From Cyanobium sp. Morenito 9A2 (GTDB taxonomy: Bacteria; Cyanobacteriota; Cyanobacteriia; PCC-6307; Cyanobiaceae): a stretch of DNA of 64,000 nt. Position numbers and translations under genes: made by a program. The notes beneath the pieces were generated by a model. It was not told the origin of the DNA, made no database searches, and saw only the letters and a list, made by a program, of their open reading frames with translations. Below are positions 1 through 64,000 of the stretch, piece after piece (position 1 is the stretch's first letter; each line of letters opens with the position of its first letter). The stretch spans positions 1 through 64,000 of the forward strand of contig NZ_JAGQBJ010000003.1 of assembly GCF_024345575.1 (NCBI RefSeq), written 5' to 3'.

Positions 1-232
1 CCAGGCTGTTGAGCACCATCACCATGCTGGCCACGCCGCAGTAGGCGGGATTGGCCTGGGTGAGGAACTGCTCGGCCAGCGGTCCGTAGTCGGCGCGATC
101 GACGCTCTGCATCAGCAGGGTCTGGCCCTGGGGCTCCGGCAGGGGGATGGAGATCCCCGGCTGGGCAAGGGCGGTGGGGCCCAAGGGCAGCATCGCCATC
201 AGAGCGACACCGAGCCAGCTGCAGAAGGCCAC
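1..232 (-). CDS. Phytochelatin-synthase-like cysteine peptidase, N-terminal part
   Basis: The 3' part lies beyond the left edge. Translation from a GTG at 232 gives a signal-peptide-like hydrophobic stretch ending ALA-Q, then a segment with QANPAYCGVASMVMVLNSL. This is the active-site block of cyanobacterial phytochelatin-synthase-like proteins (papain fold), with the catalytic Cys in YCGVAS. The bacterial forms cleave glutathione to gamma-Glu-Cys and act in thiol or metal homeostasis. No ATG lies in frame upstream; an AAAGGA sequence is 15 nt before the GTG, so the start is tentative. His and Asp of the triad would lie outside the window. Confidence 0.8.
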   Translation of the reverse strand, partial: MAFCSWLGVALMAMLPLGPTALAQPGISIPLPEPQGQTLLMQSVDRADYGPLAEQFLTQANPAYCGVASMVMVLNSL

Positions 233-679
233 GGTTGCCCGCCGCTGTCCTTTCTGGTGGAGACAGGACCTAGTGGAATGACTTAGTGATCGCGCCATTG
301 AAATAGCGGTTGATCGCCTTCGAGGGCTCGGAAGCGAGGGTGCACGGGGCGGTGCGCTGGATTCTCACCAGCCTTGGCTGCAGATCATTGCTTCTTTTTC
401 CTACGCCCACTGCACACTGCGCTGTACAGAGTCATATCAGACCTTGAGCCCACTGCGCCTGCCTAAAAGGGGCGTGGCGTTCAGCATTGAAATTGCTGAT
501 GTGAGCCGGCCTGTTTTGTTGCTGCTCATGTCCCTTCTGCTCCGGAGCCCACTCCGGGACGTTTGTGACCTTGCGGATGCAGCGCTTGTACCGGAGAGCT
601 ACTAGAAGTGATCTGAGTGGGCGACTAGAACTGACAGTCACAATCAAAGCCCTTCTTGATGGCACCAAAGGGCTAACAG
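233..679. other. Intergenic region between divergent genes
   Basis: This region separates the phytochelatin-synthase-like gene (leftward) from the AbrB-like gene (rightward), so both promoters should lie here. I see no convincing gene, RNA or strong inverted repeat. The open frames within it have no family resemblance. Confidence 0.5.
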
Positions 680-712
680 GTGCTAGCCTTAGTCTTATTG
701 GATGAAATCGAC

Positions 713-1078
713 ATGCCTTTGTCTGGAGCCGAACTGTTGAACAAGGTGAAGGAGCTAGGTGATGTGAGCAAATCCAAGCTAGTCAAGGCGGCCGGCTATG
801 TCAGTATCAAGAAAGACGGCAGCGAGCGCCTCAACTTCACCGCCTTTTACGAGGCGCTGCTAGAGGCTAAAGGCGTCAGCTTGGGCTCAGCCACGGCCGC
901 GGTGGGCAAGGGCGGCCGCAAGCTGAGCTATGTGGCCACGGTGCAGGGAAACGGAAACCTGCTTATCGGAAAGGCCTACACCGCTTTTCTGGATCTGCAG
1001 CCCGGCGATGATTTTGAGATCAAGCTGGGTAAGAAGCAGATCCGGCTGGTCCCGGTTGGCGCAGACGATGAGGAGTGA
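713..1078 (+). CDS. cyAbrB-type transcriptional regulator
   Basis: The 121-residue product matches the cyanobacterial AbrB-like family: LSGAELLNKVKELGDVSKS near the start, ERLNFTAFYEALLEAKG in the middle, then GRKLSYVATVQGNGNLLIGKAY and a C-terminal GDDFEIKLGKKQIRL that resembles an AbrB swapped-hairpin domain. Members bind DNA broadly and affect nitrogen, carbon and redox genes. The ATG at 713 is preferred because homologues start with a similar short M-x-L-(S/T)-G sequence; a GTG at 680 is also in frame. It stands alone, so no operon partner is evident. Confidence 0.85.
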   Translation: MPLSGAELLNKVKELGDVSKSKLVKAAGYVSIKKDGSERLNFTAFYEALLEAKGVSLGSATAAVGKGGRKLSYVATVQGNGNLLIGKAYTAFLDLQPGDDFEIKLGKKQIRLVPVGADDEE

Positions 1079-1183
1079 GGGAGGACTTCGCCTTTGACAA
1101 GGGCGGTGTTAAAACTTTTGGTCCTGTTGGGTTGGCGTGATGCACAACTTTTACTATCGTTCATTCCGATGACTTAGGGCAAA

Positions 1184-1828
1184 TTGCAAGAAAACCTGCT
1201 TGTCAAGGACTGCCTGCGGCATCACGGCGGTGCCTTACTGTTCATGGCACCGGAGTGGAGCGAGGCCCAGCGAGGGGTGCCCTGCCAGATCGTGGATGTC
1301 TTTGCGCTGAAGGTGGTGACGGGTTATACCCGTGATCCACAAGGGAAGTTGCTGCTTGAGGCACATCCATCTGTGGCGGCTGGCCGTAGCTGGTCGCTGG
1401 CCAAGGCCTGTCAGTTGGCGCGTCTTGACGCCAGACCCGAACGGTGGGTGGTGCTGCAACGCAACAACAGAGCGTGGGGGCTGTTCTGGGCAGGCGGAGG
1501 ACTGCACCGTTGCCGGCAGCAACTGCTTGAGACCTCGGAGTCGCCAGCACTGAGCTCCGCGCTCGTTCCAGTGACGCCAGAAGCGGTGCTGCGGTTGGTC
1601 CTCAATTTAGAAGTGGAGGACACACTCACTGAGAAAACCTTCCAAGCCGTTGTTCCTCCTGCCGCGGTGGGTGGTTCCGAAGTTCTTAAGGCCGTTCTAT
1701 GGACGTCCCTGGCCTGGCTTGTTCTGCTGGGTCTGACAGCTGCCGGCTTCCTGGGAGTGCTGCGCGAGCAAGACCGCAAGCTGGAACTACTGCTGGAGCG
1801 GACACCAGCACCGGCTGCCAATCGCTAG
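1184..1828 (+). CDS. Hypothetical protein with a C-terminal membrane anchor
   Basis: The 214-residue product begins at a TTG. It has a soluble part of about 165 residues and one hydrophobic segment near residues 168-190, followed by a short charged tail. That suggests a tail-anchored or single-pass membrane protein with its bulk on one side. I recognise no family or catalytic motif. The start codon is uncertain. Confidence 0.5.
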   Translation: MQENLLVKDCLRHHGGALLFMAPEWSEAQRGVPCQIVDVFALKVVTGYTRDPQGKLLLEAHPSVAAGRSWSLAKACQLARLDARPERWVVLQRNNRAWGLFWAGGGLHRCRQQLLETSESPALSSALVPVTPEAVLRLVLNLEVEDTLTEKTFQAVVPPAAVGGSEVLKAVLWTSLAWLVLLGLTAAGFLGVLREQDRKLELLLERTPAPAANR

Positions 1829-2275
1829 TGACTACCTGGCCCGATGTCCACAGCTCGCTCCACATCAACGCCCTGTGCTGGGCAGCCCAACTGCACCGCC
1901 GCAAGGGTAACTGGTGTGAGTATTTCCAAGCTGAACGCCGTAAGCGGTCTGGTGTGGAAAGACGGTGGAGATGAGGGGCATGCGATCGGCGGCTAGCTGC
2001 ACGATTCGATTTAGGACGCCGACCAGGACGAGGTAACGATTGCTGTGTGCTATGGCCAGAGGCTGGTAGTTGGTGCCTTGTTGAGTGGGGTGGTGGATCA
2101 GCTCCCGACTCACCAGGTGCTCACCTGCCAGCTGCATCAGGGCCTGTTAGCCTATGACGAGCACTTCATCCACCCCTGTCAGAGCTGGGACAGATGACAT
2201 AGCTTTGCAGCAGTACCAAGTCCACCCGAAGAGGTCTGCCAACCGTCACGTGAGGCTCTCCAACGAGTGAGTGAA
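1829..2275. other. No supportable gene
   Basis: Only short overlapping frames occur on both strands. A plus-strand frame just after 1828 (VTTWPDVHSSLHINALCWAA) reads like a decayed coding fragment but runs into stops, and I cannot assign it. Confidence 0.35.
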
Positions 2276-2349
2276 CGGGACTGACGGGATTCGAACCCGC
2301 AACTTCCGCCGTGACAGGGCGGTGCTCTAACCGGTTGAACTACAGCCCC
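2276..2349 (-). tRNA. tRNA-Asp(GTC)
   Basis: Reading the minus strand gives a full 74-nt cloverleaf: acceptor GGGGCTG pairing with CAGTCCC through one G-U, D-arm TTCAACCGGTTAGAG, anticodon stem CCGCC/GGCGG around loop CTGTCAC (anticodon GTC), and T-arm GGGTTCGAATCCC. CCA is not encoded. Its 3' end faces left, away from the accessory element. Confidence 0.95.
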
Positions 2350-2960
2350 AGTCCGGCTTTTGGCCGATCTGCGTTGCGCATGCAACTCCTAAATTATCCG
2401 TGATCTCGGGCCCCGACGTCAACTGCGAGCAGGGGATTCAAGTCGGTATAGCTAGCTGCATATGGTGTTGGTGGTTTGGGGTTTGGGATTTGGGGTTTGG
2501 GGTTTGGGGTTTGCCGCATCAAAAGCTTGAGAAAACTTTAACTTGCCGGCCGAGCCTTCCCCGTAACAGAGCTGATTTCCGGCTGATATCGCTTCGCAAA
2601 GCTGCTCAGGCAGCCTGATTACGCGCTTTTGGTACGTTGTCAGCGCTATTGACAGCCTTCTTGGCTACACCTCTTGGAAACCTACTATGCATGCCTCTAT
2701 CGCAGGTTTGAGGAGGTTCCCAAGCGGATTAACTTTTAGGTGACCACATGCAGCCCAAAGACGGCACTGACGTTTCAGTGCCTCTCAGCTTGTTCTGACT
2801 CAGGTCTCCCCATTGTTTGATCCAGCCAAACACTTTCTTGATCTCCCGGCGGGCATTGATCGACTTGGGATACTCCTCGTGGCGCGTAGCGGCGTCCCAT
2901 GGAGCGGTGTTTCTGATTCAGGCCCCAGAACAGTTTCGGGTCCACAGGTATCGGGGGTGA
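2350..2960. other. Non-coding stretch with a G-rich heptamer tract
   Basis: No gene is supportable. The one notable feature is the tandem heptamer at 2473-2513. The rest, up to the transposase remnant, is moderately AT-rich and contains many stops. Confidence 0.4.
2473..2513 (+). repeat. Tandem G-rich heptamer repeat (about six units of TTTGGGG)
   Basis: Five to six consecutive copies of TTTGGGG/TTTGGGA run in register between a GTTGGTGG lead-in and TTTGCCGC. Four or more G-runs at short spacing could form a G-quadruplex. The tract sits 3' of nothing obvious and upstream of the transposase remnant. Confidence 0.85.
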
Positions 2961-3165
2961 CGGAGATGCTGCTCAAGCAGTTCCTAGGTGCCTTGTCCGT
3001 GATGGAGGCCGCATGGGACGAGGTGCTGGCGTTTCTGGACTTCCCTGAGGAGCACTGGTGCAACGTCTGGAGCACCAATCCGCTTGAGCGCCTTAACAAG
3101 GAGATCAAACGCCGCACCAACAAGGGCACCTTCCCCAACTCTGCAGGGCTGATGCAAGTGGAGCG
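2961..3165 (+). pseudogene. IS256-family transposase C-terminal fragment
   Basis: The sequence WSTNPLERLNKEIKRRTN followed by GTFPN is the conserved C-terminal signature of IS256/MutB-type transposases. It is preceded by the usual AWDEVLAFLDFPEEHW. The open frame extends upstream to 2813, but that portion is unlike the family, and everything before and after this block is missing. It is a scrap of an insertion sequence with no terminal inverted repeats visible. Confidence 0.75.
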
Positions 3166-3470
3166 ATACTTAAGAGGAATAGATCTGACTTGGCTCATTA
3201 TGTTGTAATAAAATAAAAAGAATCTTGGAGCTAGTGGCGCGAACAATTCTCGAATTTATAGCACTTCACTTCATTCCAGACGAGCAAGAAGTTGCGTACT
3301 GTCTATATATTTATTAACATACTTTTAGGTTTTCTAATATAAATCCAATAGCTGTCAAAGGGATCTGTCAATTTAGCATAACGCTAATCAAACGTTACTA
3401 CAGAGGGTGGCCACATCAAGACCTTGACCAGCGGGAGGTCAGCCTGCTAGTAGACTGAGCTTACCAAGAA
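3166..3470. other. AT-rich leader of the restriction-modification cassette
   Basis: There is no gene. Base composition changes sharply from GC-rich to AT-rich here, with runs such as TATATATTTATTAAC near 3303, consistent with the left edge of an acquired segment and with the promoter of the following methyltransferase. Confidence 0.45.
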
Positions 3471-5921
3471 ATGAACATTATGCACGTTAGAGCTGCCTCT
3501 GTCGACACTACGGCAGGTCTGGGTGGGCGATTTGAAATATCAAAAACAAGTGTGAATTATTCGGCACTTGTTGAAAGTATTAGCCTTTCAAGCAGGTTTG
3601 GAGTTGAGGCAATCAGGTTACTGACTTTTCAAAGTGTCAAGAACTGGCAGTCGATTTGCCCATGGTTCATGCTTTGGAAGGAGCATTGCATGCGCTTCTT
3701 TGACCTTGAATTAGCCGATGAACTGCTAAAAGACTACATGCCCGATACTGAGGAACATCGACTCTTTCTGGCTCAGTCATATTGCGCAGTTTTGCTTGAC
3801 CTGATTCTTGATAAGGCAAATTGTAAAAGTCAAGCAGGAAAACCCATATATTCAGGATCTTTGTTTGGATGGATTGCGATTGAGGACATTTCTTGTATAA
3901 ATGAAATTTCGAAGAATCTCCCTCCTCACATATCAACATTTTTCGAAGGATCTGGCGCCACCATCAAGCAGTGCTCGGACATTCTGGCGAGTATTTATCA
4001 GGAGATAATGCCTCCTGCACTACGTCACCTACTTGGAGAGTACTATACACCTCCGTGGCTTGTTGATTATTGCATTGCACATGCCGAACACGCCAGAAAG
4101 TCAGCTACAGAGATAGTCTCTATTCTCGATCCATCCGTAGGCTCGGGGGGATTTCTTGCACATTATATAGCTGAGCTGCAGAATCAGGGGGTGGAGCTTC
4201 AGGTTGAATTGACTGGCTTTGACATTAATCCTTTGTCAATTCTATTTTGCAAGGCAAATCTGCTTATTGCAACATCGAGATCGCAGGGCAGAGCATTATC
4301 AATAGTATCTCATATGTATCTTAGTGATGCAGTGGTTGATCCAATACTTGATGGCGAAGGTCCTCTCTTTTGCTCTGTCAAGCGGCATCAAGCCAATATT
4401 CTCGGTCATTTAGTTACAGACGATCTCACTCTAAATGCATCTGTTGAGCTTATTGTTGGACAGTTTGATCTGCTGCCAAGGGTTAAGTGCTTATATGAGT
4501 TATCTGTTCATCATTATGTAAGTGAGATATTTTCAGCGACACGTGCAACAGTCTCAGATGTAATTATTGGAAATCCACCGTGGATATCATGGGATGGCCT
4601 TAGCTTTCACTATCGAGAGCGTGTAGCTCCACAGTGGGCAATGTCATCGTTATTTACCAGCAAAGGATGGAACGCAAAAGTTGCTGCAGGCAAGACAGAT
4701 TTTTCATCATTATTTGTATATCGCGCGGCAGAGAGACATGCATCGACAAATGCCATAATGGTATTTGTGCTACCACTTTCTCTTTTTCAAAGTAGATTGT
4801 CTGGTGAGGGATTCCGTTCATTTGAAACTGCAGGTGGTCGTCGGTATCCAATCGTTTCATTGGATGACTTTGCCTCTGTCAAGATATTTCGAGATGCAGT
4901 CAATAGGACAGCTGTTGGAGTTTTTGCTGTTGACCGGGAATGTTCTTTCCCAATATTATATAATTATTGGTCGTCGGGAAAGGCGGATAATATTTCTTGT
5001 GTTCAAACTTTTGGCGGACCTCTCAATCCGGCCATTCATGATTCTCCTATTGTAAGGTTTGAAGAAGGCTGCTCAGACTTACAAGTACTTATTGGAAAGA
5101 GTGACTACCGCGCAAGAGGAGGCGTGAATACTGGTGGTGCAAACACAATTCTTCAAGTTCATGTATTGGCAGACAAAGGCTCAACGGTCACAATTCAGAA
5201 TACTGGTAAATCCAGGAGAAGTTTCAGCAAAGTCATCACTTCCGAGGTCGAATCAGATGTGGTCTTCCCTCTTCTTTGTGGAACTGACATGAAGCGCTGG
5301 AAGTCAACACCTAGCAAAAGTATTTTATTGCTATACTCTGTCGAACAACCCAAAAAGGCTATTTCTGAGGCTCTAGTTCGAGACCATTATCCCAAAGCCT
5401 ACGGTTTTGTCTCTGAGTTTCGAGACCTACTTACAGAAAGAAAAGAGTATCATCGGTGGGGATGCTCGGGGCCTTTTTTCGAGGTTTATCGGATTGGACC
5501 ATATACATTTAGTCCAATTAAAGTCGTTTGGCAGCATACGGGATATTGTAAGTCGTTGAACATTTCAGTTATTGACGATAGGGGTAAAAAAGTAACTATA
5601 CCAGATCAAAAAGCAATCATAATTTCTTGCAGCTGTCTCGACGAGGCTCATTATATATGTGCTTATTTGGGGTCGTCTGTTACGGCTGATGTATTAAACA
5701 AATATCTTGGGACAGATGCCTCCACGCATATTCTGGACTATGTATCACTGCGACATTATGATGCAAAATCAGACGATCATAGAGAGCTTGCTGAGTTATC
5801 ATTAGAGGCGCATCGCCTTGCTGCCATAGATGCTTCCACCTTGGAAATAGAGCTCAAAATAAATAAAATCGTAAAAAGTCTAATGCAAATTTCTGTACTT
5901 TTTAATGAAGAGACCGACTAA
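3471..5921 (+). CDS. N6-adenine DNA methyltransferase of a type II restriction-modification system
   Basis: The 816-residue protein has the order expected for a large gamma-class/Eco57I-like adenine methylase. LLGEYYTPPWLVDY (about residue 188) precedes AdoMet motif I DPSVGSGGFL (about 219), a DINPL loop follows (about 248), and the catalytic motif IV NPPW lies near residue 368. The C-terminal half probably holds target recognition. No PD-(D/E)XK motif is evident inside it, so the nuclease is probably the convergent neighbour that ends 14 bases downstream. The gene is clearly more AT-rich than the flanking chromosome, a sign of recent transfer. It would protect host DNA against that nuclease. 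The recognition sequence cannot be read from the gene. Confidence 0.88.
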   Translation: MNIMHVRAASVDTTAGLGGRFEISKTSVNYSALVESISLSSRFGVEAIRLLTFQSVKNWQSICPWFMLWKEHCMRFFDLELADELLKDYMPDTEEHRLFLAQSYCAVLLDLILDKANCKSQAGKPIYSGSLFGWIAIEDISCINEISKNLPPHISTFFEGSGATIKQCSDILASIYQEIMPPALRHLLGEYYTPPWLVDYCIAHAEHARKSATEIVSILDPSVGSGGFLAHYIAELQNQGVELQVELTGFDINPLSILFCKANLLIATSRSQGRALSIVSHMYLSDAVVDPILDGEGPLFCSVKRHQANILGHLVTDDLTLNASVELIVGQFDLLPRVKCLYELSVHHYVSEIFSATRATVSDVIIGNPPWISWDGLSFHYRERVAPQWAMSSLFTSKGWNAKVAAGKTDFSSLFVYRAAERHASTNAIMVFVLPLSLFQSRLSGEGFRSFETAGGRRYPIVSLDDFASVKIFRDAVNRTAVGVFAVDRECSFPILYNYWSSGKADNISCVQTFGGPLNPAIHDSPIVRFEEGCSDLQVLIGKSDYRARGGVNTGGANTILQVHVLADKGSTVTIQNTGKSRRSFSKVITSEVESDVVFPLLCGTDMKRWKSTPSKSILLLYSVEQPKKAISEALVRDHYPKAYGFVSEFRDLLTERKEYHRWGCSGPFFEVYRIGPYTFSPIKVVWQHTGYCKSLNISVIDDRGKKVTIPDQKAIIISCSCLDEAHYICAYLGSSVTADVLNKYLGTDASTHILDYVSLRHYDAKSDDHRELAELSLEAHRLAAIDASTLEIELKINKIVKSLMQISVLFNEETD

Positions 5922-5935
5922 TCTCGTCCGTGAAG

Positions 5936-6742
5936 TCAACTTAGGCCTCTTAATGTCACTTCCCACTCTGAAAGTACTTCTCTTCCGAAAAAAATCTGGT
6001 CAACGTGCCGTGTGTGCAGCATATCAATCATGCGACATAAGTATGAGCGACCACAGTCCCACCACGTAAACCTATCGTCGATAAAAAGAAAATGTTTAAT
6101 CCTCACTCCAAGATTCTTTTCTGCAAGCTCAATCTCGTAACCATCTAGCAAGGTTTCGTATACTCCATCTGCAACTCTGCTTCCAAATGTTGTGGTTCCA
6201 TAATATTCTTTAATTTCCCAGACTGCTTTCGGATCTCTAGTGTCAGGTATGGCTCCATCAAATCTTCGAGAAAAGATTCCCTCAAGCCCATCCTTAGATG
6301 TCAACACAGAAAGCCTCCTTGCATCGTCGATAAATCCATTTGGCCCTAGTATACTCTCTGCAATCATCGCAACTAAGCAGGCAAGATATGCATGATGCCT
6401 TTTTATACCCTTTTGCTTGTTCATCGGAAGAGCTTTGGTTGGCTTGGTATTTTCTCTAACTTCCTGAAATGCAAGCTCAGCTTCTGCTCTATTCATAAAA
6501 AGAGGTGCAATAGTTGTATTTAATGTGTGCGCGCGCCAATTAATGTACATCAGCACCTCTTCAAGAAGATGATCCTGTGGAAGAGTAATAGCCTCTCTTC
6601 GGTACACATCTTCCAGATCAGTTTTTGTATATGTACGAAGTGACCCACTTCCGCGCTTGCTATACCCTGCTTGTTCTGACGAGAATTTTACGTTCGACCA
6701 GAACCGTGGGCATTTGTCAAGAAAGCGACTATCAGGCTTCAT
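5936..6742 (-). CDS. Putative type II restriction endonuclease, PD-(D/E)XK fold
   Basis: The 268-residue protein carries FDGAIPD at residues 161-167 and EIKEYY at 176-181, giving a D162...E176-x-K178 arrangement typical of PD-(D/E)XK nucleases. It follows the HTH gene on the same strand with a one-base gap, so the two are co-transcribed, and it converges tail to tail with the methyltransferase. This C-R operon opposite M layout is common in controlled restriction systems. The family is inferred from motif and context, and the cleavage site is unknown. AT-rich codon use matches the methyltransferase. Confidence 0.75.
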   Translation of the reverse strand: MKPDSRFLDKCPRFWSNVKFSSEQAGYSKRGSGSLRTYTKTDLEDVYRREAITLPQDHLLEEVLMYINWRAHTLNTTIAPLFMNRAEAELAFQEVRENTKPTKALPMNKQKGIKRHHAYLACLVAMIAESILGPNGFIDDARRLSVLTSKDGLEGIFSRRFDGAIPDTRDPKAVWEIKEYYGTTTFGSRVADGVYETLLDGYEIELAEKNLGVRIKHFLFIDDRFTWWDCGRSYLCRMIDMLHTRHVDQIFFGREVLSEWEVTLRGLS

Positions 6743-6743
6743 C

Positions 6744-6962
6744 TTAGAGTTTTTTGAAGAGTTCTGATGGGTGAACCCTGAGTGAGTGAGATATCTTCAG
6801 GAGGTTGTCCAGGCCAACGTTGCGCTGGCCTCGCTCAATGCCGCCTATGTATGAGGGGTGCAGACCTGTAGCGGCTGCTAAATCTTCTTGAGTCCAATTC
6901 ATGGAGAGTCTGATCTCTCGGATTCTTAACCCGACTCTTTTCCTTTCATCCAACTCACACAT
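6744..6962 (-). CDS. XRE-family controller (C) protein
   Basis: A 72-residue stand-alone helix-turn-helix: IREIRLSMNWTQEDLAAATG, then LHPSYIGGIERGQRNVGLDNLLKIS in two phrases, is the classic Cro/C1-type HTH including the recognition helix. Size and position directly before the nuclease gene match restriction controller proteins, which delay nuclease expression until the DNA is methylated. A perfect palindrome 20 bases before the ATG is the probable autoregulatory operator. Confidence 0.85.
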   Translation of the reverse strand: MCELDERKRVGLRIREIRLSMNWTQEDLAAATGLHPSYIGGIERGQRNVGLDNLLKISHSLRVHPSELFKKL

Positions 6963-6981
6963 CTCATTGGCCTTGGCAATT

Positions 6982-6998
6982 TAGTCAAGTCTTGACTA
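6982..6998. promoter_or_regulatory. Palindromic operator of the controller gene (C-box-like)
   Basis: TAGTCAAG-T-CTTGACTA is a perfect 8-bp inverted repeat around one base, starting 20 bases upstream of the controller ATG. A second GACTATG half-site follows at 7009 in direct orientation to the one at 6994. Paired boxes of this kind are what C proteins of restriction systems bind. Binding is inferred. Confidence 0.7.
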
Positions 6999-8386
6999 TG
7001 GGTCCAGAGACTATGAGTACAGATGCTGGCCGGATAGCTTTTGTTCAATTTTTCGTTTTTACCGCAAAGCAAGATTGCCTGCTGCCTTTTGTCCAAATCG
7101 TCGAGTACGCGTAATATTATGTTGTCGAGTTATCTTGATTATTTCTTTGTGAACTGGATGACCGACTAATAAGCTTTTAATGTGCTAATAATGGTCGTTG
7201 CAATTCTTCCCGCCTTCAACTTTTAGGTCGCGAATGTGGTGACCCATCGCGAAAGCCAACCAGCAATATTTACCAATGACTGTGAATGCGCCCTTTGTAT
7301 TAAGCTAGAGCAGCTTAATACTGGTAGTTGCAGACCCTCATTGAATCCCGGCAATACTCAGTGAGGTATTGCGGTCTTCATGATCCCGGCACCCTGCAAC
7401 ATCTTCGTGCGCGAAGCGTCTGAGGACATCCCAAGCGCAGGCGGATGGGATTTTGGCAAGTCGGTTGAACAGATTCAGCGATGACAGCTTTCCGCAACTT
7501 TTTAGCACCGTGAGGCGATCCTCAGCAGGGTGCGCGGCCTACTTGACTTGCTCACCACCGATCGGCGATATCTGCTGTAGAACGGGTAGATCGCTGGCCA
7601 GCTCGAAAGGCTGACTCCCTAGAGCCCCCGCAACCGTTACGTGCGCGGTGCGCTTGAATCGATAGCTGGTAATCATTCCTCATAAGCACTTGCCCACCGC
7701 TGCTGCCGATCAACATAATTTTGCGTCGCTTGGGCGTAATGGGTAAGCGCCCATGTGAGCTCAGATTGCCGAGGAATGCTTCGGGCGTCTTGAATGGGCC
7801 ACTTTCAGATTCTTTCAGCCACTCGGCTTGCGATGGGACTGTCACTGCCCACAGAGGAAGCGGACTCCTATGTCGTTCTGAGTCCTGATCGAACTGACCG
7901 CTGGGTCTGGAACCTGTTCGAGAAGGCCATTGGCTGGTGCTTCCGATTGCACTTGGATCCCCAGTTCTGGCGGGTGTGCACTGGAAAGAAGCTGAGCTTG
8001 CCGATCAGCGCACAGACGGAAGCATTTACCCACATCTTCCACTCGATGCCAACCGACATTGTCTTCGATCAGCCCAGCTAGGCACGATGACTCGAGTTCG
8101 ACAGCAAGTATAATTCGATACTTTGAAATGTTGGTATCGTGGCCAGTCCTTCAAGTTGGGTTTAGTGTGCCAGATGCAAGCTTATCTCCAATCGCAGGTG
8201 AATCAGGTAGAGGAATCTTCTTATTAAGCAGCCTACAGCTTCACCCTGACTTCGACTGGCCGCTGGATGATACCGTCACGATCCAGGGCTATGTGATTAG
8301 CTTCGCGACGGTTGATCTCAGCTGCTCGCATCAGCACATCCAAAGGCGGCTACTCACGCCGATCGAGGGTTGAACAAGTGCTTTCA
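6999..8386. other. 1.4 kb without a supportable gene
   Basis: This joins the restriction cassette to the accessory element. Its frames (for example 7794-8081 and 8059-8373 on plus) overlap on both strands, lack ribosome sites and resemble nothing I know. Composition drifts from AT-rich to GC-rich. It may be decayed coding DNA. I looked for integrase motifs and saw none. Confidence 0.4.
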
Positions 8387-9319
8387 TCAACTGCTTCCAG
8401 GATTAATCGCAACAATCTCCGGACAGATCAGATCCGCCGCCTGCCGCGCCTCGCTGAGCACCTAGAACAACACCTTCGGCGATTCCTTGAGCAGCTCGAT
8501 CCAGTGGTTGAGATAGGCGGCATGGCTCTCGATCTCGCTGCCGATCTCCAGCCGATCACCCAGCAGCACCGCCCCCAGCTCAGCCACCAGCTCCTCGCGG
8601 GCACAGCGCGCCTTCCCAAAGGCACCGCCGAGATCCCGCTTGAGGCGTGATTCATGGCCGGTGGAGTGGATCTGCTCATGGGCCCAGGTGGCGCAGAACG
8701 CCGCTGGTGAGTGGAAGCTGGCGCGATCGGGCAGCTGGATGCGATCGATCGCCGGCAGGTAGCAGGCGCGATCACCCCCAAAGCTGACCGGCACCGGCCA
8801 GGCACCCAGCACGGCCTCGGCGGCCTCCAGGCGCTCGGGCTCCGGCTTGGGCTCCACCCCTTCTGCGACCTTGCGGGCTTCGATCAGGGAGGGAAGTGCC
8901 TCGCCCTCGAGATCGGCAGCATTGAAGACCGCCACCGGCCGGTAGGTGGCCCAGCTGCGCAGGGTGACTTCCCCGGCCTCGCCTGGCTCCTCGCGACTAT
9001 GGAGCTGGGGCCGCAGGATGTGAACCGCCTTGCTGCCCTTGCGGGGGAAGATCCCGAGCCTTTTGGCTTCGGCAAAGCCGCACCAGAACGGCAGTGCCGA
9101 ACCTCGGATGTGCATTCCGAGCGTGAGCAGGATCGGATTGGCGCCGCGGTAGCGATGACCCGAGATCAAGTTGACGTGGTGGCCACCGCCGCTGCCATCC
9201 CAGGGCCGCCGCCAGGGGGCTGAACCGGCCTCCATCAGCTCGATCAAGGAGGCGACGATCTTTTCCTCCGCCGTGGGGCCAGTGAAGGATTTGCGTGAGC
9301 GGGATATGGACGCGGCCAT
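8387..9319 (-). pseudogene. ArdC-like antirestriction protein, interrupted by an in-frame TAG
   Basis: The N-terminal part (EEKIVASLIELMEAGSAPWRRPW ... HRYRGANPILL ... FPRKGSKAVHI) matches the ArdC ssDNA-binding domain. The C-terminal part has the zincin motif HEQIHSTGH and a downstream EELVAELGAVLLG. ArdC proteins protect incoming plasmid DNA. A TAG at 8462-8464 follows KVLF, but the same frame continues for 24 family-like residues (VLSEARQAADLI...) to a TGA at 8387, so the stop looks like a point mutation or a recoded codon. Only the tail is lost, so a truncated protein might still fold. The start at 9319 is chosen because the ORF upstream overlaps the hairpin at 9350-9419. Confidence 0.8.
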
Positions 9320-9349
9320 GAAAGGCAAAGCGCGGGACGCCCGAGTGGT

Positions 9350-9419
9350 GCCCCGCGCAGGCAAGGGCGGCGACGGCGCCCAGCGCCGAGCCGCTTGCGT
9401 CAGCCCTTGCCCGTGGGGC
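9350..9419 (-). repeat. Structured hairpin, family copy 1
   Basis: Nested stems GCAAGGGC/GCCCTTGC (9361-9368 with 9403-9410), an outer GCCCC/GGGGC and an inner GGCGC-type hairpin. It lies 31 bases upstream of the ArdC-like start. It shares the core AAGGGC...CGCTTGCGTCAGCCCTTG with copies 3 and 4 (13239-13295, 14048-14102) and the stem layout with copy 2. Confidence 0.8.
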
Positions 9420-9796
9420 GACCATGAGGAAGCCCGCGCGACCCCACCCCCAGCGCTCAGGTGATCCGCAGCAGATCACCGCTGCTCCACCCGCCTGTGC
9501 GCCGCACCCGTGACGGCACAGGCGGTGTGGTCTTCGTCATCTGCCGATCGAAGCTGCCCCGCGAGGGGGCCATGGCGACGGAGAAGGCGACGCCCGCTGC
9601 TCCAACGACCTGCTGGGGCCAGATGCCGGTGCGAGGTTTGGCGTGAACCCGGGCGACCTGAGCCGGGGCCTTCATCGACCTGGAGCTGATCATGGTGGCG
9701 GGCATGGTTGCTCTGCATTTGTTCAGGCTCCATTGCCACGGCCGCTGCTGGCTGCCCGGTGCTGGCAAGGGGTGTTGACGTCCTGCGGAACTGCTG
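9420..9796. other. No supportable gene
   Basis: Long overlapping GC-rich frames on both strands, none with family resemblance or a ribosome site. It separates the ArdC-like gene from a short plus-strand ORF. Confidence 0.35.
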
Positions 9797-9991
9797 ATGC
9801 CTCCGGCCATTCGTGGCTCTGCCAGCCATGGATCTGCCAACCATGAACCGCCGCCACAGGGACCACCTGGCCACTGGCGTGTGACGGCCAGGATCAGTGG
9901 CGGCCTGGTGCAGATCAGCAACAACCAAGAGTCGCGGGTGATCCGCAAGGCGGAGGTGGAGGCCTACCTGCGCAAGGACAAGGCCTGGTGA
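9797..9991 (+). CDS. Small hypothetical protein
   Basis: At most 64 residues. The C-terminal half (RVTARISGGLVQISNNQESRV, then IRKAEVEAYLRKDKAW) has protein-like amino-acid balance, while the N-terminal half is low-complexity, so translation may really begin at the GTG near 9880. No recognised family. It ends just before a large inverted repeat that would terminate it. Confidence 0.4.
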   Translation: MPPAIRGSASHGSANHEPPPQGPPGHWRVTARISGGLVQISNNQESRVIRKAEVEAYLRKDKAW

Positions 9992-9998
9992 CAGGCGG

Positions 9999-10074
9999 GG
10001 CCTGAGGGGGCCAAGCCCAGAGGGGCAGAGCCCCAAAGGGGCCAGTGCTGACCGGCCCCTGGCGCCCTCAGGCC
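9999..10074. terminator. Large compound inverted repeat between convergent genes
   Basis: Outer arms GGCCTGAGGG (9999-10008) and CCCTCAGGCC (10065-10074) are perfectly complementary. Inside are GGGGC-aga-GCCCC-type and AGGGGCC/GGCCCCT hairpins. It lies between the end of the plus-strand ORF and the end of the minus-strand gene, overlapping the latter's stop codon. A bidirectional terminator or structured 3' region is the simplest reading; no long T-run is present. Confidence 0.55.
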
Positions 10075-10364
10075 GCAGCCAGTGACTCTGTTGCCATGGC
10101 GGCCTGGACCCGCTCGATCTCCGCTTCATGGGCGGCCTCCAGTGCAACATCGATCTCTTGGATGCGGGCCAGGAACTGCTCCATCGCGGGGATCAGCTCT
10201 TCCTCCAGCAGGGTGATCTCTTCCTCGCCATAGGGGTGATCGATCCAGAGGCGGCGGATTGGCTTGCCCCGGTGGGTGCGCAGCAGCCGGGTGAGCGCCA
10301 GGTGGCAGCAGTGGACGAGGGCGACGGGATCCTCGCGGGAGAGGGAATCGAGCCAGAGGGACAT
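10068..10364 (-). CDS. Hypothetical acidic helical protein of the element
   Basis: 98 residues from the ATG at 10364 (MSLWLDSLSREDPVALVHCC). The middle (GKPIRRLWIDHPYGEEEITLL) and the tail (ARIQEIDVALEAAHEAEIER) predict a mostly alpha-helical, possibly coiled-coil protein. No family recognised. A member of the recurrent hairpin family lies about 45 bases upstream, so it is probably controlled together with the other minus-strand element genes. Confidence 0.6.
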   Translation of the reverse strand: MSLWLDSLSREDPVALVHCCHLALTRLLRTHRGKPIRRLWIDHPYGEEEITLLEEELIPAMEQFLARIQEIDVALEAAHEAEIERVQAAMATESLAAA

Positions 10365-10406
10365 GGGACCTGGCGCCGGAGCGCAGCGATGGGACGCCAG
10401 CAGCAC

Positions 10407-10458
10407 CGCCGGATCTGGCAAGGGGCGCGAAGCGCCTCGCGCAGCCCTTGCCCCGGCG
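10407..10458 (-). repeat. Structured hairpin, family copy 2
   Basis: Outer stem CGCCGG (10407-10412) with CCGGCG (10453-10458), middle stem GGCAAGG (10417-10423) with CCTTGCC (10446-10452), inner GGCGC-gaa-GCGCC. It begins 43 bases upstream of the 10364 start. The outer-stem sequence differs from other copies but pairing is kept. Confidence 0.75.
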
Positions 10459-10527
10459 AATGATGCGCGATCCCACCGCCAGCCCCAAGGGGCAAGCCCT
10501 TAAAGGGGCGGGCCCCACGGGCGTGAG

Positions 10528-10594
10528 CTCCCCGAACTGCTCCCCGAATTTGGCCTGGTGCTCCCTGAATTTGGGCCGCGACTCCCCGAATTTG
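10528..10594 (-). repeat. Iteron-like direct repeats, CTCCCCGAATTTG at 21-bp spacing
   Basis: On the plus strand the unit begins at 10528 (partial, CTCCCCGAACTG), 10540, 10561 (one mismatch) and 10582. The last three are exactly 21 bp apart, two helical turns. Such repeats are typical of plasmid origins (iterons) or of cooperative operators. They lie between the sigma-factor gene and the next minus-strand gene. No replication initiator gene was recognised nearby, so the role is open. Confidence 0.7.
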
Positions 10595-10657
10595 ACCCCG
10601 CTCGGGGGCTTTGGGGCCGGCCTGAACCGGCCCGCTGGCACTGGCGCTCTGGGGCGC

Positions 10658-11212
10658 TCAGGACAGCTCGGCCCTGAGGGCGGCGAGGCCCGCCTGCCGG
10701 CGCCGCTGGACGGCCATGGCGCTCATGCCCAACTGCTGGCCGATCTGGCGGAGGGACTGGCCTTCCAGCACCGACAGCCGGATGATCGCCGCCTGGCCTG
10801 CCGAAAGCCGATCGAGCAGGGCCTCGATACCCACGCCATCGGGCTGGCCCGACTGCTCGGGCGCCTCCAGCTGATCGATCCAGAGATCACCGCTGGGCAT
10901 CGGGGTGTGCAAGCTCTGGTGGCTCCAGGGATGGCCGCCTTTCTCGTGCTGACGCCGCGGGACCCGGACCAGGCGGCCGTGATCTCGGAGGTGGTGGAGC
11001 AGGGCGCCTTTGATGCACCGCCTGAGATAGCCGGCGGCAGAGGCCGGCTCGCTGACCTGCCGGCAGGAGAGCCAGAGCTGCATCCGGGCCACCTGGCGGG
11101 CATCCTCCAGCTCGATCACCCGGCTGCCAGCAGCGATGCCGCGGGCGATGGAATCGGCGAGGGGCAGGAACTGCTGAAAGAGGGCATCGGCCTGGGATGG
11201 GCTGCGGGCCAT
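10658..11212 (-). CDS. Sigma-70-family RNA polymerase sigma factor of the element
   Basis: 184 residues. A region-2-like segment covers about 15-75 (ELEDARQVARMQLWLS, then GYLRRCIKGALLHHLRDHGR). Region 4 covers about 136-183, with LSAGQAAIIRLSVLEGQS and an HTH of the form LRQIGQQLGMSAMAVQRRR. The short, region-1-less layout is that of an alternative or phage-type sigma factor. It sits in the minus-strand half of an element whose plus strand encodes capsid and fibre genes, so it is a candidate activator of that late module. That link is inference. Confidence 0.82.
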   Translation of the reverse strand: MARSPSQADALFQQFLPLADSIARGIAAGSRVIELEDARQVARMQLWLSCRQVSEPASAAGYLRRCIKGALLHHLRDHGRLVRVPRRQHEKGGHPWSHQSLHTPMPSGDLWIDQLEAPEQSGQPDGVGIEALLDRLSAGQAAIIRLSVLEGQSLRQIGQQLGMSAMAVQRRRQAGLAALRAELS

Positions 11213-11387
11213 GACCTGATCGCGTAGGACGCGCGACCCCAGGCCTCAACGCAGGAAGAGGCCAAGCTGAGCAAGGCCAAGCAGCAGGCCAACCCACCAA
11301 GCCCCACCGATCTCTCCTGGCACCCCAGACCCTGCCGCCATCGCTGGCTGAACGTCTCCAGCCGATCGAGTGATGCCTTGGTGGGGC

Positions 11388-11675
11388 CTAAGGCCCTGGC
11401 GGCCTGTTGCTGTCGCTCAAGGCCTTGCCGCCGAGCAACGCCAGCAAGGTGTTGAGGGCAACGCCGAATGCGGTGTGGACCGCGTTGTCGAAGCGAGTGC
11501 AGAGCCCCCCCTGGGGCACCAGTTGTTGAGCGCTGCGCCAGGCGCAGACACCCGCGCCAAAGGCGTAGAGCGAGACCTCAGCGATCAGCACCACAGCGAC
11601 CAGCCGCAGCAGGAACCGCTCGCGGTTGAACGGCCGCTCCTCCACCGGCTCAGGGCTCCTGGAAGACACCGACAT
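11388..11675 (-). CDS. Small two-helix membrane protein, possible holin-like partner
   Basis: 95 residues from the ATG at 11675. Two hydrophobic segments (LLRLVAVVLIAEVSLYAFGA, about residues 22-41, and AFGVALNTLLALLGGKAL, about 70-87) with a charged N-terminus. It overlaps the end of the YkuD-domain gene by 26 bases, so the two are translationally coupled. A small two-helix protein beside a cell-wall enzyme in a phage-like element suggests a holin or spanin-like role, without direct evidence. Confidence 0.6.
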   Translation of the reverse strand: MSVSSRSPEPVEERPFNRERFLLRLVAVVLIAEVSLYAFGAGVCAWRSAQQLVPQGGLCTRFDNAVHTAFGVALNTLLALLGGKALSDSNRPPGP

Positions 11676-12390
11676 AGACGGTGCCCTTCTTGTAGAGGGG
11701 CAAGACCTTGTCGCGCAGGTCGATGTTGTGGAGCCGCACGCAGCCGAGTGTCGGCAATAGTGGCTGGTTGGCGGCCCAGGCACCGGGCCAGCCGCAACCG
11801 GAGCCGCCGCCGTGGAGCATGATCCCGGCCCGGCCGACCGTCACCTCCTGGTTCTCCAGCTCCACCAGATCGAAGCTGTACCAGCCGTAGGACATGGCGG
11901 TATCGCTGCAGGTCGGGCTGGGGTTTTGCTCGTAGTCGGGATAGAGCTGGCCGAGCCGATACAGCCCCGGTGGGGTGTCGGTGCTGGTGTGTTTCCAGTC
12001 GTTGTCGGCACCCTGGCCCCGGGCCAGACACGGCACCTTCCACAGGAAGGCACCGGAGTGGTCGTAGGCCTTCATGTCCTGGTCCCGGTCGTTGACGAGC
12101 AGATAGGAATCGCCTGGTTTGACCGGTGCGGCGATCTTGGGACCCACCAGGCCGGCTTCTTCATCACCACGGGGATCGAGGCCTCCGCTGGGAGTTGGGG
12201 GAGCCGGTGGAGCCGGTGGCTTCTCGCTGAACTTGAGGGCCCAGACGGCTTGCTCGTCGAGCACGACCTCGCTGCCTGGGAGATCTGCAATGGCGGAGTG
12301 GAGGAGCCAGACACCGGACACCTGTTGGTGTTCCCCCTTGAAGGCTTCCCAGCGGTCCTGGAACCGCTCGGGGGTCATGGTGCTGGACAT
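11650..12390 (-). CDS. L,D-transpeptidase (YkuD) domain protein of the element
   Basis: 246 residues with no signal peptide. A proline-rich linker near residues 57-68 separates a short N-terminal part from the YkuD domain. The catalytic block reads GIMLHGGGSG, then LPTLGCVRLHN about 20 residues on, with His and the nucleophilic Cys at the spacing expected for L,D-transpeptidases (about residues 191 and 214). Chromosomal family members cross-link peptidoglycan in the periplasm. A cytoplasmic, phage-context version could instead remodel or cut the wall at exit. It is coupled to the small membrane protein 11388-11675. The start at 12390 gives MSSTM; the second Met at 12378 is possible. Confidence 0.8.
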   Translation of the reverse strand: MSSTMTPERFQDRWEAFKGEHQQVSGVWLLHSAIADLPGSEVVLDEQAVWALKFSEKPPAPPAPPTPSGGLDPRGDEEAGLVGPKIAAPVKPGDSYLLVNDRDQDMKAYDHSGAFLWKVPCLARGQGADNDWKHTSTDTPPGLYRLGQLYPDYEQNPSPTCSDTAMSYGWYSFDLVELENQEVTVGRAGIMLHGGGSGCGWPGAWAANQPLLPTLGCVRLHNIDLRDKVLPLYKKGTVYVGVFQEP

Positions 12391-12393
12391 GGC

Positions 12394-12424
12394 GGCAAGG
12401 GGCTCTCAGGTCCAACCCATTGCC
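12394..12424 (-). repeat. Hairpin related to the element's 5' hairpin family (weaker)
   Basis: GGCAAGGGG (12394-12402) pairs with CCCATTGCC (12416-12424) with one mismatch, directly upstream of the YkuD gene. It shares the GGCAAGGG arm with the other copies but lacks their inner stem, so it may be a divergent member. Confidence 0.4.
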
Positions 12425-12437
12425 ATGTGCGATAGCG

Positions 12438-12453
12438 GTACGCTTTGACGTAC
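12438..12453. promoter_or_regulatory. Probable YefM-type operator
   Basis: GTACG-CTTTGA-CGTAC is an inverted repeat with a six-base spacer, 21 bases before the antitoxin start. YefM operators are likewise paired GTAC-core boxes. Autoregulation by the antitoxin is inferred. Confidence 0.55.
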
Positions 12454-12473
12454 GTGCCTGACGCTCTGCTCTG

Positions 12474-12716
12474 GTGGCCAGCATTTCCGCGACAGAAGCT
12501 CGCAAGCGGTTGTATGCCCTGATCGACGAGGTCGGCGACTCCCATGAGCCGGTGCAGATCACCGGCAAGCGCGGCAATGCCGTGCTGCTCTCGGAGGCCG
12601 ACTGGAATGCCATCCAGGAAACCCTGCACCTGGTTTCGATCCCGGGGATGCGCGAGTCGATCCTCGCTGGGTTGGCCACACCGGCAGAAGAGCTCAGCGA
12701 GCAGCCCGGCTGGTGA
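12474..12716 (+). CDS. YefM/Phd-family antitoxin
   Basis: 80 residues from a GTG. The N-terminal SATEARKRLYALIDEV followed by EPVQITGKRGNAVLLSEADW is the Phd/YefM DNA-binding fold. The C-terminal part would wrap the toxin. The stop overlaps the toxin start by four bases, the usual coupling in these operons. It represses its own promoter and neutralises the downstream YoeB-type RNase. Confidence 0.92.
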   Translation: MASISATEARKRLYALIDEVGDSHEPVQITGKRGNAVLLSEADWNAIQETLHLVSIPGMRESILAGLATPAEELSEQPGW

Positions 12717-12982
12717 GCTGGAGCGTTCGCTTCACCAGGCAGGCGCAGAAGGACGCCCGCAAGCTCGCTGCCGCCTCACCTGCCTTGAAGGCCAAGGCCG
12801 AGCAGCTGCTGCAACTCCTGGCAGAGGATCCCTTCCGGCAGCCACCGCCCTATGAGGCGCTGGTGGGTGATCTGCGCGGAGCCTTCTCCCGTCGGCTCAA
12901 CATCCAGCACCGGCTCGTCTACGAGGTGCTGCGCGAGGAGAGGATCGTGAAGGTGCTGAGGCTGTGGACGCACTACGAATAA
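12713..12982 (+). CDS. YoeB-family toxin (ribosome-dependent mRNA endonuclease)
   Basis: 89 residues beginning WSVRFTRQAQKDARKL. It carries the conserved YoeB C-terminus: GDLRGAFSRRLNIQHRLVYEV and a final WTHYE, whose Arg, His and Tyr are the family's catalytic residues. It cleaves mRNA in the ribosomal A site when the antitoxin is lost. With the antitoxin it forms a stability module of the element. The reading frame is intact. Confidence 0.93.
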   Translation: MSWSVRFTRQAQKDARKLAAASPALKAKAEQLLQLLAEDPFRQPPPYEALVGDLRGAFSRRLNIQHRLVYEVLREERIVKVLRLWTHYE

Positions 12983-13011
12983 GCCCGGCCGCAGCCGGGC
13001 CGGAGCTGCGC

Positions 13012-13209
13012 TCAATAGGGCAGCTGCTCCAGCTCCATCCAGGCCGGGAAGCTGGCGGGCGTGAGCAGCTGGCGCTCAAAGAGGATCTGCTCGGCGAGAT
13101 CCGCGAGCCGGGGCAGTGGCACCAGGGCCGTGCGGCAGCAGAAGCTCAGGCGATCCAGCGAATCGGAGCTGTGGCGCTCCAGAGCGGAGCGGCGGAAGGA
13201 AGAAGCCAT
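13012..13209 (-). CDS. Small hypothetical protein of the element
   Basis: 65 residues from the ATG at 13209, ending ASFPAWMELEQLPY. It looks soluble, with RLADLAEQILFERQ as a probable helix. No family recognised. The start was chosen because hairpin copy 3 ends 30 bases upstream, the same geometry as the neighbouring genes. It converges with the YoeB gene, 29 bases apart. Confidence 0.55.
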   Translation of the reverse strand: MASSFRRSALERHSSDSLDRLSFCCRTALVPLPRLADLAEQILFERQLLTPASFPAWMELEQLPY

Positions 13210-13238
13210 CGGGGCGTTGAGAAGGACGCCATGGGAGC

Positions 13239-13295
13239 GCGGGGTGGGGTCAAGGGCGGCGTAGCCGCTTGCGTCAGCCCTTGAGGCCACCCCGC
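13239..13295 (-). repeat. Structured hairpin, family copy 3
   Basis: Outer stem GCGGGGTGG/CCACCCCGC (13239-13247 with 13287-13295), middle CAAGGGC/GCCCTTG (13251-13257 with 13277-13283), inner GCGGC-gta-GCCGC. It is nearly identical in its core to copy 4, but the outer stem is a different sequence that still pairs perfectly. Confidence 0.85.
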
Positions 13296-13377
13296 ACCAT
13301 GAAGCGGCCTGCGCAACGCCAACCCACCAGGAGTCATCGCGTCAGGGATTGGACCGGCCAGGGGCCGGCCCGCCGCA

Positions 13378-14016
13378 TCAGTGGCGCGAGAGCTGTTGCA
13401 TGCGGGCTTTGTGCTCGGCCAGCCAGGCACCGACCGGATACTTGATTTGATCGGCAGCCATCTGGGCCTCGATCTTTGGCCTGAGGGCTTTCATCGCTGC
13501 CTTGCGCTGGGCCAACACCTGCAGGCGGATGGCGAGCTTGCCGGCCTGATCGGCCGCTCGATACTTCACAAGCTGCGGGTAGCAGAGGCTGCCGGTGAAG
13601 GCTTCATCCACCGGGCAGTGGAGCCGGCCGAGCGGCTCGGCTTTGCCCTCCAGCCACCCAAGGGCACTGCGGCCTTCCCATTCGGTGAGGGGCCGCATGG
13701 CCAAGGGCTCCTGGCAGGCGCACTCTCCGGGCCAGCGCGCTCCCATGCGCAGGCCGATGGCGGGGCCATGAATGACCGGCCGATCGAGGAACGGCCAGCG
13801 CAGGGAATCGAGCTGGCGTTTCTTGGCCCACTGGCCGCCATGGGCAACTTCAACCGGGCCGACCCGTGTGAATTCCAGCTCCTCTGGCGGGCAGCCGACC
13901 AGGCAACTCAGCAGGGTGTGATCGAGATCTGGCGTGGGGCAGACGACAAGCCGGATGCGCGAGAAGGCGTGGCTCGGGCGCTCCTCGCGGGAGATCAACA
14001 GCAGATGGATGGACAC
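13378..14016 (-). CDS. Hypothetical protein of the element
   Basis: 212 residues from a GTG at 14016 (VSIHLLLISREERPSHAFSR). The N-terminal part is beta-rich (IRLVVCPTPDLDHTLLSCLVG). The C-terminal part is helical and basic (QVLAQRKAAMKALRPKIEAQ). Five or more cysteines occur but no zinc-finger spacing is clear. No family recognised. Hairpin copy 4 lies 31 bases upstream of this start, which supports the choice over the longer open frame. Confidence 0.6.
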   Translation of the reverse strand: MSIHLLLISREERPSHAFSRIRLVVCPTPDLDHTLLSCLVGCPPEELEFTRVGPVEVAHGGQWAKKRQLDSLRWPFLDRPVIHGPAIGLRMGARWPGECACQEPLAMRPLTEWEGRSALGWLEGKAEPLGRLHCPVDEAFTGSLCYPQLVKYRAADQAGKLAIRLQVLAQRKAAMKALRPKIEAQMAADQIKYPVGAWLAEHKARMQQLSRH

Positions 14017-14047
14017 GGCCGGATAGGGCGATGGACCCGCAGCGCCA

Positions 14048-14102
14048 CCACGGCGAGGGCAAGGGCGGCGTAGCCGCTTGCGTAGCCCTTGCGCCGCCGT
14101 GG
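14048..14102 (-). repeat. Structured hairpin, family copy 4
   Basis: Outer stem CCACGGCG/CGCCGTGG (14048-14055 with 14095-14102), middle GCAAGGGC/GCCCTTGC (14059-14066 with 14085-14092), inner GCGGC-gta-GCCGC. It lies between the RES gene and the gene starting at 14016. Confidence 0.85.
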
Positions 14103-14237
14103 ACACTGCGGATCCCCTGAGCCCCAACCCTTTTGGGCCAGGGGTTTCACGTCCTGGCCTGTGACGGTGACATTGGGGTACCGCCGATCACTGGAAAAGC
14201 CCCCCTGGTCTCATCCGGGCCTGCTGGAGCGCCGGGT

Positions 14238-14987
14238 TCAGATGGCCGCCTGTGGCAGCTCCCCATCCACCAGAAACAACTCCCTGGCAAAGCGATGGAT
14301 CCGCCCATCGTCATGACTCAGGAAGGAGGCGTGATCAGCGCAGATCTCGCAGGTGATCTCCACCTGATCAAAGGGTGTGGAGCCGAGGGCCGCCGGGGTG
14401 AACACCCCCACCTGGACCAGCGGCTCTCTTGAGCGAGCGCTGAGGTATTCAAACGCCTCGATAGCGGCCTCGCGCATCCAGTTCCCCAGCCGTTGGCTGG
14501 CTCCGTAGTGACGCGGGTCGCGTAGTGCCGCCTGGGCGCCTGCGATGGCAAGGTTTTGCAGCTGCAGTCCGCGGCAGGTGTCGATCTCCACCGAGAACAG
14601 GGCCTGGCGGCGGCGAATCGGTGCAGTGGGGGCGGTCACCTGGCCCTCCCAGAACAACAGGGCGTAGTACGCGCCTTCCACCAGCGATCCGGAGCGGCTG
14701 CGTGAGCCATAAAACATCCCCCTGTGCTCCCGCCCCCCAAAGCGCGAACCATGGAGCAGGGGCGGATAGCGGAACGGGGTGGTGAGCAGCGGATGGCTGG
14801 GCGTGGGCGGTGAGAAGGAGGGCAACGGGGGCTTGCTGGATTCCACCAGGCCCTCCAGACGCGCCAGCTGCTCGAGGTCATCCACCAGGGGGCCAAGCGT
14901 GTCGATGCCCTGCTGCTGCACCAGTCGCAGCACCGTTCCCTTCAAGGGCACAACCGCGGCGGCCTGGGCGATGGCGAGCAGATCCAT
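14238..14987 (-). CDS. RES-domain toxin (NAD+-degrading)
   Basis: 249 residues. The RES fold signature is visible around residues 72-115: FRYPPLLHGSRFGG, then GMFYGSRSRSGSLVEGAYYA, holding the conserved Arg, Tyr and Ser positions; a late FDQVEI/DHASFL block completes the domain. Characterised RES toxins (MbcT, ParT) consume NAD+ or ADP-ribosylate targets. It is downstream of and six bases from its Xre antitoxin on the same strand. Confidence 0.85.
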   Translation of the reverse strand: MDLLAIAQAAAVVPLKGTVLRLVQQQGIDTLGPLVDDLEQLARLEGLVESSKPPLPSFSPPTPSHPLLTTPFRYPPLLHGSRFGGREHRGMFYGSRSRSGSLVEGAYYALLFWEGQVTAPTAPIRRRQALFSVEIDTCRGLQLQNLAIAGAQAALRDPRHYGASQRLGNWMREAAIEAFEYLSARSREPLVQVGVFTPAALGSTPFDQVEITCEICADHASFLSHDDGRIHRFARELFLVDGELPQAAI

Positions 14988-14992
14988 CGCGC

Positions 14993-15379
14993 TCAGATCC
15001 GGGCGCGCATGGCATCGAGGTACTGCACGATCTCGACGAGCGCCTCGGTGCGCTGCACCTGCTCGGCCGGCACGCCGCCGGTGTGGCGATTGGCGGTATG
15101 AAACCAGTGGCGCATCTGAGCAGGGTCGTTGCCCACCAGCACCGCCAGGCTGCGGTAGAGGCGCACCACCAACAGTGCCAGCTCGCCGGTCTTGGAGAGC
15201 GGCTCAATGCCTTTGCCACGGACAAAGAGCGAACGGTCGCGACCCAGCACCCGCGCCAGGGCGGAGCGGCTCAGATCCAGTTCTTCCGCAGCCCGCACCA
15301 CCGCCTGGAGCAGAAGCTGGGCGTCAGTGAGCGGATCCGCTGAGGCGGCGACTGGTGGCGAGCGATCAACAAGGGGCAT
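14993..15379 (-). CDS. Xre/MbcA/ParS-type antitoxin
   Basis: 128 residues. It has the N-terminal HTH-like LDLSRSALARVLGRDRSLFVRGKG and a C-terminal toxin-binding (DUF2384-like) part with ALLVVRLYRSLAVLVGNDPAQ and MRHWFHTANRHTGGVPAE. The order antitoxin then RES toxin is the family standard. A perfect palindrome lies six bases before the ATG and is the probable autoregulatory site. Confidence 0.88.
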   Translation of the reverse strand: MPLVDRSPPVAASADPLTDAQLLLQAVVRAAEELDLSRSALARVLGRDRSLFVRGKGIEPLSKTGELALLVVRLYRSLAVLVGNDPAQMRHWFHTANRHTGGVPAEQVQRTEALVEIVQYLDAMRARI

Positions 15380-15384
15380 GGATC

Positions 15385-15400
15385 TGATGCATTTGCATCA
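15385..15400. promoter_or_regulatory. Palindromic operator of the RES/Xre pair
   Basis: TGATGCA-tt-TGCATCA is a perfect 7-bp inverted repeat immediately upstream of the antitoxin ATG (15379). It overlaps the region from which the capsid module also diverges, so the antitoxin might affect both sides. Binding is inferred. Confidence 0.6.
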
Positions 15401-15583
15401 AACCTAACCCTCTTGAGTCAAAATCGACAGGCTTTCTGCTTCTGCTTCGCCGCCCAAGGCCACCCAGATCAGCCCGAAACGGCAAGAAGCTGAGCGCTGC
15501 TTCTGGTCACTGGCAGAGCCAGGCGAAGCGGACGATCGAGGTGCCTGCCATGGCGACTGAGTCACCAACCCCCGTGCTCGCCC

Positions 15584-15603
15584 ATGGCAATAGGTGGTGA
15601 CGT
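15584..15603 (+). promoter_or_regulatory. Shared upstream sequence, site A (before the capsid gene)
   Basis: ATGGCAATAG followed by GTGGTGACGT. The same 20 bases recur with one difference at 22337-22356 before the second collagen-like gene, and the (A/G)TGGCAATAG core recurs at 18701 before the first. It is a candidate late promoter or activator site; it begins 47 bases before the capsid ATG. Confidence 0.55.
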
Positions 15604-15630
15604 TGCTGGGGTCAGGCCCCGGGAGTGACC

Positions 15631-16530
15631 ATGGGCCTCACGTTGATCGAGGCGATGAAGCACGAAACCCGAGTCGATCGGCTCGCGGTGACCAAGACCT
15701 TCACGGAAGGTCAGCTGCTTCGTCGTTTGCCGTTCCGCAACCTCTCAGGCGGCGCCCTGCAGTTCGCCAAGGAAAAGAAACTGCCCCGCGTCGGCTTTCG
15801 TGCTGTGAATGAGGGCTACCGCCGTGATTACGGGGCGGTGGCGCAGGAGAGCGAGTTCGTTCACCTCTTCGGTGGTGATCTCGATGTGGACCGCTCGATC
15901 GTTGATCTCAACGGCCCTGAGGCCCGTGCTTCTCAGACGGAGCAGAAGGTGCGCTCGATGCGGCTCACCCTGGAGGCGGCGATCATCAACGGTGACGCCA
16001 CCTTTGATCCACGGGCGTTCAACGGCCTGAGCAAGCGGCTGGTCCCTGGCGGGGCTCAGACCGTCGACAACATCAGCGGCACCGTCAAGCTCACCAAGCT
16101 GGAAGCGGTGGTTGATTCGGTCAACGCCCTCGGCGGTGAGAAGGTGCTGCTGACCAGCAAGGCGGGCCGGCGCCAGATCAGCTCAGCCTGCCGCGTTGCT
16201 GGCGGCGATCTGTATCAGGTGATCGACGGCCGCCACTGGTTCGAGGACACCGAGATCCTGGTGGTCGATCAGGACGCCCAGGGCCACGAGGTGCTGGGCT
16301 TCGGGGAGGCGGCCAACACCACGTCGATCTACTGCGTGGCGCTCGGTGATGAGCTGATGACCGGCATCCAGGGCCCGTTCGAGGGTCGCTACGGCATCTC
16401 GGTGCGGGACTTCGGCGAAGTACAGGATGCTCCGGTGTTCCGCACCCGCGTCGATTGGTACGTCGGTTATGCGGTGGTCAATGACAAGGCGATCGCTCGC
16501 CTCTACAACATCGGCCCAGCTGTGGCCTGA
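15631..16530 (+). CDS. Phage-type major capsid protein (HK97-like fold expected)
   Basis: 299 residues from the ATG at 15631, preceded by GGAG at five bases; a GTG at 15625 is also in frame. Recognisable family blocks are LTLIEAMKHETRVDR at the N-terminus, LPRVGFRAVNEGY, FGGDLDVDRSIVDLNG and AAIINGDATFDPRAFNGLSK. These match the major structural proteins of tailed phages that begin with a short LIEA helix and lack a long scaffold domain. The reading frame is intact. It leads a plus-strand series of virion-like genes, but no portal, terminase or protease gene accompanies it in the window. Confidence 0.85.
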   Translation: MGLTLIEAMKHETRVDRLAVTKTFTEGQLLRRLPFRNLSGGALQFAKEKKLPRVGFRAVNEGYRRDYGAVAQESEFVHLFGGDLDVDRSIVDLNGPEARASQTEQKVRSMRLTLEAAIINGDATFDPRAFNGLSKRLVPGGAQTVDNISGTVKLTKLEAVVDSVNALGGEKVLLTSKAGRRQISSACRVAGGDLYQVIDGRHWFEDTEILVVDQDAQGHEVLGFGEAANTTSIYCVALGDELMTGIQGPFEGRYGISVRDFGEVQDAPVFRTRVDWYVGYAVVNDKAIARLYNIGPAVA

Positions 16531-16566
16531 TCCCCCTCCCCATTCACCTTCTGAGAGGACACGACC

Positions 16567-16989
16567 ATGGCCCTGCAGGGCAACAAACTGATCGACGCCG
16601 CCACGACGCTGGTTGGCTGGGTCAACTACAACGCCACTGACCCCTTTGAGCGCACCCGCGTCAGCGCTGAGGTGGTGCGGCTGACCACGCCGCTTGATGC
16701 GGCTGGAGCCTTCACGCTGCTGGCGAGCCACCCCGGTGCCGTTGCGGCGGTGACGGTGGTGCTGCAACTGGCGCCGCTGCTCAAGGACGGCACCGTCGGC
16801 ACCTGGGTGACGGCGGCCACCGTGGCGATCCCCGCCGCTGGTGGTCAGGTGGAGGCCCCGATCGCGGGCGGCAGTTTGGCGGTGGCACCTGCTGATGCCG
16901 CCAACGTCGAGCTGCCGGCCTTCTTCTATGCCAAGGCCACGTTGACGCCGTCGACCCCGAACGGCGCCCACGTCAGCCTCACCTACTGA
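16567..16989 (+). CDS. Virion-associated hypothetical protein, possible head decoration
   Basis: 140 residues, beta-rich and alanine/threonine/valine-dominated (VNYNATDPFERTRVSAEVVRL, then AVTVVLQLAPLLKDGTVG). GAGAGGA stands seven bases before the ATG. It directly follows the capsid gene, a position often held by decoration or head-completion proteins. That function is positional inference. Confidence 0.65.
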   Translation: MALQGNKLIDAATTLVGWVNYNATDPFERTRVSAEVVRLTTPLDAAGAFTLLASHPGAVAAVTVVLQLAPLLKDGTVGTWVTAATVAIPAAGGQVEAPIAGGSLAVAPADAANVELPAFFYAKATLTPSTPNGAHVSLTY

Positions 16990-16996
16990 GGCGGCC

Positions 16997-17746
16997 ATGA
17001 GCGACCTTGAAAAAGGCAAGCCGGACCCGCCGTCGCCGCCGGCGCCCAAGCCCCCCAAGAGGAGGTACAAACCGACCAAGCCAGGGCGGCCCTGGGCCCC
17101 GCCGCAGCCGGAGGTGGAGGGCACGGATCCAACGGTTCCGACCGCACCGACACCGGATCTACCCCCCGAGCAGCCCACTGATCCACTGACCCCCAGCGAT
17201 CCGACCGTGGAAGTTGAACTGATGGACTCTGATCCTGTGCTGGAACTGCCGCCTGAGGGGATGCTGCGCATCTCCAAATCGGGTCGACACGATCAGTTCG
17301 TGTACCCGGTTCATTCCGAGCGCTGGGCGGCGGACGGCTGGAAGGTGCATCCGCCGGTGAACGTCGATCCGAGCACGGGTGCGGAGGATCGTGCTGAGCC
17401 TGAGGTGCCCGAGGCGCCTGTGGATCCTGTTGTGCCTGTGCCGCCCGAGGCGCTTGAGGTGCCCGCAGTGGAGCCACTTCCGGGAGCCATCCCGGATGCA
17501 CTCGAACCTGTAGTGCCTGAGGTGGCGCCTGCCGATGCGACTGATTTCGCGTCGATGACGAAGGCTCAGATCGTTGCGGAGGTCGAGGCCACCTACGGCG
17601 TCGCCCTCGACCCCTCTCAGACCAAGAGCGAGCTGGTAGAGCAAGCCGAGACGCTGGCGACTGAGCCGACGCCCCAGCCGGTGCCTGGCCTTGATGTTCC
17701 GGCCACAGAGCCCGAGCCGATGGTTCCGAGCGATTTGCTGGGCTGA
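16997..17746 (+). CDS. Proline-rich virion-like protein with a HeH/LEM-like C-terminal motif
   Basis: 249 residues. Residues 1-70 and 125-180 are proline- and acid-rich spacers (repeated PEVPEAPVDPVVPVPPEAL-like phrases). A folded block lies at about 92-120 (MLRISKSGRHDQFVYPVHSE). Near 193-225 is SMTKAQIVAEVEATYGVALD, then TKSELVEQAETLA, the pattern of a helix-extended-helix motif often seen in phage neck or head-tail proteins. It starts eight bases after the previous stop, so it is in the same operon. Confidence 0.6.
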   Translation: MSDLEKGKPDPPSPPAPKPPKRRYKPTKPGRPWAPPQPEVEGTDPTVPTAPTPDLPPEQPTDPLTPSDPTVEVELMDSDPVLELPPEGMLRISKSGRHDQFVYPVHSERWAADGWKVHPPVNVDPSTGAEDRAEPEVPEAPVDPVVPVPPEALEVPAVEPLPGAIPDALEPVVPEVAPADATDFASMTKAQIVAEVEATYGVALDPSQTKSELVEQAETLATEPTPQPVPGLDVPATEPEPMVPSDLLG

Positions 17747-17816
17747 GCCCTGCGGCACCGCTCTGCGGCCTGGCAAAGGGAGATAGCGCCACCCTCGTGC
17801 GAGGAATCGCCTGTTC

Positions 17817-18608
17817 ATGCCTTACCCCTTGCCTCCAGTCGATGAGAGCGGCCGGGTGCGGCTGCTCCCCCCGTATGGCTGTCCGGGTCAGGAGGAGTGG
17901 GTCTTGCACCATGAGGCCGACCGCTGGCTGCAGCTGGGCTTTCGGGTGGGGACGGTGCCAGCCCAGGCGCTGGAGTTGTTCTGGATGCCCTCAGATCGGC
18001 TCTGGAGTGATCCGATCGGTTGTGCGCCGATTGCGCTCACGATCGACCCGCTGATCAAGGCGCCCCAGCCGATCCAGGTGAACTGGGGCGATGGAAGCAT
18101 CGAGACGATCGGCTGGGATGCCCTCTCGCGGGAGGTGCCGATGCCGCGGCATGTGTACCTCGATCGTGTGGATCTGACGGTGATCGTGTCGATCGGCCTG
18201 ACGGTGGCCAGCTTGCCTGTGGCGCTGCTGGGTTGCCCGGTTCCGCCGAGCGTGGTGCAGCAGGGGCTCTCGGGCGGCGGCGATGGGAGCGGCGGCCTGG
18301 CCGGTGTGGAGCCCCTGGTGCCGGGCGACGGCCTCGACGGGCGTGCCTACAACGGTTCGCAGACCGAGCTGTGGCGTCTGCGCTTGCATCCGGACGGCGG
18401 GCTGGCGCTGCTGCCGAGCCCTGTTGACGGCAAGCCGGCGCTGGCGGTGATGTACGGCAGCGGCGCCGCCAGTCGCGGCACCCGCTGGTATTCCGGTGAT
18501 GGGCCGCCGCTGAGCGCGGCGCTGAATCCGCCGCCGGCTCCGGGCGATCTCTACCTCGACCGTCTCACCGGCACGGTCTATGAGCTGATGAGTGGAGGCG
18601 GCCTCTGA
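17817..18608 (+). CDS. Virion or fibre-like protein
   Basis: 263 residues. A beta-rich first half includes QPIQVNWGDGSIETIGWD. A glycine-rich linker follows near 152-162, then a C-terminal block RLRLHPDGGLALLP ... PAPGDLYLDRLTGTVYELMSGG. The GDLYLD...TGTVYEL ending recurs in altered form in the other fibre-like genes here (GDLWIDTN at 18959; GDMYLDTVSGTVYKL at about 22970), suggesting a shared junction module. Function beyond structural is unknown. Confidence 0.65.
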   Translation: MPYPLPPVDESGRVRLLPPYGCPGQEEWVLHHEADRWLQLGFRVGTVPAQALELFWMPSDRLWSDPIGCAPIALTIDPLIKAPQPIQVNWGDGSIETIGWDALSREVPMPRHVYLDRVDLTVIVSIGLTVASLPVALLGCPVPPSVVQQGLSGGGDGSGGLAGVEPLVPGDGLDGRAYNGSQTELWRLRLHPDGGLALLPSPVDGKPALAVMYGSGAASRGTRWYSGDGPPLSAALNPPPAPGDLYLDRLTGTVYELMSGGGL

Positions 18609-18690
18609 TTGTTGGACTGACGCAAAGACACCGCTCCAGAACGGGACGGGTCAGGCAATAGATGGGTCAGGCCCGTGTTGGTGGGGTCCC

Positions 18691-18710
18691 GGAATCATCA
18701 GTGGCAATAG
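18691..18710 (+). promoter_or_regulatory. Shared upstream sequence, site B
   Basis: GGAATCATCAGTGGCAATAG; 19 of 20 bases are identical to 22327-22346. It lies 21 bases before the first collagen-like ORF. A further GGCAATAG occurs at 18655-18662. Confidence 0.6.
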
Positions 18711-18731
18711 AGCTCGTAGAGCCAGGAGCAC

Positions 18732-18959
18732 ATGGGCTGGGATTCCACCGGTGATTCGATCAAGGGCCCCTCTGGCGCAGCTGGAGCTACTGGCCCTGCT
18801 GGCCCTGCTGCTGCGTGGGGTGCGATCACAGGCACCCTCAGCGATCAGAGCGACCTGCAGCAGGCCCTGGCGCAAAAGCTCGATGCCGCTCGGCTGACGG
18901 TGGGGCCCACCCCGCCGCCTGCTCCCTCCAGCGGTGACCTCTGGATCGACACGAACTGA
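18732..18959 (+). CDS. Short collagen-like fibre protein
   Basis: 75 residues: a GPSGAAGATGPAGPA stretch of Gly-X-Y triplets at about 12-26, then a phrase common in phage fibres (AWGAITGTLSDQSDLQQALAQ) that probably forms a trimeric helix, and a terminal GDLWIDTN. It reads as a trimerising stalk. It is followed two bases later by the next gene. Confidence 0.6.
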   Translation: MGWDSTGDSIKGPSGAAGATGPAGPAAAWGAITGTLSDQSDLQQALAQKLDAARLTVGPTPPPAPSSGDLWIDTN

Positions 18960-18961
18960 CC

Positions 18962-19774
18962 ATGGCGATCACCACCCGCGACCAGCTGATCGCCGCGCTG
19001 GCGAACTCCCGCCACGCGCTGTTCGATAAGGCTTCTGTGGCGAACGCCGTTGCCGGTCGCTTCTACTCGCTCTGGCGGGCCACTGGCCAGCCCGGGCAGG
19101 GTGCGATCCCGGCGGCGCAGGTGGCCTGCACCAAGGCCTTGCTCGGTGCCCTGCCCTTCGACAACCAGGTGTTGCCGGTGGCGAACTACCTGGCCTTGGT
19201 GGATGTGGCCACGAGCTTGGCGACGGCCACGCTGGAGATCCACGATCGCCTCTGCCATCAGGGCGGCCTGGTGGGCAACGTGGCGACGTCTCAGACCACC
19301 AACCTGCCGCTGACCCTTGCTGGAGTGTCTGCTGAGCGCATCGGCCCGGCGGATCACAGTCAGATGCAATGGTGGCTCGAGTGGTACACAGACACGGGCG
19401 GAACGGGGGTGAACGCGACCGTGGCCGTGACCTACAGCGATGACACCACAGGCAACATCGTGGTGGCGCTAGCAGCCACCAGCCGCGCCAGCGGCCTCTA
19501 TCAGATCCTCCCCGAGGCCGGTAAGACCGGCATCAAGGCGGTGAACAGCGTCATCCTCAGCCTCACGACCGGCACCGCCGGGAGCTTCGGGGTGACCTGC
19601 ACCCGTTACCGCGCCGGGTTCTTCACGGTGGTGGCGAACAAGGCGGAAGTCTTCGACTGGGCGGGCCTGGGGCTGCCTCAGATCGCCAATGATGCTTGCC
19701 TGGCCTTGATCACGCTCTGCACGACCACGACCACTGGAGTGGCCAAGGGTGTGGTGCGCTTCTCGGCTGGCTGA
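18962..19774 (+). CDS. Virion-like structural protein
   Basis: 270 residues starting MAITTRDQLIAALANSRHAL. A helical N-terminal part of about 90 residues precedes a beta-rich domain (NATVAVTYSDDTTGNIVVAL, GFFTVVANKAEVFDWAGL). The DQLIAAL-type opening is one I associate with phage structural proteins, but I cannot name the family. It is intact and closely spaced between a collagen-like ORF and a small tryptophan-rich ORF. Confidence 0.6.
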   Translation: MAITTRDQLIAALANSRHALFDKASVANAVAGRFYSLWRATGQPGQGAIPAAQVACTKALLGALPFDNQVLPVANYLALVDVATSLATATLEIHDRLCHQGGLVGNVATSQTTNLPLTLAGVSAERIGPADHSQMQWWLEWYTDTGGTGVNATVAVTYSDDTTGNIVVALAATSRASGLYQILPEAGKTGIKAVNSVILSLTTGTAGSFGVTCTRYRAGFFTVVANKAEVFDWAGLGLPQIANDACLALITLCTTTTTGVAKGVVRFSAG

Positions 19775-19777
19775 GCT

Positions 19778-20029
19778 GTGAGCCGTGAAGTTCGAGATCG
19801 TGCTTTGCCCTTCACGGGTGGCTCCGATCGCTGGGACCGGGGCCCGGCGGGGCAGATCATCACCGATGAATTCTTCTGGGCGGTTGAGCCGCCGCCGGGG
19901 GGCGATGGCTTGCTCTCTTTGTGGAGCAGCGGCGCCTGGCTGCGTCGGCCGGCGAAGGTGTGGAGCGGTGGCGCATGGGTGGAGAAGCCGGCGAAATGCT
20001 GGAGCGGCAGCGATTGGTTGCTGACCTGA
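19778..20029 (+). CDS. Small tryptophan-motif protein of the fibre module
   Basis: 83 residues from a GTG three bases after the previous stop. The C-terminal third repeats a short unit three times: LWSSGAWLRRPAKV, VWSGGAWVEKPAKC, CWSGSDWLLT. Such W-x-G-x-W repeats form small beta-hairpin units in some phage tail and receptor-binding proteins. Role inferred from context only. Confidence 0.6.
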   Translation: MSREVRDRALPFTGGSDRWDRGPAGQIITDEFFWAVEPPPGGDGLLSLWSSGAWLRRPAKVWSGGAWVEKPAKCWSGSDWLLT

Positions 20030-20060
20030 GCCTCAATAGCCCCCTGCAGCACACCACCCC

Positions 20061-20419
20061 GTGGCCTCGGCCTTCCGCGATGCCGCCTCGGCTGACTTGC
20101 AGCCCTGGCTGGAATACCCCACCCTCGCCTTGATCAATGCCGGCTCGTCGATACCGCCCAGACCTTGGTTCCAGCCTTCGTGACTATGCGCATCTAAGCG
20201 AATGGAGAGATCAGCCAATTCCTGAGTTACCACGTCCTCCTGCTCAAGCTGCCGCCGTCCTGGCGGGAGCTTCATGCCCGGAGGCAGAAGCTGCTGCAGC
20301 ATGTAGCTTCTGCTCAAGAGGGGCCGCCCCGGCTGGTGATCACCACATCCCATTGGGAACAGATTGTCCAAGCATGTTCAGTGATGGTCGTAGCGTTCTC
20401 TTCTGATGATATTCACTGA
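20061..20419 (+). pseudogene. Remnant of a virion-like protein
   Basis: Two plus-strand pieces in different frames read as protein: ASAFRDAASADLQPWLEYPT (from 20061 to a TGA at 20181), and FLSYHVLLLKLPPSWRELHA and onward to a TGA at 20417, with a TAA at 20195. Together they look like one gene broken by a frameshift and a stop. The minus-strand frame over the same bases looks like its shadow. No family assigned. Confidence 0.4.
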
Positions 20420-20496
20420 CACGCACCTTCGCCAAGCCGCAAGATGACAAGGCTGTAGATGCACGCATAAGGCGGCGGCTTTGGCGCATGGCGGTG

Positions 20497-21063
20497 TTAG
20501 TCAACATTCTCTTCATTATTGATATATTCCTCAAGGCGGTTCCATTTGAAGATTACAATATTAGAGGGTATCGGAGATCGACTGCCTTTGTGAATCATCC
20601 TTCGGACTGTCATAATCCAGCGCGATGTTTCTGGAGTGTCGGGGACCACCAACAGTCCCCAGCGCCCAGTGCATGATGCTGCAAGTAGACTGCCTAGGAA
20701 GTATTTCGATTTTGCATTCTCGACTTCAATTGCAAGACCGACCATTGGATTGGGGTTGGCTTCCTTGCGCCACCCTTTATCAAAGTCAACGGTCGCAGGA
20801 AATTCGCAAACGCCTAGCAAGTCGTTTAAGGCACTGTCAAGATCACTTTCGTGCTGACGAAATCTACAAATATCGGAGCAGGCAACTTCGTGACTCCTGT
20901 TGCCCTTTGATGCTATCGGCTCGATTGTTAAATCTACAATGAATGTGCGCTCCTCTGCATCGTCTAGGTGGTCAAACACGTTGAGCTTCCCAATTGGTCT
21001 CAATCCCTTCGAGAGGAAGTGCCGCCTGAGTCGAGACGTTATCGCGCGTTCGTTTAGCGTCAT
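20497..21063 (-). CDS. Hypothetical protein, possible PD-(D/E)XK-like nuclease
   Basis: 188 residues, AT-richer than the surrounding fibre genes and on the opposite strand. DFDKGWRKEA followed by MVGLAIEVENAKSKYFLGSL and GLLVVPD has the strand-helix order of a PD-(D/E)XK core, but the usual E-x-K is E-V-E-N, so catalysis is doubtful. It looks like cargo inserted into the structural module. Confidence 0.45.
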   Translation of the reverse strand: MTLNERAITSRLRRHFLSKGLRPIGKLNVFDHLDDAEERTFIVDLTIEPIASKGNRSHEVACSDICRFRQHESDLDSALNDLLGVCEFPATVDFDKGWRKEANPNPMVGLAIEVENAKSKYFLGSLLAASCTGRWGLLVVPDTPETSRWIMTVRRMIHKGSRSPIPSNIVIFKWNRLEEYINNEENVD

Positions 21064-21188
21064 TTCAATAGCCTAACGTCCCCGATGACCTATCCCTACT
21101 TGCTTCTGGCATCCGAGCCTGCTCCGCAGGCGAAATACTAGAAGTGCCGCAGGCATAGGGATTAGGTCCATCGGTCTGTTCGCTTCTG

Positions 21189-21890
21189 TTAATTCACTTG
21201 AAAATAGTCTCTGGCTCTAACCCCGATGTACCATGTCAAAGTCTTGTTGACGGAGAATCCGATGATGACACCCACGCCAAATGGAATAGCTTTCTCCAAA
21301 CCCTATCGTGTAAAAGTAATTCCGACTCTTTTAAAAATCTCTTTGACCGCAACTAAGGTGGAGCCCTGTAGATATTTCTGAACCATCTTGGTAAATGCTT
21401 TTGACCCAACCTCCTTGGTACCCTTTTGCGTAGCTTGATTGATAGCCCCGAGGCCTGCGATAATGTAACAAAGCCGTCTCTCCTCTTCCGAGAGGATATC
21501 GTGATTGTAGATATGAGCGAGGGACATCACCATCTCGACCTGAAACTTCATGCAAAGGGCGATATCGGCAGTTGCACCGCCGGCGACAGCGGCAACTGTT
21601 CCGATACCGGGGACAACTCCAGCAAGGGCAGTTGTGCCTCCAGTGAATGCCGCCATGTAGCTGTAGTTCTTGATGACCTTGTTGGCTACCATTTCCTTGA
21701 CGTCCTCCTCATCACGTTCACCCTGATACCGTCTGCGGTATTTTCTCAGTATCGCGTCTGTCTCCTTTTTTATGTCTTCAGGTTTAGCCAGGACAAACTC
21801 TACTGCTTTTAACAGAGTCCATTCCTTTTTTGGGTTATTGCCATTGGGCTCTCCGCCCTCTGGTGCCGTTGGTGCTGTTGGTGTGCTCAT
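21189..21890 (-). pseudogene. EcsC-like membrane-associated protein, interrupted by an in-frame TAG
   Basis: From 21890 the frame gives a Pro/Gly-rich start, a charged helical part, then a hydrophobic region (AAFTGGTTALAGVVPGIGTVA, AVAGGATADIALC) as in EcsC-family proteins. A TAG at 21303-21305 ends the ORF after GITFTR. The same frame then continues with GLEKAIPFGVGVIIGFSVNK and RARDYF, the expected EcsC C-terminus, to a TAA at 21189. So the gene has one premature TAG. It is AT-rich, and with 20497-21063 it is probably a cargo insertion. Confidence 0.65.
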
Positions 21891-22326
21891 ATTGTTAGCG
21901 AACTTGTTATTGGATGGTTTCCGTGAACCGCCGCTGAGTGTTCACCCCTTTCCGTGAACCACGGCTCAAGGACATTGGGCGCATGGCAAGAACCTAGCCG
22001 CATCATAGGCTTTCAGATTCACCTATACAAGCTTTACCGTGGTTCTCGGACCCGAGAACCACTTGATCCTGGAGCTACACAATGTCTGCGGGCTTATGAC
22101 CCCAAGCGGTCCATGATCGAGAACAGGCATAGATCTTGTTCGTGCTCACGGCATGAGGGCACATCAGATGCTGGATACTGCGGATGTCCTGCTCGATCTA
22201 CGCAGGTGCTGGGCAGCTTTTCATTTGTCCCTCAGTGGCCCAGATCCTATGAGTGTTCGTGCCTTCTGGTTGATGGAAAGAACGAGCTATCAACTCTGCT
22301 GATCAGCAGAGAGAGATTCGGGTAGC
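21891..22326. other. Non-coding spacer between the cargo and the second collagen-like gene
   Basis: There is no gene. It contains TTCCGTGAACC twice (about 21918 and 21949) and a perfect inverted repeat at 22039-22062. Confidence 0.5.
22039..22062. terminator. Perfect 11-bp inverted repeat
   Basis: GTGGTTCTCGG and CCGAGAACCAC flank two bases. It could terminate incoming transcripts or bind a dimeric regulator; no T-run follows on either strand. Confidence 0.4.
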
Positions 22327-22356
22327 GGAATCATCAATGGCAATAGCTGGTGACGT
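22327..22356 (+). promoter_or_regulatory. Shared upstream sequence, site C
   Basis: The first 20 bases match site B (one difference) and the last 20 match site A (one difference), so this copy joins the two halves. It begins 50 bases before the second collagen-like ORF. Recurrence before three virion-like genes suggests a promoter or binding site of the element. Confidence 0.6.
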
Positions 22357-22376
22357 GACGCGGGACCTCGCCCTCA

Positions 22377-23012
22377 ATGCCCTGGAGCAACACCGGCTCG
22401 CTGCTTGGCCCGCAGGGCAGCCCAGGTCCAGCTGGAGCGGCCGGAGCGGCGGGTGCCGCTGGTCCCCAAGGTCCGTCAGGCCCGCAGGGAACGCCCGGCA
22501 CAGCCGGTGCAGCCGGGGCAACCGGCCCAGCCGGCCCAGCCGGAACGGCTGGAGCTCCTGGAGCAACCGGTCCGGCCGGCCCGCAAGGCGCGGCGGGCAC
22601 CGGCATCAACCTCAAGGGTTCGGTGGCCACCTACTCGGCGCTGCCGACCACCAACCGGCAGCAGGGTGATGCCTACCTCGTCGCGGACGAGGGCGACACG
22701 CTCTACTCCTGGGACGCTACCGGCAACGTCTGGGTCAATGCAGGCGCAATCCAAGGCCCGGCCGGGCCGACGGGCCCCGCTGGAACGGCTGGTGCTCAAG
22801 GTCCGGCTGGCGCCGCTGGAGCTCAGGGCCCGGCTGGTACGGCTGGAGCAGCGGGCATCCAGGGCCCGGCTGGCGCGGCTGGCACCACCGGTGCGGCGGG
22901 CTCCCGCGGCACCGGTGGTTTGTGGGCTCCGGGCCGCCACCGGCCAACATTCCCGGCCAGATCGACGGGGACATGTACCTCGATACGGTCTCGGGGACCG
23001 TCTACAAGCTGA
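22377..23012 (+). CDS. Collagen-like stalk protein (out of frame with its probable head domain)
   Basis: Two blocks of Gly-X-Y triplets rich in GPAGPAGTAGA-type units (about residues 11-75 and 125-180) flank a short globular insert (YSALPTTNRQQGDAYLVADE, then DTLYSWDATGNVWVN) typical of phage fibres. After GSRGTGG near 22916 the frame turns into arginine-rich shadow, while the next frame continues smoothly with GSGPPPANIPGQIDGDMYLD. The real product probably joins the ORF at 22922. About 180 residues are convincing. Confidence 0.75.
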   Translation: MPWSNTGSLLGPQGSPGPAGAAGAAGAAGPQGPSGPQGTPGTAGAAGATGPAGPAGTAGAPGATGPAGPQGAAGTGINLKGSVATYSALPTTNRQQGDAYLVADEGDTLYSWDATGNVWVNAGAIQGPAGPTGPAGTAGAQGPAGAAGAQGPAGTAGAAGIQGPAGAAGTTGAAGSRGTGGLWAPGRHRPTFPARSTGTCTSIRSRGPSTS

Positions 23013-23635
23013 CGGTGAGTGCTGGCACTCCGGTTGGCAGCCTGCCGGCGATCGGCGGCGCACTCGAGGGCGGCTACTACGGCGGGTTGATCTCGACTAC
23101 GGCGAATGGTGTGGCGACCCATGCGCTGATCATTTCGCCCAAGTCCACCGGTCAGGCCCTGAAGGTGCTCAAGACCGCCAACACGGCCACCGCCGGGGCC
23201 ACGAGCACCTTTGACGGCCTGGCCAACAGCAACGCCGCCAATGATGCGGGCCATCCCGCTGCCCAGTGGGCGCGGGCGCTCACGATCGGCGGCTACACGG
23301 ACTGGTATGTGCCGGCGCTCTACGAGCTGGAGATCCTGTTCCGCAAGTTCAAGCCCGACAACACCGACGGCAACACTGGAGGGTTCGGCGCCAATGCTTA
23401 CGCGGTGCCGGTGACGACGGCCAACTACAGCATGTCGATCCCGCCGCAGACCGTGGTGGCGGGCTTCTCCATTGGTGGTGCTCAGGCGTTCTTCGAGGGG
23501 AACATGTGGACCTCAACTGAGGATCAGGCCACCACTGCGATCTGCCAGGACTGGTATTACGGCTCCTGGGGGCCGATCAGCAAGAGCTTCAGCCAGACGA
23601 CACGCGCCATCCGCAAGATCCCTGTGGTGCCCTGA
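22922..23635 (+). CDS. Lcl_C/DUF1566-like domain protein, probable fibre head
   Basis: 237 residues from a GTG. It starts with a fibre junction (PGQIDGDMYLDTVSGTVYKL) and then has a domain with the DUF1566 pattern: AAQWARALTIGGYTDWYVPAL, YELEILFRKFKP, and a late NMWTSTEDQATTAICQDWYY ending in RAIRKIPVVP. In Legionella Lcl the same domain caps a collagen stalk and binds glycans, so stalk plus this domain makes an adhesin or receptor-binding fibre. It is one frame off from the collagen ORF that overlaps it. Confidence 0.72.
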   Translation: MGSGPPPANIPGQIDGDMYLDTVSGTVYKLTVSAGTPVGSLPAIGGALEGGYYGGLISTTANGVATHALIISPKSTGQALKVLKTANTATAGATSTFDGLANSNAANDAGHPAAQWARALTIGGYTDWYVPALYELEILFRKFKPDNTDGNTGGFGANAYAVPVTTANYSMSIPPQTVVAGFSIGGAQAFFEGNMWTSTEDQATTAICQDWYYGSWGPISKSFSQTTRAIRKIPVVP

Positions 23636-24057
23636 TGGGTTGGGTGGCGAGGATCGACACGCCTCGGCGCGTGGAGGAGCAGCGGGTCACGGCGACCGTT
23701 TCGGCGCCGTCGGTTCTGGATCTGACTTTTGTGGAGCTGGGCACTGATGGCCGCTTCCTGGCGGTCGGTTGTGACATCGCAGCCTGGATCACCTTTTATG
23801 CGAGCGCGCAGGCGCGGAACGCTGATACGGCGCGGCCGATCGTGGAGGATCCGCCGCTCTCAGCCGGGGTGCTCCTGGATCTGAGCTTCGATGGCGTGAA
23901 TCCGTTGCTGCTGCCCGCACCGGGCTCGACCTACTCCAACGGTGAGACGCCGCTGCAGGCGCGGCTTTTTGCTCGGGTGAGGACCGCGCTGAATGTGGCC
24001 CATGCGGCGACGGTGACGGTGCGGGCCCTGGTCGAGCACGACACGGCGGGCAGCTGA
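23635..24057 (+). CDS. Virion-like hypothetical protein
   Basis: 140 residues, beta-rich (VTATVSAPSVLDLTFVELG; AGVLLDLSFDGVNPLLLP). The ATG overlaps the previous stop (TGATGG) and its own stop overlaps the next ATG in the same way, so these three genes are translated together. Probably a small structural component; no family assigned. Confidence 0.65.
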   Translation: MGWVARIDTPRRVEEQRVTATVSAPSVLDLTFVELGTDGRFLAVGCDIAAWITFYASAQARNADTARPIVEDPPLSAGVLLDLSFDGVNPLLLPAPGSTYSNGETPLQARLFARVRTALNVAHAATVTVRALVEHDTAGS

Positions 24058-24929
24058 TGGCGGCAACGATCCGCGATCTCAGCCGGCGTGGTGACGAGCC
24101 AAACGCCCTGGGTGTGCTGAGCGCCATGGCGGCGTTGGTGGACACGGAGCTGGCCACCTGGATCAGTGCGGCCAATTCTCAGAACCTGGGCCAGTTGCTG
24201 AGCCTGCTCACCAACAGCGCGGGGGCGCCGGGCTTCCTCGGTTGGACGATCAAGGCACGGCTGGCTGCGCTGAGCGGTGGCTCGCCGGTGGAGCTGATGA
24301 GCCAGTGGGTGTTGAACACGACCACGGCGGCGGTGACCGCCCAGGTGGGCCTGGCTGCGGGCCATGCACCGGCTGGCGGCCTGGGTAATCACGGGTTGCT
24401 TTCCGGTGGCCGGGGCACGACGAACACAGCGGGCACGGTGACGCTGCCCATGCCGATTGGTGCGGCGACGGCCTGGAGCCTGAAACCGGGCCAGGAGTTC
24501 TTCGCCTTCTCGTTCTCTCAGCACAGCTTCACGAACCGACAGGCCCTGGCGCTGCTGATCGCCAAGGACGTCACCACCGGTGACTGGCACCTCTCGAACA
24601 CCGACATGGCCGCTGTGATCAACACGGTGGCCTGGAGCCGCAACCTGCCGCAGCTGCTGCTGTCTGGGAGCTTCCGCCAGGAATGGTTCAGCAGTGGACC
24701 GCCGTTTGTGCTCAGTCGTCCGGCGCAGTGGATCCCGATCACGCCTGGTGTGGGCTACGTGGTGCCACTGCCGCCGGTGCAGTGGTGGGATCCGGTGGTG
24801 TTGCCGGAAGACCTGGCGATCTACAACCGCACCTTCTCCAACCTTGGCTACTTCAAGGCGGCTGATGGCAGCGAATGGCTGCAGCTCGGTCCCGCCCGCC
24901 TGGCGGTGCGGGTTGTTAATCCCACCTGA
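24057..24929 (+). CDS. Virion-like hypothetical protein, paralogous in part to the next gene
   Basis: 290 residues. A helical N-terminal part (LGVLSAMAALVDTELATWIS) precedes a beta-rich domain containing PGQEFFAFSFSQHSFTNRQA, VTTGDWHLSNTDM and YVVPLPPVQWWDPV. Its GQEFFAFS motif and following 'D...W.........N' layout resemble GREFFCYS of the next gene, so the two may share a receptor-binding-type fold. Coupled to the upstream gene by overlapping start and stop. Confidence 0.65.
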   Translation: MAATIRDLSRRGDEPNALGVLSAMAALVDTELATWISAANSQNLGQLLSLLTNSAGAPGFLGWTIKARLAALSGGSPVELMSQWVLNTTTAAVTAQVGLAAGHAPAGGLGNHGLLSGGRGTTNTAGTVTLPMPIGAATAWSLKPGQEFFAFSFSQHSFTNRQALALLIAKDVTTGDWHLSNTDMAAVINTVAWSRNLPQLLLSGSFRQEWFSSGPPFVLSRPAQWIPITPGVGYVVPLPPVQWWDPVVLPEDLAIYNRTFSNLGYFKAADGSEWLQLGPARLAVRVVNPT

Positions 24930-24940
24930 CCTGAGACGCC

Positions 24941-26140
24941 ATGGGCCTCGCCACCTCAGCCCAGCAATGGGCCTCCTGGAACTGGACCAGCAAGGCAGTC
25001 GATAGCCCTGGGCTGCGGCTGAGTGAGGCCTTCTCGGCGTTTGCGGCAGTGGTGAATGCAACGCCCGGAAATGCCGGTGTTCCGTTGTCGATCGTCAAGG
25101 ATCACAATTCCGCGACGGGTGCAACGAACTTCGGGTATGTGTGGCGCCTGGGCCATCCGGTCAATCCGGTGCTCTTGAGCTTCTACAACACCAGCAAAGT
25201 GCAGGGCTACAACGCAGTGTCGAGCTCAGCCCTGTTGAGGCTGGGCCTGGAGAGCGTCTACACCAACGACAGCAGCAACGGCGGCTATGGCACGTTCGCG
25301 ACGACCTTGTTCAGCGTCAACGCGGGCCTGTCCCATTACGCGCCGGATGGATCGCCCGCGATTGATTACGGCGCGATGTTGCTGGTGCTGCAGGACACGG
25401 CGCCAGGCCGTGAGTTCTTCTGCTACTCGATTGCACCGATCGGCGCGGACACCTACACGCAGAACCACACGATGGTTCTGTTCAGGTCACCGGCAACATC
25501 AGGCTGGAATGTGTTCTTTAACCGCTCAAACGCCTATGTCGGCATGTTCTATTCGCAGAACAGCTACATCTGGAACAACAACACGATGGTGGCGTCGTCT
25601 GTGATTCCGCCTCCGCCCACGGGCAGCGAACAGCAACTCATTCGCGGTTGCGGGTTGTATGCGACCACCACCAGCGGTGTGTTCGCTCCTGGCACCATCC
25701 AGCCACGGGTTGCGCTGCCGGATTGTCTCTGGCTGGGCAGCAACCAGATCAGTGATCCGCGCCGCCTGGGCCGGGCCGCCTCTCCGGCCGGCGGCGGCAC
25801 CTTCTACCAGCTGGCAGCGGCGTACAGCGGTGCCACCGATCTCTGGTTCCTGCAGCCAACCGGGACGCCTGCGGCGTTAGCGGGCTGGAGCACGGTGGGC
25901 TCGTTGCCGTGGACCACGGTCCCCGATCGGTTGAGCTTCTGCCCGCTGGCACCGTTGCAGCCCCTGGCGATGGGGCCCGCTGCTGCTCCTGACTTCCTCA
26001 CGGACTGGAGCACGGTGGCGGTCGGTGCCGCTGGTGTACGCCAGCACCCGTTCTATGCCAAGCAACTGCAGGGCAGCGACGGGGGTGGTGGCGGCGGCAG
26101 GCCCAGCAGTGGGGTGCTGTGGCCCCGTGGCAACGGTTGA
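24941..26140 (+). CDS. Virion-like hypothetical protein with a glycine-rich C-terminus
   Basis: 399 residues from an ATG 11 bases after the previous stop. A helical start (AQQWASWNWTSKAVDSPGLR) is followed by a long beta-rich body (PGREFFCYSIAPIGADTY ... MVLFRSPATSGWNVFFNRSN). The last 25 residues are GSDGGGGGGRPSSG-like, as in exposed fibre tips. It is the last large gene of the structural series. Function unknown. Confidence 0.65.
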   Translation: MGLATSAQQWASWNWTSKAVDSPGLRLSEAFSAFAAVVNATPGNAGVPLSIVKDHNSATGATNFGYVWRLGHPVNPVLLSFYNTSKVQGYNAVSSSALLRLGLESVYTNDSSNGGYGTFATTLFSVNAGLSHYAPDGSPAIDYGAMLLVLQDTAPGREFFCYSIAPIGADTYTQNHTMVLFRSPATSGWNVFFNRSNAYVGMFYSQNSYIWNNNTMVASSVIPPPPTGSEQQLIRGCGLYATTTSGVFAPGTIQPRVALPDCLWLGSNQISDPRRLGRAASPAGGGTFYQLAAAYSGATDLWFLQPTGTPAALAGWSTVGSLPWTTVPDRLSFCPLAPLQPLAMGPAAAPDFLTDWSTVAVGAAGVRQHPFYAKQLQGSDGGGGGGRPSSGVLWPRGNG

Positions 26141-26156
26141 GAGCTGCGGCCCTGCG

Positions 26157-26333
26157 GTGACATGCGGACTGATTCGGATTCGCTGTGAGCGCCGTTACCT
26201 GAAAGCGGGTGGCAAGGCGCACGAGCTGCCGAGTCCTGATCACCGGGTGTTCGATGTGCCGCCTGGGATGGCGAACCAGATCGCGCGTTGGTACCGGCAG
26301 CAGGGCTGGGAGGTAATCGAAGAGCCGATCTGA
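26157..26333 (+). CDS. Small hypothetical protein at the end of the structural operon
   Basis: 58 residues from a GTG at 26157 (MTCGLIRIRCERRYLKAGGK), then HRVFDVPPGMANQIARWYRQ and GWEVIEEPI. It is compact and probably folded, with no known family. It ends shortly before the tRNA-Pro terminator. Confidence 0.6.
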   Translation: MTCGLIRIRCERRYLKAGGKAHELPSPDHRVFDVPPGMANQIARWYRQQGWEVIEEPI

Positions 26334-26386
26334 GACCCGGCAGATGAGGTGGATGTGCACGGGATGTGCACAACGGGCCTAAAATG

Positions 26387-26421
26387 GTCAAAAAGAAGGG
26401 CTCCCGGAATCTCCGAGAGCC
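26387..26421 (-). terminator. Rho-independent terminator after tRNA-Pro
   Basis: On the minus strand, GGCTCTCGG-agatt-CCGGGAGCC (one G-U pair) is followed by CTTCTTTTTG. It begins 17 bases past the tRNA 3' end, and also stops plus-strand readthrough less efficiently. Confidence 0.8.
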
Positions 26422-26437
26422 TTTGGTATAACTGCAG

Positions 26438-26511
26438 TCGGGGCGACAGGATTCGAACCTGCGACCTAGTGCTCCCAAAGCACCCGCGCTACCAAGCTGC
26501 GCCACGCCCCG
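26438..26511 (-). tRNA. tRNA-Pro(TGG)
   Basis: The 74-nt minus-strand cloverleaf has acceptor CGGGGCG/CGCCCCG, D-arm GCGCAGCTTGGTAGCGC, anticodon loop TTTGGGA (anticodon TGG) and T-arm CAGGTTCGAATCCTG. The 3' end faces the phage-like element, the geometry expected if tRNA-Pro is the element's attachment gene. I did not find a second copy of the 3' half on the left side. Confidence 0.95.
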
Positions 26512-26580
26512 ATTTACCCATCATAGGACTCCCCTGCTGCTGCCCCCCCCCCCGTGACACCGCAGCGCCTGCCTTGCGGA

Positions 26581-27648
26581 TCATGAGGGCTGCATCACGG
26601 CCCTGTTGGCTGTGCTGATGGCCGCCATGGCGGCATGCAGGCCAGCCAGCTCGTCTGCCTCAAGTTCGAGTTGCTCCACGGCTTCCCAGCCACCGGCGCT
26701 CAGGATCACCGGGGCAGCGACCACACCATGGAGATCCAGCCATTCACCGGCCAGCAACACCTGGGCGGGAAGAATGCGCTGCTCGCCCGTAACCATCGCG
26801 GCGATGATTTCGGCAACCGCATGGGCGGTGGCAATTTCGGTGGTTCGGCCTGCCGTGAAGTGGATGAAGAAAGGCTTCACGACAGCGCGCAGGTCTGCGG
26901 AGAGCGTCTCTACGAGGTCATAGGCCTTCTGCACCTGCCCGCTGCGGATCAAGCCGAACATCTCCATCCTGTGAGCGCGCAGCTCCTGGGGAAAATCGGC
27001 CAGGGTTCGCCCGGCGCGGATGCGATGCACCAGGGCTGCCACCGCCTCGGTGGCCACACCCTGGACCCGCAGCTGGCTCCACAGAGGCAGCGCATGATCA
27101 CCGTGCTGGCCAAGCATCAGCGCCTGCACCTGGGGCCGCCGCACCCCCAGATCAACGGCCAGCTCGGCACGCACGCGCAGGCTGTCAGACAATGCTCCTG
27201 CGCCGATCACGTGGCGGCGTCCGAGCCGTTCGGCGAACACCTGCACCCCGAGTTCCACCGGGTTGGACTGGACAATCACTGTGGGTGGGGGGCCGTTGCG
27301 GGCGGCCATGGCCTCGGCATAGAGCTGATAGATCGGCAGATTCGCCTTCCCCAGGGCGGCACGGTCGACGGCTGCGCCCAGATCGCTGGACACCGTGACA
27401 CCAGCCAGCATCACCACCAGATCAGCGGACAGATCGGCAGGGTCGACCACCACCTCAAGGGCTGGGGCCCCATCGACGAACGCATCATCCAGATCAGCGC
27501 GCAGGCCCCACAGCTCATCCGCGCTGCGCCCGCCTTGATGACCCACCAGCTGCAGCCGCCCCGTGGCAGGCAGAAGTCGGCGATCAAGCAGCTGGCTGGC
27601 GAGTTGGCGGCCACAACTTCCAGCGGCGCCAACAATCGCGACATCCAT
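26581..27648 (-). CDS. Malate/lactate dehydrogenase family protein
   Basis: 355 residues. An N-terminal Rossmann motif (VAIVGAAGSCGRQLASQLL), the substrate Arg region in GALSDSLRVRAELA, and the catalytic GQHGDHALPL with the proton-relay His are all present. The enzyme would interconvert a 2-oxo acid and a 2-hydroxy acid with NAD(H). The closing LEADELAGLHAAMAAI is longer than usual. It lies 85 bases downstream of the COQ4-like gene on the same strand. A run of 11 C residues lies just past its 3' end. Confidence 0.85.
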   Translation of the reverse strand: MDVAIVGAAGSCGRQLASQLLDRRLLPATGRLQLVGHQGGRSADELWGLRADLDDAFVDGAPALEVVVDPADLSADLVVMLAGVTVSSDLGAAVDRAALGKANLPIYQLYAEAMAARNGPPPTVIVQSNPVELGVQVFAERLGRRHVIGAGALSDSLRVRAELAVDLGVRRPQVQALMLGQHGDHALPLWSQLRVQGVATEAVAALVHRIRAGRTLADFPQELRAHRMEMFGLIRSGQVQKAYDLVETLSADLRAVVKPFFIHFTAGRTTEIATAHAVAEIIAAMVTGEQRILPAQVLLAGEWLDLHGVVAAPVILSAGGWEAVEQLELEADELAGLHAAMAAISTANRAVMQPS

Positions 27649-27733
27649 GCCTGGATCATCTCCTTGTTCCCCTCCAAACTACTTGCAGCCCCAGGCAATT
27701 ACAGAAACGGCACGGTGGGGTGCAACCGGCTCG

Positions 27734-28696
27734 TCAGCGGCGAGGAGCAATTCCCCAGGCTTCCTGCAGCTCCTTCAGAGGTTGATCGGCCACGGTGAAA
27801 TAGTCGATGGCCAGGAGATCCCGGGAGCATTGCCTGCCCCGCTTGAGGGCGGCCACAACCCGCTCAGGAACCCCAGGCGCCGACACACAGTTCTGCTGCC
27901 CACCGGCCACCACACTGTCGAACAAGCCGCCTTCGTACATGGCCATCACGCCGAGAAACCAGAGATTGGCTCCCGGCACTGAGCTGCTGGCGGCACCAAA
28001 GGCGGCATTCTCCACCTCACCCACCACATCCACCTGGTAATCACCCAGCACATGCAGCCAGTCGTGATGGGCGAGGGCCGCGTTGGCGCCACCCAGTTCG
28101 CCGGGGGTGGTGAACCTGTTGTTCTGGTAATGCCGCCAGACGGCAGCACCAAGGCTCCCCGGCGGGGCTGACGCCAGGGCACGCCAGCGGGCCGCCAGGG
28201 CCGCATCCGGCTCGAACGTGAAGGTCCAGGCTTTGGGGCCATGCAGCTCCAGCAGCTGCTCAAAGCCCGCCGCCTGGCGGTCTTCCTCCCCCATCCAGAA
28301 GAGCCTGTAGAAATCACTCTGGGCCTGCGACCGGCTGTTGAACGCCACATCGCGGGCCATGACCAGGCTGCGGTCATCGACACCCAACCGTGCCGCCCAG
28401 CGTTCGATCGACCGTTCAAGCTCTGGCGGCACTGGATTCACCAGCATCTCGGCGAGCACCAGCAGCTCGACCAGCTCCCGTCGTTGCTGTGGCTGCGGAA
28501 ACAGATCAACCGCCGCCTCCACATCAATTGCTTCCAGCTGTTCGAAATCCAGGGTTTCTCCCAGCAGCTCCTGGAAGATCGGGGCGAGAAAGCGGGGCTG
28601 GAAGGCTGTGGACCAGCGATGGCCGATCCGACAGGCACCGGCGATGGCTGCGGCCAGGAGCGGAGCCTCTGCCGGGCGGGTATGGACGAGAAACAT
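27734..28696 (-). CDS. COQ4-like protein
   Basis: 320 residues. Near residue 210 is HHDWLHVLGDYQVDVVGE, which fits the HDxxH(x)11E zinc-binding signature of COQ4. The following AAFGAASSSVPGANLWFLG and a helical character agree. COQ4 acts in ubiquinone assembly or decarboxylation in proteobacteria and eukaryotes; cyanobacteria make plastoquinone, so the role here is probably different. It is upstream of the dehydrogenase on the same strand and may share its transcript. Confidence 0.65.
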   Translation of the reverse strand: MFLVHTRPAEAPLLAAAIAGACRIGHRWSTAFQPRFLAPIFQELLGETLDFEQLEAIDVEAAVDLFPQPQQRRELVELLVLAEMLVNPVPPELERSIERWAARLGVDDRSLVMARDVAFNSRSQAQSDFYRLFWMGEEDRQAAGFEQLLELHGPKAWTFTFEPDAALAARWRALASAPPGSLGAAVWRHYQNNRFTTPGELGGANAALAHHDWLHVLGDYQVDVVGEVENAAFGAASSSVPGANLWFLGVMAMYEGGLFDSVVAGGQQNCVSAPGVPERVVAALKRGRQCSRDLLAIDYFTVADQPLKELQEAWGIAPRR

Positions 28697-29140
28697 GGCG
28701 TCAGGGTCGAGAGATGTGATCTGAGCCAGAAGAAGGCATCAGGTGGTCACCGAATGGCTCAATGCAAGCTGGCGCAGATCCGATAACAATGGCGGCTGAA
28801 TCGGACTTTTGGCGAGATGGCAACACGGTTCTAAGCGGCGTCATCCGAGATGGACTGAAGGATCGTGCCCACGTTGGTAGACGTGGCTGAAGTTATGGCG
28901 GGCCGGAAGGCAAGCAGGCTGCGGAAAGGGAGGCTGCCGAAGCGTCATGGACAGGCATCGGTTGACATGATCACAGCAGCAGATTCTCTCGCTTCATCAA
29001 AGATGTCCACCTCCTATTCGTACAGCCTCGGGCTGGATGGAGCAGTTCAATGGGCGGCCTCAGCGAGTCTGAGGAGCCGCGGACTTTTGCATTGGTTAAC
29101 CCAGCTCGAAGTGATGCCATGGGCTGATGGATGACGCTGG
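28697..29140. other. No supportable gene
   Basis: The stretch holds only short frames, including one at 28865-29134 with no family resemblance. It leads into the transposase-like remnant. Confidence 0.35.
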
Positions 29141-29560
29141 ATGATCCAGACGAACCGGTGGAGCGTGGCTCGGATTTCAGACGAACTGGGCACCCAGGTC
29201 GACGCCCTCCACCAATGGTTGTGGGCCTGGTGGTTGCAAGCCGAGATGGTGGAGGCGTTCTCACCGGGACTGGAGGGCTTGAATGCTGCCGACCAGATCT
29301 TCGTGGTGCTGGAGACCGCTGGCCCCAACGTCATTGAGCCCCCCGCCTGCGGCAGCAGGGGGGCCTTCCCTGAGCAGCTGAACCGTTGGCGGCAGGCGTT
29401 CCTGGATGCCAACACCAAGCCTGGGCTGAGGTGGCCGAGTAGCAGGAGCACGAAAGGCTCCGAGCCCAGGGCCTGCGGGAGATCAAAACGTGCTAGTCGC
29501 TGCATTCTCCGCAGGAGTAAGAGGCACTGCAGCGCAGGGATTAAGCCCTGGCCAAGGAGA
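29141..29560 (+). pseudogene. Decayed transposase orfA-like remnant
   Basis: A plus-strand frame contains EQLNRWRQAFLDANTKPG, like the linker of IS3-type orfA proteins. In the neighbouring frame are QEHERLRAQGLREIKT and a later ALAKETERGV, separated by stops. The order matches a frameshifted orfA. Support is modest because the HTH part is weak. Confidence 0.35.
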
Positions 29561-31105
29561 CAGAACGGGGGGTCTGACGGACAGGCGGGAGGCCTACACC
29601 ATCGGAGAGGCCTGCGGCACCTGTCCGGAGGACGCGGATGGCTGACCAGCGCTGCGTGCCGGTGGAGCGCGATCGAGTTGACCGGCGGAGCGAATCCCAC
29701 TGGTGCCAGCCGGCTGAACGCCTATGGCGAACAGGGCCTGTCGCTGCGCACCCGTCCGCCGTAGGCCTTGCAGCAGCAGCAACAGATCGTGGCGGTACTG
29801 GCTGATCAGGCCACGTCTGCTCCATCGAAGAAGACTGCTTCCACGGCCCAGAGAGCAACCCCCAGCGGTTGTTGCGCCTGGCAAGGCAGCGCCATTGCCG
29901 CGGGTGTGCGCGGCTACCGAAGATGCCACGATCGGCGTTTCGCCCCAGGGCCAAACCCTCCCTGTGGTGTGGTCGTGGGGCAGCCTCCAATGCCCCGGTA
30001 CGGTGCGGACTATGGGGCTGCATCCCTACCTGGCGGTCGACGTCTCGCAGCACTTGACGAAGCCATAGGCTAAGCGCGGGGGGGCACTTGGTGGCCGGGG
30101 AAGATGAGGGGGACTTGGTTGACATCGCCATCGATCAGATGCGGCACCGTGGCTGAAACAGCGTCATGGTCGCTCCCGGCGTCGGGGCTGGGCTGACACT
30201 GGCCTGAACAGCCAGCGCTGATCCTCCACGCCCCCCCCTGGCAAGGCCTGGACCCACGCGTTTCGCTGTGCTGCGGGGGGCCACCCTGGAAACACGGCTG
30301 GAGGTGATGGTGGTGCTCAGATCCTTCACCAGATCTGGGGGGATCGAACGACCACCTCACTTCGAGCCCCTGATCCGAACGCTCAGGAGCCGACCTGTCT
30401 GTTCCTGCCGGCCCATTGCCAGCACACAGGAGGCTGATGGGTCGGTGGCACGGTTCTGGCTTGGTGTCAACACCGCCCCGTTGGTATCACGTTCGTGACG
30501 CTCCCCCCTAGGGCCAGAGCGGTGCTGCCATGGCGATCGGCCAGCAGCGAGCCGAGAGCCGCGGGAACGCCCGTCAGCTCCATCCAGGCTGCTGGAGCCG
30601 AAGCCCCCCTGCTCGCTCAACCCGAAGACGTCTGTCTCAACAGGCCACCGGAAGGTTCCAGGCCGAAGCTGGCGTTGCCCGTGATTCAGGCGGCTTGAGG
30701 GCAGCCGAGACGTAACAGCCCCCCTGGACGTCACCCAACGAAGCGGTGGCCGGGAGGAGACCACTCCCATGCCGTCACGGGTGCCAGGCGCAGCTCAACC
30801 AGAGGCCCATGGGCGTCGGCCCGCTGCCCCATGCAGCCGCACAGCCCCATCGTCCTCAGTCTCGATCCCCAGCCTGGAGTCCTCAGCTGGCATCAGCCGT
30901 TACCGCTTCGCGGGCCTGCAGCTACTGGCCCCAAGGGATCAGGCTGATCAGCTCCAGGTCGCTCCATCTGCCCGCTGGCCCTCCGGTCGCCAGGTCCCCA
31001 GCACCGCCAGGAATCGCTGCTGATCCACCCCCTTGAGCAGCCGCAGAGCCTGTTGGCGGGATTTACCCTCCCGCCAACCTCAAGTGACAGACGCAGGCCC
31101 TGACC
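29561..31105. other. 1.5 kb without a supportable gene
   Basis: GC-rich overlapping frames on both strands, none with family resemblance, a ribosome site or a consistent codon pattern. It appears to be decayed DNA like much of 28.8-47 kb. Confidence 0.4.
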
Positions 31106-31294
31106 ATGCCCCCCAACCTCGAGCAGCTGGGCCGCGTTCTGTTACGTGGACTCCGCATCGGTGCCAGCACGATTTCGATTCTGGAGCTGCTGCGCAGCGA
31201 CTGGACCGGCGGCATCAGCGCTGGGGTGGCCTGGCTGGTGTTTCTGCAGGTGGAGCGCCGGCTGTCGCCCGAACCGACGGACACCCAGCGTTGA
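31106..31294 (+). CDS. Small conserved hypothetical membrane-associated protein
   Basis: 62 residues: an amphipathic N-terminal part (LEQLGRVLLRGLRIGASTIS), then a hydrophobic stretch (GGISAGVAWLVFLQVERRL). Clean start and stop and a balanced composition suggest a real small gene of a kind common in picocyanobacteria. Function unknown. Confidence 0.6.
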   Translation: MPPNLEQLGRVLLRGLRIGASTISILELLRSDWTGGISAGVAWLVFLQVERRLSPEPTDTQR

Positions 31295-31959
31295 GAGCGG
31301 CCTTGAGCGCTTCGCCGCCAGCCGTCGCCGGTGTCAGGCCGCTGTCTTCCCGCCAGAGATCCGTTTTCTCCCGCTGCAGCCACTCCTCGGCTCCCCTGGA
31401 GCTGCGCTGCCCGTTGAACAGCGCCCTGCTGAAACCCAGCGAACCGCCATGCCGGCGCCCATCGGATATGGAGCGAACTTGGTCCCCAGCGCCAGCTACT
31501 GCCCTTGGTGGCTTCGGCCGACAGGATGAAGGCATGGGGATCAGTGGAGCTGGTGGGATCACCGCCCTGGAGGTCTTGGTGGTGCCCCCGGTCCTCCTTC
31601 GCGCCAGCTCCGCTCCGCTGGCTCGCGGGTGGCCTGCATCGGGGGCTCCACGGTCGGCTGAGCCAGGGGAGTGGCCCGTTGATGGAATCAGCCTGACGGG
31701 GCCCTGCACCTGAGCGGCCTCCCGATCGTTCCTGTTCAACTGTTGTCGAGGCACTTACTCAGCTGATCGAGCACGTGCCACCCCACGTTCCACCACCGGG
31801 TCGAGCTCTTCAGGTGCCGGGGTCACCGGCCCCAGGCTGTCGCCGGCAGTCAGCGGATCGACTTGGGTTGGCAGGATGGCTGAATTCACCGCGAAGGCCC
31901 GTGCGCTCCGCCCCAGCAAGCCTGTCTGTGGCGGCTGCGCTCGCCCTGAAGTGGCCAAC
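31295..31959. other. No supportable gene
   Basis: Only low-complexity frames. The 5' part of the beta-lactamase pseudogene, including any signal peptide, should lie in its last hundred bases but is not recognisable. Confidence 0.35.
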
Positions 31960-32749
31960 GGCTGGCAACTGCGCTCCCTGGCGGGAGGAGCCGAGCGTGG
32001 CGGCTCTGTTCCAGCAGGCGAAAGCGAACGGCACGTTCGTACGGCTTGATGAGCGCACCGGTCAGCAGCGTGGGCACAACCAGCTCCGCGCTGAGCAGCG
32101 CTTTTCGCCGGCCTCCACGTTCAAGATCCCCAACTCCTTGATCGGCCTGTCGCTGGGGCCGTGAGGAACGTCGACGAACTGATCCCCTCCACCGGCGACG
32201 CCAACCCGTTCCTGGGCGAGTGGCTGGAGCCGATGGGGCTGCGCGGGGCGATCAAAGTGTCCAACGTGCCGATCGATCAGGAGCTGCCCGCCTCATTGGC
32301 CTGTCGCGCATGCACGCTGCGATCCAGTGGCTTGGCTACGGCAACCGGCAGATCGGAGGTGACGTCACCAGCTTCTGGCTGCGGCTTCCCCTGGCGATCA
32401 GTGCGGTGGAGCAGACCCTTTTCCTCTCCAGGCTGGCCCACCAGAAGCTTCCCTTCCCCAGGGGTGCCCAACAACAGGTCACCGAAATCACCCGGGTCGA
32501 CCCGGCCCGGGCTGGAGCCTTCACGCCAAAACCGGTTGGCAGAACGACCCTGGTGCCGGTTTGGGCTGGTGGGTGGGCTGGGTGCAACGGGGCGATCAGA
32601 TCACGCCCTTTGCCCTCAACATCGCCATGATCGGAGCAGCCGATGGTCCCAGGCGGGAGCGACTGGGCCGCGCCAGTCTGCAGGCCCTGGGAGTGTTGCC
32701 AGGCCCGCCGAGGGGGCCAAGTTCCGGAGCCATGAAGCCCTCTTCATGA
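31960..32749 (+). pseudogene. Class D (OXA-type) beta-lactamase, multiply frameshifted
   Basis: Family blocks appear in order but in changing frames: FSPASTFKIPNSLIG (catalytic Ser-x-x-Lys), LRGAIKVSNVPI (the Ser-x-Val element), LSRMHAAIQWLGYGN, LFLSRLAHQKLPFP, then HAKTGW and GWWVGWVQRGDQITPFALNI (the KTG triad region). At least three frame changes, near 32163, 32295 and 32520, break the protein. It cannot make an active enzyme as written. All three active-site motifs survive, so the inactivation looks recent, or the frames reflect sequencing errors. Confidence 0.85.
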
Positions 32750-33010
32750 AGCCCCGTTGCCCCCGACGAAGACCGTTGTCGACCCGCCGGAGCCTTTGCC
32801 ATCGATGGTTGGTCGGCCGCTGGTGAGTGCATCGACAACCGGGAGGCTCCAGAGCGTGGATGACCTCCACCTGAGCTGCAGCCAGGGGCGCGCTGACGAT
32901 CCGTTCCTGCAAACACCTGAGGATCACCCAGTCAGAACCTGGTCGGCTTGATCGGTGTGGTCGTTGCACCCCCGCGCGGTGCCACCTCGGCAGGGGGAAT
33001 CGGGCGACGA
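32750..33010. other. No supportable gene
   Basis: A short spacer with no recognisable signal. CCCTCTTCATGAAGCCCC at 32740-32757 is a local imperfect repeat at the pseudogene's end. Confidence 0.3.
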
Positions 33011-33265
33011 TCAGTTCTCGGGCTCTCCTGGCTGTGCCGTGGGCTCCATGGTGATGCCCAGGTCACGGCAGGTCTGGAGAGGATCCACGCCAGGGGCCAG
33101 GCCCAATGCCTTGCGCAGCGCATCAAGCTGCCCCACCGACTGCAGATCGATCGAGCTGGCGACCTGCTTGCAGGCCAGCTTCTGCAGGGCCTGGGTATCG
33201 GGACGGCCACACCCGGTCAGCAGCGCCACAACGGTGAAAGCACCAACAGTCATCCCCCTGATCAT
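33011..33265 (-). CDS. Small lipoprotein
   Basis: 84 residues with a type II signal peptide: hydrophobic GAFTVVALLTGC ending in a lipobox Cys at about residue 19. The mature part (ALQKLACKQVASSIDLQSVG, QLDALRKALGLAPG) is helical with two more Cys. Probably a periplasm-facing lipid-anchored protein of unknown role. Intact. Confidence 0.65.
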   Translation of the reverse strand: MIRGMTVGAFTVVALLTGCGRPDTQALQKLACKQVASSIDLQSVGQLDALRKALGLAPGVDPLQTCRDLGITMEPTAQPGEPEN

Positions 33266-33459
33266 GGCCAGCGATGCGGAACCGACGCCAACGTAGAAAC
33301 AACGACCCGCCGCTGCACCAGGACGGCCTCGAACCGGTCTTCCCTGTCATCAGCATGGAAACCCAGGGCCCTTTGGGAGCCCCGATGCCATCACTTCTCC
33401 GCCCGTGCCCCCCGAGGAGATCCTTAGGATCCGTCCTCCGCCGCTGCCAGCACAGTTGT

Positions 33460-34330
33460 ATGGCCCGACGTCTGCTTGCCCTGGCCATCGCAGCGCTGGT
33501 GCCAGCCCCGATGCCCTCGGCCGCGGCAGAACCTCCCCAGGCTGACTCGCCCTCCCAGGTGCCGGCAGCAGCGCCCAGCCCAGCCGAGAGCGCGGCGCAA
33601 ACCGAGGGCCTGGCGGCTGAGGCCCAGAATCCGATCGCCAACCTGGTCAGCGTTCCCTTTCTGTACAACTACACACCTGGGATTGGGCCCAACGGCGAGC
33701 AAAGCCTCAATGTGCTCAACATCCAGCCAGTGGTGCCCTTTGCGCTCAGCAAGGACCTCACCCTGGTGACCCGCTCGATCCTGCCGGTGCTGAGCCAGCC
33801 CACCGCAGCGGGCACCCGGAGCGGCATCGGCGATCTCAATCCCAGCTTCTTCTTCGTGCCCAAGGGCAAGGGCCCCTGAACCCTCGGCTTCGGCCCCACG
33901 CTGGTGTTGCCCACGGCCAGCGACAGCAGCCTGGGCAGCGGCAAGTGGTCGGCGGGGCCGGCGGCGCTGGCGGTCTACAGCCAGGGCCCCTGGGTGGCGG
34001 GAGCGCTGCTGAACAACGTGTGGTCGTTTGCGGGTGCCAGCGACCGGGGCCCGGTGAGTGCCTTTCTGCTGCAGCCGTTCATCAACTACAACCGGCCCAA
34101 CGGCTGGTATCTGGTGACCTCGCCGATCATCACCGCCAACTGGCAGGCCGCCGCTGGTCAGCAGTGGATCGTGCCGGTGGGGGGCGGTGTGGAGCGGTTG
34201 TTCCGCGTGGGTGGCCGGCCGATCAATGCCTCCCTGCAGGCCTACGCCAATGTGCTCAAGCCCACCAACGACGGCGACGTGACGATCCGGGCCCAGGTCC
34301 AGTTCCTCTTCCCCCAGCGCGAGGGCGGAC
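33460..34330 (+). pseudogene. Outer-membrane transporter-like protein, interrupted by TGA
   Basis: From the ATG at 33460 there is a signal peptide (RRLLALAIAALVPAPMPSAAA) and then NPIANLVSVPFLYNYTPGIG, NIQPVVPFALSKDLTLVTRS and so on, as in the beta-barrel family near MetA-pathway phenol-degradation porins. A TGA at 33877 follows PKGKGP, where relatives have Trp; the same frame continues (TLGFGPTLVLPTAS ... VQFLFPQ) for another 140 codons. The natural stop after LFP(R/K) is also missing. A TGG-to-TGA change is the simplest explanation. Confidence 0.75.
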
Positions 34331-34759
34331 CTTGGGTTGGGGAGCACCGTCCTCGCATCCGTGGCGCTCGGGTTTGTCAGCGCTGGCGGGTGGGTCAGAG
34401 CCCCCATGACCGGCCCAGACAGATCTCTGGCGCCGCTCCCCAGGCTGCAGCCGACGCCCCAGGCTCGGAGAACCCCAGCAACGGTTGGGCTCAGGTGTGG
34501 CTCAGGCCCCATTGCCGGCCCCTTCCCGCCCTGGGCATCGAACTGGTGCACCACCGCCGTCTGGCCCTGTTCCGCCAGCTGCCGTCCAACGGGTTGGCTT
34601 GCTCCGGTTCGAACCGTTGCGCGGCGCGGGCCTCCGCACCGAGACGCAGCGGATCCTGGCGCTGCCGACGGCGAGCCATGGAGGAAACCCTTCAGCGCCT
34701 GTCCAGCATGGAACGTTTCGAAGGCTCACTGGCAAGAGCCTCTTCCTGCAAGCCAGGCC
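34331..34759. other. No supportable gene
   Basis: Open frames run through this stretch only because of the lost stop of the porin-like pseudogene and GC bias. Confidence 0.35.
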
Positions 34760-35315
34760 TCAGCCGCTGAGCCACTGGCGCAGGAAGGTATCGCTCCACG
34801 CCGCTGCCGTGGCCCAGTTCTCCGCCTCGCTGCGGCCGGAGCTGAGGGTGGGCTTGAAGCTGTCGTCACCGCTGGGAATTCAGCGCAGCCAGAGTGGTCG
34901 GCCGGGCGGGTGGAAGGGGTAGCCCAGGCAGAGGCAGCCGCGCACTGCGGCGCTGGTGGCCAGTTCATCGGTCAGCAGGCAGGCCACCCGCCCACCCATC
35001 GACTTGCCACCGATGAACAGCGGCCGCTCAGGCCCCTCCGCCTTCTCCAGCTGCACCTGCTGGCGGAAGGACTCCTGCAGCACTGGCATCCGGTCGGGAC
35101 CCTGCCGTGGGTTCAGGATCCGCTGCCGGGCCATGGACGGAAACTCGAAGCGCACCACCCGCCAGCCCTGTGAAGCCAGGCCGTCGGGGATGGCGGCCAT
35201 GAATGTACGGACTGTCCATCGGCGCGCCGTCCCCATGGGCCAGCAGCACGGTGGCCGGCGCAGCGGCGGGACCGTTGATCAGGCGGGGCGCGGAGGTTGG
35301 GACGACACCCGTCAT
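34760..35315 (-). pseudogene. Alpha/beta hydrolase (TEX30/KANL3-like), frameshifted
   Basis: The N-terminal piece from 35315 has ATVLLAHGDGAPMDSP, the oxyanion region of this hydrolase group. A frame change near 35205 leads to FMAAIPDGLASQGWRVVRFE, PRQGPD, and the nucleophile elbow GGKSMGGRVA. After YPFHPPGRPLWLR a TGA at 34880 and an apparent deletion remove the acid/His region; a C-terminal AENWATAAAWSDTFLRQWL survives. It is not functional as written. Confidence 0.75.
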
Positions 35316-35338
35316 GGCCAGAGGCTGCTTGCCCCCGC

Positions 35339-35710
35339 CTAAACCGCCGGGGCCAGGCCTACGGGCGCCAGACGTCGGGCGTCGAGCCTCCGGTCGCGGC
35401 CGTTGTGCGCCTTGTCGACCGCCGTGACCCGCAGGGAACCCTCACGCTTGTGCCCCACAGAGGCCAAGGAGCGGGTCTTGGGCCACCGCCGGGGTGCTTC
35501 GCCGGCGCCGGAGAGGCCCTCGATGGTGTCTACACTGCCGCGCACGACGGCGGCCGCCTCTGGCCCGAAGCGCTCGGCGATCAGCGGGGCGAGGCAGGCC
35601 AACGGCTTGCCCTTGCGGGCCTGACGGCGGAGCAGCTGGGCAGTCCTGTGCAGAGCCCCGTGATGGCGCTCGCTGAGCGTGGGGGATTGGGTCTTCATCG
35701 TCTTCATCAT
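35339..35710 (-). CDS. Doubtful hypothetical protein
   Basis: At most 123 residues from 35710. The part SERHHGALHRTAQLLRRQA, GKPLACLAPLIAERFGPEAA reads like a helical protein, but the second half is arginine-rich and unstructured. It may be a fragment. No family recognised. Confidence 0.25.
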   Translation of the reverse strand: MMKTMKTQSPTLSERHHGALHRTAQLLRRQARKGKPLACLAPLIAERFGPEAAAVVRGSVDTIEGLSGAGEAPRRWPKTRSLASVGHKREGSLRVTAVDKAHNGRDRRLDARRLAPVGLAPAV

Positions 35711-36042
35711 CTGCGGCGAGTCATGGTTTGGCTTTGGCCTCCGCCTTGCGCGTCGCGAACCTGATCGGCCTCCCAAAGGAGATCCATTTCGGCTTCTGGG
35801 AGGGGCATCGGCTGGGTTCACCGCCTGCTCGCACAAAGGGCCCGCCCGCCAACCCAGGAACGGGCGGCGCTGGCCCGCTGGCCTGACCACGTCTGCGCTT
35901 TCCTGGTGTTCTGCACGCCGGCCCCCCCGCGCCAGGTCGCTCCAGCTCGAACAGCTCAGCCTGCCGCTGGTCGTCATTCAAGGCCAACAGGCCTGTGGGG
36001 CGGCCCCAGGCACCCTGGCAGGAGTCCCACCCCCGCGGAGCC

Positions 36043-36639
36043 TCAAGCGCCCTGTGGTGCATTCCAGCTCTTCACCGCCGGGAGGCCCCGGTAGTGCGAC
36101 AGCACAGAGAGCGTGGAGGTATCGAGCAGGAAATGCTGGCCCTGGCCGGCAGAGAGGCCGATCCAGCGGGCAACGAACACCCGCAGGACATGTCCATGGG
36201 CGAACAGCGCCACGGGCCCGCGGGCGGCCCGCACCCTGGCGATCACCCGATCCACGCGTGCAGCGACCTGGGCGGGGCTTTCACCGCCGGCAGCGCCGTC
36301 ACGGAACAGCAACCAGCCGGGCTGCTGGAGCTCGATCTCCGCGGCCGTGAGGCCTTCGTAATCGCCGTAACTCCATTCGGCCAGATCGTCGTCGACCTGA
36401 ACCCGCGCGCCCAAGCCAGCCAGCCGACAGGTCTGCAGCGCCCGCTGACGGGGGCTGGAGAGCACCATGGCCAGCTCCATCCCAGCCAGCACCGGGACCA
36501 GGCGCCGGGCGGCCTCTTCGCCGTGGGCGGTCAGGGGGAGGTCCGTGGTGCTCGTGTGCCGGCCCGAACGACTCCAGGCGGTTTCACCGTGGCGGATCAA
36601 CACAGCGTCAGCGGGCGAAGGCTCCTGGGCAGCAGCCAT
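36043..36639 (-). CDS. Histidine phosphatase family protein
   Basis: 198 residues. LIRHGETAWSRSGRHTSTTD near the N-terminus is the phosphoglycerate-mutase/acid-phosphatase catalytic motif with the phosphoacceptor His. Further family positions are LSSPRQRALQTCRLAG, WSYGDYEGLTAAEI and the second His in LFAHGHVLRVFVARWIGL. It hydrolyses phosphate from small molecules; the substrate is unknown. It is intact, unlike most neighbours. The ATG at 36639 is chosen because the longer frame upstream has no family residues. Confidence 0.88.
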   Translation of the reverse strand: MAAAQEPSPADAVLIRHGETAWSRSGRHTSTTDLPLTAHGEEAARRLVPVLAGMELAMVLSSPRQRALQTCRLAGLGARVQVDDDLAEWSYGDYEGLTAAEIELQQPGWLLFRDGAAGGESPAQVAARVDRVIARVRAARGPVALFAHGHVLRVFVARWIGLSAGQGQHFLLDTSTLSVLSHYRGLPAVKSWNAPQGA

Positions 36640-37613
36640 GGTGTCTCTCGGGAATGGCCATTCTCCCGTGGGTGTAAGTCGACAGGGCCTTCGCGGCCTT
36701 CGAGCTCCTGGAAGCGATCCGGTTGGGCCGCTCGCCTGCGCAGGCGGCCGGGAAGGACAACCCCAGCAGGAACGGCCAGGCGGTTGCGTCTTCCCAACAC
36801 CCTTCCAATCGGGTGAAGGGTGGTCAGCGCTGGCCTGGTTGGGCCCCCGCGTCGGACGCAACTGGTCTTGAATCCCTTTCAGGTCCGTGCATCAGCCCTG
36901 CGGATCCGGGCATCTGCGCCCATGGATCAGGCGGCTACGGATCTGGCGCCCACCGACCGGCCACCGCTGCGGAGGGGGCCCGCTGGCCAGGCGGGCCCGA
37001 GGCCCCCAGGCCGTGACGTGCTCCCCATGGGTTGACCAGGGCTTTCTTGCCTGCCTGGCAAAAGCTCATGGGCCCAGGCCCCGTCGGGCTGTTGCCTGCG
37101 GCAGGGAGAGGCCTTCCCACCTGCTGGTCCGCAGCCAGGGGCCTGGCCGGCGGGCCGTTGATTGATTGGGGTCCCCAACGACACGGCCAAGGCGGCACCA
37201 ACCAGCTCTGTGCCTGGTGCCGCGCTGATCGAGCAGGGTGAAGGGCTGATCACCGACCCGCCCATTGAGGCCGCTGTGCCCGAAGGCCTGGGTGCCCCGT
37301 TCGCGCTGACGCCAGGGGACCCAACCCAGCCGGGGCCGACCCCCAGGACGTGGCTCTGGGTTCCTGGATGCGCTGCCGCAGCTAAGAAACGGCGACCGTT
37401 TGTTCGTCCTGCCAGCCGCTGATCGCTCGAACCTTCCCCGTCCAGCTGCCGGACGGCATTCTCCCGTTTGCTCAGCACGCTGGGCTGGCGGAGGATGCAA
37501 GGGCCGATCAGGCAGAGCCGAGAGCCGAAACGGAACGGGGGCCTCAAAGGCAGCCCACCCCGGATTCTCAGCGGATGGGGACAGGATGGTGAAACGTTGA
37601 GGCTTGTCGTTGG
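36640..37613. other. About 1 kb without a supportable gene
   Basis: GC-rich frames on both strands without family resemblance. It precedes the efflux pseudogene pair and may once have held a regulator or outer-membrane factor; I see no trace of either. Confidence 0.4.
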
Positions 37614-38740
37614 ATGCCGATACGTGCCAAACCCCTGCGCGTGTCGGCACCCCGCAGGTTGGGGCTTCCCCTGGCTGCAGGGCTGCTGCTCATGGCCCCC
37701 GGCTGTTCCGCCCCACCGGGACCGCCACCGGGCGGTCTGCTGCCGGTGCGGACAGAGCCCGTCAGCCTGGGGGACTTCAACAACCAGCATCGACACGGTC
37801 AGCAGCCTCGAGGCCCTCGATCTGGTCCAGCTCTCCGCCCAGGCGAGCGGCAGGATCGAGCGGGTTCTGGTGGGCCAAGGCAGCCAGGTCCGCCAGGGTG
37901 ACCTGCTGCTGGTGCTGGATCAGGAGCAACAGAGGGCCGATGCGATCAGTCTGCGGGCCAAGGCCGCCAGTGACCAGCTCAACTACCAGCGCTACGAGTC
38001 ACTGGCGCGCCAAGGGGCCGTCAGCCCCATCCAACGCGACCAGTTTCGCCAGGAGTCGAACGCCTCCAGGGAGGCCCTGATCGCCAGGGAGGCCGACCGC
38101 CGCTTCCGCAACCTGTGTGCCCCGATCAGCGGCACCATCGCTGATCTGCGGGTGAAGCAGGGTGATGTGATCGCGAGCGGTGACCCCTTCACCAAGTTGG
38201 TCCGCAACGACCGGCTGATGGTCAGGGTGGAGGTGCCCACGGTCTACGCCGAGCGGGTGCGGCCAGGCCAGACCGTGCTGATCAGCGATCCCGCAACCGA
38301 CCGCCCCCTGGCCCGAGGCCAGGGGGCGGTCGCTCGATCCGATCGTGAGCGAGGGGAGTCAATCGCTTCTGGCCAAGGCTGAATTCGACAACCAAGGCGG
38401 ACGGTTGCCCAGTGGCGTCAAGGTGCGCACCCAGCTGGTGTTGGAGCGGAGCCAGCCGCTGTCGGTGCCCTTCAAGGCCTTGCTGCAACTCGCCGGCCAG
38501 AGTTTCGTGTCCATCCCAGGAAGCCTCACCGAGCTGCGCGCCAACCCCGACAGGGCCGACCTGGCCTCCCTGGCCAGGCGGCCGCCCTCCACCCAGGTGG
38601 CCCTGCAGCGTCCTGTGTTCTTGGGTCCGCTGCAGAACAACCGCTATCCGGTGCTGAGCGGCCTCAGAGACGGAGTGAGCGTGATCACCTCGAACCTGAT
38701 CAACCTCCGCCACGGTCTGCCGATCAAGCCCAGGTCCTAG
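37614..38740 (+). pseudogene. RND efflux membrane fusion protein, two frameshifts
   Basis: Starts with a lipoprotein-type signal (LPLAAGLLLMAPGCSAPPG). After a frame change near 37780 come the lipoyl/hairpin parts (ASGRIERVLVGQGSQVRQGD, LARQGAVSPIQRDQFRQES) and the barrel (LCAPISGTIADLRVKQGDVI). A second change near 38320 leads to the C-terminal part (ALLQLAGQSFVSIPGS ... GVSVITSNLINLRHGLPI). In the intact state it would link the inner-membrane pump to an outer-membrane channel. It is followed 15 bases later by the pump gene. Confidence 0.85.
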
Positions 38741-38755
38741 ACCGCCGCCTGCCCC

Positions 38756-41700
38756 ATGGCGCTCTCGAACCAATTCATCCGTCGGCCCGTGCTCACGGCG
38801 GTGTGCAGTCTGCTGATCGTGATCGCCGGCTTGCTCTCGATCCCCCAGCTGCCGGTGGAGAACCTGCCGGACATCGCCCCCCCCCCACCGTGCTTGTCTC
38901 GGCCAACTACACCGGTGCCAATGCGCTCAGCGTTGAGCAGGGCGTCACCTCGGTGCTGGAGCAGCAGATCAATGGTGTCGAGGGGATGGAGTACATCACC
39001 TCCAGCAGCGCATCGGATGGCAGCGGCGCTATCACCGTGGCTTTCGCCAACGGCACCGACAGGAACAGTAACCAGGTGAACGTGCAGAACCGGGTGGGCC
39101 TGGTGGAACCCCAGCTGCCGGAAGCTGTGCGCCAGTCGGGGGTCTCGGTGAACAAGGCCTCCACCTCGATCCTGCTCGTCTACATCTTCGGCAGCACCGA
39201 TGCCGGAAAGCCCTACAGCGTCGAGACGATCAGCGGCCTGCTGGACCAGGGCCTCACCGACGAAATCAAACGGGTGAGCGGGGTGGGGGATGTGACCTAC
39301 TTCGGAAACCGCCAGCTGGCCGTCCGCCTCTGGCTCAACCCCAGCAGTCTCACCGTCAATGGCCTCACCGCTTCCGATGTGGTCGACGCGCTGACCAGCC
39401 AGAACAGGCTGGTGCCGGCGGGCCAGATGGGCGGCTCGCCGGCTGCAGCCCAGCAGGAATTCACCTTCAGCGTCGAACTGCAGGGCCGGCTCACGTCGGT
39501 CTCGGACTTTGAGAACCTGATCGTGCGCAGGACCCCCAGTGGAGCGCTGGTGCGCCTCAAGGATGTGGGCCGGGTCGCGCTGGGCGGCGAGAGCTATGCC
39601 GTCAGCAGCACCGACATCAACGGCGTTCCATCGGTGGGCATGGCCGTGTATCAGCTCAGCGGCAGCAATGCCCTCGAGGACTCCACCGGCGTCAAGAACG
39701 TTCTGGAGAGCTTCGCCCGTGGCCTGCCGGTGGGAGTGAAGATGGAGAAGGTCTACGACAACAGCGATTTCATCGACGCGTCGATCGACGGTGTGGTTGC
39801 GGCGCTGCGGGAAGCGATCGTGCTCGTGGTGCTGATTCTGTTCCTGTTCCTCCAGGACTGGAAAGCGACGTTGGTGCCCATGATCGCGATTCCTGTCACG
39901 TGATCGGCACCTTCGCCGTGGCCAAGCTCGTCGGCGTGTCGCTCAACCAGCTCACCCTGTTCGGCCTTGTGCTGGCGACCGGCCTGGTGGTGGATGACGC
40001 CATCGTCGTGATCGAGGACACCGTGAGCAAGAAGTGCGAGGGCCTCAGCGCCCAGGACGCGGCGCGGGCGACCATGGACGAGCTGTTCGGCGCGATCCTC
40101 GCCACCTCGCTGGTGCTGATCGCGGTGTTCGTGCCCGTGCTGTTTTTCCCCGGGGCCACCGGAACGATCTACAAGCAGTTCGGCGTCACGATCATGGTGG
40201 CGATCGCCATCTCCACCTTCAACGCCCTGACCTTTTCGCCGATGCTCGCAGCCCTTCTCCTGGACCGCGAGGACACCGCACCCGACCGCACCGACTACGC
40301 CATCGGTGGCACCACCTTGGCCTTCATCTTCGCGGTGCTGCTCAGCGGCGGCGGCGTGGTCGTGACCCTGGTTGCCCTTGTGCTCGGAACCCTGCTGGGC
40401 TACGGCCTGGGCAAGGTCACCGGCAGGCCATTGCTGGTGCCGCTGGCCACGGCCGGTGGCGTGATCGGTATGCTGATCGGCGGGGTGGACCATCCGCTCA
40501 CGGTCGGGCTCTGCACCGCCCTGGGACTGCTGGTGAGCTGGTTCACGCCAGAGATCTTCAACCGCTTCAACCTGATCTATGCCGCGATGGAGCGTCAGTA
40601 CCACAGCGGTCTGGACTGGGTGCTCAGCCACCGGCGCCGGGTGATGGCCCTGTTGCTGAGGGGAGTTGTTCTCACCGGGGTAGCCTTCACGGCCATTCCC
40701 ACGGGCTTCGTGCCGGTGGAGGACCAGGGCTATGCCCTTGGCATCCTTCAGCCTCCCGAAGGCGGGTCGCTTGAGACCACCGAGCGGATCAACCAACGGG
40801 TGGCCGAGATCCGGCGCAGTGAGCCGGAGATCGCCACGGCGGCGATTTTCAGTGGGGCTGGCTTCGAGGGCAACACCCCCAACCGAGGCTTCTTCTTCTT
40901 TGGACTGAAGCCATGGGAGGAGCGCCGCAGAGCCGATCAGAGTGCCGCGGCGAGCGTGGACCGCCTCAATGGAACGCTGGCGGTTATCGAGGATGCCCGC
41001 ATGATCGTCGTGGAGCCTCCACCGATTCGCGGCTATGGATATTCGGGAGGGTTTGAGTTCCAGTGGCTCGATCAGAGCGGCGGCACCCTGGACCTGGCCA
41101 GATTTACAGGGGCCGCGGACGAGCTGATCGGAAAGGCCAATGGCGATGAAGCTTTCGGCGTGGCCTTCACCCAGTTTTCGGCGGCCTCCCCGAAGGTCCG
41201 GGTTCAGGTGGATCGCGATCGCCTGGCGGCCCTGGGTGTGGATTTCGGCGACGCCATGGAGGCCTTCAGCGTGACCATGGGCAGCAGCTACGTGAATGAC
41301 ACGATCCAGTCAGGCAAGGTGCGTCGTGTCGACGTTCAGGCAGACCTGGGCTTCCGCACCAGCCCCGAACGGCCTTCCTCGCTCTACGTCAACAACCGAG
41401 CCGGCAAGCCGATCGTGTTCTCGGAAGTCTTCCGGGTGGAGCCCAGCACCGGCCCTGCCGTCATCCCCAACTTCAACCTCTACCGCTCGATCAAAGTCGA
41501 AGGAAAGGCGGCGTCTGGGCGCAGTTCCGGTGAGGCGATCAAGGGCATGCAGACCCTGTTCCGTGGCCTGCGGATCAACGGCCTTGGTTACGACTGGACG
41601 GGGATTTCCCGTGAGGAGCTCAAGGCCGGCTCCCTGGCACTGGCGATCTTCGCCCTGGGAATCCTGGTGGTGTACCTGGTGCTGGCGGCCCAATACGAGA

Positions 41701-42155
41701 GCCTCAGCGATCCGCTGATCGTGCTGATGACCGTGCCCACCGCGATGCTGGGTGGCCTGCTGTTCCTGACCCTGCGCGGTGAGGTGCTGAACGTCTATGC
41801 CCAGGTGGGTCTGGTGATGCCGATCGGCCTCGCGGCCAAGAATGGAATTCTAATCGTGGATTTGGCCAATCAGCGCCTGGCGGGGGGGCTGGCTGTCCTG
41901 GAGTCGGCGCGGGAGTCGGCACGCTCCAGGCTGCGTCCGATCCTGATGACCGCGATCGCGTCGCTGCTGGGATTCCTGCCCCTGGTGTTCTCCACCGGAG
42001 CGGGTGCCCGCAGCCAGATTTCCCTGGGCACGGTGGTGTTCGGTGGTCTCGCCGTGGCCACCGTTCTGTAACTGTTCGTGGTGCCGGTGTTCTATGTGGA
42101 GCTCAAGGGCTGGCTGGGGCGCCCGGCTGAATCGAGCACTGCTGGGGAGATTTGA
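38756..42155 (+). pseudogene. RND multidrug efflux pump (AcrB/HAE1-like), multiply disrupted
   Basis: The N-terminus SNQFIRRPVLTAVCSLLIVI and PQLPVENLPDIAPP is typical. A run of ten C residues at 38875-38886 shifts the frame; NALSVEQGVTSVLEQQINGV then continues normally. A second shift at 39898-39901 splits AIPV from GTFAVAKLVG. The largest intact piece (39900-42068) includes GLVVDDAIVVIED of the proton-relay helix and the C-terminal TM bundle. An in-frame TAA at 42069 precedes LFVVPVFYVELKGW. The pump would export drugs with proton antiport, but not as written. Confidence 0.88.
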
Positions 42156-43077
42156 GGCCCCGGTGGCTTCGGGAGTGAGCCCGCTCCTCGCCGCTGCCCA
42201 TCCACGGCTCGGCCTTCAGTGCTGTCCGGACTGACCACGGGGAGTGCGCCCACGGTTCGCTCTTCGGGCCGGCTGGCGGGCTCCCTTTCCCCATCCCCGG
42301 GGTGCACTCGGATGGCCCGGTTCAGCCAGGCCCTCTCCATCCTTCAGCACCTGTTGAACGCTGGGCCATCGGGGGCGCTCCCTCCCCCTGGTCTGCGCAG
42401 CGTGGCGGGCCCTGGCGGGTGCTGAATCCGGTGCTCCGGGGCCCCGGCACGCAGCTGCGGTTGCCATTGAGGGAACGACGTCGGATTCACTCCAGAGGAC
42501 GCACAACCTCGCGTATCTGGAGACAAAGGAGCGCTAACGGCTACCCCCAGAGCGGTTCAGTGCTCGTAGCCGTTCCCCCCAACCGTCCGGCCGGAGTGCT
42601 GCCACCCAGGGGCGAGGGAGCGGGGGTAAGACCGGATGTCAGGACTGGGATGTGACGGTGCCGGCAGGCCCCATACCGGCCCAGAGCATCGGTGTGGGCG
42701 AAGGGCCTAGCCTCCGCCAGTGGGTCGGGGTGGGGCTGTGTTCCGTGAGCGCTGCCGCCAGATCGACTCGGCGGGCTCTGCGTCCCCACCGGCTGACCGC
42801 TGCCGGGCCCCCCCGATCGGTGCGCCGATGCGCTCCGGTGTCGACGACCCCCCTGCTCACTCCCCAGCCTCCCGCGCCATGACTGACGCTGCCACCATCG
42901 GGCCAGCCTTCCCAGCGGCGTCCCCAGGGGGCCGCATTGCCGAGGAATCGTGGCGCTGCGGTGACGGGAATGTGCGATCCAGCGCTGGGGCAGGGGTTGG
43001 TCGCTCCGCCTTCAGGCCAGGGCCGTTGACCGGCACCGTCCTGCACTGGTCCTTCGGCCGCTTCGTGGCCTAGGCCC
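42156..43077. other. 0.9 kb without a supportable gene
   Basis: Short proline/arginine-rich frames only. No structure beyond general GC-rich palindromes. Confidence 0.4.
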
Positions 43078-43896
43078 ATGACCCCTGTCTGGCCTTGGCG
43101 CTCGATTCACCTGGTCCTGGCCCTGCTGGGGTTGACGGCCATCGGCGGCTGTGCGGGTCTCCGGCTGCCCTGGCCCGGAGTGTCCGGTGCTCCCAAACCG
43201 GACTGGTCGGTGCAGACGCTGCTGCCCACTGGGCTGGCCCGCCAACCGGAACCCGTGCTGCAGCGCTGCGCCACTCGGCTTGGACTCAAGCCCGAACGGG
43301 CTGCCCTGGCCCACCCCACCAACTTCGGAGATCGCCAGGCGGCCGATGGGTTCGCGCGTGCGGTTCCGCACCAGCCGCAGCTGATTGTGCTGCACGAAAC
43401 TGTGTTCGACGGGCCGCGCACGGTGGCCTTCTTCCAGACGCCCCACCCCAACGACGCCGACCAGGCCAGCTACCACCTGGTCATCGAGCGCGATGGGCGG
43501 CGCCTGAGGATCGTGCCTGATGGCAAGCGGGCCTACGGGGCCGGTCGATCGGCGTTCGGGGATTTCAGCGTGCGGATCAAGCCCACCTCGCTGGGGTCGA
43601 TCAACAATGTGGCGCTGCATCTCAGCCTGGTGTCACCCGCCGATGGCCTTGGCGATGGCGCGGCCCACTCCGGTTACACACCGGCCCAGTACAACGTTGC
43701 CGCTGCCCAGGTGCTGCTCTGGCAGGCCCGGTTCGGCCTTCCCCTCAGCCGCCTGACCACCCATGCGGCGGTGGACCGCAGCCGCAGCCGCTACGACCCC
43801 CGGAGCTTCCGCTGGGATCGATTCATGGCCGCCTATGTCGCTGCCGCCCGTCGTTGTGCGCTGGAGAGCTACGACAACGGCCGAGCCAGCCCTTGA
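43078..43896 (+). CDS. N-acetylmuramoyl-L-alanine amidase (Amidase_2), lipoprotein
   Basis: 272 residues. The signal LVLALLGLTAIGGCAG ends in a lipobox Cys at about residue 23. The Amidase_2 zinc fold is seen in QLIVLHETVFDGPRTVAFF, QASYHLVIERDGR, VALHLSLVSP and LTTHAAVDRSRSRYDPR, which supply the His ligands and the catalytic region. It would cleave the stem peptide from glycan in periplasmic peptidoglycan recycling, like AmiD. Intact. Confidence 0.88.
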   Translation: MTPVWPWRSIHLVLALLGLTAIGGCAGLRLPWPGVSGAPKPDWSVQTLLPTGLARQPEPVLQRCATRLGLKPERAALAHPTNFGDRQAADGFARAVPHQPQLIVLHETVFDGPRTVAFFQTPHPNDADQASYHLVIERDGRRLRIVPDGKRAYGAGRSAFGDFSVRIKPTSLGSINNVALHLSLVSPADGLGDGAAHSGYTPAQYNVAAAQVLLWQARFGLPLSRLTTHAAVDRSRSRYDPRSFRWDRFMAAYVAAARRCALESYDNGRASP

Positions 43897-43909
43897 GCGT
43901 GCTCGCGCT

Positions 43910-44089
43910 TCAGTGAAGCCCAGCCAGCGGGTTGGGGGTGCGGTTGAGATGAATCCCCAGGTAGGTGGCCTCCTGGCTGAGGGCCTGTTTCAGGGTGATG
44001 TTGCCGGCGGCGGCGGCGGCGGCGTAACGGACGAGCAGCGAGTCCCTAAGAGCTTGGTCGCGGGCGGGGCTGGAGGTGGATTGGGCCAT
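43910..44089 (-). CDS. Small hypothetical protein
   Basis: 59 residues from the ATG at 44089 (AQSTSSPARDQALRDSLLVR, then YAAAAAAGNITLKQALSQEA). The single-helix-plus-turn composition looks real and resembles short picocyanobacterial proteins of unknown role. The longer upstream frame is not protein-like. Confidence 0.5.
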   Translation of the reverse strand: MAQSTSSPARDQALRDSLLVRYAAAAAAGNITLKQALSQEATYLGIHLNRTPNPLAGLH

Positions 44090-44402
44090 GGGTGGGTGGG
44101 CGGAAGCGCGGATGATGGAGCCGCTGATCAAGCGTGGGTCACTTTCGAAAATACTAGCCCTTGATCTGTCTGTAGCAGATGACACCAGTTTTGGCGCGTG
44201 TCAGCGACTGGGCACCTCTGGCGGGGCGCTGGTGCGAGTCGGCGCTGGTGGGGGTGCCCCATCCAATCCGCTCAGATCCCAACTCCGATCAGGAAGGTTC
44301 GGGGATCCCCTCGGAGCGCCGGCGGACCAGGGGCCTCCGCCTGAGCAGCCCGTGGTTGCGGTGGCCATGGTGCAAGGGTGGAGTTCCAAGCGAAGCAACC
44401 CC

Positions 44403-44801
44403 ATGGCGGACGCGCCTTATCTCGTTTGCCTTGCACTCGCCGAGCAAGCTGGCAAGAGGCTTCTGCCTCTGGCCGGTCAATCCCAGCCAGGGGCCACCGC
44501 AACGGCAGGCACGCCGGGGGCCCTGGCCAAGGGCCTTGCCCTGGAACTCCTGATCAGGTTGTGGCAGCGTACCGATCAGGGAGCGATCGCCCGGGTCTGC
44601 GGGATGGAAAGCCTGTTGCTGCTGGAACTTCCGCTGGAGTGGATGAGTGCGGAACTGCCCTCGCTCAAAGCGGCCTGGATCAATGGTGGACCCACGGAGG
44701 ACCTGCTGAGTGGCCTGCAGGAGCACATGGTTCAGGGATGGTGTCTTTCGATGGCGAAGTATGAGGAACCGCGCTTTACCCCATGGCCTGCGAAGATCTG
44801 A
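44403..44801 (+). CDS. Hypothetical protein
   Basis: 132 residues from the ATG at 44403 (ADAPYLVCLALAEQAGKRLL). The leucine-rich helical middle (GLALELLIRLWQRTDQGAIA; SLLLLELPLEWMSAELPSLK) looks like a folded helical protein. The open frame extends 109 codons upstream but that part is unconvincing. No family recognised. Confidence 0.45.
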   Translation: MADAPYLVCLALAEQAGKRLLPLAGQSQPGATATAGTPGALAKGLALELLIRLWQRTDQGAIARVCGMESLLLLELPLEWMSAELPSLKAAWINGGPTEDLLSGLQEHMVQGWCLSMAKYEEPRFTPWPAKI

Positions 44802-44942
44802 CGCCGCAGGTTGATCACAGCCGGAAACTCACCGAGCGCTGAGGTGGTTGGTCTTTGGGGATCGCTACCATGGGATCTGTCTATTCGTCGCTCCAGCAGC
44901 TCCTGATTGTGGCTGGCCGCTCGGCAACGAAGCCGCAACGAT

Positions 44943-45743
44943 TCAGACAGCAGCGAATCCAGTCCTGAGGACCTGGGGGTCCTTTTCTGAAAGCCGTACG
45001 GCTTGCGTGGCAACACCATTCCACGGGGATGAATCAATGTAAGCCTGGGAAAGAATCTGTTCTCCACGTTCCCAGGCACATCTTCGCGAGAGAAGCTCCA
45101 GGTCGTCAAACCATTTGGTTCTGGTCATCTGCCCACCATGCAAGCGAATGTGATAAACATAGGCATTAATGATGATTCCGGGTGCCATGCAGGTGACGGC
45201 CATCATCATGCCAATGTCTTCGCCTTGAGGGAGCCCCATCCAGCCACCGGCCCTCTTCATGAGATTCGCTTCGACAAGCAAAGTGGTGGGCCCCAGCGGA
45301 ATGCTGGCCTTTGGTGTTGGCCAGGCGCGCCACACATCCCCAGGGGAACTGGGACCTGCGGGAACGATGCCTGGATCAATCTTGCTGTCATCTGTGCAAT
45401 ATCCAGCCGACCAGAGGGCACCCTGTTGACCCTTGAGGGCAGCGAGTCGTTGATCAATGGAGTGGGGATAGAGCCAGTCGTCGTCATCGGCACTGGTGAT
45501 CCATTGTCCCCGTGCCATGGCCAGGCCTAGATTGCGCGCTGAGGCCTGGCCGATCGGTCGCTCCGTGGCGATGATGGTGGCGCCGTCGCACAGGCCGGCA
45601 GGGAGATCGACGCGTAGGGCTCCATCAACAACAATGACATGCTCGACGGCGCAATCGTTGTTTTTCAGGCTTTGATTCAACTCCCCCAGCATGCTGAGCC
45701 GATCGGGCAGCAGCCTGGTTGGAGTGATTACACTGACAGTCAT
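44943..45743 (-). CDS. Family 2 glycosyltransferase
   Basis: 266 residues. The start TVSVITPTRLLPDRLSML and the nucleotide-sugar core, with VIVVDGAL, GQASARNLGLAMARGQWI and SADDDDW (the DxD metal site), define GT-A family 2. Later PQGEDIGMMMAV supplies the catalytic-base ED. It probably adds a sugar to a surface polymer or acceptor in the cytoplasm. No other glycan genes are adjacent. Intact. Confidence 0.88.
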   Translation of the reverse strand: MTVSVITPTRLLPDRLSMLGELNQSLKNNDCAVEHVIVVDGALRVDLPAGLCDGATIIATERPIGQASARNLGLAMARGQWITSADDDDWLYPHSIDQRLAALKGQQGALWSAGYCTDDSKIDPGIVPAGPSSPGDVWRAWPTPKASIPLGPTTLLVEANLMKRAGGWMGLPQGEDIGMMMAVTCMAPGIIINAYVYHIRLHGGQMTRTKWFDDLELLSRRCAWERGEQILSQAYIDSSPWNGVATQAVRLSEKDPQVLRTGFAAV

Positions 45744-46084
45744 CTAATTGTCTAAAACTTGCTCTTTTCTTCGACTCGATGAAGGCTTCACGTGTGCCAT
45801 CGCCTGGGTTTGGTGATGGCGTAAACAACGATTATGGGAAAGATTCCAGTTGCGTTATGCCAGGGCCAGCTTGCCACTCTCTAGGGGTGAACCAATAGGA
45901 TACCAGTAGGGAGCTGGACAAGAAAATCCTTGGGAATTTTCACTGTCCATGCGATTAGTTGCCCCCTGGGATCGTTGCTTCCACGGCGGCGCGAGCACGT
46001 CGAGGCTGAATGTTCATGGTTTCAGCGCGGCCCGGACGTTTCCTCACTCGATCCATGGGGTGGGGTAGGGCTGATCGGGATGAT
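45744..46084. other. Intergenic spacer
   Basis: It separates the glycosyltransferase promoter from the end of the Nif11 gene. A GCCATCGCC/GGTGATGGC hairpin near 45800-45825 may terminate plus-strand transcripts. No gene. Confidence 0.45.
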
Positions 46085-46300
46085 TCAGCTGTATTCGCCA
46101 GGAATGTCCTGTTTGGTGATCGTCACCCGCCCGATTGTCTGGCCTGAAGCGCGCAGCAGTTCATCGCCGGAGAAGGGGTAGCCCAAGGCGGCTGCAATCT
46201 GAGCCACGTCGTCGGCGGTTGAAGCCGCCAACACCTGCTGGCGCAGGGCTGGATCGTCCTGTACGCGCCCAAGAAAGTCCTTCAGCTGCTGGTGGGCCAT
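46085..46300 (-). CDS. Nif11-like leader peptide family protein
   Basis: 71 residues from the ATG at 46300. HQQLKDFLGRVQDDPALRQQ, then STADDVAQIAAALGYPFSGD matches the Nif11/N11P domain used as a leader for ribosomal peptide products in cyanobacteria. After the domain comes only RVTITKQDIPGEYS, with no double-Gly cleavage site and no Cys/Ser/Thr-rich core. No LanM or other modifying enzyme is in the window. It may be a stand-alone member rather than a natural-product precursor. Confidence 0.8.
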   Translation of the reverse strand: MAHQQLKDFLGRVQDDPALRQQVLAASTADDVAQIAAALGYPFSGDELLRASGQTIGRVTITKQDIPGEYS

Positions 46301-46439
46301 GGCCGCGGGCCGCCTCGGTTGGTTCAAGCATCGCGCAAACCCAGGGGCGGTGCCGCCCTGCCCCGCCTGGAGGGGGCCTGGCGTTCCGGTTCAGGAGAAC
46401 GGCGACCGGCTCCGGGGCGCCGTCGGCAGCGAGATCCTG

Positions 46440-47138
46440 GCGCAGGCTGACCTCCGCGCAGGCGTTCGTAGGCCACCCCATCGCCGTCGCCATCGGGGTG
46501 GTTGTGCCCTTGGCGCAGCAGTTCCTGGGCCAGGGCGAACGAGCCGATCTGTTGGCAGCGGTGGCCAGCGCCCGGGGCCATCGGACGCGCCGGGAGGGCT
46601 GCCGCCCCACCTCCAAGGTCGACGCTCGGGCGGCCCCTGGAGGTGGGGCGCCCCTGGCGGAAGTCCCAGGGCCGGGTGATGCCGTTCGTTATCTGCCAGA
46701 CCCCGTGGCGGTGGCGGCTGGCCCGAAACTCCGCATCGAGGAACGATCTGGCGTTGCAGGCGCCCAGGTACCGGCGATAGGCAAACGCCTGGCCGTCCTC
46801 CACCATCGCCAGATTCAGATTCACTGATCCGATCACCTCAGCCACGGTGCGGCCTAGCGGTCAATGGCCTTGGGGATCAAGCGCACCGGGCGGCCAATGG
46901 GGAGCCGGGCCAGCAAGGATTGGCGTGCCTGCTGGCCGTAGGGCCCCTGGGCCAACTCAGGGGCATCGATGCAGGCCAGGCGCACGGTGATCGGCTTGCC
47001 ACCCCTGCCCACGCGGATGGTGTCGCCGTCACCGACTGAAAGCACCACCGCCTGAAACGCCAGCTCAGCTGAGGCCGGTCCCGGGAGGAACAGTCCGAAG
47101 GCCGTCAAGGCTCCCAGCAGCGGTGAGCCCTGCGCCAT
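46440..47138 (-). pseudogene. Secreted thermonuclease (SNase-like), frameshifted
   Basis: From 47138: a signal peptide (LLGALTAFGLFLPGPASA), then FQAVVLSVGDGDTIRVGRGG and RLACIDAPELAQGPYGQQAR, the SNase core with its Asp ligands. At 46855 the expected DRYGRTVAEV reads DR-stop; one base is missing, and the next frame resumes with AEVIGSVNLNLAMVEDGQAF, YRRYLGACNARSFLDAE. A C-terminal Cys/Asp-rich block (CQQIGSFALAQELLRQGH, DGDGDGV) resembles an Excalibur-type calcium domain. Later sequence drifts. Confidence 0.75.
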
Positions 47139-47780
47139 CCCACCACTCTGCCGAGACGGCCCGGCCATCAAAGGCCGATCGTGCGCCCCCCCCTCCCTGC
47201 CACTCAGCTCAGCATCGGCAACCACAGGAGGGTTGGTCCAGCACCCTCCCCAGGACGAGCCCATCCACCGCCCTGGGGATCAGCTGCCACAATTCCATCG
47301 CCCGCTGGCCCGATCGTGAACCGCTGACGGTTCCACCGGAGCGCTGGGCCAGGCGGGAGATGCCGTGCCCCACCCCACCGGTGGCAAGGTGACCAGGAGG
47401 GTATCCGCAGGGGCTGGACGAGGCCGGATCCAGGTTCCCTGTGGGTCTGGCCAGTCGTCTCAGGTCGCCTTCTGGGCACCGGTGCTGGGTGGGTCGGCAT
47501 CGAGACGCGACAGGGGTTGTGCCCGGGCCTGTCAGCGATGGGCGGACCCCATCGATGGCGCCTGACCCGTTACGCGTTGGCGGGGTCGACTTGCCGCCTG
47601 CGCTGGCTGGAGGCTTTCCAGGGGCACCAGGTCGGCTGACCATCGGCAGCACGGAAGGTCCGGGCCTCGGACCACTCCGATCAGCACGTCCGCTTCAACC
47701 CCCGCAACACCATCAGAGCTCCTGAAACCAGTAGCTCCCGGCCTTGATCGCTAAGGTTTGCCCATCGTTTTCAGGGCCTG
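47139..47780. other. 0.6 kb without a supportable gene
   Basis: No gene-like frame. The last hundred bases should carry the promoter of the large Fe-S/cNMP gene. Confidence 0.4.
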
Positions 47781-50642
47781 ATGGCGATCCCGGTGGGCGA
47801 ATCCCGGATGCACGTCATCCGTTGGATTCTCACGACGGCCTGGCTGCTGATCATCGCCTCGCTGTTCTTCGACCCCTGGAGCCCCGCGCTCACCGAGCCG
47901 GGCCACCCCTGGAGCCCGCTGCGCCTGAGCGAGGCCTGCGTGCCTGTGCAGGACCGTTGCCTGGTGGAGCAGCCCTATCCGCTGGGCACCACGTTGTTCT
48001 GGGGCGCGGTGGTGCCATCGGGGATCTTCATCCTGCTGGTGTTCGGCCATGAGCTGTGGCGCCGCATCTGCCCGCTCTCCTTCCTCTCCCAGATCCCCCG
48101 CGCCCTCGGACTGCAGCGCCAGATCGCCAAGCTCAACCCCCGTACCGGCGAGCGGCGCCCCCAGCTGGCCAAGGTGCCCGCCGATTCCTGGCTGGCCCGC
48201 CACTACTCCGGCGTGCAGTTCGGCTGGCTGTTTGTGGGCCTCTGCGGCCGCCTGCTGTTCTTCAACGCCGACAGGCTGGTGCTGGCCGCCTGGCTGCTGG
48301 GCACGATTGCGGTGGCGATGGCTGTGGGCTGGTTGTATGGCGGCAAGGCCTGGTGCCAGTACTTCTGCCCGATGGCACCGGTGCAGAGCGTGTTCTCCGC
48401 CCCCTCCGGTCTGCTGGGCAGCAAGGCCCACCTGAGCGAGCAGCCGATCACCCAGTCGATGTGCCGCACCACCCTGCCCGATGGCAGCGAGCAGAGCGCC
48501 TGTGTGGCCTGCCAGCAGCCCTGCATCGACATCGACGCCGAGCGCATGTACTGGGCGCGGATCACCACGCCGGCCTTTGCCTTCGAGCGCTACGGCTACG
48601 TGGGGCTGGTGCTGGGCTATTTCTTCTACTACTACCTCTACGCCGGCAACTGGGACTACTACTTCTCGGGGATCTGGGTCCGCCAGAGCGATCAGCTCGC
48701 CACCCTGTTCAGCCCCGGCCTGTTCCTGTTCGGCCAGGCCATCGCCATCCCCCGTCTGGTGGCGGTGCCCCTGGTGCTGGGGCTGTTCACCTGGCTGGGG
48801 GTGGTGGGGGGGCGCTGGATCGAAGCCGGGGCACGCGCCCGGGAACGGCGTCGGGCCGCCCGTTCCGGCTCCGCGCCGCTGCCGCCGGAACAGCTTCGCC
48901 ACCGCCTCTTCGTGGTGGCCACCTTCCTGGTGTTCAATTTCTTTTTTCTGTTCGCGGGCCGGCCCCTGCTCCGGCTGTTGCCCTCCTGGGTGCAGTGGCT
49001 GTTCGATGCGGTTCTGGTGGCCGTCAGCACCTTGTGGCTGGTGCAGGCCTGGCGCCGCAACCCCGAGCTCTACAGCCGCGAGAACCTGGCGAGCCGCTTC
49101 CGCAAGCAGCTGGAACGGCTCCAGCTCGATGTGGGCCGCTTCCTCGATGGCCGCACGCTCGGCGATCTCAACGCCCAAGAGGTGTATGTGCTGGCCAAGG
49201 TGCTGCCGGGCTTCAGCAGTGAGAAGCGGCATGAGGCCTACAAGGGCGTGGTGCGCGAAGCCCTCGAGGAGGGTTACGTGAGCGTGGCCACCAGCCTGGA
49301 GGTATTGCAGCAGATGCGCCGCGAGCTCGGCATCTCCGACGACGAGCACGAGCAGCTTTTGGAGGAGCTGGGGGTTGAAGATCCCTCGCTCCTGGATCCC
49401 GACAGGCGCCGCAGCCTGGAGGATCAGGTGCGGTTGAGCGGCTACCGGAAAGCGTTGGAGCGGCTGATGCGGCTCCAAAGCCGTGCGAGCACTCCGCAGG
49501 GGAGGAGCGATCGGAGCGATCCCGGGGCCATCGGCTCCCTCCGGCGCACCTTCGCGATCACCGCTGCCGAAGAGGAGAGTGTGATCGGGGGGTTGTCGCC
49601 CCAGGCCAGCGCCGCACAGAAGGCTGAGGTGCTGCTCCAGCGCCTGCCGGAGCTGATTGAGGCCTATCGCGCCCTTCAGCAGCCCTCCAGGGCGGACCAG
49701 TCAGTGTTGCGCAGCCTGCTGAGTGAGCACATCCGCCACCGGCAGGAGCTGAGCCTTCGGGCCATCCTCACAGCACTGGCCACCCTGCAGCAGGATCCCG
49801 CCGTGCCGGCCCTGGTGGCCCAGTTGCAGCGGATGGCGCCGCTGAGCCTGCTCCAGCTGCTGGAGCGGGAGCCCTGGCGGGAGCGGCTGCCGGCGGAGGT
49901 GCTGGAGGCGCTCACCCAGCCGGGCGCGGCGGCTCCGTCCTGCTCCTTGGAGATTTCTTTGCCTGTCTCTCTCCATCACCTGGAAACCCTGGTGCAGGAC
50001 CGCAACCCGCTGATCCAGGCGGCCGCCCTGGTCCTGATGGCGCAGTTGGACCGGGTACGCGGCCAGGCCTTGGCCCTTGCGCAGCGTGAGGGGGGGGTGC
50101 CCGCCCTGCTGCAGCGGACCGCTGAGCGGTTGCAGGCCTTGGGGGTGGGGGGCGATCCGCCCCGTCTGGACACCTTCGAGGAGCTGGAAAAGCGGGTGTA
50201 CCTGGCCACCAGCGCGGCCTTCCGCGGCCTGCATCTCGACACCCTCGATGCCCTGGCGGACGCCTCTGAGCTGCGCCACTACGGCGCTGGAGCCATGATC
50301 ACCGAAACCGGCGACACCTGCCGCGAGCTCCTGCTGCTGATCGAGGGCGAAGCCCTCGTGCACTTCCGCGACGAAGCGGGGACACGGCCCGAGCGACTGC
50401 AGCCGGGTCAGATGCTCGATGAGCTCGAGGTGCTCACCCACAGCGCCAGCGAGAACACAATCACGGCGGCATCGGCGGGGACGCGCCTGCTGGCGGTGCC
50501 GGTCGATTCGTTCGATGCTATTCTGGAGCGCGACCAGGACTTCGCCCGGAGGGTGCTGGAACTGGAGACCCGCCAACTCCAGCGCCTGATGGGTTCGGTG
50601 CCCACCGGCTTCAACCCAAGCCACTCTCGAAGCGTTGAATGA
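47781..50642 (+). CDS. Membrane polyferredoxin (NapH/NosR-like) fused to a cyclic-nucleotide-binding domain
   Basis: 953 residues. Residues 1-420 hold several TM helices and Fe-S cysteine clusters typical of NapH/NosR/RdxA proteins: RRICPLSFLSQ (about 96), WCQYFCPMAP (about 191) and CVACQQPCIDID (about 241). A long helical, soluble part (about 430-800) follows, containing HEAT-like helical pairs. The C-terminus (about 835-940) has the CRP-type fold: ASELRHYGAGAMITETGDTC, LLLLIEGEALVHF and LQPGQMLDELEVLT. It would pass electrons across the membrane under control of a nucleotide or similar ligand. The cNMP arginine of the phosphate-binding cassette is not obvious, so the ligand is unclear. Confidence 0.8.
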   Translation: MAIPVGESRMHVIRWILTTAWLLIIASLFFDPWSPALTEPGHPWSPLRLSEACVPVQDRCLVEQPYPLGTTLFWGAVVPSGIFILLVFGHELWRRICPLSFLSQIPRALGLQRQIAKLNPRTGERRPQLAKVPADSWLARHYSGVQFGWLFVGLCGRLLFFNADRLVLAAWLLGTIAVAMAVGWLYGGKAWCQYFCPMAPVQSVFSAPSGLLGSKAHLSEQPITQSMCRTTLPDGSEQSACVACQQPCIDIDAERMYWARITTPAFAFERYGYVGLVLGYFFYYYLYAGNWDYYFSGIWVRQSDQLATLFSPGLFLFGQAIAIPRLVAVPLVLGLFTWLGVVGGRWIEAGARARERRRAARSGSAPLPPEQLRHRLFVVATFLVFNFFFLFAGRPLLRLLPSWVQWLFDAVLVAVSTLWLVQAWRRNPELYSRENLASRFRKQLERLQLDVGRFLDGRTLGDLNAQEVYVLAKVLPGFSSEKRHEAYKGVVREALEEGYVSVATSLEVLQQMRRELGISDDEHEQLLEELGVEDPSLLDPDRRRSLEDQVRLSGYRKALERLMRLQSRASTPQGRSDRSDPGAIGSLRRTFAITAAEEESVIGGLSPQASAAQKAEVLLQRLPELIEAYRALQQPSRADQSVLRSLLSEHIRHRQELSLRAILTALATLQQDPAVPALVAQLQRMAPLSLLQLLEREPWRERLPAEVLEALTQPGAAAPSCSLEISLPVSLHHLETLVQDRNPLIQAAALVLMAQLDRVRGQALALAQREGGVPALLQRTAERLQALGVGGDPPRLDTFEELEKRVYLATSAAFRGLHLDTLDALADASELRHYGAGAMITETGDTCRELLLLIEGEALVHFRDEAGTRPERLQPGQMLDELEVLTHSASENTITAASAGTRLLAVPVDSFDAILERDQDFARRVLELETRQLQRLMGSVPTGFNPSHSRSVE

Positions 50643-50748
50643 TCATGGACGTGCGCTGGCGACCGATGGCGCAGGAGTTCAGGCGCTCCATGGGGAGAGC
50701 TGTCTTGCTGAGCGGCGGGGCCCGCAGGTCAGAAGGCGAAGGCCGGAG

Positions 50749-51772
50749 TCAGCAGGAGGCGTGGGATAGCTGAGCGAAACCCTGCTCTGGCGTCAGCCCC
50801 AGCTGCTGGGCGCTGAGCGACCAGAGCTGCCGGGCCAGGGTGCCTGAGCAGGCCTCGGCACTGGGCGTGCTGGCCTCAAAACGCAGCCGGCCCGGGCCCA
50901 GCACCCGGTTGCTCCAGTAGTGGAAGCCCGTGGCCTCCGGCGGTGAGGCGGTGGCCAGGCCCGCCAGCAGGGCGCCAGCCCGCGAGGGCGTTTCGGTGAG
51001 GCGCAGCAGGTCGCGGGCGACCAGGGCGAACAGGGTCTGCGCCACGGGATTCCGGCGGCGGCTGTAGCGGAAGAATCCGCCCTTGCTGCGCGGGATCACG
51101 AGCCCCGGGCTCCAGGCGAACACCTGCAGGGGGGTGCCCTGCTCCCGCAGGCGCCGCCCCACCTCCCGGGCCATCAGCAAGTTGCAGAGTTTGCTGTCCT
51201 TGTAGGCCTTCTCGGCATTGAAGATGCCGCTGCCATCCAGCATCGGCGCCCCAGGGCCCTGACGGAGCCCAGCAAGATCGCCCACCCCGGCCGGCGGGCC
51301 CACCGCTCCGCCACCGTTGCTGGGGTCATGCACCTGCGAGGCAGTGACCACCAGCCGTGGTGCCGAGCCCCGCAGCAGCAGAGGCAACAGCCTCTGCAGC
51401 AGGGCCTGGTGGGCCAGGTGGTTCACCGCGATGGTGAGCTCGAACCCCTGGGCTGACCAGAGGGGTTCAGCTGCGCCGCTGTACTGCAGGCCGGCATTGA
51501 GCACGAGTGTGTCGATCGGTGCGTCTTCCACTAGCAGGAATTCAGCGCAGCGCTCGACGTTGCTCAGATCGGCCAGATCGCAGATGGGGGGTTTGGAGTT
51601 GGCCGCCCAGGCGCTGGCGCAGGGCCGCGGCGGTGGCGCCATCCCGGCAGGGCAGGGTCAGGCGGTGACCGGCCTGGAGCAGCAGGGCCGCTGCCCCAAA
51701 GCCGATGCCAGAGCTGGCGCCGGTGAGCAGGATGTGCCGGGTTGCCCCGGCCTCGCGTGCCTCAGCTCCCAT
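50749..51772 (-). pseudogene. Short-chain dehydrogenase (protochlorophyllide-reductase-like), one frameshift
   Basis: From 51772: ATRHILLTGASSGIGFGAAA gives the Rossmann TGxxxGIG. Near 51600 the frame changes and ICDLADLSNVERCAEFL, TLVLNAGLQYSG and the catalytic AYKDSKLCNLLMARE follow, close to light-dependent protochlorophyllide reductase relatives. The rest, including VFAWSPGLVIPRSKGGFF, is intact. One indel inactivates the gene, unless it is a sequence error. Confidence 0.8.
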
Positions 51773-51918
51773 GGCACCTGTCTTTGGAAGCGGCAATTCT
51801 GTCGAGCTCTCGCCGGCGGCCGATGGGGTGCTTCCCGGCCGCTCGATGGCCACCCTTGCCGTCAGAGCGGCCGTCCCTGCCGTTGAAGCCCTTCGGTACG
51901 CTGATTCCGGGGAGTTAA

Positions 51919-52122
51919 GTGGTAGCCATCGTTCGGGATCTGCTGCTGGCCGTCGGTCTACCCATGGCCTTGCTGGTGATCGGCACCCAGCTGCTGGAGC
52001 GCAGGGGAGAGCGCCTACCGTCCAGGCTTGGGCGGTTGTCCGAGCACTCCTCGCTGCTCTGGACCATCGGCACCGGGCTGATCCTGGCGCTGTCTCTGCT
52101 GCGCTGGTTGCTGCAGCGCTGA
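51919..52122 (+). CDS. Small two-helix membrane protein
   Basis: 67 residues from a GTG. TM helices at about 6-23 (DLLLAVGLPMALLVIGTQLL) and 46-64 (LLWTIGTGLILALSLLRWLL) are joined by a basic loop. It resembles small conserved picocyanobacterial membrane proteins of unknown role. Confidence 0.6.
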   Translation: MVAIVRDLLLAVGLPMALLVIGTQLLERRGERLPSRLGRLSEHSSLLWTIGTGLILALSLLRWLLQR

Positions 52123-52160
52123 GGACGGCCAGGTCCTGGTGACGTTCGAATCAGGCGGAT

Positions 52161-52958
52161 TCAGCGTCGCTCTGGATACCAGGTGCGATACCACTGCCGC
52201 ATCTGCCCAATCTCTGCGCTTTGCACCTGCACCATCGTTTGCTGCAATTGGCGCAGCTCGGGGTGCCGGGTGTTCGTCTGAGCCATCGACGCCATCATCA
52301 CGCCCATCTGATGGTGGGGAATCATCTGCTCGATGAAAGCTCGATCGAAATCCGCGGCCCTGAGCAGCGCGACCAGGTTCGTACCCCCGTGGCCCATGGG
52401 GCCACCTCCCATCCCCATCCCCATCCCCATCCCCATCCCCATCCCCATCCCCATCCCCATCTCCATGGGGCCCTTGCCGCCCTGCCAGCCCCATCCCGAA
52501 GCGGGCCCCCAGGCCGGCACGGCCTGGCCAAACCACTGCCGGTACCAGGCGCGCATCTGGGCATTTTCCTTCGTCTGACTGGCGTTGATGCTCTTGGCGA
52601 GGGCCTTGATCTCGGGCCTGTGCGCGCGGGTGAGGGCGAGATCGGCCATGGCGATCGCCCCGTCGTGATGGGGAATCATCATCACGATGAAGGGCCGGTC
52701 CGAGGAAGCCATTCCCATCGGACCGGCAGCACCCATGCCTCCACCAGCGTCAGGTAGCCCTGAATCCCCCCTCCAGCCCTGGGACAGCGAGGGGAAGCCC
52801 GAGACCAGCCCCGCGCTGAACGCCCCTGCGGCGGCCAGGGCCACGACCGTCGCCCTCCAGGTTCTTCTCCGTCTGTGAGTGTGATCCACCTGAGCCTCAC
52901 CTGCGGGTTGCACATCCGCTTCCAGGCTGGCCAGGTTTGGAGGATGTGGGTGGCCCAT
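52161..52958 (-). CDS. DUF305 protein with an internal Gly-Met repeat
   Basis: 265 residues from the ATG at 52958; a GTG at 52889 is also possible. One TM or signal helix (ATVVALAAAGAFSAGLVSGF). It has two DUF305 units: FIVMMIPHHDGAIAMADLAL and, after the repeat, FIEQMIPHHQMGVMMASMAQ, each with the paired His and Met-rich helices linked to copper binding. Between them is MEMGMGM..., about eight Gly-Met units encoded by a hexanucleotide tandem repeat. Probably a periplasmic copper-binding protein of the adjacent metal block. Confidence 0.85.
   Translation of the reverse strand: MGHPHPPNLASLEADVQPAGEAQVDHTHRRRRTWRATVVALAAAGAFSAGLVSGFPSLSQGWRGDSGLPDAGGGMGAAGPMGMASSDRPFIVMMIPHHDGAIAMADLALTRAHRPEIKALAKSINASQTKENAQMRAWYRQWFGQAVPAWGPASGWGWQGGKGPMEMGMGMGMGMGMGMGMGMGGGPMGHGGTNLVALLRAADFDRAFIEQMIPHHQMGVMMASMAQTNTRHPELRQLQQTMVQVQSAEIGQMRQWYRTWYPERR
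52409..52461. repeat. Hexanucleotide tandem repeat (CATCCC, about 8.5 units)
   Basis: Plus strand reads (CCCATC)n; on the coding strand it is (GATGGG)n, in frame as Gly-Met. Unit gain or loss keeps the frame, so the length of the Met-rich stretch can vary by slippage. Confidence 0.9.
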
Positions 52959-54017
52959 GAGAGGAGATTCAACCTTCCATGAACGGGGTCCGCTGAGCCG
53001 TGGATCGGAGCTGATCCCCCCCAGGGAGTGATCCGCACCGTTGACCGACGTTGCCAGGGCCGGTTGCTTGACCTCGCCTGGGAGCTTGGGGCAGGAGAAA
53101 GGGCCCGTGCTGCCGCCGCTGGTGCTGGAGAGGCGGTCGGCCATGACAGATGCTCACGGCGCTCAGCCCCCAGCACTGGTGCGTTGGGGGCTGGTCAGTT
53201 GTGGACAGCTGCTTGCACTGCAGGTGTGGCTCAGCCCATCGGTCGTCGCGCAGGGAGGCGGGAGTGAGGCTTGAGCGATCGTCGAGCCGCGACAACGGGC
53301 CGAGATCCCTTCGGGCGTGGGGCTCCGGTGATGGCCTGATGGTTCATGGTCAGGGGGACGGCCGCGGGAGTCAGGGCTTGTGCCAGAGGCAGTCTTTCCT
53401 GGCGGTGGCGACGGAATCCTCGGCGAAATCGATGGCGACCCCATCCGCTCTGCGGAGGTAGGAGAAGGCGACGATGAGCGCCCCCTGGCTGGTGATGGTG
53501 TAAGTGGTGTGGGATCCAGCGGGCGACAGTTCCTCCCAGATACTCCTGATTGCGGAAGGGGGCCCATGGGGTCTCTGCCCGGTGTCCTGCAACCAGAATC
53601 GCCAGACGGCGATGGAACCGCTGCCGGATCGGGTTGTGGAGCCCAACGGAGACGAAGCAGCGGACATCTGTCGCCGCTGCTCAGGCGGCGGGGCCCAGCC
53701 CACCAGCCGGCTCAGGCAGGTGGGCTGGGTTGATCAGGGCGCTCACCAGCGGGCAACGGCAGGCTTCATCGCGGAACTCCGAAGGATCGGGTCACGGTGC
53801 TCCCGTGCAAGACCAGCGGAACCGGCATGATCCGCTCCAGGGCGAGAAGCATCACACTCCGATCCTGATGGCGAGGAGATCATGGAAGTCGATCTGCGCC
53901 ATGCCTTTGGGCACAGCCATCAGAACACCCCATCCCCATGGATCCGCGCTGACCTTGAGGCGTGATCTTCATCAGCGGCTCCGGCATCAGCATCACCCTT
54001 GGGCGGGACAGGCTTTT
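52959..54017. other. About 1 kb with no firm gene
   Basis: One minus-strand frame (53371-53664 at most) contains SIWEELSPAGSHTTYTITSQ and ALIVAFSYLRRADGVAIDF, which read like a real small protein of about 97 residues, but the family and start are unknown. Otherwise nothing is supportable. A TTGAATCTCC half-site, similar to the MerR operators below, lies at 52962-52971 on the minus strand. Confidence 0.35.
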
Positions 54018-54434
54018 TCAGATCTGAAGATTGGGGCAGATCACGTCGTCATCCTGAAGCGGATCGCTCTGCCAGTTCCCCAGCAGCGTTTGCAGCTCGA
54101 CCCGCAGCAGGCCCAGCTCCTCGATGCGTTCGTCGATGCGCCCGATCTGGCGGCTGAGTTGCTGCCGGATGTCGTGGCAAGGCAGTAGCCCGGCGTCGTG
54201 GGGAGCGAGGCACGCCTGAATCTCCTCCAGGCTCAGGCCCAGGGCCTTGAGGCGGCGGATGAAGGCCAGGCGCCTCAGGCTTTCCTCACTGAAGAGCCGG
54301 TAACCACCTGAGCTTCGGCCCACGGCAGGCAGCAGGCCGAGCTCTTCGTAGTAGCGAAGCGTCTTGACGGGCAGGCCACTGCGGGCCGCCAGCGCACCGA
54401 TCTTGAGGGCCTGGGGCGGGGACGGGACGATCAC
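54018..54434 (-). CDS. MerR-family heavy-metal-responsive regulator
   Basis: 138 residues from a GTG. The N-terminal wHTH is complete: KIGALAARSGLPVKTLRYYE, ELGLLPAVGRSSGGYRLFSE. The dimerisation helix has PCHDIRQQLSRQIGRIDERI, with one Cys at the position used by ZntR/CadR-type sensors. A second Cys lies in the C-terminal ICPNLQI. CueR's paired C-x7-C loop is absent, so the metal is not certain; copper is likely from the divergent operon. The operator-promoter at 54440-54471 overlaps its own start region. Confidence 0.85.
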   Translation of the reverse strand: MIVPSPPQALKIGALAARSGLPVKTLRYYEELGLLPAVGRSSGGYRLFSEESLRRLAFIRRLKALGLSLEEIQACLAPHDAGLLPCHDIRQQLSRQIGRIDERIEELGLLRVELQTLLGNWQSDPLQDDDVICPNLQI

Positions 54435-54439
54435 GGGAG

Positions 54440-54471
54440 TTGACTCTCCACCTGAGAGGAGACTCTAAGGT
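54440..54471 (+). promoter_or_regulatory. MerR-type promoter/operator of the copper operon
   Basis: -35 TTGACT and -10 TAAGGT are 20 bp apart, the overlong spacing of MerR promoters. The spacer holds the dyad CTCC-acctgaga-GGAG. The near-identical arrangement at 58763-58794 supports the assignment. Confidence 0.85.
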
Positions 54472-54486
54472 GGTCAAAATCCGCTG

Positions 54487-54726
54487 GTGTTGCTCCCGAT
54501 GCTGTCGCCCAAGCTGCCTCGTTTCTGGAACCTCTCGGTAGCGGCTCTGGTGCTGCTGGGTGCCAACGGCGCTCGGGCCCAGGCCAATGACATGTTCCCC
54601 ACAAAGATCGGCGCTGAGACGCGCGCCAAGGAGCTCAAGTGCAGCGGCACCTTCGCCATGGGCCGTGAGTGGATGCCCTGCGCCAGCTTCGAGGCCTACC
54701 AGAAGGCCGTCTCGAAGGAAAAGTGA
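54487..54726 (+). CDS. Secreted DUF3721 protein, copy 1
   Basis: 79 residues from a GTG just downstream of the MerR-type promoter. Signal peptide (LSVAALVLLGANGARAQA), then the DUF3721 core: MFPTKIGAETRAKELKCSGT, FAMGREWMPC. Two conserved Cys about 15 residues apart and nearby Met suggest metal binding or a disulfide. It is the first gene of the induced operon. Copy 2 follows at 54791. Confidence 0.85.
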   Translation: MLLPMLSPKLPRFWNLSVAALVLLGANGARAQANDMFPTKIGAETRAKELKCSGTFAMGREWMPCASFEAYQKAVSKEK

Positions 54727-54790
54727 GCCGTTGGCTCCCCCCATGCCTCTCGATCCGAGCGCTTCGGCATACCAAGACCACGCCATCCCC

Positions 54791-55036
54791 ATGAACACCC
54801 TTCCCTTGAGGCCGCACCGTGGTGGTCATGCTGCCCTGATCCTGGTCCTGTCCGGCGCCCTGGCGGTCTTGATGCCGCCAGGCGCAGGGGCCCACATGCA
54901 GGGCATGTTCAAGACCAAAGCCGAGGCCGAGAAGCGGGCCGCTGAGCTCAAGTGCAAGGGCGCGTTCGCCATGGGTTCCCTGTGGATGCCTTGCGCCAAT
55001 GAACGGTCCCTGCATGAGGCCCTGCAGAAGAACTGA
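54791..55036 (+). CDS. Secreted DUF3721 protein, copy 2
   Basis: 81 residues. Signal peptide ([20 protein letters not shown]), then [30 protein letters not shown], the same core as copy 1. A duplication within the operon. Its stop shares a base with the next start, so it is translationally coupled to the PepSY-type protein. Confidence 0.85.
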
Positions 55037-55338
55037 TGAACGCTCCAAGCAGCACCTTGCGCCAGCGACACCTACGGAGGCGCCTTCATCGCGCCCTGGT
55101 GCCGATCGCCGCGCTGCCGCTGATCATCACCGCCCTTTCAGGCTCGATCTACGGCCTGCTGCTGGCCCACAACATCGAGGCCTTCTGGCTCATGAAAATC
55201 CATACCGGCAACTTCGGGATCATCAATCTGCAGCCCTATTACTCCGCCATCATGGGGATTCTGACGTTGATCGTTGCCATCACCGGTGTCGGCCTGTGGC
55301 TCGACGGCCGCCGCAGGACAACCCCAGCCGTGAGCTGA
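55036..55338 (+). CDS. PepSY-associated TM-helix-type membrane protein
   Basis: 100 residues with two TM helices: [20 protein letters not shown] and [20 protein letters not shown]. The pattern R-R-x-H-R-x(n)-P-L-x-I-x-x-x-S-G, and the W-L-M-K-I-H-T-G motif after it, match short PepSY-domain membrane proteins often found beside copper transporters and in iron-reductase-like proteins. Its role is unproven. Confidence 0.72.
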
Positions 55339-55355
55339 ATGCCAGCAGCCCTCAA

Positions 55356-57542
55356 ATGCCGCTGCGAGCCCCATCGGTTGAAGTCATCTCCTCGGGTGAT
55401 GGTCCGGCCCCTGATGTCAGTCCCCCCATGAGCGCCCCAGTCCCAGCCCCGACCTGTTGCCATGGGGACAGCAGCGGCACCTCGACCCCGGACATGGAGC
55501 GGGAGCTGGCCCATGAACTCACGCTTCTGCGCCGCAAAGTCACCGTGGCGGCTGTGCTGACGGGCCTGGTGGTGCTCTCCAGCCTGCCCCACATGCTCGG
55601 AGGCCGTCATCTGCCCTTCCTGCCGATCTGGTTCACCAGCCCCTGGACCCAGCTGCTGCTCTCCACACCGGTGCTGTTCTGGTGCGGGCGGGAGTTCTTC
55701 AGCGGCGCCGCCTCAGCCTTCCGGCAGCACAGCGCCGACATGAACACCCTGGTGGCCGCCGGCACCGGCATCGCCTGGCTCACCTCGCTGGTTGCCACCC
55801 TCGCTCCGCAGCTGCTCACGGCGGAGGGGTTGCCAGCGGACGTCTACTACGAAACCGCCGCGGTGATCATCACCCTGGTACTGCTGGGCCGCCTGCTGGA
55901 GGCCCGGGCCCGTGGGCAAACGTCGGAGGCGATCCGGCGGTTGCTGAAGCTGCAGCCCCCCACGGCCCGTGTGCTCCGTGACGGTGTGCCGCAGGAGATC
56001 CCGGTGGCCCTGGTGGTGGTGGGAGATCGGGTGCAGGTGCGCCCCGGCGAGAAGCTGCCCGTGGACGGGGTGGTGGTGGAGGGCAGCTCCTGGGTGGAGG
56101 AATCAATGCTCACCGGTGAACCCACCGCAGTCGAAAAGGGCCCCGGCGACACGGTGATCGGCGCCTCGATGAACCGCAGCGGCAGCTTCAGCTTCCGTGT
56201 CAGCCGCGTGGGGGCCGACACCGTGCTCGCCCAGATCGTGGAGCTGGTACGCCAGGCCCAGAGCTCGCGCACCCGGGTGCAGAAGCTGGCTGATCAGGTG
56301 GTGGGCTGGTTCGTGCCGGTGGTGATCGCCATCGCCATTGCCGCCTTCGTGGGCTGGTTCCTGATGAGCGGCAACCCGGTGCTGGCGATGCTGTTCCTGG
56401 TGAGTGTGCTGGTGATCGCCTGCCCCTGTGCCCTGGGCCTGGCCACGCCTACCTCGATCATGGTGGCCTCCGGCAAGGGGGCCGAGAGCGGGCTGATCTT
56501 CCGCAGCGCCGAGGCCCTGGAAACCGCCGGCGGCTTGCGCACGATCGTGCTCGACAAGACCGGCACCCTCACCCTGGGCCACCCGGACGTGACCGATTTC
56601 GAGCGCTTGCCCCTGGCTCAGAGCAGCGGCCAGCTGCCGGTCCAGACCCTGCTGGCCGCCGTGGCAGCGCTGGAGGAGCGCTCGGAGCATCCGCTCGCCG
56701 AGGCGATCGTGGGCTACATCCGCCCCCAGCTCAGCGAGCCGCGACTGCCTGCCGTGGAGGGCTTCGAGGCGGTACCGGGCCGGGGCGTGCAGGGCACGGT
56801 GGCCGGGCGGAAGGTGCTGGTGGGCACACCCCGCTGGTTGAGCGAACTCGGCCTCAATAGCACCGGCCTCACCCCCCTGGTGACACGAATGGAGGCAGCG
56901 GCCTGCAGTGTGGCGGCGGTGGCGGTGGACGGGCGGATCGAGGCCTGCTTCGGCATCGCCGATCCGCTCAAGCCCAGCGCCGCCGCCGCCGTGGCCGCCC
57001 TGCGGCGCCTGGGCCTGCAGGTGGTGCTGCTCAGCGGCGATGCCCGCCGCACCGCCGAGGTGGTGGCGGCCCGGGTGGGGATCGAGCGGGTGATCGCCGA
57101 GGTGCGTCCCGCCGATAAGGCCGCGGTGATCCGCCGGTTGCAGGAGCAGGGGGAAGGCCCGGTGGCGATGGTGGGCGATGGCATCAACGACGCCCCCGCC
57201 CTGGCCCAGGCCGACGTGGGCCTGGCGATGGGCACCGGCACCGATGTGGCGATCGCCGCCAGCGACATCACCCTGATCTCCGGCCACCTGGTCGGGGTGC
57301 CCGCAGCGATCGAGCTCAGCCGCCACACGATGGCGAACATTCGCCAGAACCTCGTCTTCGCCTTCGCCTACAACGTGGCTGGCCTCCCGATCGCCGCCGG
57401 GCTGCTGTTCCCCTTCACCGGCTGGCTGCTGAGCCCGATGATCGCCGGTGCGGCGATGGCGTTCAGTTCGGTGTCGGTGGTGAGCAATGCGCTGCGGTTG
57501 CGCCGTTTCCGGCCCACTCCTCTCCCCGTGGCGGTGCCCTGA
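55356..57542 (+). CDS. copA: P1B-type copper-exporting ATPase (CopA-like)
   Basis: 728 residues from the ATG at 55356. All P-type landmarks are present: actuator TGEP (about 251), the metal site CPC in [14 protein letters not shown] (about 356), DKTGT with the phosphorylated Asp (about 400), SEHPLAE (nucleotide-domain HP) and [10 protein letters not shown] (about 607). Eight TM segments are consistent. No N-terminal HMA domain with CxxC exists; instead a Cys-Cys-His occurs in PTCCHGD. It would export Cu(I) at the expense of ATP. Its stop overlaps the cupredoxin start. Confidence 0.92.
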
Positions 57543-57997
57543 TGGTGCTTCCTCTGCTGATGGCGGGGGGGCCTGCCGCCCGCGCTGCGGCCGAGCCCCT
57601 CTGGCGCACGGTCGAGCAGCCCCTGGGCCTCAAGCTGCTGGTGGTCGTGGTCGGCCTGGTTTTGATCGCCTGGGAACTGTGGTGGTTTCTGGGGCGCCAT
57701 GGAGGCGGCGTGGCGGCTCGGGTGGGGGAGCAGGGCCTCCAGGGGATCACGATCACGGTGGATGGCGGCTATGCCCCCGCTCGGATCAAGGCGATGGCCG
57801 GCCGCCCGCTGCGGCTCTCTTTTCACCGCATCGATCCCAGCGGCTGTGTGGCCCAGGTGATCTTTCCTGACTTCCACAAAACTCTCGATCTGCCCATGAA
57901 TGCCACCACCAGCCTGGAGCTGCCGCCCACCGAGCCGGGGATCTATCCCTTTCACTGCGGCATGAACATGGTGCGCGGTGTGCTGGAGCTGGAGTGA
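57542..57997 (+). CDS. Membrane-anchored cupredoxin-domain protein
   Basis: 151 residues, starting inside the copA stop codon. One TM helix (LLVVVVGLVLIAWELWWFLG) follows a short N-terminal part. The domain ITVDGGYAPARIKAMAGRPL ... FHRIDPSGCVAQVIFPDFHK ... GIYPFHCGMNMVRGVLE has the cupredoxin fold with C-x..-H-x-G-M-type copper ligands. It may hand over or store copper on the outer face, beside CopA. Confidence 0.85.
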   Translation: MVLPLLMAGGPAARAAAEPLWRTVEQPLGLKLLVVVVGLVLIAWELWWFLGRHGGGVAARVGEQGLQGITITVDGGYAPARIKAMAGRPLRLSFHRIDPSGCVAQVIFPDFHKTLDLPMNATTSLELPPTEPGIYPFHCGMNMVRGVLELE

Positions 57998-58012
57998 CGT
58001 TCCGCCGCAACT

Positions 58013-58732
58013 TCAGAGCGCAAACAGAGTGTCGTACTTGTGGTACTCGGGTTTACGCAAGCCTTCCACCGCCAGCATCCGGCGCAGTTCGATGATCTCC
58101 GCCCGCTGGGCCACGATCACACCGCGCGCAAAACGATGGATCGTTGGGTTGGTGCTCTTGGCCAGGGCGTCGTGGGCCATGATCAGGGCCCCGCCGTGGT
58201 GATCGAGCATCCCCTCGAGGAACCACACCACCCGGTTCTCTTTGGTGGGGAGCTCACCCATCATTCGCATGCCGTCGATCTGGGCCTGGCCCATGCGCGT
58301 GAGCCCCGAGAGGCTGTTGGGATCGCCGCCGTTCGCCAGCGCCACCGGATAGACCGGCGCCTGGGGGTACCAGGCCTTGCGCCAGAGGCCCATGGCGCGG
58401 ATCTCGCTCGCCTGATCCCGCCAGATCGTCTTTCCCAGGGCCCCGACACCGGGCGCTCCGATGCCAAAGACGAACTCGCTCATGCGCAGAGCCCCGGAGT
58501 GGTGCTGCACCATGCCGTCGATGAAGCGCAGGTCGTAGGTGGAGCCGGCTGGTCCTAGGTCATGGGCGTGGCCGGCATGGGCAGGATTGACCCCCGTCGG
58601 GGCGGCCATGCCAGGCCTGCCGTCCATGCCGCGATGGCCCGCGTGGGGATCCATCTGGGCCAGGGTCGGGGAGGAGAGCAGCGCCGCAAGGGTGAGTGCG
58701 GAGACTCCGAACCGCAACACGGGTCCAGCCAT
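58013..58732 (-). CDS. Secreted DUF305 copper-associated protein
   Basis: 239 residues from the ATG at 58732, chosen because the MerR-type promoter ends 31 bases upstream. Signal peptide (FGVSALTLAALLSSPTLAQ), a His/Met-rich stretch (MDPHAGHRGMDGRPGM), then DUF305: FIDGMVQHHSGALRMSEFVF and later FLEGMLDHHGGALIMAHDAL. Two His-His-rich helices and many Met suggest copper binding. It converges on the cupredoxin gene but has its own copy of the operator. Confidence 0.88.
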   Translation of the reverse strand: MAGPVLRFGVSALTLAALLSSPTLAQMDPHAGHRGMDGRPGMAAPTGVNPAHAGHAHDLGPAGSTYDLRFIDGMVQHHSGALRMSEFVFGIGAPGVGALGKTIWRDQASEIRAMGLWRKAWYPQAPVYPVALANGGDPNSLSGLTRMGQAQIDGMRMMGELPTKENRVVWFLEGMLDHHGGALIMAHDALAKSTNPTIHRFARGVIVAQRAEIIELRRMLAVEGLRKPEYHKYDTLFAL

Positions 58733-58762
58733 GGGAGAGCGGAGGAAAAAGAAAGCAACACC

Positions 58763-58794
58763 ACCGTATGGTCTCCCCTCAGATGGAGAGTCAA
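58763..58794 (-). promoter_or_regulatory. Second MerR-type promoter/operator
   Basis: On the minus strand: TTGACT, 20-bp spacer with CTCC-atctgagg-GGAG, then TACGGT. It differs from 54440-54471 at only a few positions in the dyad and shares the same spacing. So the DUF305 gene is probably induced by the same regulator. Confidence 0.85.
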
Positions 58795-59450
58795 GGCCCT
58801 GGGCTTGCTTTCGGTCGATCCCAGGGGTTGATCCCCAGGCCTGCGGGATCAGCCCATCGCCTTCCGCAGCGTCCCCACTCCATTCGGCTGATCGCTGGAC
58901 CTGGAGCGCCTTCCCCTGCCCTCCAGCCCCGTTCCTTGGGCCGTCGCCGGCCCCTTGGCGGGCCTGATCACCAAGGCGACCAGCGATCCTGCCTCGGCCC
59001 AGCAGACGTCCCATCGCCCCACCCCTGGCACGACACCGCAGCCGGCCGATGGGTGGGCCTACCCCCTCCAACCGGTCGTTGGAGGGGGTCGTCGCGTGGT
59101 TCCTCCCACCTCCGGGGGGGGCTGGACAAGCCGGGCGACGGCCCAGCCATGGTCGACCCCACGCCTCCCGGACCAGCGATCGATTGAGCCCTCAAGGATT
59201 TCATCGGCCGGTTCGCTCCAGCCACCTCGATGGCTTCGCCACCGTTGACCCCGGGCACCTGGGCGTTGATTGAGCAGCCGTGACGTCAGCTGGTTCCGAT
59301 CTCAGTGTCACGCGCCCACGGATCTCTGGAGAGAGCGGATCGTCGTTCACACCATCGGAGGTGGGCCAACCCCGACCTACCCAACGCCACCCCAACGCGG
59401 TAAGACCGGCCCATCAGACCTACGCTCGGGCTCAGCGCCTGAGCTCTTCG
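58795..59450. other. Spacer with a perfect inverted repeat
   Basis: No supportable gene in about 650 bases. It holds the 12-bp inverted repeat at 59061-59089. Confidence 0.45.
59061..59089. repeat. Perfect 12-bp inverted repeat
   Basis: ACCCCCTCCAAC and GTTGGAGGGGGT around CGGTC. A very stable hairpin with no T-run; it could be a terminator-like or regulatory structure. Confidence 0.6.
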
Positions 59451-60077
59451 ATGGTCTGGTTCCTGTCTGAGCGCTCCCGATCCACCCTCCCCTCGGGCAG
59501 GGTTTCGATCACCAGGGCCTGGGGGCCCCGCTGCCTTGGCCCTGGGGTTCGTCGGCGCCGCTGGGCTGCGGTGGTGGGGCTTGTGCTCCTGGGAGCGGCG
59601 AACCCCGCTCACTCCGAGCTGGCCCTCGGTCCTGAGCCTGCGGTCGGCTTCAGCCTCGAGCAGACGGGCCGTCGGCTGCTGCCCACGGGTGATCCGGTCT
59701 GGGAGTTGCGCCTCAGCCTCCCCGGCGAACCAGTCCGACGCTTTGACGCGTTGGTGGGTCGCGCCTCCGCCCAAGGCGCCGATCGCCAACGGCTGGGCAG
59801 CCACGCCCCCCTGCCACCAGGCCGTTACCGCGTCGGCCCGATCGTGCCCGTGCCGGCCGGCCTGAACCCGGAGTTGGGCCGCTCCCTCTGGATCGACCTG
59901 CAGCCGTTGTTCTCCACCGCCCGACGCGCCTTGGGAATTCACCTCGATCCCAGCGCTGGGCTGGGTGCCGAGAGTGGCACGGAGGGTTGCATCGGCCTGA
60001 TCCACGCCGCTGATCTCGAGCACTTGGGGGAGCTCCTGCGTCGCCATCGGGTGCGTCTGTTGCAGGTGGTGTCGTGA
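59451..60077 (+). CDS. L,D-transpeptidase-like secreted protein
   Basis: 208 residues from the ATG at 59451. Hydrophobic signal (WAAVVGLVLLGAANPAHSEL), then beta-rich sequence and LGIHLDPSAGLGAESGTEGC followed by IGLIHAADL: a His followed 16 residues later by G-T-E-G-C-I-G, the YkuD/DUF2778 catalytic pattern. It probably acts on peptidoglycan in the periplasm. It is the second YkuD-type protein in the window; unlike the one at 11650 this one is exported. Confidence 0.75.
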   Translation: MVWFLSERSRSTLPSGRVSITRAWGPRCLGPGVRRRRWAAVVGLVLLGAANPAHSELALGPEPAVGFSLEQTGRRLLPTGDPVWELRLSLPGEPVRRFDALVGRASAQGADRQRLGSHAPLPPGRYRVGPIVPVPAGLNPELGRSLWIDLQPLFSTARRALGIHLDPSAGLGAESGTEGCIGLIHAADLEHLGELLRRHRVRLLQVVS

Positions 60078-60170
60078 GTGTGGGCCAGTCCGCTCCCGCC
60101 GCCTGAGCCGTCCGTCGGCTCCCCAGCCCCCACCTGCGGGTGGCCAGACTCCAGCCACTGGTGAACCCCC

Positions 60171-61142
60171 GTGGACCCGCAGCCCGTCTCCGTTTCCAGC
60201 CGACCGCTGCTGCATGCAGGCCTGGGCCGCCACTCTGGGCGCCAGGGTGCCTGGTGGGGAGCCCCGGCTCAGGCTCTGGGGGCGGCCCTGGGCTGTGCGT
60301 TGGCCCTGGCCGGATGCGGGGAACCCCAGCCCCCCAGCGAACTGCGCCAGGTGCAGGCGGTCAGCGACCAGTTGCTGCGTGCCAATGGCATTCGCACCAC
60401 CCCGATTCGCTTTGCCCTCGAGGCGGGTGAGACGGCTCCCTACTGGGCCCAGAAGGCGGGCCTGTGCAAGGCCAGTAAGCAGGAAACGGATGCCGGGGAT
60501 GCTTGCGAGCACTGGGCCCACCTTTCACCGGCCGATGCCGAGACCCCGGCCCACCGCCAGGTCAACCGCCTCTCCTACCTGTTAGGCACCGCCAGCGCGC
60601 GCACCTACGCCCACGGGCTGATCACCTTCGATCGCTCCTTCTTCCTCGTCCACGGCGACGACCAGGGTGCCTTGCGCTGCGTGGTGGCCCACGAACTCAC
60701 CCACTTCCTGCGTCGCCATGGCTTCTTGAGCTCCCGGGCGGTCAACGGCGCCTGGAAGGATCTTCCGGAGCAGCAGCGCCAGAGGGCCCTGGCCACCCTC
60801 TCCCAGACGCAGGAGCTGGCCGCCGATCGCAACGCGATGCTGATGACCGCCATCGCTGGCCACGACCCGGTGCTCTGTGTGCAGCAACTCCAGAACGGCG
60901 CCCAGCTCGATGCGGACTACGCCCCGGAGGCCCCCCTGGAAAGCCACCCCGGCTACGTCCGCCGCCTCGCCTCTGCCCGGGCTTATCTCAAAGGCCCCCT
61001 GCAGCGGGACCTGGCCGCCTGGCGACAGGCGGAGGGCAAGCGGGGTGGCCTCCAGGAGGGGTCCGCCCCTCGCTGGAGCTGGGATCCAAACGATCAGCTG
61101 CTCACCGTGCGCACCCTGCCGGAGCGCAGGGTTTCGCCGTAG
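60171..61142 (+). CDS. M48-like zinc metallopeptidase lipoprotein
   Basis: 323 residues from a GTG. A lipobox (LGCALALAGCGEP) near residue 49 predicts lipid anchoring. The catalytic VVAHELTHFLRRHGFL (HExxH) is followed about 50 residues later by QELAADRNAML, the third ligand region (E-x-x-x-D). Family members work as periplasmic proteases or in membrane quality control. Its 3' end overlaps the convergent cupin gene by 41 bases. Confidence 0.82.
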   Translation: MDPQPVSVSSRPLLHAGLGRHSGRQGAWWGAPAQALGAALGCALALAGCGEPQPPSELRQVQAVSDQLLRANGIRTTPIRFALEAGETAPYWAQKAGLCKASKQETDAGDACEHWAHLSPADAETPAHRQVNRLSYLLGTASARTYAHGLITFDRSFFLVHGDDQGALRCVVAHELTHFLRRHGFLSSRAVNGAWKDLPEQQRQRALATLSQTQELAADRNAMLMTAIAGHDPVLCVQQLQNGAQLDADYAPEAPLESHPGYVRRLASARAYLKGPLQRDLAAWRQAEGKRGGLQEGSAPRWSWDPNDQLLTVRTLPERRVSP

Positions 61143-61611
61143 TTCCACCCGCTTTTTCAAGCACGGTTACCGCTTGTCCGTCTACTCCCGCGTAGATCAC
61201 AACGATCGTGGCGGGCACCGAACCAGGATTCTCGCCGTAGTGGGCGGTGTTGACCATTTCCACGATCGGATCGCCCGCATGCAGTTCCAACACCGCGCCG
61301 CTGGTGGCCACCACGCGCAGGCGCCCCTCCAACAGCACCCCTGCGTTGATCACCGGATGGTGGTGCAGGGGCAGGCGCATCCCCGCGGGGATCGTGATCC
61401 GCAGGATCGTCACCTGGGGCTGACCCGTTCCATAGGCGGGCAGGGTCGCCCCGTTCCAGGAGCGACTGGTGCGCACCAGGGTCTCGACCTTCACCCCCGC
61501 GCTGGTCTGGGGGGCGGGCTCACCATCGGCCTGCACCGGGCCCCAGCCCAGGCAGCAGAACGTTGCGGCGCCAATCCCAAGCCCCAGCAGCCGCTGCCCC
61601 AGGCTGCCCAT
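61102..61611 (-). CDS. Secreted cupin-domain protein
   Basis: 169 residues. Signal peptide (LGLGIGAATFCCLGWGPVQA), then a single cupin barrel: ITIPAGMRLPLHHHPVINAG and LELHAGDPIVEMVNTAHYGE give the metal-binding His cluster. Function unknown. Its ATG shares one base with the RidA stop, so the two are coupled. Confidence 0.82.
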   Translation of the reverse strand: MGSLGQRLLGLGIGAATFCCLGWGPVQADGEPAPQTSAGVKVETLVRTSRSWNGATLPAYGTGQPQVTILRITIPAGMRLPLHHHPVINAGVLLEGRLRVVATSGAVLELHAGDPIVEMVNTAHYGENPGSVPATIVVIYAGVDGQAVTVLEKAGGTTAKPCAPAGCAR

Positions 61612-62012
61612 CAACCCAGAACCGCAATGGCGTCAATCTCCACCCGTGCCCCCCTGGGCAGGGCGGCCACCTGGACGCAGGCCCGGGCCGGGGACACTCC
61701 GCTGCCGAAGGTGCCGGCGTACAGGGCATTCACCCTGGCGAAGTCGGCCAGATCGGTGAGGAACACCGTGGTGCGCACCACCTGCTGGGGCGTGGCTCCC
61801 GCCTCGGCCAGCACCGCTTCGAGGTTGGCCAGCACCTGGCGCGTTTCCGCCTCCACATCGCCTTCGCCCACCAGCACGCCGCTGGTTGGATCAAGGGCGA
61901 TCTGGCCCGAGCAGAACAGCAGTCCCGCGGCCTTCACAGCCTGGTTGTAGGGCCCCACAGGGGCGGGTGCCTGGGTCGTGGTGATCGCTTCGAGGGCGGG
62001 GGCGGCAACCAT
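61611..62012 (-). CDS. RidA family enamine/imine deaminase
   Basis: 133 residues. APAPVGPYNQAVKAAGLLFC, SGQIALDP, ETRQVLANLEAVLAEAGATP and a C-terminal SPARACVQVAALPRGARVEI show the RidA/YjgF fold with the substrate Arg in ARACVQ. It hydrolyses reactive enamines from PLP enzymes, in the cytoplasm. Followed directly by the cupin gene. Confidence 0.93.
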   Translation of the reverse strand: MVAAPALEAITTTQAPAPVGPYNQAVKAAGLLFCSGQIALDPTSGVLVGEGDVEAETRQVLANLEAVLAEAGATPQQVVRTTVFLTDLADFARVNALYAGTFGSGVSPARACVQVAALPRGARVEIDAIAVLG

Positions 62013-62110
62013 GGCGGGTGAAGATGGGGCGCTGAGCTTATGGCCCGACGCCCATCGCCGGCACCGTTTCCCCCCCCACCAGTTCTTCAGACGCTGCGGC
62101 TTCCCCCCAG

Positions 62111-63229
62111 GTGGAGCTGCGGAATCTCTGGCACCGCTACCCGAGAGCCGTCTCGCATGTCGCCACGGGCGCTGAATGGACCCTCTCGGCCGTCGATTTC
62201 CAGCTCAATCCCGGGGAACTGGTCGGGTTGCTGGGTCCCTCGGGCTGCGGTAAATCCACCCTGTTGCGTCTGATTGCTGGCTTTGAACGGCCGTCCCGGG
62301 GCAGCGTCTGGATCGATGGGCGGGAGGTGGCGGGCCCCCGGCGCTGGATCGAACCGGAGCGCCGTGGGGTGGGCATGGTCTTCCAGGACTACGCCCTGTT
62401 CCCCCACCTCGATGCCTGGCGCAACACCTGCTTCGGCCTGCGTCCCCACCAGGAGCGCGGCCGCGCCGCCTGGCTTCTCGAACTGCTGGGTCTGAAGGGC
62501 TTGGAGCAGCGCTACCCCCATGAGCTTTCCGGTGGCCAGCGCCAGCGCCTGGCCCTGGCCCGGGCCCTGGCACCTGGGCCAGCCCTGGTGCTGCTGGATG
62601 AACCGTTCTCGAACCTGGATGTGGAGGTGCGCACGCGCCTGAGGGGGGAGTTGCCCGGGGTGCTTGGCCAATGCGGCGCCAGTGGCCTGATCGTCACCCA
62701 CGATCCGGAGGAGGCCCTGGCGATCTGCGATCGGGTGGCCGTGCTTCGAGCCGGGGTGTTGCATCAGTGCGCCAGCCCCCGGGAGCTGGTGGAGCACCCC
62801 GCCAGTGCCTTCGTCGGCCGCTTTGCGCTCCAGGGGAATCTGTTGCCGGCTTGGCGTGAGCGTGATCGGATCCATACGGCCGTTGGTGTCTTCGCGCCCC
62901 AGGGGGAAGTGCCCCGGCCCCAGGACGCTCGCCCGGACACAGGCCGTGGTGAACCCCTGGCCCTGGAGGTGCTGATTCGACCGAGCGGCTTTGACCTGGC
63001 CGCTGACCCCGCCGGGGAGGTCCAGGTGGTGGGCCGGGAATTCCTCGGGCGTGAGTGGTTTTATCAGGTGGAGGCGGGCCCGCTCCGCCTGCGCCTTCGT
63101 TTGCCCCTGGAGCAGGAACTGGAGCGCGGCCAGCGCTGTCGGTTGAGCCTCAAACCCGATCAGTGGGCCCTGCTGTTTCCCGAGGGCGTCTCCTTGCTCC
63201 CCATCCCCGGTTCTGTGCCGATGCTGTGA
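62111..63229 (+). CDS. ABC transporter ATP-binding protein (Fe3+/sulfate/polyamine type)
   Basis: 372 residues from a GTG (VELRNLWHRYP). Walker A GPSGCGKST, Q-loop VFQDYALFPH, signature LSGGQRQRLALARALA, Walker B LVLLDEPFSNLD and H-loop VTHD are complete. The C-terminal 120 residues form a TOBE-like domain, as in FutC/PotA/CysA proteins. No permease or binding-protein gene is adjacent, so the substrate is open; iron is a reasonable guess from the FbpC-like layout. Confidence 0.9.
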   Translation: MELRNLWHRYPRAVSHVATGAEWTLSAVDFQLNPGELVGLLGPSGCGKSTLLRLIAGFERPSRGSVWIDGREVAGPRRWIEPERRGVGMVFQDYALFPHLDAWRNTCFGLRPHQERGRAAWLLELLGLKGLEQRYPHELSGGQRQRLALARALAPGPALVLLDEPFSNLDVEVRTRLRGELPGVLGQCGASGLIVTHDPEEALAICDRVAVLRAGVLHQCASPRELVEHPASAFVGRFALQGNLLPAWRERDRIHTAVGVFAPQGEVPRPQDARPDTGRGEPLALEVLIRPSGFDLAADPAGEVQVVGREFLGREWFYQVEAGPLRLRLRLPLEQELERGQRCRLSLKPDQWALLFPEGVSLLPIPGSVPML

Positions 63230-63270
63230 GCGGGTGGCGATTGGTGCTGCCCGCAGGGTGGTCTGGGCTT

Positions 63271-63588
63271 TTACATCCTGGAGAGGGCCGTGATCTTCGC
63301 CAACTTCTTGATATTGAGGCCCTCAAGATCACTGATCTGTAGCAGACCGTCTTTCACCATGCCAGCGAAGGTGAAGAGAAGAGCTGAAGTGTTGAAGTCA
63401 TACTTGCCGTCAAACTCGTATCTCCTGGTGCTGAGATAGTCGTGGAGGCCCCAGATCTGATCGAGAGTCACGATGGAATTGCTCAACTCCTGGACACTTC
63501 TGGTGAGATCGGCCAGATCCCGCTCATAGGCCAATGTAAAGGCCGCCCGGGCGGCTTCCTCCTCTTCATGGCTCCAGTCTTCCTCCAT
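63271..63588 (-). CDS. frp: Fluorescence recovery protein (FRP)
   Basis: 105 residues from the ATG at 63588. It matches the FRP pattern: an N-terminal W-S-H/Q-E start, helical AARAAFTLAYERDLADLTRS, then LDQIWGLHDYLSTRRYEFDG, KYDFNTSALLFTFA and DLEGLNIKKLAKI. FRP binds activated orange carotenoid protein and speeds its return to the inactive form, ending non-photochemical quenching. It lies 32 bases downstream of crtW on the same strand, the usual OCP-region neighbourhood. OCP itself is not in the window. Confidence 0.85.
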   Translation of the reverse strand: MEEDWSHEEEEAARAAFTLAYERDLADLTRSVQELSNSIVTLDQIWGLHDYLSTRRYEFDGKYDFNTSALLFTFAGMVKDGLLQISDLEGLNIKKLAKITALSRM

Positions 63589-63620
63589 GCTTAACTTTTC
63601 ATCATTGTCAATCCACCACC

Positions 63621-64000
63621 TTAGCGCTGGGCGTGGTGCTGACGCGTGGATCGTTCCATTGCATGGACCCTTGGCAGCAGGTGCCAGGGAACATGGGGGT
63701 AGTGATGGTGCTCCCAGTGATAGCCGAAGTGATAACAGCTCACCAGCGACAGCAGCGGCGGAAGGGCCCAGCTGCGAACGTGATGGGGCTCGTCCGTTGC
63801 GGCTCCCAGGCTTCCCCGGTGGGGCAAGTACGTTCCAAACAGAAAGAGCTGAAGGGAGCTGAGCAAGAGCGGCACAGTCCAATACAAAAGGATTGAGGCG
63901 ATTGACCCGGCCCCCGCCCAGCGCAGGGTCATGCCCAGGCCTGCCCAGGTTCCGACCAGAAGGATCAACTGCTGGGGATGGAGATATCCAGCCATGAAGC
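63621..64000 (-). CDS. crtW: Beta-carotene ketolase (CrtW), C-terminal part
   Basis: The 5' end lies beyond the right edge. Two TM-like stretches (LILLVGTWAGLGMTLRWAGA; LLYWTVPLLLSSLQLFLFGT) precede LPHRGSLGAATDEPHHVRSW and the iron-binding LVSCYHFGYHWEHHHYPHVP, the CrtW histidine boxes. It adds keto groups to the beta-ring to make echinenone or canthaxanthin, the carotenoids used by OCP. Ends MERSTRQHHAQR. Confidence 0.9.
   Translation of the reverse strand, partial: FMAGYLHPQQLILLVGTWAGLGMTLRWAGAGSIASILLYWTVPLLLSSLQLFLFGTYLPHRGSLGAATDEPHHVRSWALPPLLSLVSCYHFGYHWEHHHYPHVPWHLLPRVHAMERSTRQHHAQR

Follow-up and report, generated by a model that had tools for sequence, protein, structure and literature searches.

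We find that the capsid and fibre genes in the window (the whole 64,000-nucleotide stretch analysed here, bases 1-64000 of contig C20 in a draft genome of 3.1 Mb) belong to a widespread family of elements whose fuller copies encode a head and its packaging machinery, and in which no matching siphovirus tail genes are found. The most likely reading, which we hold with moderate confidence and on the strength of gene content, is a joint one: the capsid-fibre module would form the right-hand end of a large integrative element, present here as an IS-eroded copy, and the family would consist of capsid-forming, tail-dependent elements acting like cf-PICIs. The features of the window on which we draw are collected in Table 1.

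Table 1. Features of the window, with strand and supporting evidence.
Feature	Position	Strand	Evidence
Contig start	1..107	.	Identical to final 107 bp of contig C4 (exact end overlap); rest of element there
ArdC-like anti-restriction / MPTase-PolyVal protein	8462..9319	-	Pfam PF18818 E 7e-36, PF08401 E 2e-19; cluster in 11 loci
98-aa conserved protein	10068..10364	-	Cluster with 17 members across loci
Sigma-70 family factor	10658..11212	-	PF08281, PF04545, PF04542 above cut-off; PHROG 351
Small hydrophobic protein, holin candidate	11388..11645	-	Conserved in 15 loci; holin from endolysin neighbour
YkuD L,D-transpeptidase-like protein, putative endolysin	11650..12390	-	PF03734 23.6 bits, cut-off 23.4
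Two-gene toxin-antitoxin-like pair, 80 + 89 aa	12474..12982	+	RelE/YefM-like by inspection; conserved in G001
Two conserved element proteins, 65 + 212 aa	13012..14016	-	Clusters c18 (11 members), c12 (13 members)
RES-domain toxin	14238-14987	-	PF08808 RES E 6e-17
Likely antitoxin of RES toxin, Xre-like	14993-15379	-	Adjacency
Major capsid protein, HK97 fold, PSS2/S-CBS2 lineage	15631..16530	+	PHROG 212 major head protein E 6e-56; Pfam GP7 E 8e-15
Jelly-roll protein c1	16567..16989	+	AlphaFold2 pLDDT 84.5; best structure matches include phage capsid proteins of comparable length
Proline-rich protein c2	16997..17746	+	Cluster c2 in 19 loci; weakly related to S-CBS2 gp042
Fibre-like protein c3	17817..18608	+	Cluster of 19; dN/dS 0.14
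Short collagen-like ORF, then c22 (270 aa), c26 (83 aa), virion-type	18732..20029	+	Clusters c31, c22, c26 in 6-8 loci
Inserted cargo: 188-aa ORF + EcsC/DUF697-like protein	20497..21890	-	Not at this place in relatives
Collagen-like stem + Lcl_C-like tip	22377..23635	+	PHROG tail-fibre families; PF07603 E 5e-5
Virion protein c9	23635..24057	+	PHROG 9627; HMM E 2e-20 to 4e-25
Virion protein c13	24057..24929	+	S-CRES3 gp72 relative, HMM E 1e-6
Virion protein c4	24941..26140	+	AlphaFold2 pLDDT 72; JBD30 baseplate fold; phage HMM matches
Intact tRNA-Pro(UGG)	26437..26511	-	ARAGORN

The first-pass annotation had described a phage capsid gene followed by about ten virion-like plus-strand ORFs, and this description stands; several of the ORFs are collagen-like or fibre-like. 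The capsid gene encodes an HK97-type major capsid protein (MCP) that shares 42% identity with the PSS2 major head protein; the standard HK97 capsid family, PF05065, has no match in the genome, and the fitting family is PHROG 212 / GP7. The jelly-roll protein encoded next to it is likely a capsid decoration or cement protein. Its predicted structure matches capsid proteins of the phages Milano (8fwg, Z 7.4, rank 1), 7-7-1 (9hz8, Z 6.7) and BPP-1 (3j4u, Z 6.0), matches that we treat as suggestive because Z is under 8. We also considered this protein as a tail tube and rejected the assignment, the predicted jelly-roll ranking capsid decoration proteins near the top. Compared with G001, a genome of the same genus, dN/dS is 0.07 for the MCP and 0.05 for the decoration protein of the copy in the window.

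The virion-type genes had been reported to lie all on one strand, which is true apart from an insert with two minus-strand genes that splits the fibre run at about 20.1-22.3 kb (its EcsC/DUF697-like protein matches PADLOC PDC-S29, E 2e-9). Just before the insert, c26 matches PHROG 27712 (E 0.001). Beyond it, the stem and tip occupy two overlapping frames here versus a single ORF of about 340-395 aa in the relatives L040-L043 and L046; c9 has its match in the C-terminal part of S-CBS2 gp031, S-CRES3 gp94 and PSS2 gp087, and c4 is matched by HMM to S-CRES3 gp72 (E 3e-18) and S-CBS2 gp009 (E 1e-10). The tRNA-Pro(UGG) gene that follows is likely the attachment site at the right end, judging from its 3' 44-46 bp, which recur at element ends in relatives. 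A search of other genomes for the same gene order, as had been proposed, finds the conserved order of the capsid-fibre module again in many of them, and it is therefore not due to chance.

To the left of the capsid gene, the opposite strand had been thought to carry plasmid-type maintenance genes. The ArdC-like protein, which several relatives keep at one edge of their capsid-lysis block, and one RES/Xre-like pair do lie there, but what this strand mainly holds is a lysis and regulation block of phage type. The sigma-70 factor is likely a late-gene regulator. The small hydrophobic protein has no PHROG match and is a holin candidate by its position beside the putative endolysin; in some relatives an endolysin with homologues in PSS2 and S-CBS2 takes the place of the YkuD gene. 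The two conserved proteins c18 and c12 likewise have no PHROG match. A second toxin-antitoxin pair (RelE-like) lies on the plus strand, not on the opposite one.

The element does not end where the capsid-fibre module had been delimited (15584-26333). It spans at least 8.4-26.5 kb of C20 and runs on into contig C4. These two contigs are very probably neighbours in the genome because their ends overlap by 107 bp, a gene cut at one contig end resumes in the other, and the order is shared with the island of G001, with which stretches of C4 (between 68.5 kb and almost the contig end) and of C20 (0.7-26.1 kb) are colinear. The reported absence of packaging, portal, tail and integrase genes holds at 15.6-26.3 kb, where we recognise no terminase, portal, protease, tail tube, tape measure or integrase, but it is local: the large terminase gene (TerL) of this genome lies on C4 at 68.6-70.3 kb and is frameshifted. 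The packaging genes are thus missing from the window because of a contig break together with erosion.

Relative to G001 it has no portal, c15, LysM protein, scaffold, primase, helicase or integrase, and its TerS is truncated and sits beside a transposase gene; transposase-like genes adjoin the TerS remnant and also lie downstream of TerL. No left-end tRNA-Pro repeat is found on C4, consistent with a deleted left end, and of the integration ends only the tRNA-Pro end remains. A decayed prophage, one of the possibilities raised earlier, is therefore a good description of this copy, whose replication genes are also gone, but not of the family, as the decay is limited to the window copy. Comparative genomes, which were to tell whether we are looking at a deletion of one ordinary prophage, do reveal a deletion here, but the parent element is itself unusual.

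We now consider the family. Of 300 genomes from the same family, 54 have a relative of the capsid gene, with at most 7 copies per genome; 46 of these 54 genomes encode TerL (PHROG 38) and 46 a portal (PHROG 145), and scaffold (PHROG 206) and integrase (PHROG 1) genes are also found in relatives. Fuller copies carry, in this order, TerS, TerL, a sigma factor, portal, c15, the LysM protein (c19, with LysM repeats present), scaffold, lysis genes, capsid, decoration protein and fibres; across many loci the arrangement of TerL, portal and scaffold relative to the capsid gene is conserved. In G001 all of this forms a single island, in which integrase, primase, TerS, TerL, portal and scaffold are followed by about 60 kb of cargo and then by lysis genes, capsid and fibres. 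HMMs built on the elements match TerL, portal, scaffold and MCP of PSS2, S-CBS2 and S-CRES3 (E 1e-21 to 3e-109, complete relatives) and the phage counterparts of the post-TerL sigma factor, c9 and c4, with c15 and c19 matching weakly; no head maturation protease or HNH gene is recognised in the element proteins scanned, and a scaffold is present instead. In most genomes the ORFs for TerL, portal, scaffold and capsid are long and uninterrupted. Among the closest pairs of complete elements MCP has a dN/dS of about 0.02, and TerL, portal, scaffold and c15 have 0.1-0.2 (values from close pairs only, because dS is high in distant pairs), which marks purifying selection.

A tyrosine integrase and direct att repeats, features of an integrated temperate element, occur in relatives. 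In the closed genome G083, one element measures 83,706 bp and is bounded on one side by the intact tRNA-Pro and on the other by a 44-bp repeat of its 3' end. This genome has two MCP modules to one TerL. G208 holds two copies in tandem with a period of 56,093 bp, identical across all 43,408 bp compared, which may be a recent duplication or an assembly effect. Other copies adjoin tRNA-Gly. The elements range from 56 to 105 kb, which is larger than known PICIs. Their cargo includes BREX (G001), Druantia-like and type IIG restriction proteins (G083) and Hma-type proteins (G208 and one viral contig), and in several copies this defence cargo sits between the scaffold and capsid genes.

The oddity noticed in the window is real for the tail, since tail tube and tape measure are missing family-wide, and not for packaging, whose genes are present in relatives; so tails, not packaging, would need to be borrowed. 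Between their connector genes and their scaffold and MCP genes, S-CBS2 and S-CRES3 have a complete block of tail genes. Searching element ORFs for the 12 S-CBS2 neck and tail proteins (gp014 to gp029, including tail tube and tape measure) gives no match to any of them, while TerL, portal, scaffold and MCP give 16-35 matches each. The tape-measure family PF20155 (TMP_3), which matches S-CBS2, S-CRES3 and JBD30, is absent in 31 of 32 element genomes with both control phages positive, and the one match lies on a contig other than the element's; across the 300 genomes it exceeds the cut-off in 3, versus 54 for the capsid gene. No element genome of the 32 exceeds the cut-off for the tail-tube family PF06199. 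A search for PF10145 is negative as well, this tape-measure family being the wrong one for these phages, and a search with S-CBS2 gp024, run without a positive control genome, gives no match. We examined two further places for missed genes and rejected both: the TerL-portal gap of 2-5 kb, which has a lower G+C and is not conserved across elements, and a 1043-aa ORF in G062 as a tape measure, this genome having no PF20155 match (the ORF has no defence match either). A separate small integrative element with tail genes only is present in G197.

Homology has a limit here, in that PSS2 has a tail that the S-CBS2 tube and tape-measure profiles miss, so a tail unrelated to that of S-CBS2 is possible on homology alone. 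The stronger argument is the missing room: in compact elements portal and MCP are 6-8 kb apart and, besides c15, c19 and scaffold, there is no ORF above 290 aa in between. A short, divergent or unrecognised tail is possible. The model of c4 bears on this question. Aligned by VIA-align with the JBD30 baseplate chain 8rk3_K, it gives Z 11.7 over 237 residues, with the next row at 4.4, and the length of that chain fits the arm protein gp47 (length taken from the gp47 gene). This clear top match comes from VIA-align and BFVD only, c4 having no PDB sequence match and no significant Foldseek match to the PDB; folds missing from the VIA lists carry no weight as evidence. In JBD30, gp47 and gp48 are the pilus-binding arms (PMC11445458), and c13, beside c4, may take the role of gp48. 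This likeness of c4 to a baseplate arm protein means that the virion may include its own tail-tip structure of some kind.

From these data we infer particle formation, tail acquisition and a role for the arms, as follows. An element of this family would integrate at a tRNA gene, replicate by its own primase, build and fill its own capsid (TerS, TerL, portal, scaffold, capsid and decoration proteins) and lyse cells with its own lysis genes, while contributing its own adhesin-like arms and fibres and frequently carrying anti-phage defence systems. It would descend from the PSS2/S-CBS2 head lineage with the tail module absent, it would most likely spread as capsids given tails by a co-infecting cyanophage, and the arms, with their JBD30 baseplate arm fold, would help adsorption. 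By this reading nothing should keep a complete element from integrating, replicating, assembling and filling heads and lysing cells, whereas a siphovirus tail should be beyond it. Counting against this reading are the lysis genes and the 56-105 kb size, unlike those of known tail-stealing satellites, and several fibre-region proteins without a known fold. A more specific version, tentative and on balance doubtful, has large head-only elements widespread as defence-island capsids, with tails coming either from cyanophages or from a separate small tail-only integrative element and JBD30-like arms steering adsorption.

Many of the same genes could instead make the complete elements autonomous temperate phages, whose tail would be short or of a novel kind and made of c15, c19, c3, c9, c13 and c4, the window copy being a decayed one. 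In favour are a complete complement of head, lysis, integration and replication genes, the LysM repeats of c19, the predicted baseplate fold of c4 and the 56-105 kb size of the elements, and we regard this as a serious if unlikely reading; it has to contend with the failure of all 12 S-CBS2 neck and tail proteins to appear in element ORFs, with the lack of a tail tube or of any tape measure except one on another contig, and with the cramped portal-to-MCP interval of the compact elements. It is improbable that all loci are unrelated dead-prophage remnants in which head genes were kept by chance. Such relics do exist (the PSS2-like prophage of RS9917 is called a relic, with genes missing and many transposases; PMC2784084) and the window copy, short of portal, scaffold and integrase and with a frameshifted TerL, is one, but the open head and packaging ORFs of most genomes, the low dN/dS, exact att repeats and perfect tandem, and the fact that the missing genes are always the same ones strongly disfavour this account for the family.

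The two remaining accounts had both been suggested from the capsid-fibre module, and neither is supported once relatives are considered. Read by itself, the window has neither terminase nor portal, and G083 has more MCP modules than TerL genes, as might be expected of a satellite that supplies capsids and fibres itself and takes terminase and portal from a helper. In relatives, however, the element itself has TerL, portal and scaffold genes upstream, and even this genome retains a broken TerL on the adjoining contig, which refutes the idea for the family and leaves it very improbable overall, although a degenerate copy complemented in trans is possible. We give as little credence to a host-domesticated protein shell with surface fibres. 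In its favour, decay in this genome has reached the packaging genes, whereas the capsid gene and most fibre genes are still open, and the MCP has a low dN/dS against G001; but most of that divergence may predate the decay, no cargo-loading partner is seen, and the relatives are integrated mobile elements with integrase, att repeats, portal, terminase and lysis genes.

Prophages in marine picocyanobacteria have been reported as scarce or as relics (PMC2784084, PMC6157547). Our survey suggests that a PSS2-related head-and-packaging element is common in the family, in about one sixth of the genomes sampled and often in several copies, and apparent relics may be tail-less by design. BREX, Hma and Druantia-like systems are found in the sampled elements, which would thus serve as a vehicle for phage defences; if the tail-dependent reading is true, such defences are moved between picocyanobacteria packaged in a capsid, which raises the question of whether cyanophages unwittingly deliver defence islands by lending their tails.

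Among known systems, the closest in sequence are the tailed siphoviruses PSS2, S-CBS2 and S-CRES1/2/3, with homologous TerL (34-37% identity), portal (28-30%) and MCP (38-42%), homologous scaffold, post-TerL sigma factor, connector-region and several virion proteins, and a partly shared gene order. The elements have the PSS2/S-CBS2-type head and not the long non-contractile tail; they contain nothing of the tail block (tail tube, tape measure, tail tip) that is full in S-CBS2 and S-CRES3, and, unlike these phages, they have a large variable cargo region with defence systems. Islands in Synechococcus RS9917 are described as holding an integrated PSS2-related terminase, integrase, sigma factor, structural gene and lysozyme (PMC2784084; Sullivan et al., 2009), that is, as one degraded relic, whereas here we find a widespread family; what is new is its prevalence, the constancy under selection of its head-only gene set, and its cargo of defence systems. 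PICI/P4-type satellites are without a large terminase and portal of their own, while TerL and portal are each encoded in most capsid-bearing genomes, and an encapsulin or domesticated shell would be without the portal, terminase and lysis genes that complete relatives carry along with an integrase. Tycheposons and other picocyanobacterial tRNA-associated elements are cargo carriers, some near restriction systems (PMC10187409), and are alike by description, integrases aside; the texts consulted describe no tail-less PSS2-type head module. The Streptomyces satellites MulchRoom and MiniFlayer have their own terminase, portal, scaffold and capsid and no tail tube, with short fibres in addition in MiniFlayer (PMC10690885); they are satellites of lytic phages, have no primase, and are likened to the elements by description only. 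In the passages of PMC10690885 and PMC11389934 that summarise Alqurainy et al. (2023), cf-PICIs have their own capsid, portal and terminase genes and need a helper for tails only. We do not claim membership in that group because the elements differ in head lineage, size, lysis genes and cargo (they also have scaffold and fibres or arms) and their use of a helper is putative; as far as those passages go, the elements share with cf-PICIs the possession of head and packaging genes without tail genes.

The window's island, an eroded copy of the capsid element, contains several further features. A fragment of the sigma factor, whose gene normally follows that of the large terminase (TerL), sits within the fibre operon and adjoins the insert. 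A tRNA-Asp gene and a transposase fragment may be the marks of another insertion. The fibre gene with a collagen stem and Lcl_C tip, here in two overlapping frames, is a single open reading frame in five other loci (L040-L043 and L046), whereas L038 and L039, the nearest relatives, have a shorter version.

The same genome holds a second, tiny relic on contig C1, where the N-terminal ~105 residues encoded by the portal gene are preserved, adjoined by toxin-antitoxin-like and restriction-like genes. Positions 21901-22191 of the window match C1:202169-202460 at 74%.

Coordinates of the features discussed
Feature	Location	Remarks
tRNA-Asp gene	window:2275-2350	inside island
Transposase fragment	window:2957-3208	inside island; IS256-like (by inspection)
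Sigma-factor fragment	window:20189-20407	
Collagen-stem/Lcl_C-tip fibre gene	window:22377-23635	two overlapping frames
Portal-gene relic	C1:200653-201054	locus L063
c19	L070:6753-7922 and homologues	directly 3' of portal and c15
Possible tail-only element	G197 C5:249170-260674	~11.5 kb, integrase-bounded; loci L117, L118

On contig C30 of genome G126, a distant capsid gene (30%) lies ~10 kb from a weak tape-measure match, and this locus is probably a conventional, divergent tailed prophage. The G197 element is distinct from the capsid element and lacks a capsid gene; its border integrases are related to the capsid element's integrase, and it encodes a gp10-like neck protein, a primase and a tape measure of 1043 aa (35% to that of the tailed cyanophage S-CBS2), so that it is possibly a tail-only element. 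In protein c19, an N-terminal part related to the S-CBS2 structural protein gp013 is fused to LysM repeats, and the protein may act at a vertex or at the tail interface.

Follow-up and report, generated by a model that had tools for sequence, protein, structure and literature searches.

Genes and promoters at the merR locus

The window analysed here is a 64-kb (64,000-nucleotide) stretch of the genome of Cyanobium sp. Morenito 9A2 (contig NZ_JAGQBJ010000003.1). On its minus strand, merR (54018..54434) encodes a MerR-family metal regulator of 138 aa from a GTG start, identified by Pfam (PF13411, 66.1 bits; PF09278, 57.5 bits; PF00376, 55.5 bits; all above cut-off) and by alignments. Divergent from merR on the plus strand are the genes for a DUF3721 protein with a signal-peptide-like N-terminus (54487..54726; GTG start, or ATG at 54499; Pfam DUF3721 39.6 bits, cut-off 27), a second DUF3721 protein (54791..55036; 52.2 bits, same cut-off), a small membrane protein similar to a PepSY-associated TM region (55036..55338), a CopA-type P1B ATPase of 728 aa (55356..57542; TIGR01511 607 bits, cut-off 397) and a membrane-anchored cupredoxin (57542..57997; Cupredoxin_1 64.5 bits). 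Between 54791 and 57997, neighbouring genes overlap or are at most 17 bp apart, a spacing that makes a single operon likely. The ATPase contains CPC, YN and MxxSS, which we take to be the Cu(I) P1B-1 signature, and has no CxxC motif.

On the minus strand beyond the cupredoxin gene lies the gene for a DUF305 protein (58013..58732; DUF305 88.2 bits), which resembles CopM in having HH motifs at two places and differs from it in falling under the cut-off of the CopM model NF049983 (77.1 bits, cut-off 90). The earlier note had read this gene content correctly for the two DUF3721 proteins, CopA, the cupredoxin and the DUF305 protein, but its 'PepSY-type' protein has a sub-threshold match alone (PepSY_TM 23.6 bits, cut-off 28.8); the gene for this small membrane protein is a conserved member of the operon. 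A second DUF305/CopM-like protein, encoded at 52161-53144 on the minus strand, scores above the CopM cut-off (96.4 bits) and has a run of Met-Gly repeats.

Two similar promoters flank the plus-strand genes. Promoter A (54440..54471, plus strand), a site conserved beside merR orthologues, consists of a -35 element TTGACT (54440-54445), a 20-bp spacer CTCCACCTGAGAGGAGACTC and a -10 element TAAGGT (54466-54471). Promoter B (58763..58794, minus strand), 5' of the DUF305 gene, has TTGACT at 58794-58789, a 20-bp spacer CTCCATCTGAGGGGAGACCA and TACGGT at 58768-58763. Both contain CTCC-N8-GGAG, and the two 32-mers are identical at 27 of 32 positions as counted by eye; the earlier note's description of these elements, their positions and their shared dyad was exact. 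The dyad of operator A spans 22 bp (54443-54464) inside the 20-bp spacer, with the -35 element ending at 54445. A spacer of 20 bp is found at both window sites and in the family sites described below, in line with the 19-20 bp promoter spacers in which MerR-type activators have their dyads. The merR start codon is 5 bp from the -35 element of promoter A, and a putative Shine-Dalgarno-like GGTGGAGAG of merR (54445..54453, minus strand) falls within the left half of operator A, an arrangement under which merR would be autoregulated. Across 54432-54453, the conserved CTCC may serve merR translation as well as DNA binding.

The two sites stand alone in their genome. A scan of all 3,103,610 bases (26 contigs) for TTGACTCTCC-N8-GGAG, which the earlier note had proposed as a check, returned just sites A and B, the same two matches as in the 64-kb window, against a uniform-base expectation of about 0.02 per genome for an exact 14-base match. 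Allowing three or fewer mismatches to the 32-bp pattern again gave A and B alone in the 3.1-Mb genome, and the reversed-pattern control gave 0. A position-weight scan of the window scored the two sites at 46.8 and 44.0 bits, with the next match, at 14.0 bits, being the first site in reverse. We also considered whether the regulon extends further in this genome and rejected this, as the 32-bp pattern yielded no third site at three or fewer mismatches. Weaker, two-mismatch matches to TTGACTCTCC-N8-GGAG occurred at eight further places, sites A and B and the reverse of one of them left aside, a chance-like number (control, 14).

The position-weight scan found no operator 5' of the second DUF305 gene of the window, and a second DUF3721 pair elsewhere in the genome (G000:C4) has no operator nearby. 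That second pair (L155:6334-7028) has V-x-M-G-V repeats and a His stretch in frame before its second member.

A probable operator conserved in Cyanobiaceae

Orthologues of merR were called at E ≤ 1e-32, a threshold at which paralogues (about 40% identity) stood clearly apart, and were present in 30 of 201 family genomes. Of a larger set of 400 family genomes that contains these 201, 49 have the exact core TTGACTCTCC-N8-GGA-NN-C-NN-TA and 351 lack it, and none has the reversed pattern. The core was present in 29 of the 30 carriers of a merR orthologue versus 2 of 171 non-carriers (Fisher P = 1.6e-31, phylogeny not corrected). In one of the two pattern-bearing non-carriers merR is degraded and contains in-frame stops, and in the other the site lies near a contig end. 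The operator is conserved across genera, and relatives in this group include Synechococcus sp. J7-Johnson, 1G10, Cruz-7E5 and SynAce01. As judged from these comparisons, the operator pattern belongs to a family-wide regulon. The earlier note had called the regulon small, which holds for its own genome, with two sites, but not for relatives, which have up to seven sites per genome among the matches listed.

Chance similarity between two promoters has nothing but the short length of the motif in its favour, whereas the sites are unique genome-wide, the reversed control gave 0 in 400 genomes and the operator recurs across genera. Chance origin is refuted by this conservation, and we give it a negligible probability.

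Eighty regions cover the listed family sites, one of them being the second DUF3721 pair of the window's own genome. With a slightly relaxed pattern, 141 sites were collected from the family loci and the window, related genomes being left unweighted, and 134 of them have one of eight target seeds in the following 700 bp. As at promoter B, the first downstream gene encodes a DUF305 protein at 52 of the 141 sites; at the others it is DUF3721 (30), CopA (24), DUF411 (15), multicopper oxidase (6), glutaredoxin-MauE (4), a small CCCC peptide (3) or unrecognised (7), and Pfam names among the targets include DUF411, MauE/glutaredoxin and Cu-oxidase_3. Several seeds were chosen from genes beside sites, so these tallies are partly circular, and random points in the same loci served as the control: the start of a non-MerR target lay within 200 bp of 83% of sites versus 3.6% of random points. 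At 28 of the 30 sites followed by DUF3721, merR is divergent. Promoter versions differ by target, with GGAGACTCTAAgcT 5' of DUF3721, GGAGACCATACGGT 5' of DUF305 and GGAGcCCaTAgGgT 5' of CopA. Taken with the co-occurrence of operator and regulator, the conservation and the downstream genes strongly support the proposal that A and B are operators of one MerR regulon; the earlier note had the sites right, and its reading of them as a regulon is very probably correct too.

At three family sites (L076:5001, L086:164 and L095:13822), the operator is followed by a gene for a small secreted-looking peptide. The L076 peptide, which ends in GGCCCCKQPMKNMN and matches no Pfam family, may bind metal. At L150:5001, a transposase-like ORF takes the place of the usual DUF3721 genes after a conserved operator beside merR, and the final -10 base of this operator is changed.

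DUF3721 and a second MerR clade

The DUF3721 family occurs in 173 of the 201 family genomes, which places most DUF3721 genes outside the regulon. Its invariant core, C-x-G-x3-M-G-x2-W-M-P-C, has two Cys and two Met and, judging by these residues, could hold Cu(I). An AlphaFold model has good confidence for residues ~41-80 alone (a helix, two short strands and a helix); Foldseek returned no match to this fold in the PDB at E ≤ 0.001, and the profile matched no PDB sequence significantly. No mention of 'DUF3721' was found in the literature searched.

Twelve loci (L334-L345) were inspected for a second MerR clade, which shares about 40-44% identity with the window protein and has the motif CTC...W-Q-S-C-G-G; nine of them were chosen for the proximity of MerR to DUF3721 and three taken as fillers. 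At 9 of the 12 (L334-L341 and L343), the regulator is divergent from an operon of DUF305, DUF3721 and a small membrane protein, with a gene for DUF411, glutaredoxin-MauE, multicopper oxidase or CopA close by in eight of these nine. At a tenth, L345, the DUF305 match is weak, and L342 and L344 have DUF3721 alone beside merR. As read by eye, the intergenic region of 10 of the 12 loci contains TTGACTCTCC-N7-GGAG, one base shorter than the dyad of the window. That two sister regulators face the same cargo makes the link between DUF3721 and metal stronger. The earlier note had tied both DUF3721 and DUF305 to a metal response; only the DUF3721 link is new, since DUF305 was already linked to copper through CopM and the Anabaena copM homologues (PMC4335983). 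The regulon offers a first testable role for DUF3721.

Sites A and B might instead be operators of another regulator, beside which the neighbouring MerR is incidental: the second clade faces TTGACTCTCC-N7-GGAG together with DUF305-DUF3721 operons, so related regulators share half-sites. However, the N8 pattern tracks the MerR clade of the window, clade-2 sites differ by one central base, and 7 of 33 sites from across the class lie directly 5' of merR. We therefore regard control by another regulator as very unlikely.

The sensor differs from CueR

The window MerR has Cys86 at the Cys79 position and Cys133 at the Cys120 position, with Trp121 near the Cys112 position. In an alignment of 15 sequences, Cys86, Cys133, Asp80, Gly82, Pro85, Trp121, Ile132 and Pro134 are invariant. 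Among 50 non-redundant orthologues and a class-wide set, the stretch corresponding to CueR Ser77 has P-C at its end, mostly as D-x-G-x-(L/I/V)-P-C, and the C-terminus contains I-C-P. By alignment, Cys86 stands in the region of E. coli CueR Ser77, the position equivalent to CueR Cys112 is not Cys, and the C-terminal ICP supplies a single cysteine. Scores on the CueR models are far under their cut-offs (TIGR02044, 71.8 bits against 147.4; NF007590, 45.3 against 244). On the mercury MerR model the protein scores 82.1 bits against 150.85 and has two of the three cysteine positions (79, 114 and 123). Ranked by NCBIfam, mercury MerR and ZntR/CadR are nearest and CueR is fifth, all below cut-off. By these sequence features the window MerR is not a CueR, and its metal ligands are probably C86 and the lone cysteine of the C-terminal loop, C133, in place of the Cys112/Cys120 pair of CueR.

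According to PMC11591864, every responder to monovalent ions has Ser at the CueR Ser77 place and responders to divalent ions have Cys there, and the S77C change makes CueR respond to Cu(I) as well as to divalent ions. With Cys at this place, either the protein is a copper sensor that breaks the Ser/Cys rule or the regulon answers divalent ions. The natural inducer of the same MerR regulon could thus be more than one metal, or one of the soft divalent metals Zn, Cd, Hg and Pb. The Cys79-type cysteine of the orthologues, the behaviour of CueR S77C and the best NCBIfam models, MerR(Hg), ZntR and CadR-PbrR, point that way; the missing Cys112 and this ranking also count against a Cu(I) sensor. The targets, however, are of copper type, namely a P1B-1 ATPase, a cupredoxin, the CopM-like DUF305 protein, multicopper oxidase, DUF411, an Atx1-like chaperone and plastocyanin-like proteins, and favour copper as the inducer; zinc, cadmium and mercury genes are absent among the named targets, and the Cys114/Cys123-type pairs are incomplete. 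A divalent or multi-metal inducer is in our judgement unlikely, and the copper assignment of the earlier note is well supported by target content, although the Cys79-type residue of the sensor leaves divalent ions possible. The regulon provides a naturally occurring case in which to test whether Ser or Cys at this place sets the metal choice of MerR sensors.

We consider it likely that a MerR-type activator, most plausibly responsive to Cu(I), acts on these 20-bp-spacer promoters. A dimer of the MerR protein would bind the 22-bp dyad, approximately ACTCTCC-N8-GGAGACT, in the over-long spacer of both promoters, keeping them silent when metal-free and, when metal-bound, distorting the DNA such that RNA polymerase could use the -35 and -10 elements. 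The inducer would most likely be Cu(I) and probably also Ag(I). Promoter A, which spans the merR start, would drive the genes for the two DUF3721 proteins, the small membrane protein, CopA and the cupredoxin, and promoter B that for the CopM-like DUF305 protein. As a result, CopA would export cytosolic Cu(I), and the cupredoxin, the DUF305 protein and presumably DUF3721 would bind and handle it at the envelope.

Relation to known metal regulons

The CueR regulon of E. coli and relatives is similar in having a MerR-type regulator, a long-spacer dyad promoter and CopA and multicopper oxidase as targets; here too the ATPase is of the Cu(I) P1B-1 type (TIGR01511 and the CPC, YN and MxxSS motifs), and the operator suggests that CopA would be under MerR control. 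CueR promoters have a spacer of 19 bp and a dyad of 21 bp, in contrast to 20 and 22 bp here, and the present system further differs in having Cys for Ser77, no Cys112, the half-site ACTCTCC and, as targets, DUF3721, DUF305, DUF411 and Grx-MauE. Beyond the two sites, the larger finding is very probably a copper regulon of cyanobacteria under a MerR sensor other than CueR.

In the account of Korostelev et al. (2016), the CueR motif is 21 bp and that of the HMRTR (Cyanobacteria) group 22 bp, with the centre of the site 8 bp from the -35 element (PMC5045206). Operator A has this geometry (dyad 54443-54464, -35 end at 54445), and the operator motif may therefore already be catalogued in the supplement of that paper; the parts of its text considered here name no metal and no target genes for the cyanobacterial members (PMC5045206).

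CopMRS/CopBAC of Synechocystis 6803 likewise combines the DUF305 protein CopM with RND copper export, but CopM is controlled by the two-component system CopRS and not by a one-component MerR protein, as described in PMC4284471, which counts against a copper MerR. CoaR/CorR of Synechocystis is also a cyanobacterial MerR regulator of a P-type ATPase, but it responds to cobalt and carries a precorrin isomerase domain according to the same source (PMC4284471). A 2023 survey of marine bacteria describes Cyanobacteriota with two-component and CorE copper systems and, in the part of its text considered here, no one-component copper regulators (PMC10141476); the regulon would be the cytosolic copper switch missing from that picture. 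A term search of the main text of PMC1526738 returned no mention of cyanobacteria. No earlier description of the regulon was found in the freely accessible literature searched.

Distribution across the class and phylum

The MerR subfamily is spread across the phylum, being present in 82 of 386 genomes at E ≤ 1e-28; a CopA ATPase adjoins merR at 2 of 15 phylum-wide loci inspected (L242 and L249). Within the class, a 28-bp pattern with at most one mismatch occurs in 59 of 242 genomes, at 78 places among the matches listed versus 7 control matches in the same 242 genomes. Read by eye, the class-wide sites are nearer to a perfect palindrome, approximately TTGACTCTCCAGTTnACTGGAGACTTTA. Thirty-three of these sites, in 30 loci, are followed by genes for an HMA (Atx1-like) chaperone (12), merR (7), DUF305 (5), DUF411 (2), CopA (2), HlyD (2), plastocyanin-like proteins (2) or none (1), and RND efflux genes are among those preceded by near-identical sites across the class. 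On a wider reading, which we hold to be possible rather than probable, much of the class Cyanobacteriia would have its own one-component Cu(I) sensor, built against the serine rule from the Cys79-type cysteine of one subunit and the single C-terminal cysteine of the other, with a regulon reaching from Atx1 to plastocyanin; DUF3721 proteins would form a new group of Cu(I) binders at the envelope.

Nine stretches from named plasmids were scanned with a weight matrix that gave 1 match in 2.6 Mb of shuffled sequence. In Chroococcidiopsis thermalis PCC 7203, Nostoc sp. C052 and Anabaena cylindrica PCC 7122, strong sites precede DUF305, and in Leptolyngbya sp. NIES-3755 they precede merR. The same scan found no site in the DUF305 stretches of S. 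elongatus PCC 7942 and Gloeothece PCC 7822, which, with the second DUF305 gene and second DUF3721 pair of the window's own genome, count against the regulon reading, as does the lack of the core pattern in 351 of 400 family genomes. In Anabaena PCC 7120, a northern blot is reported to show copper induction of the copM homologues all7594, all7633 and all4988, with all7633 followed by two RND genes (PMC4335983). The order of all7633 and its two RND genes recurs in Nostoc C052, with the operator in front, and the copper induction in Anabaena, which comes closest to experimental evidence, lends the proposed regulon indirect support. In two class genomes, genes for plastocyanin/cupredoxin-like proteins (Pfam Copper-bind) begin 37-87 bp after near-consensus operators (L268:1501 and L291:1501).
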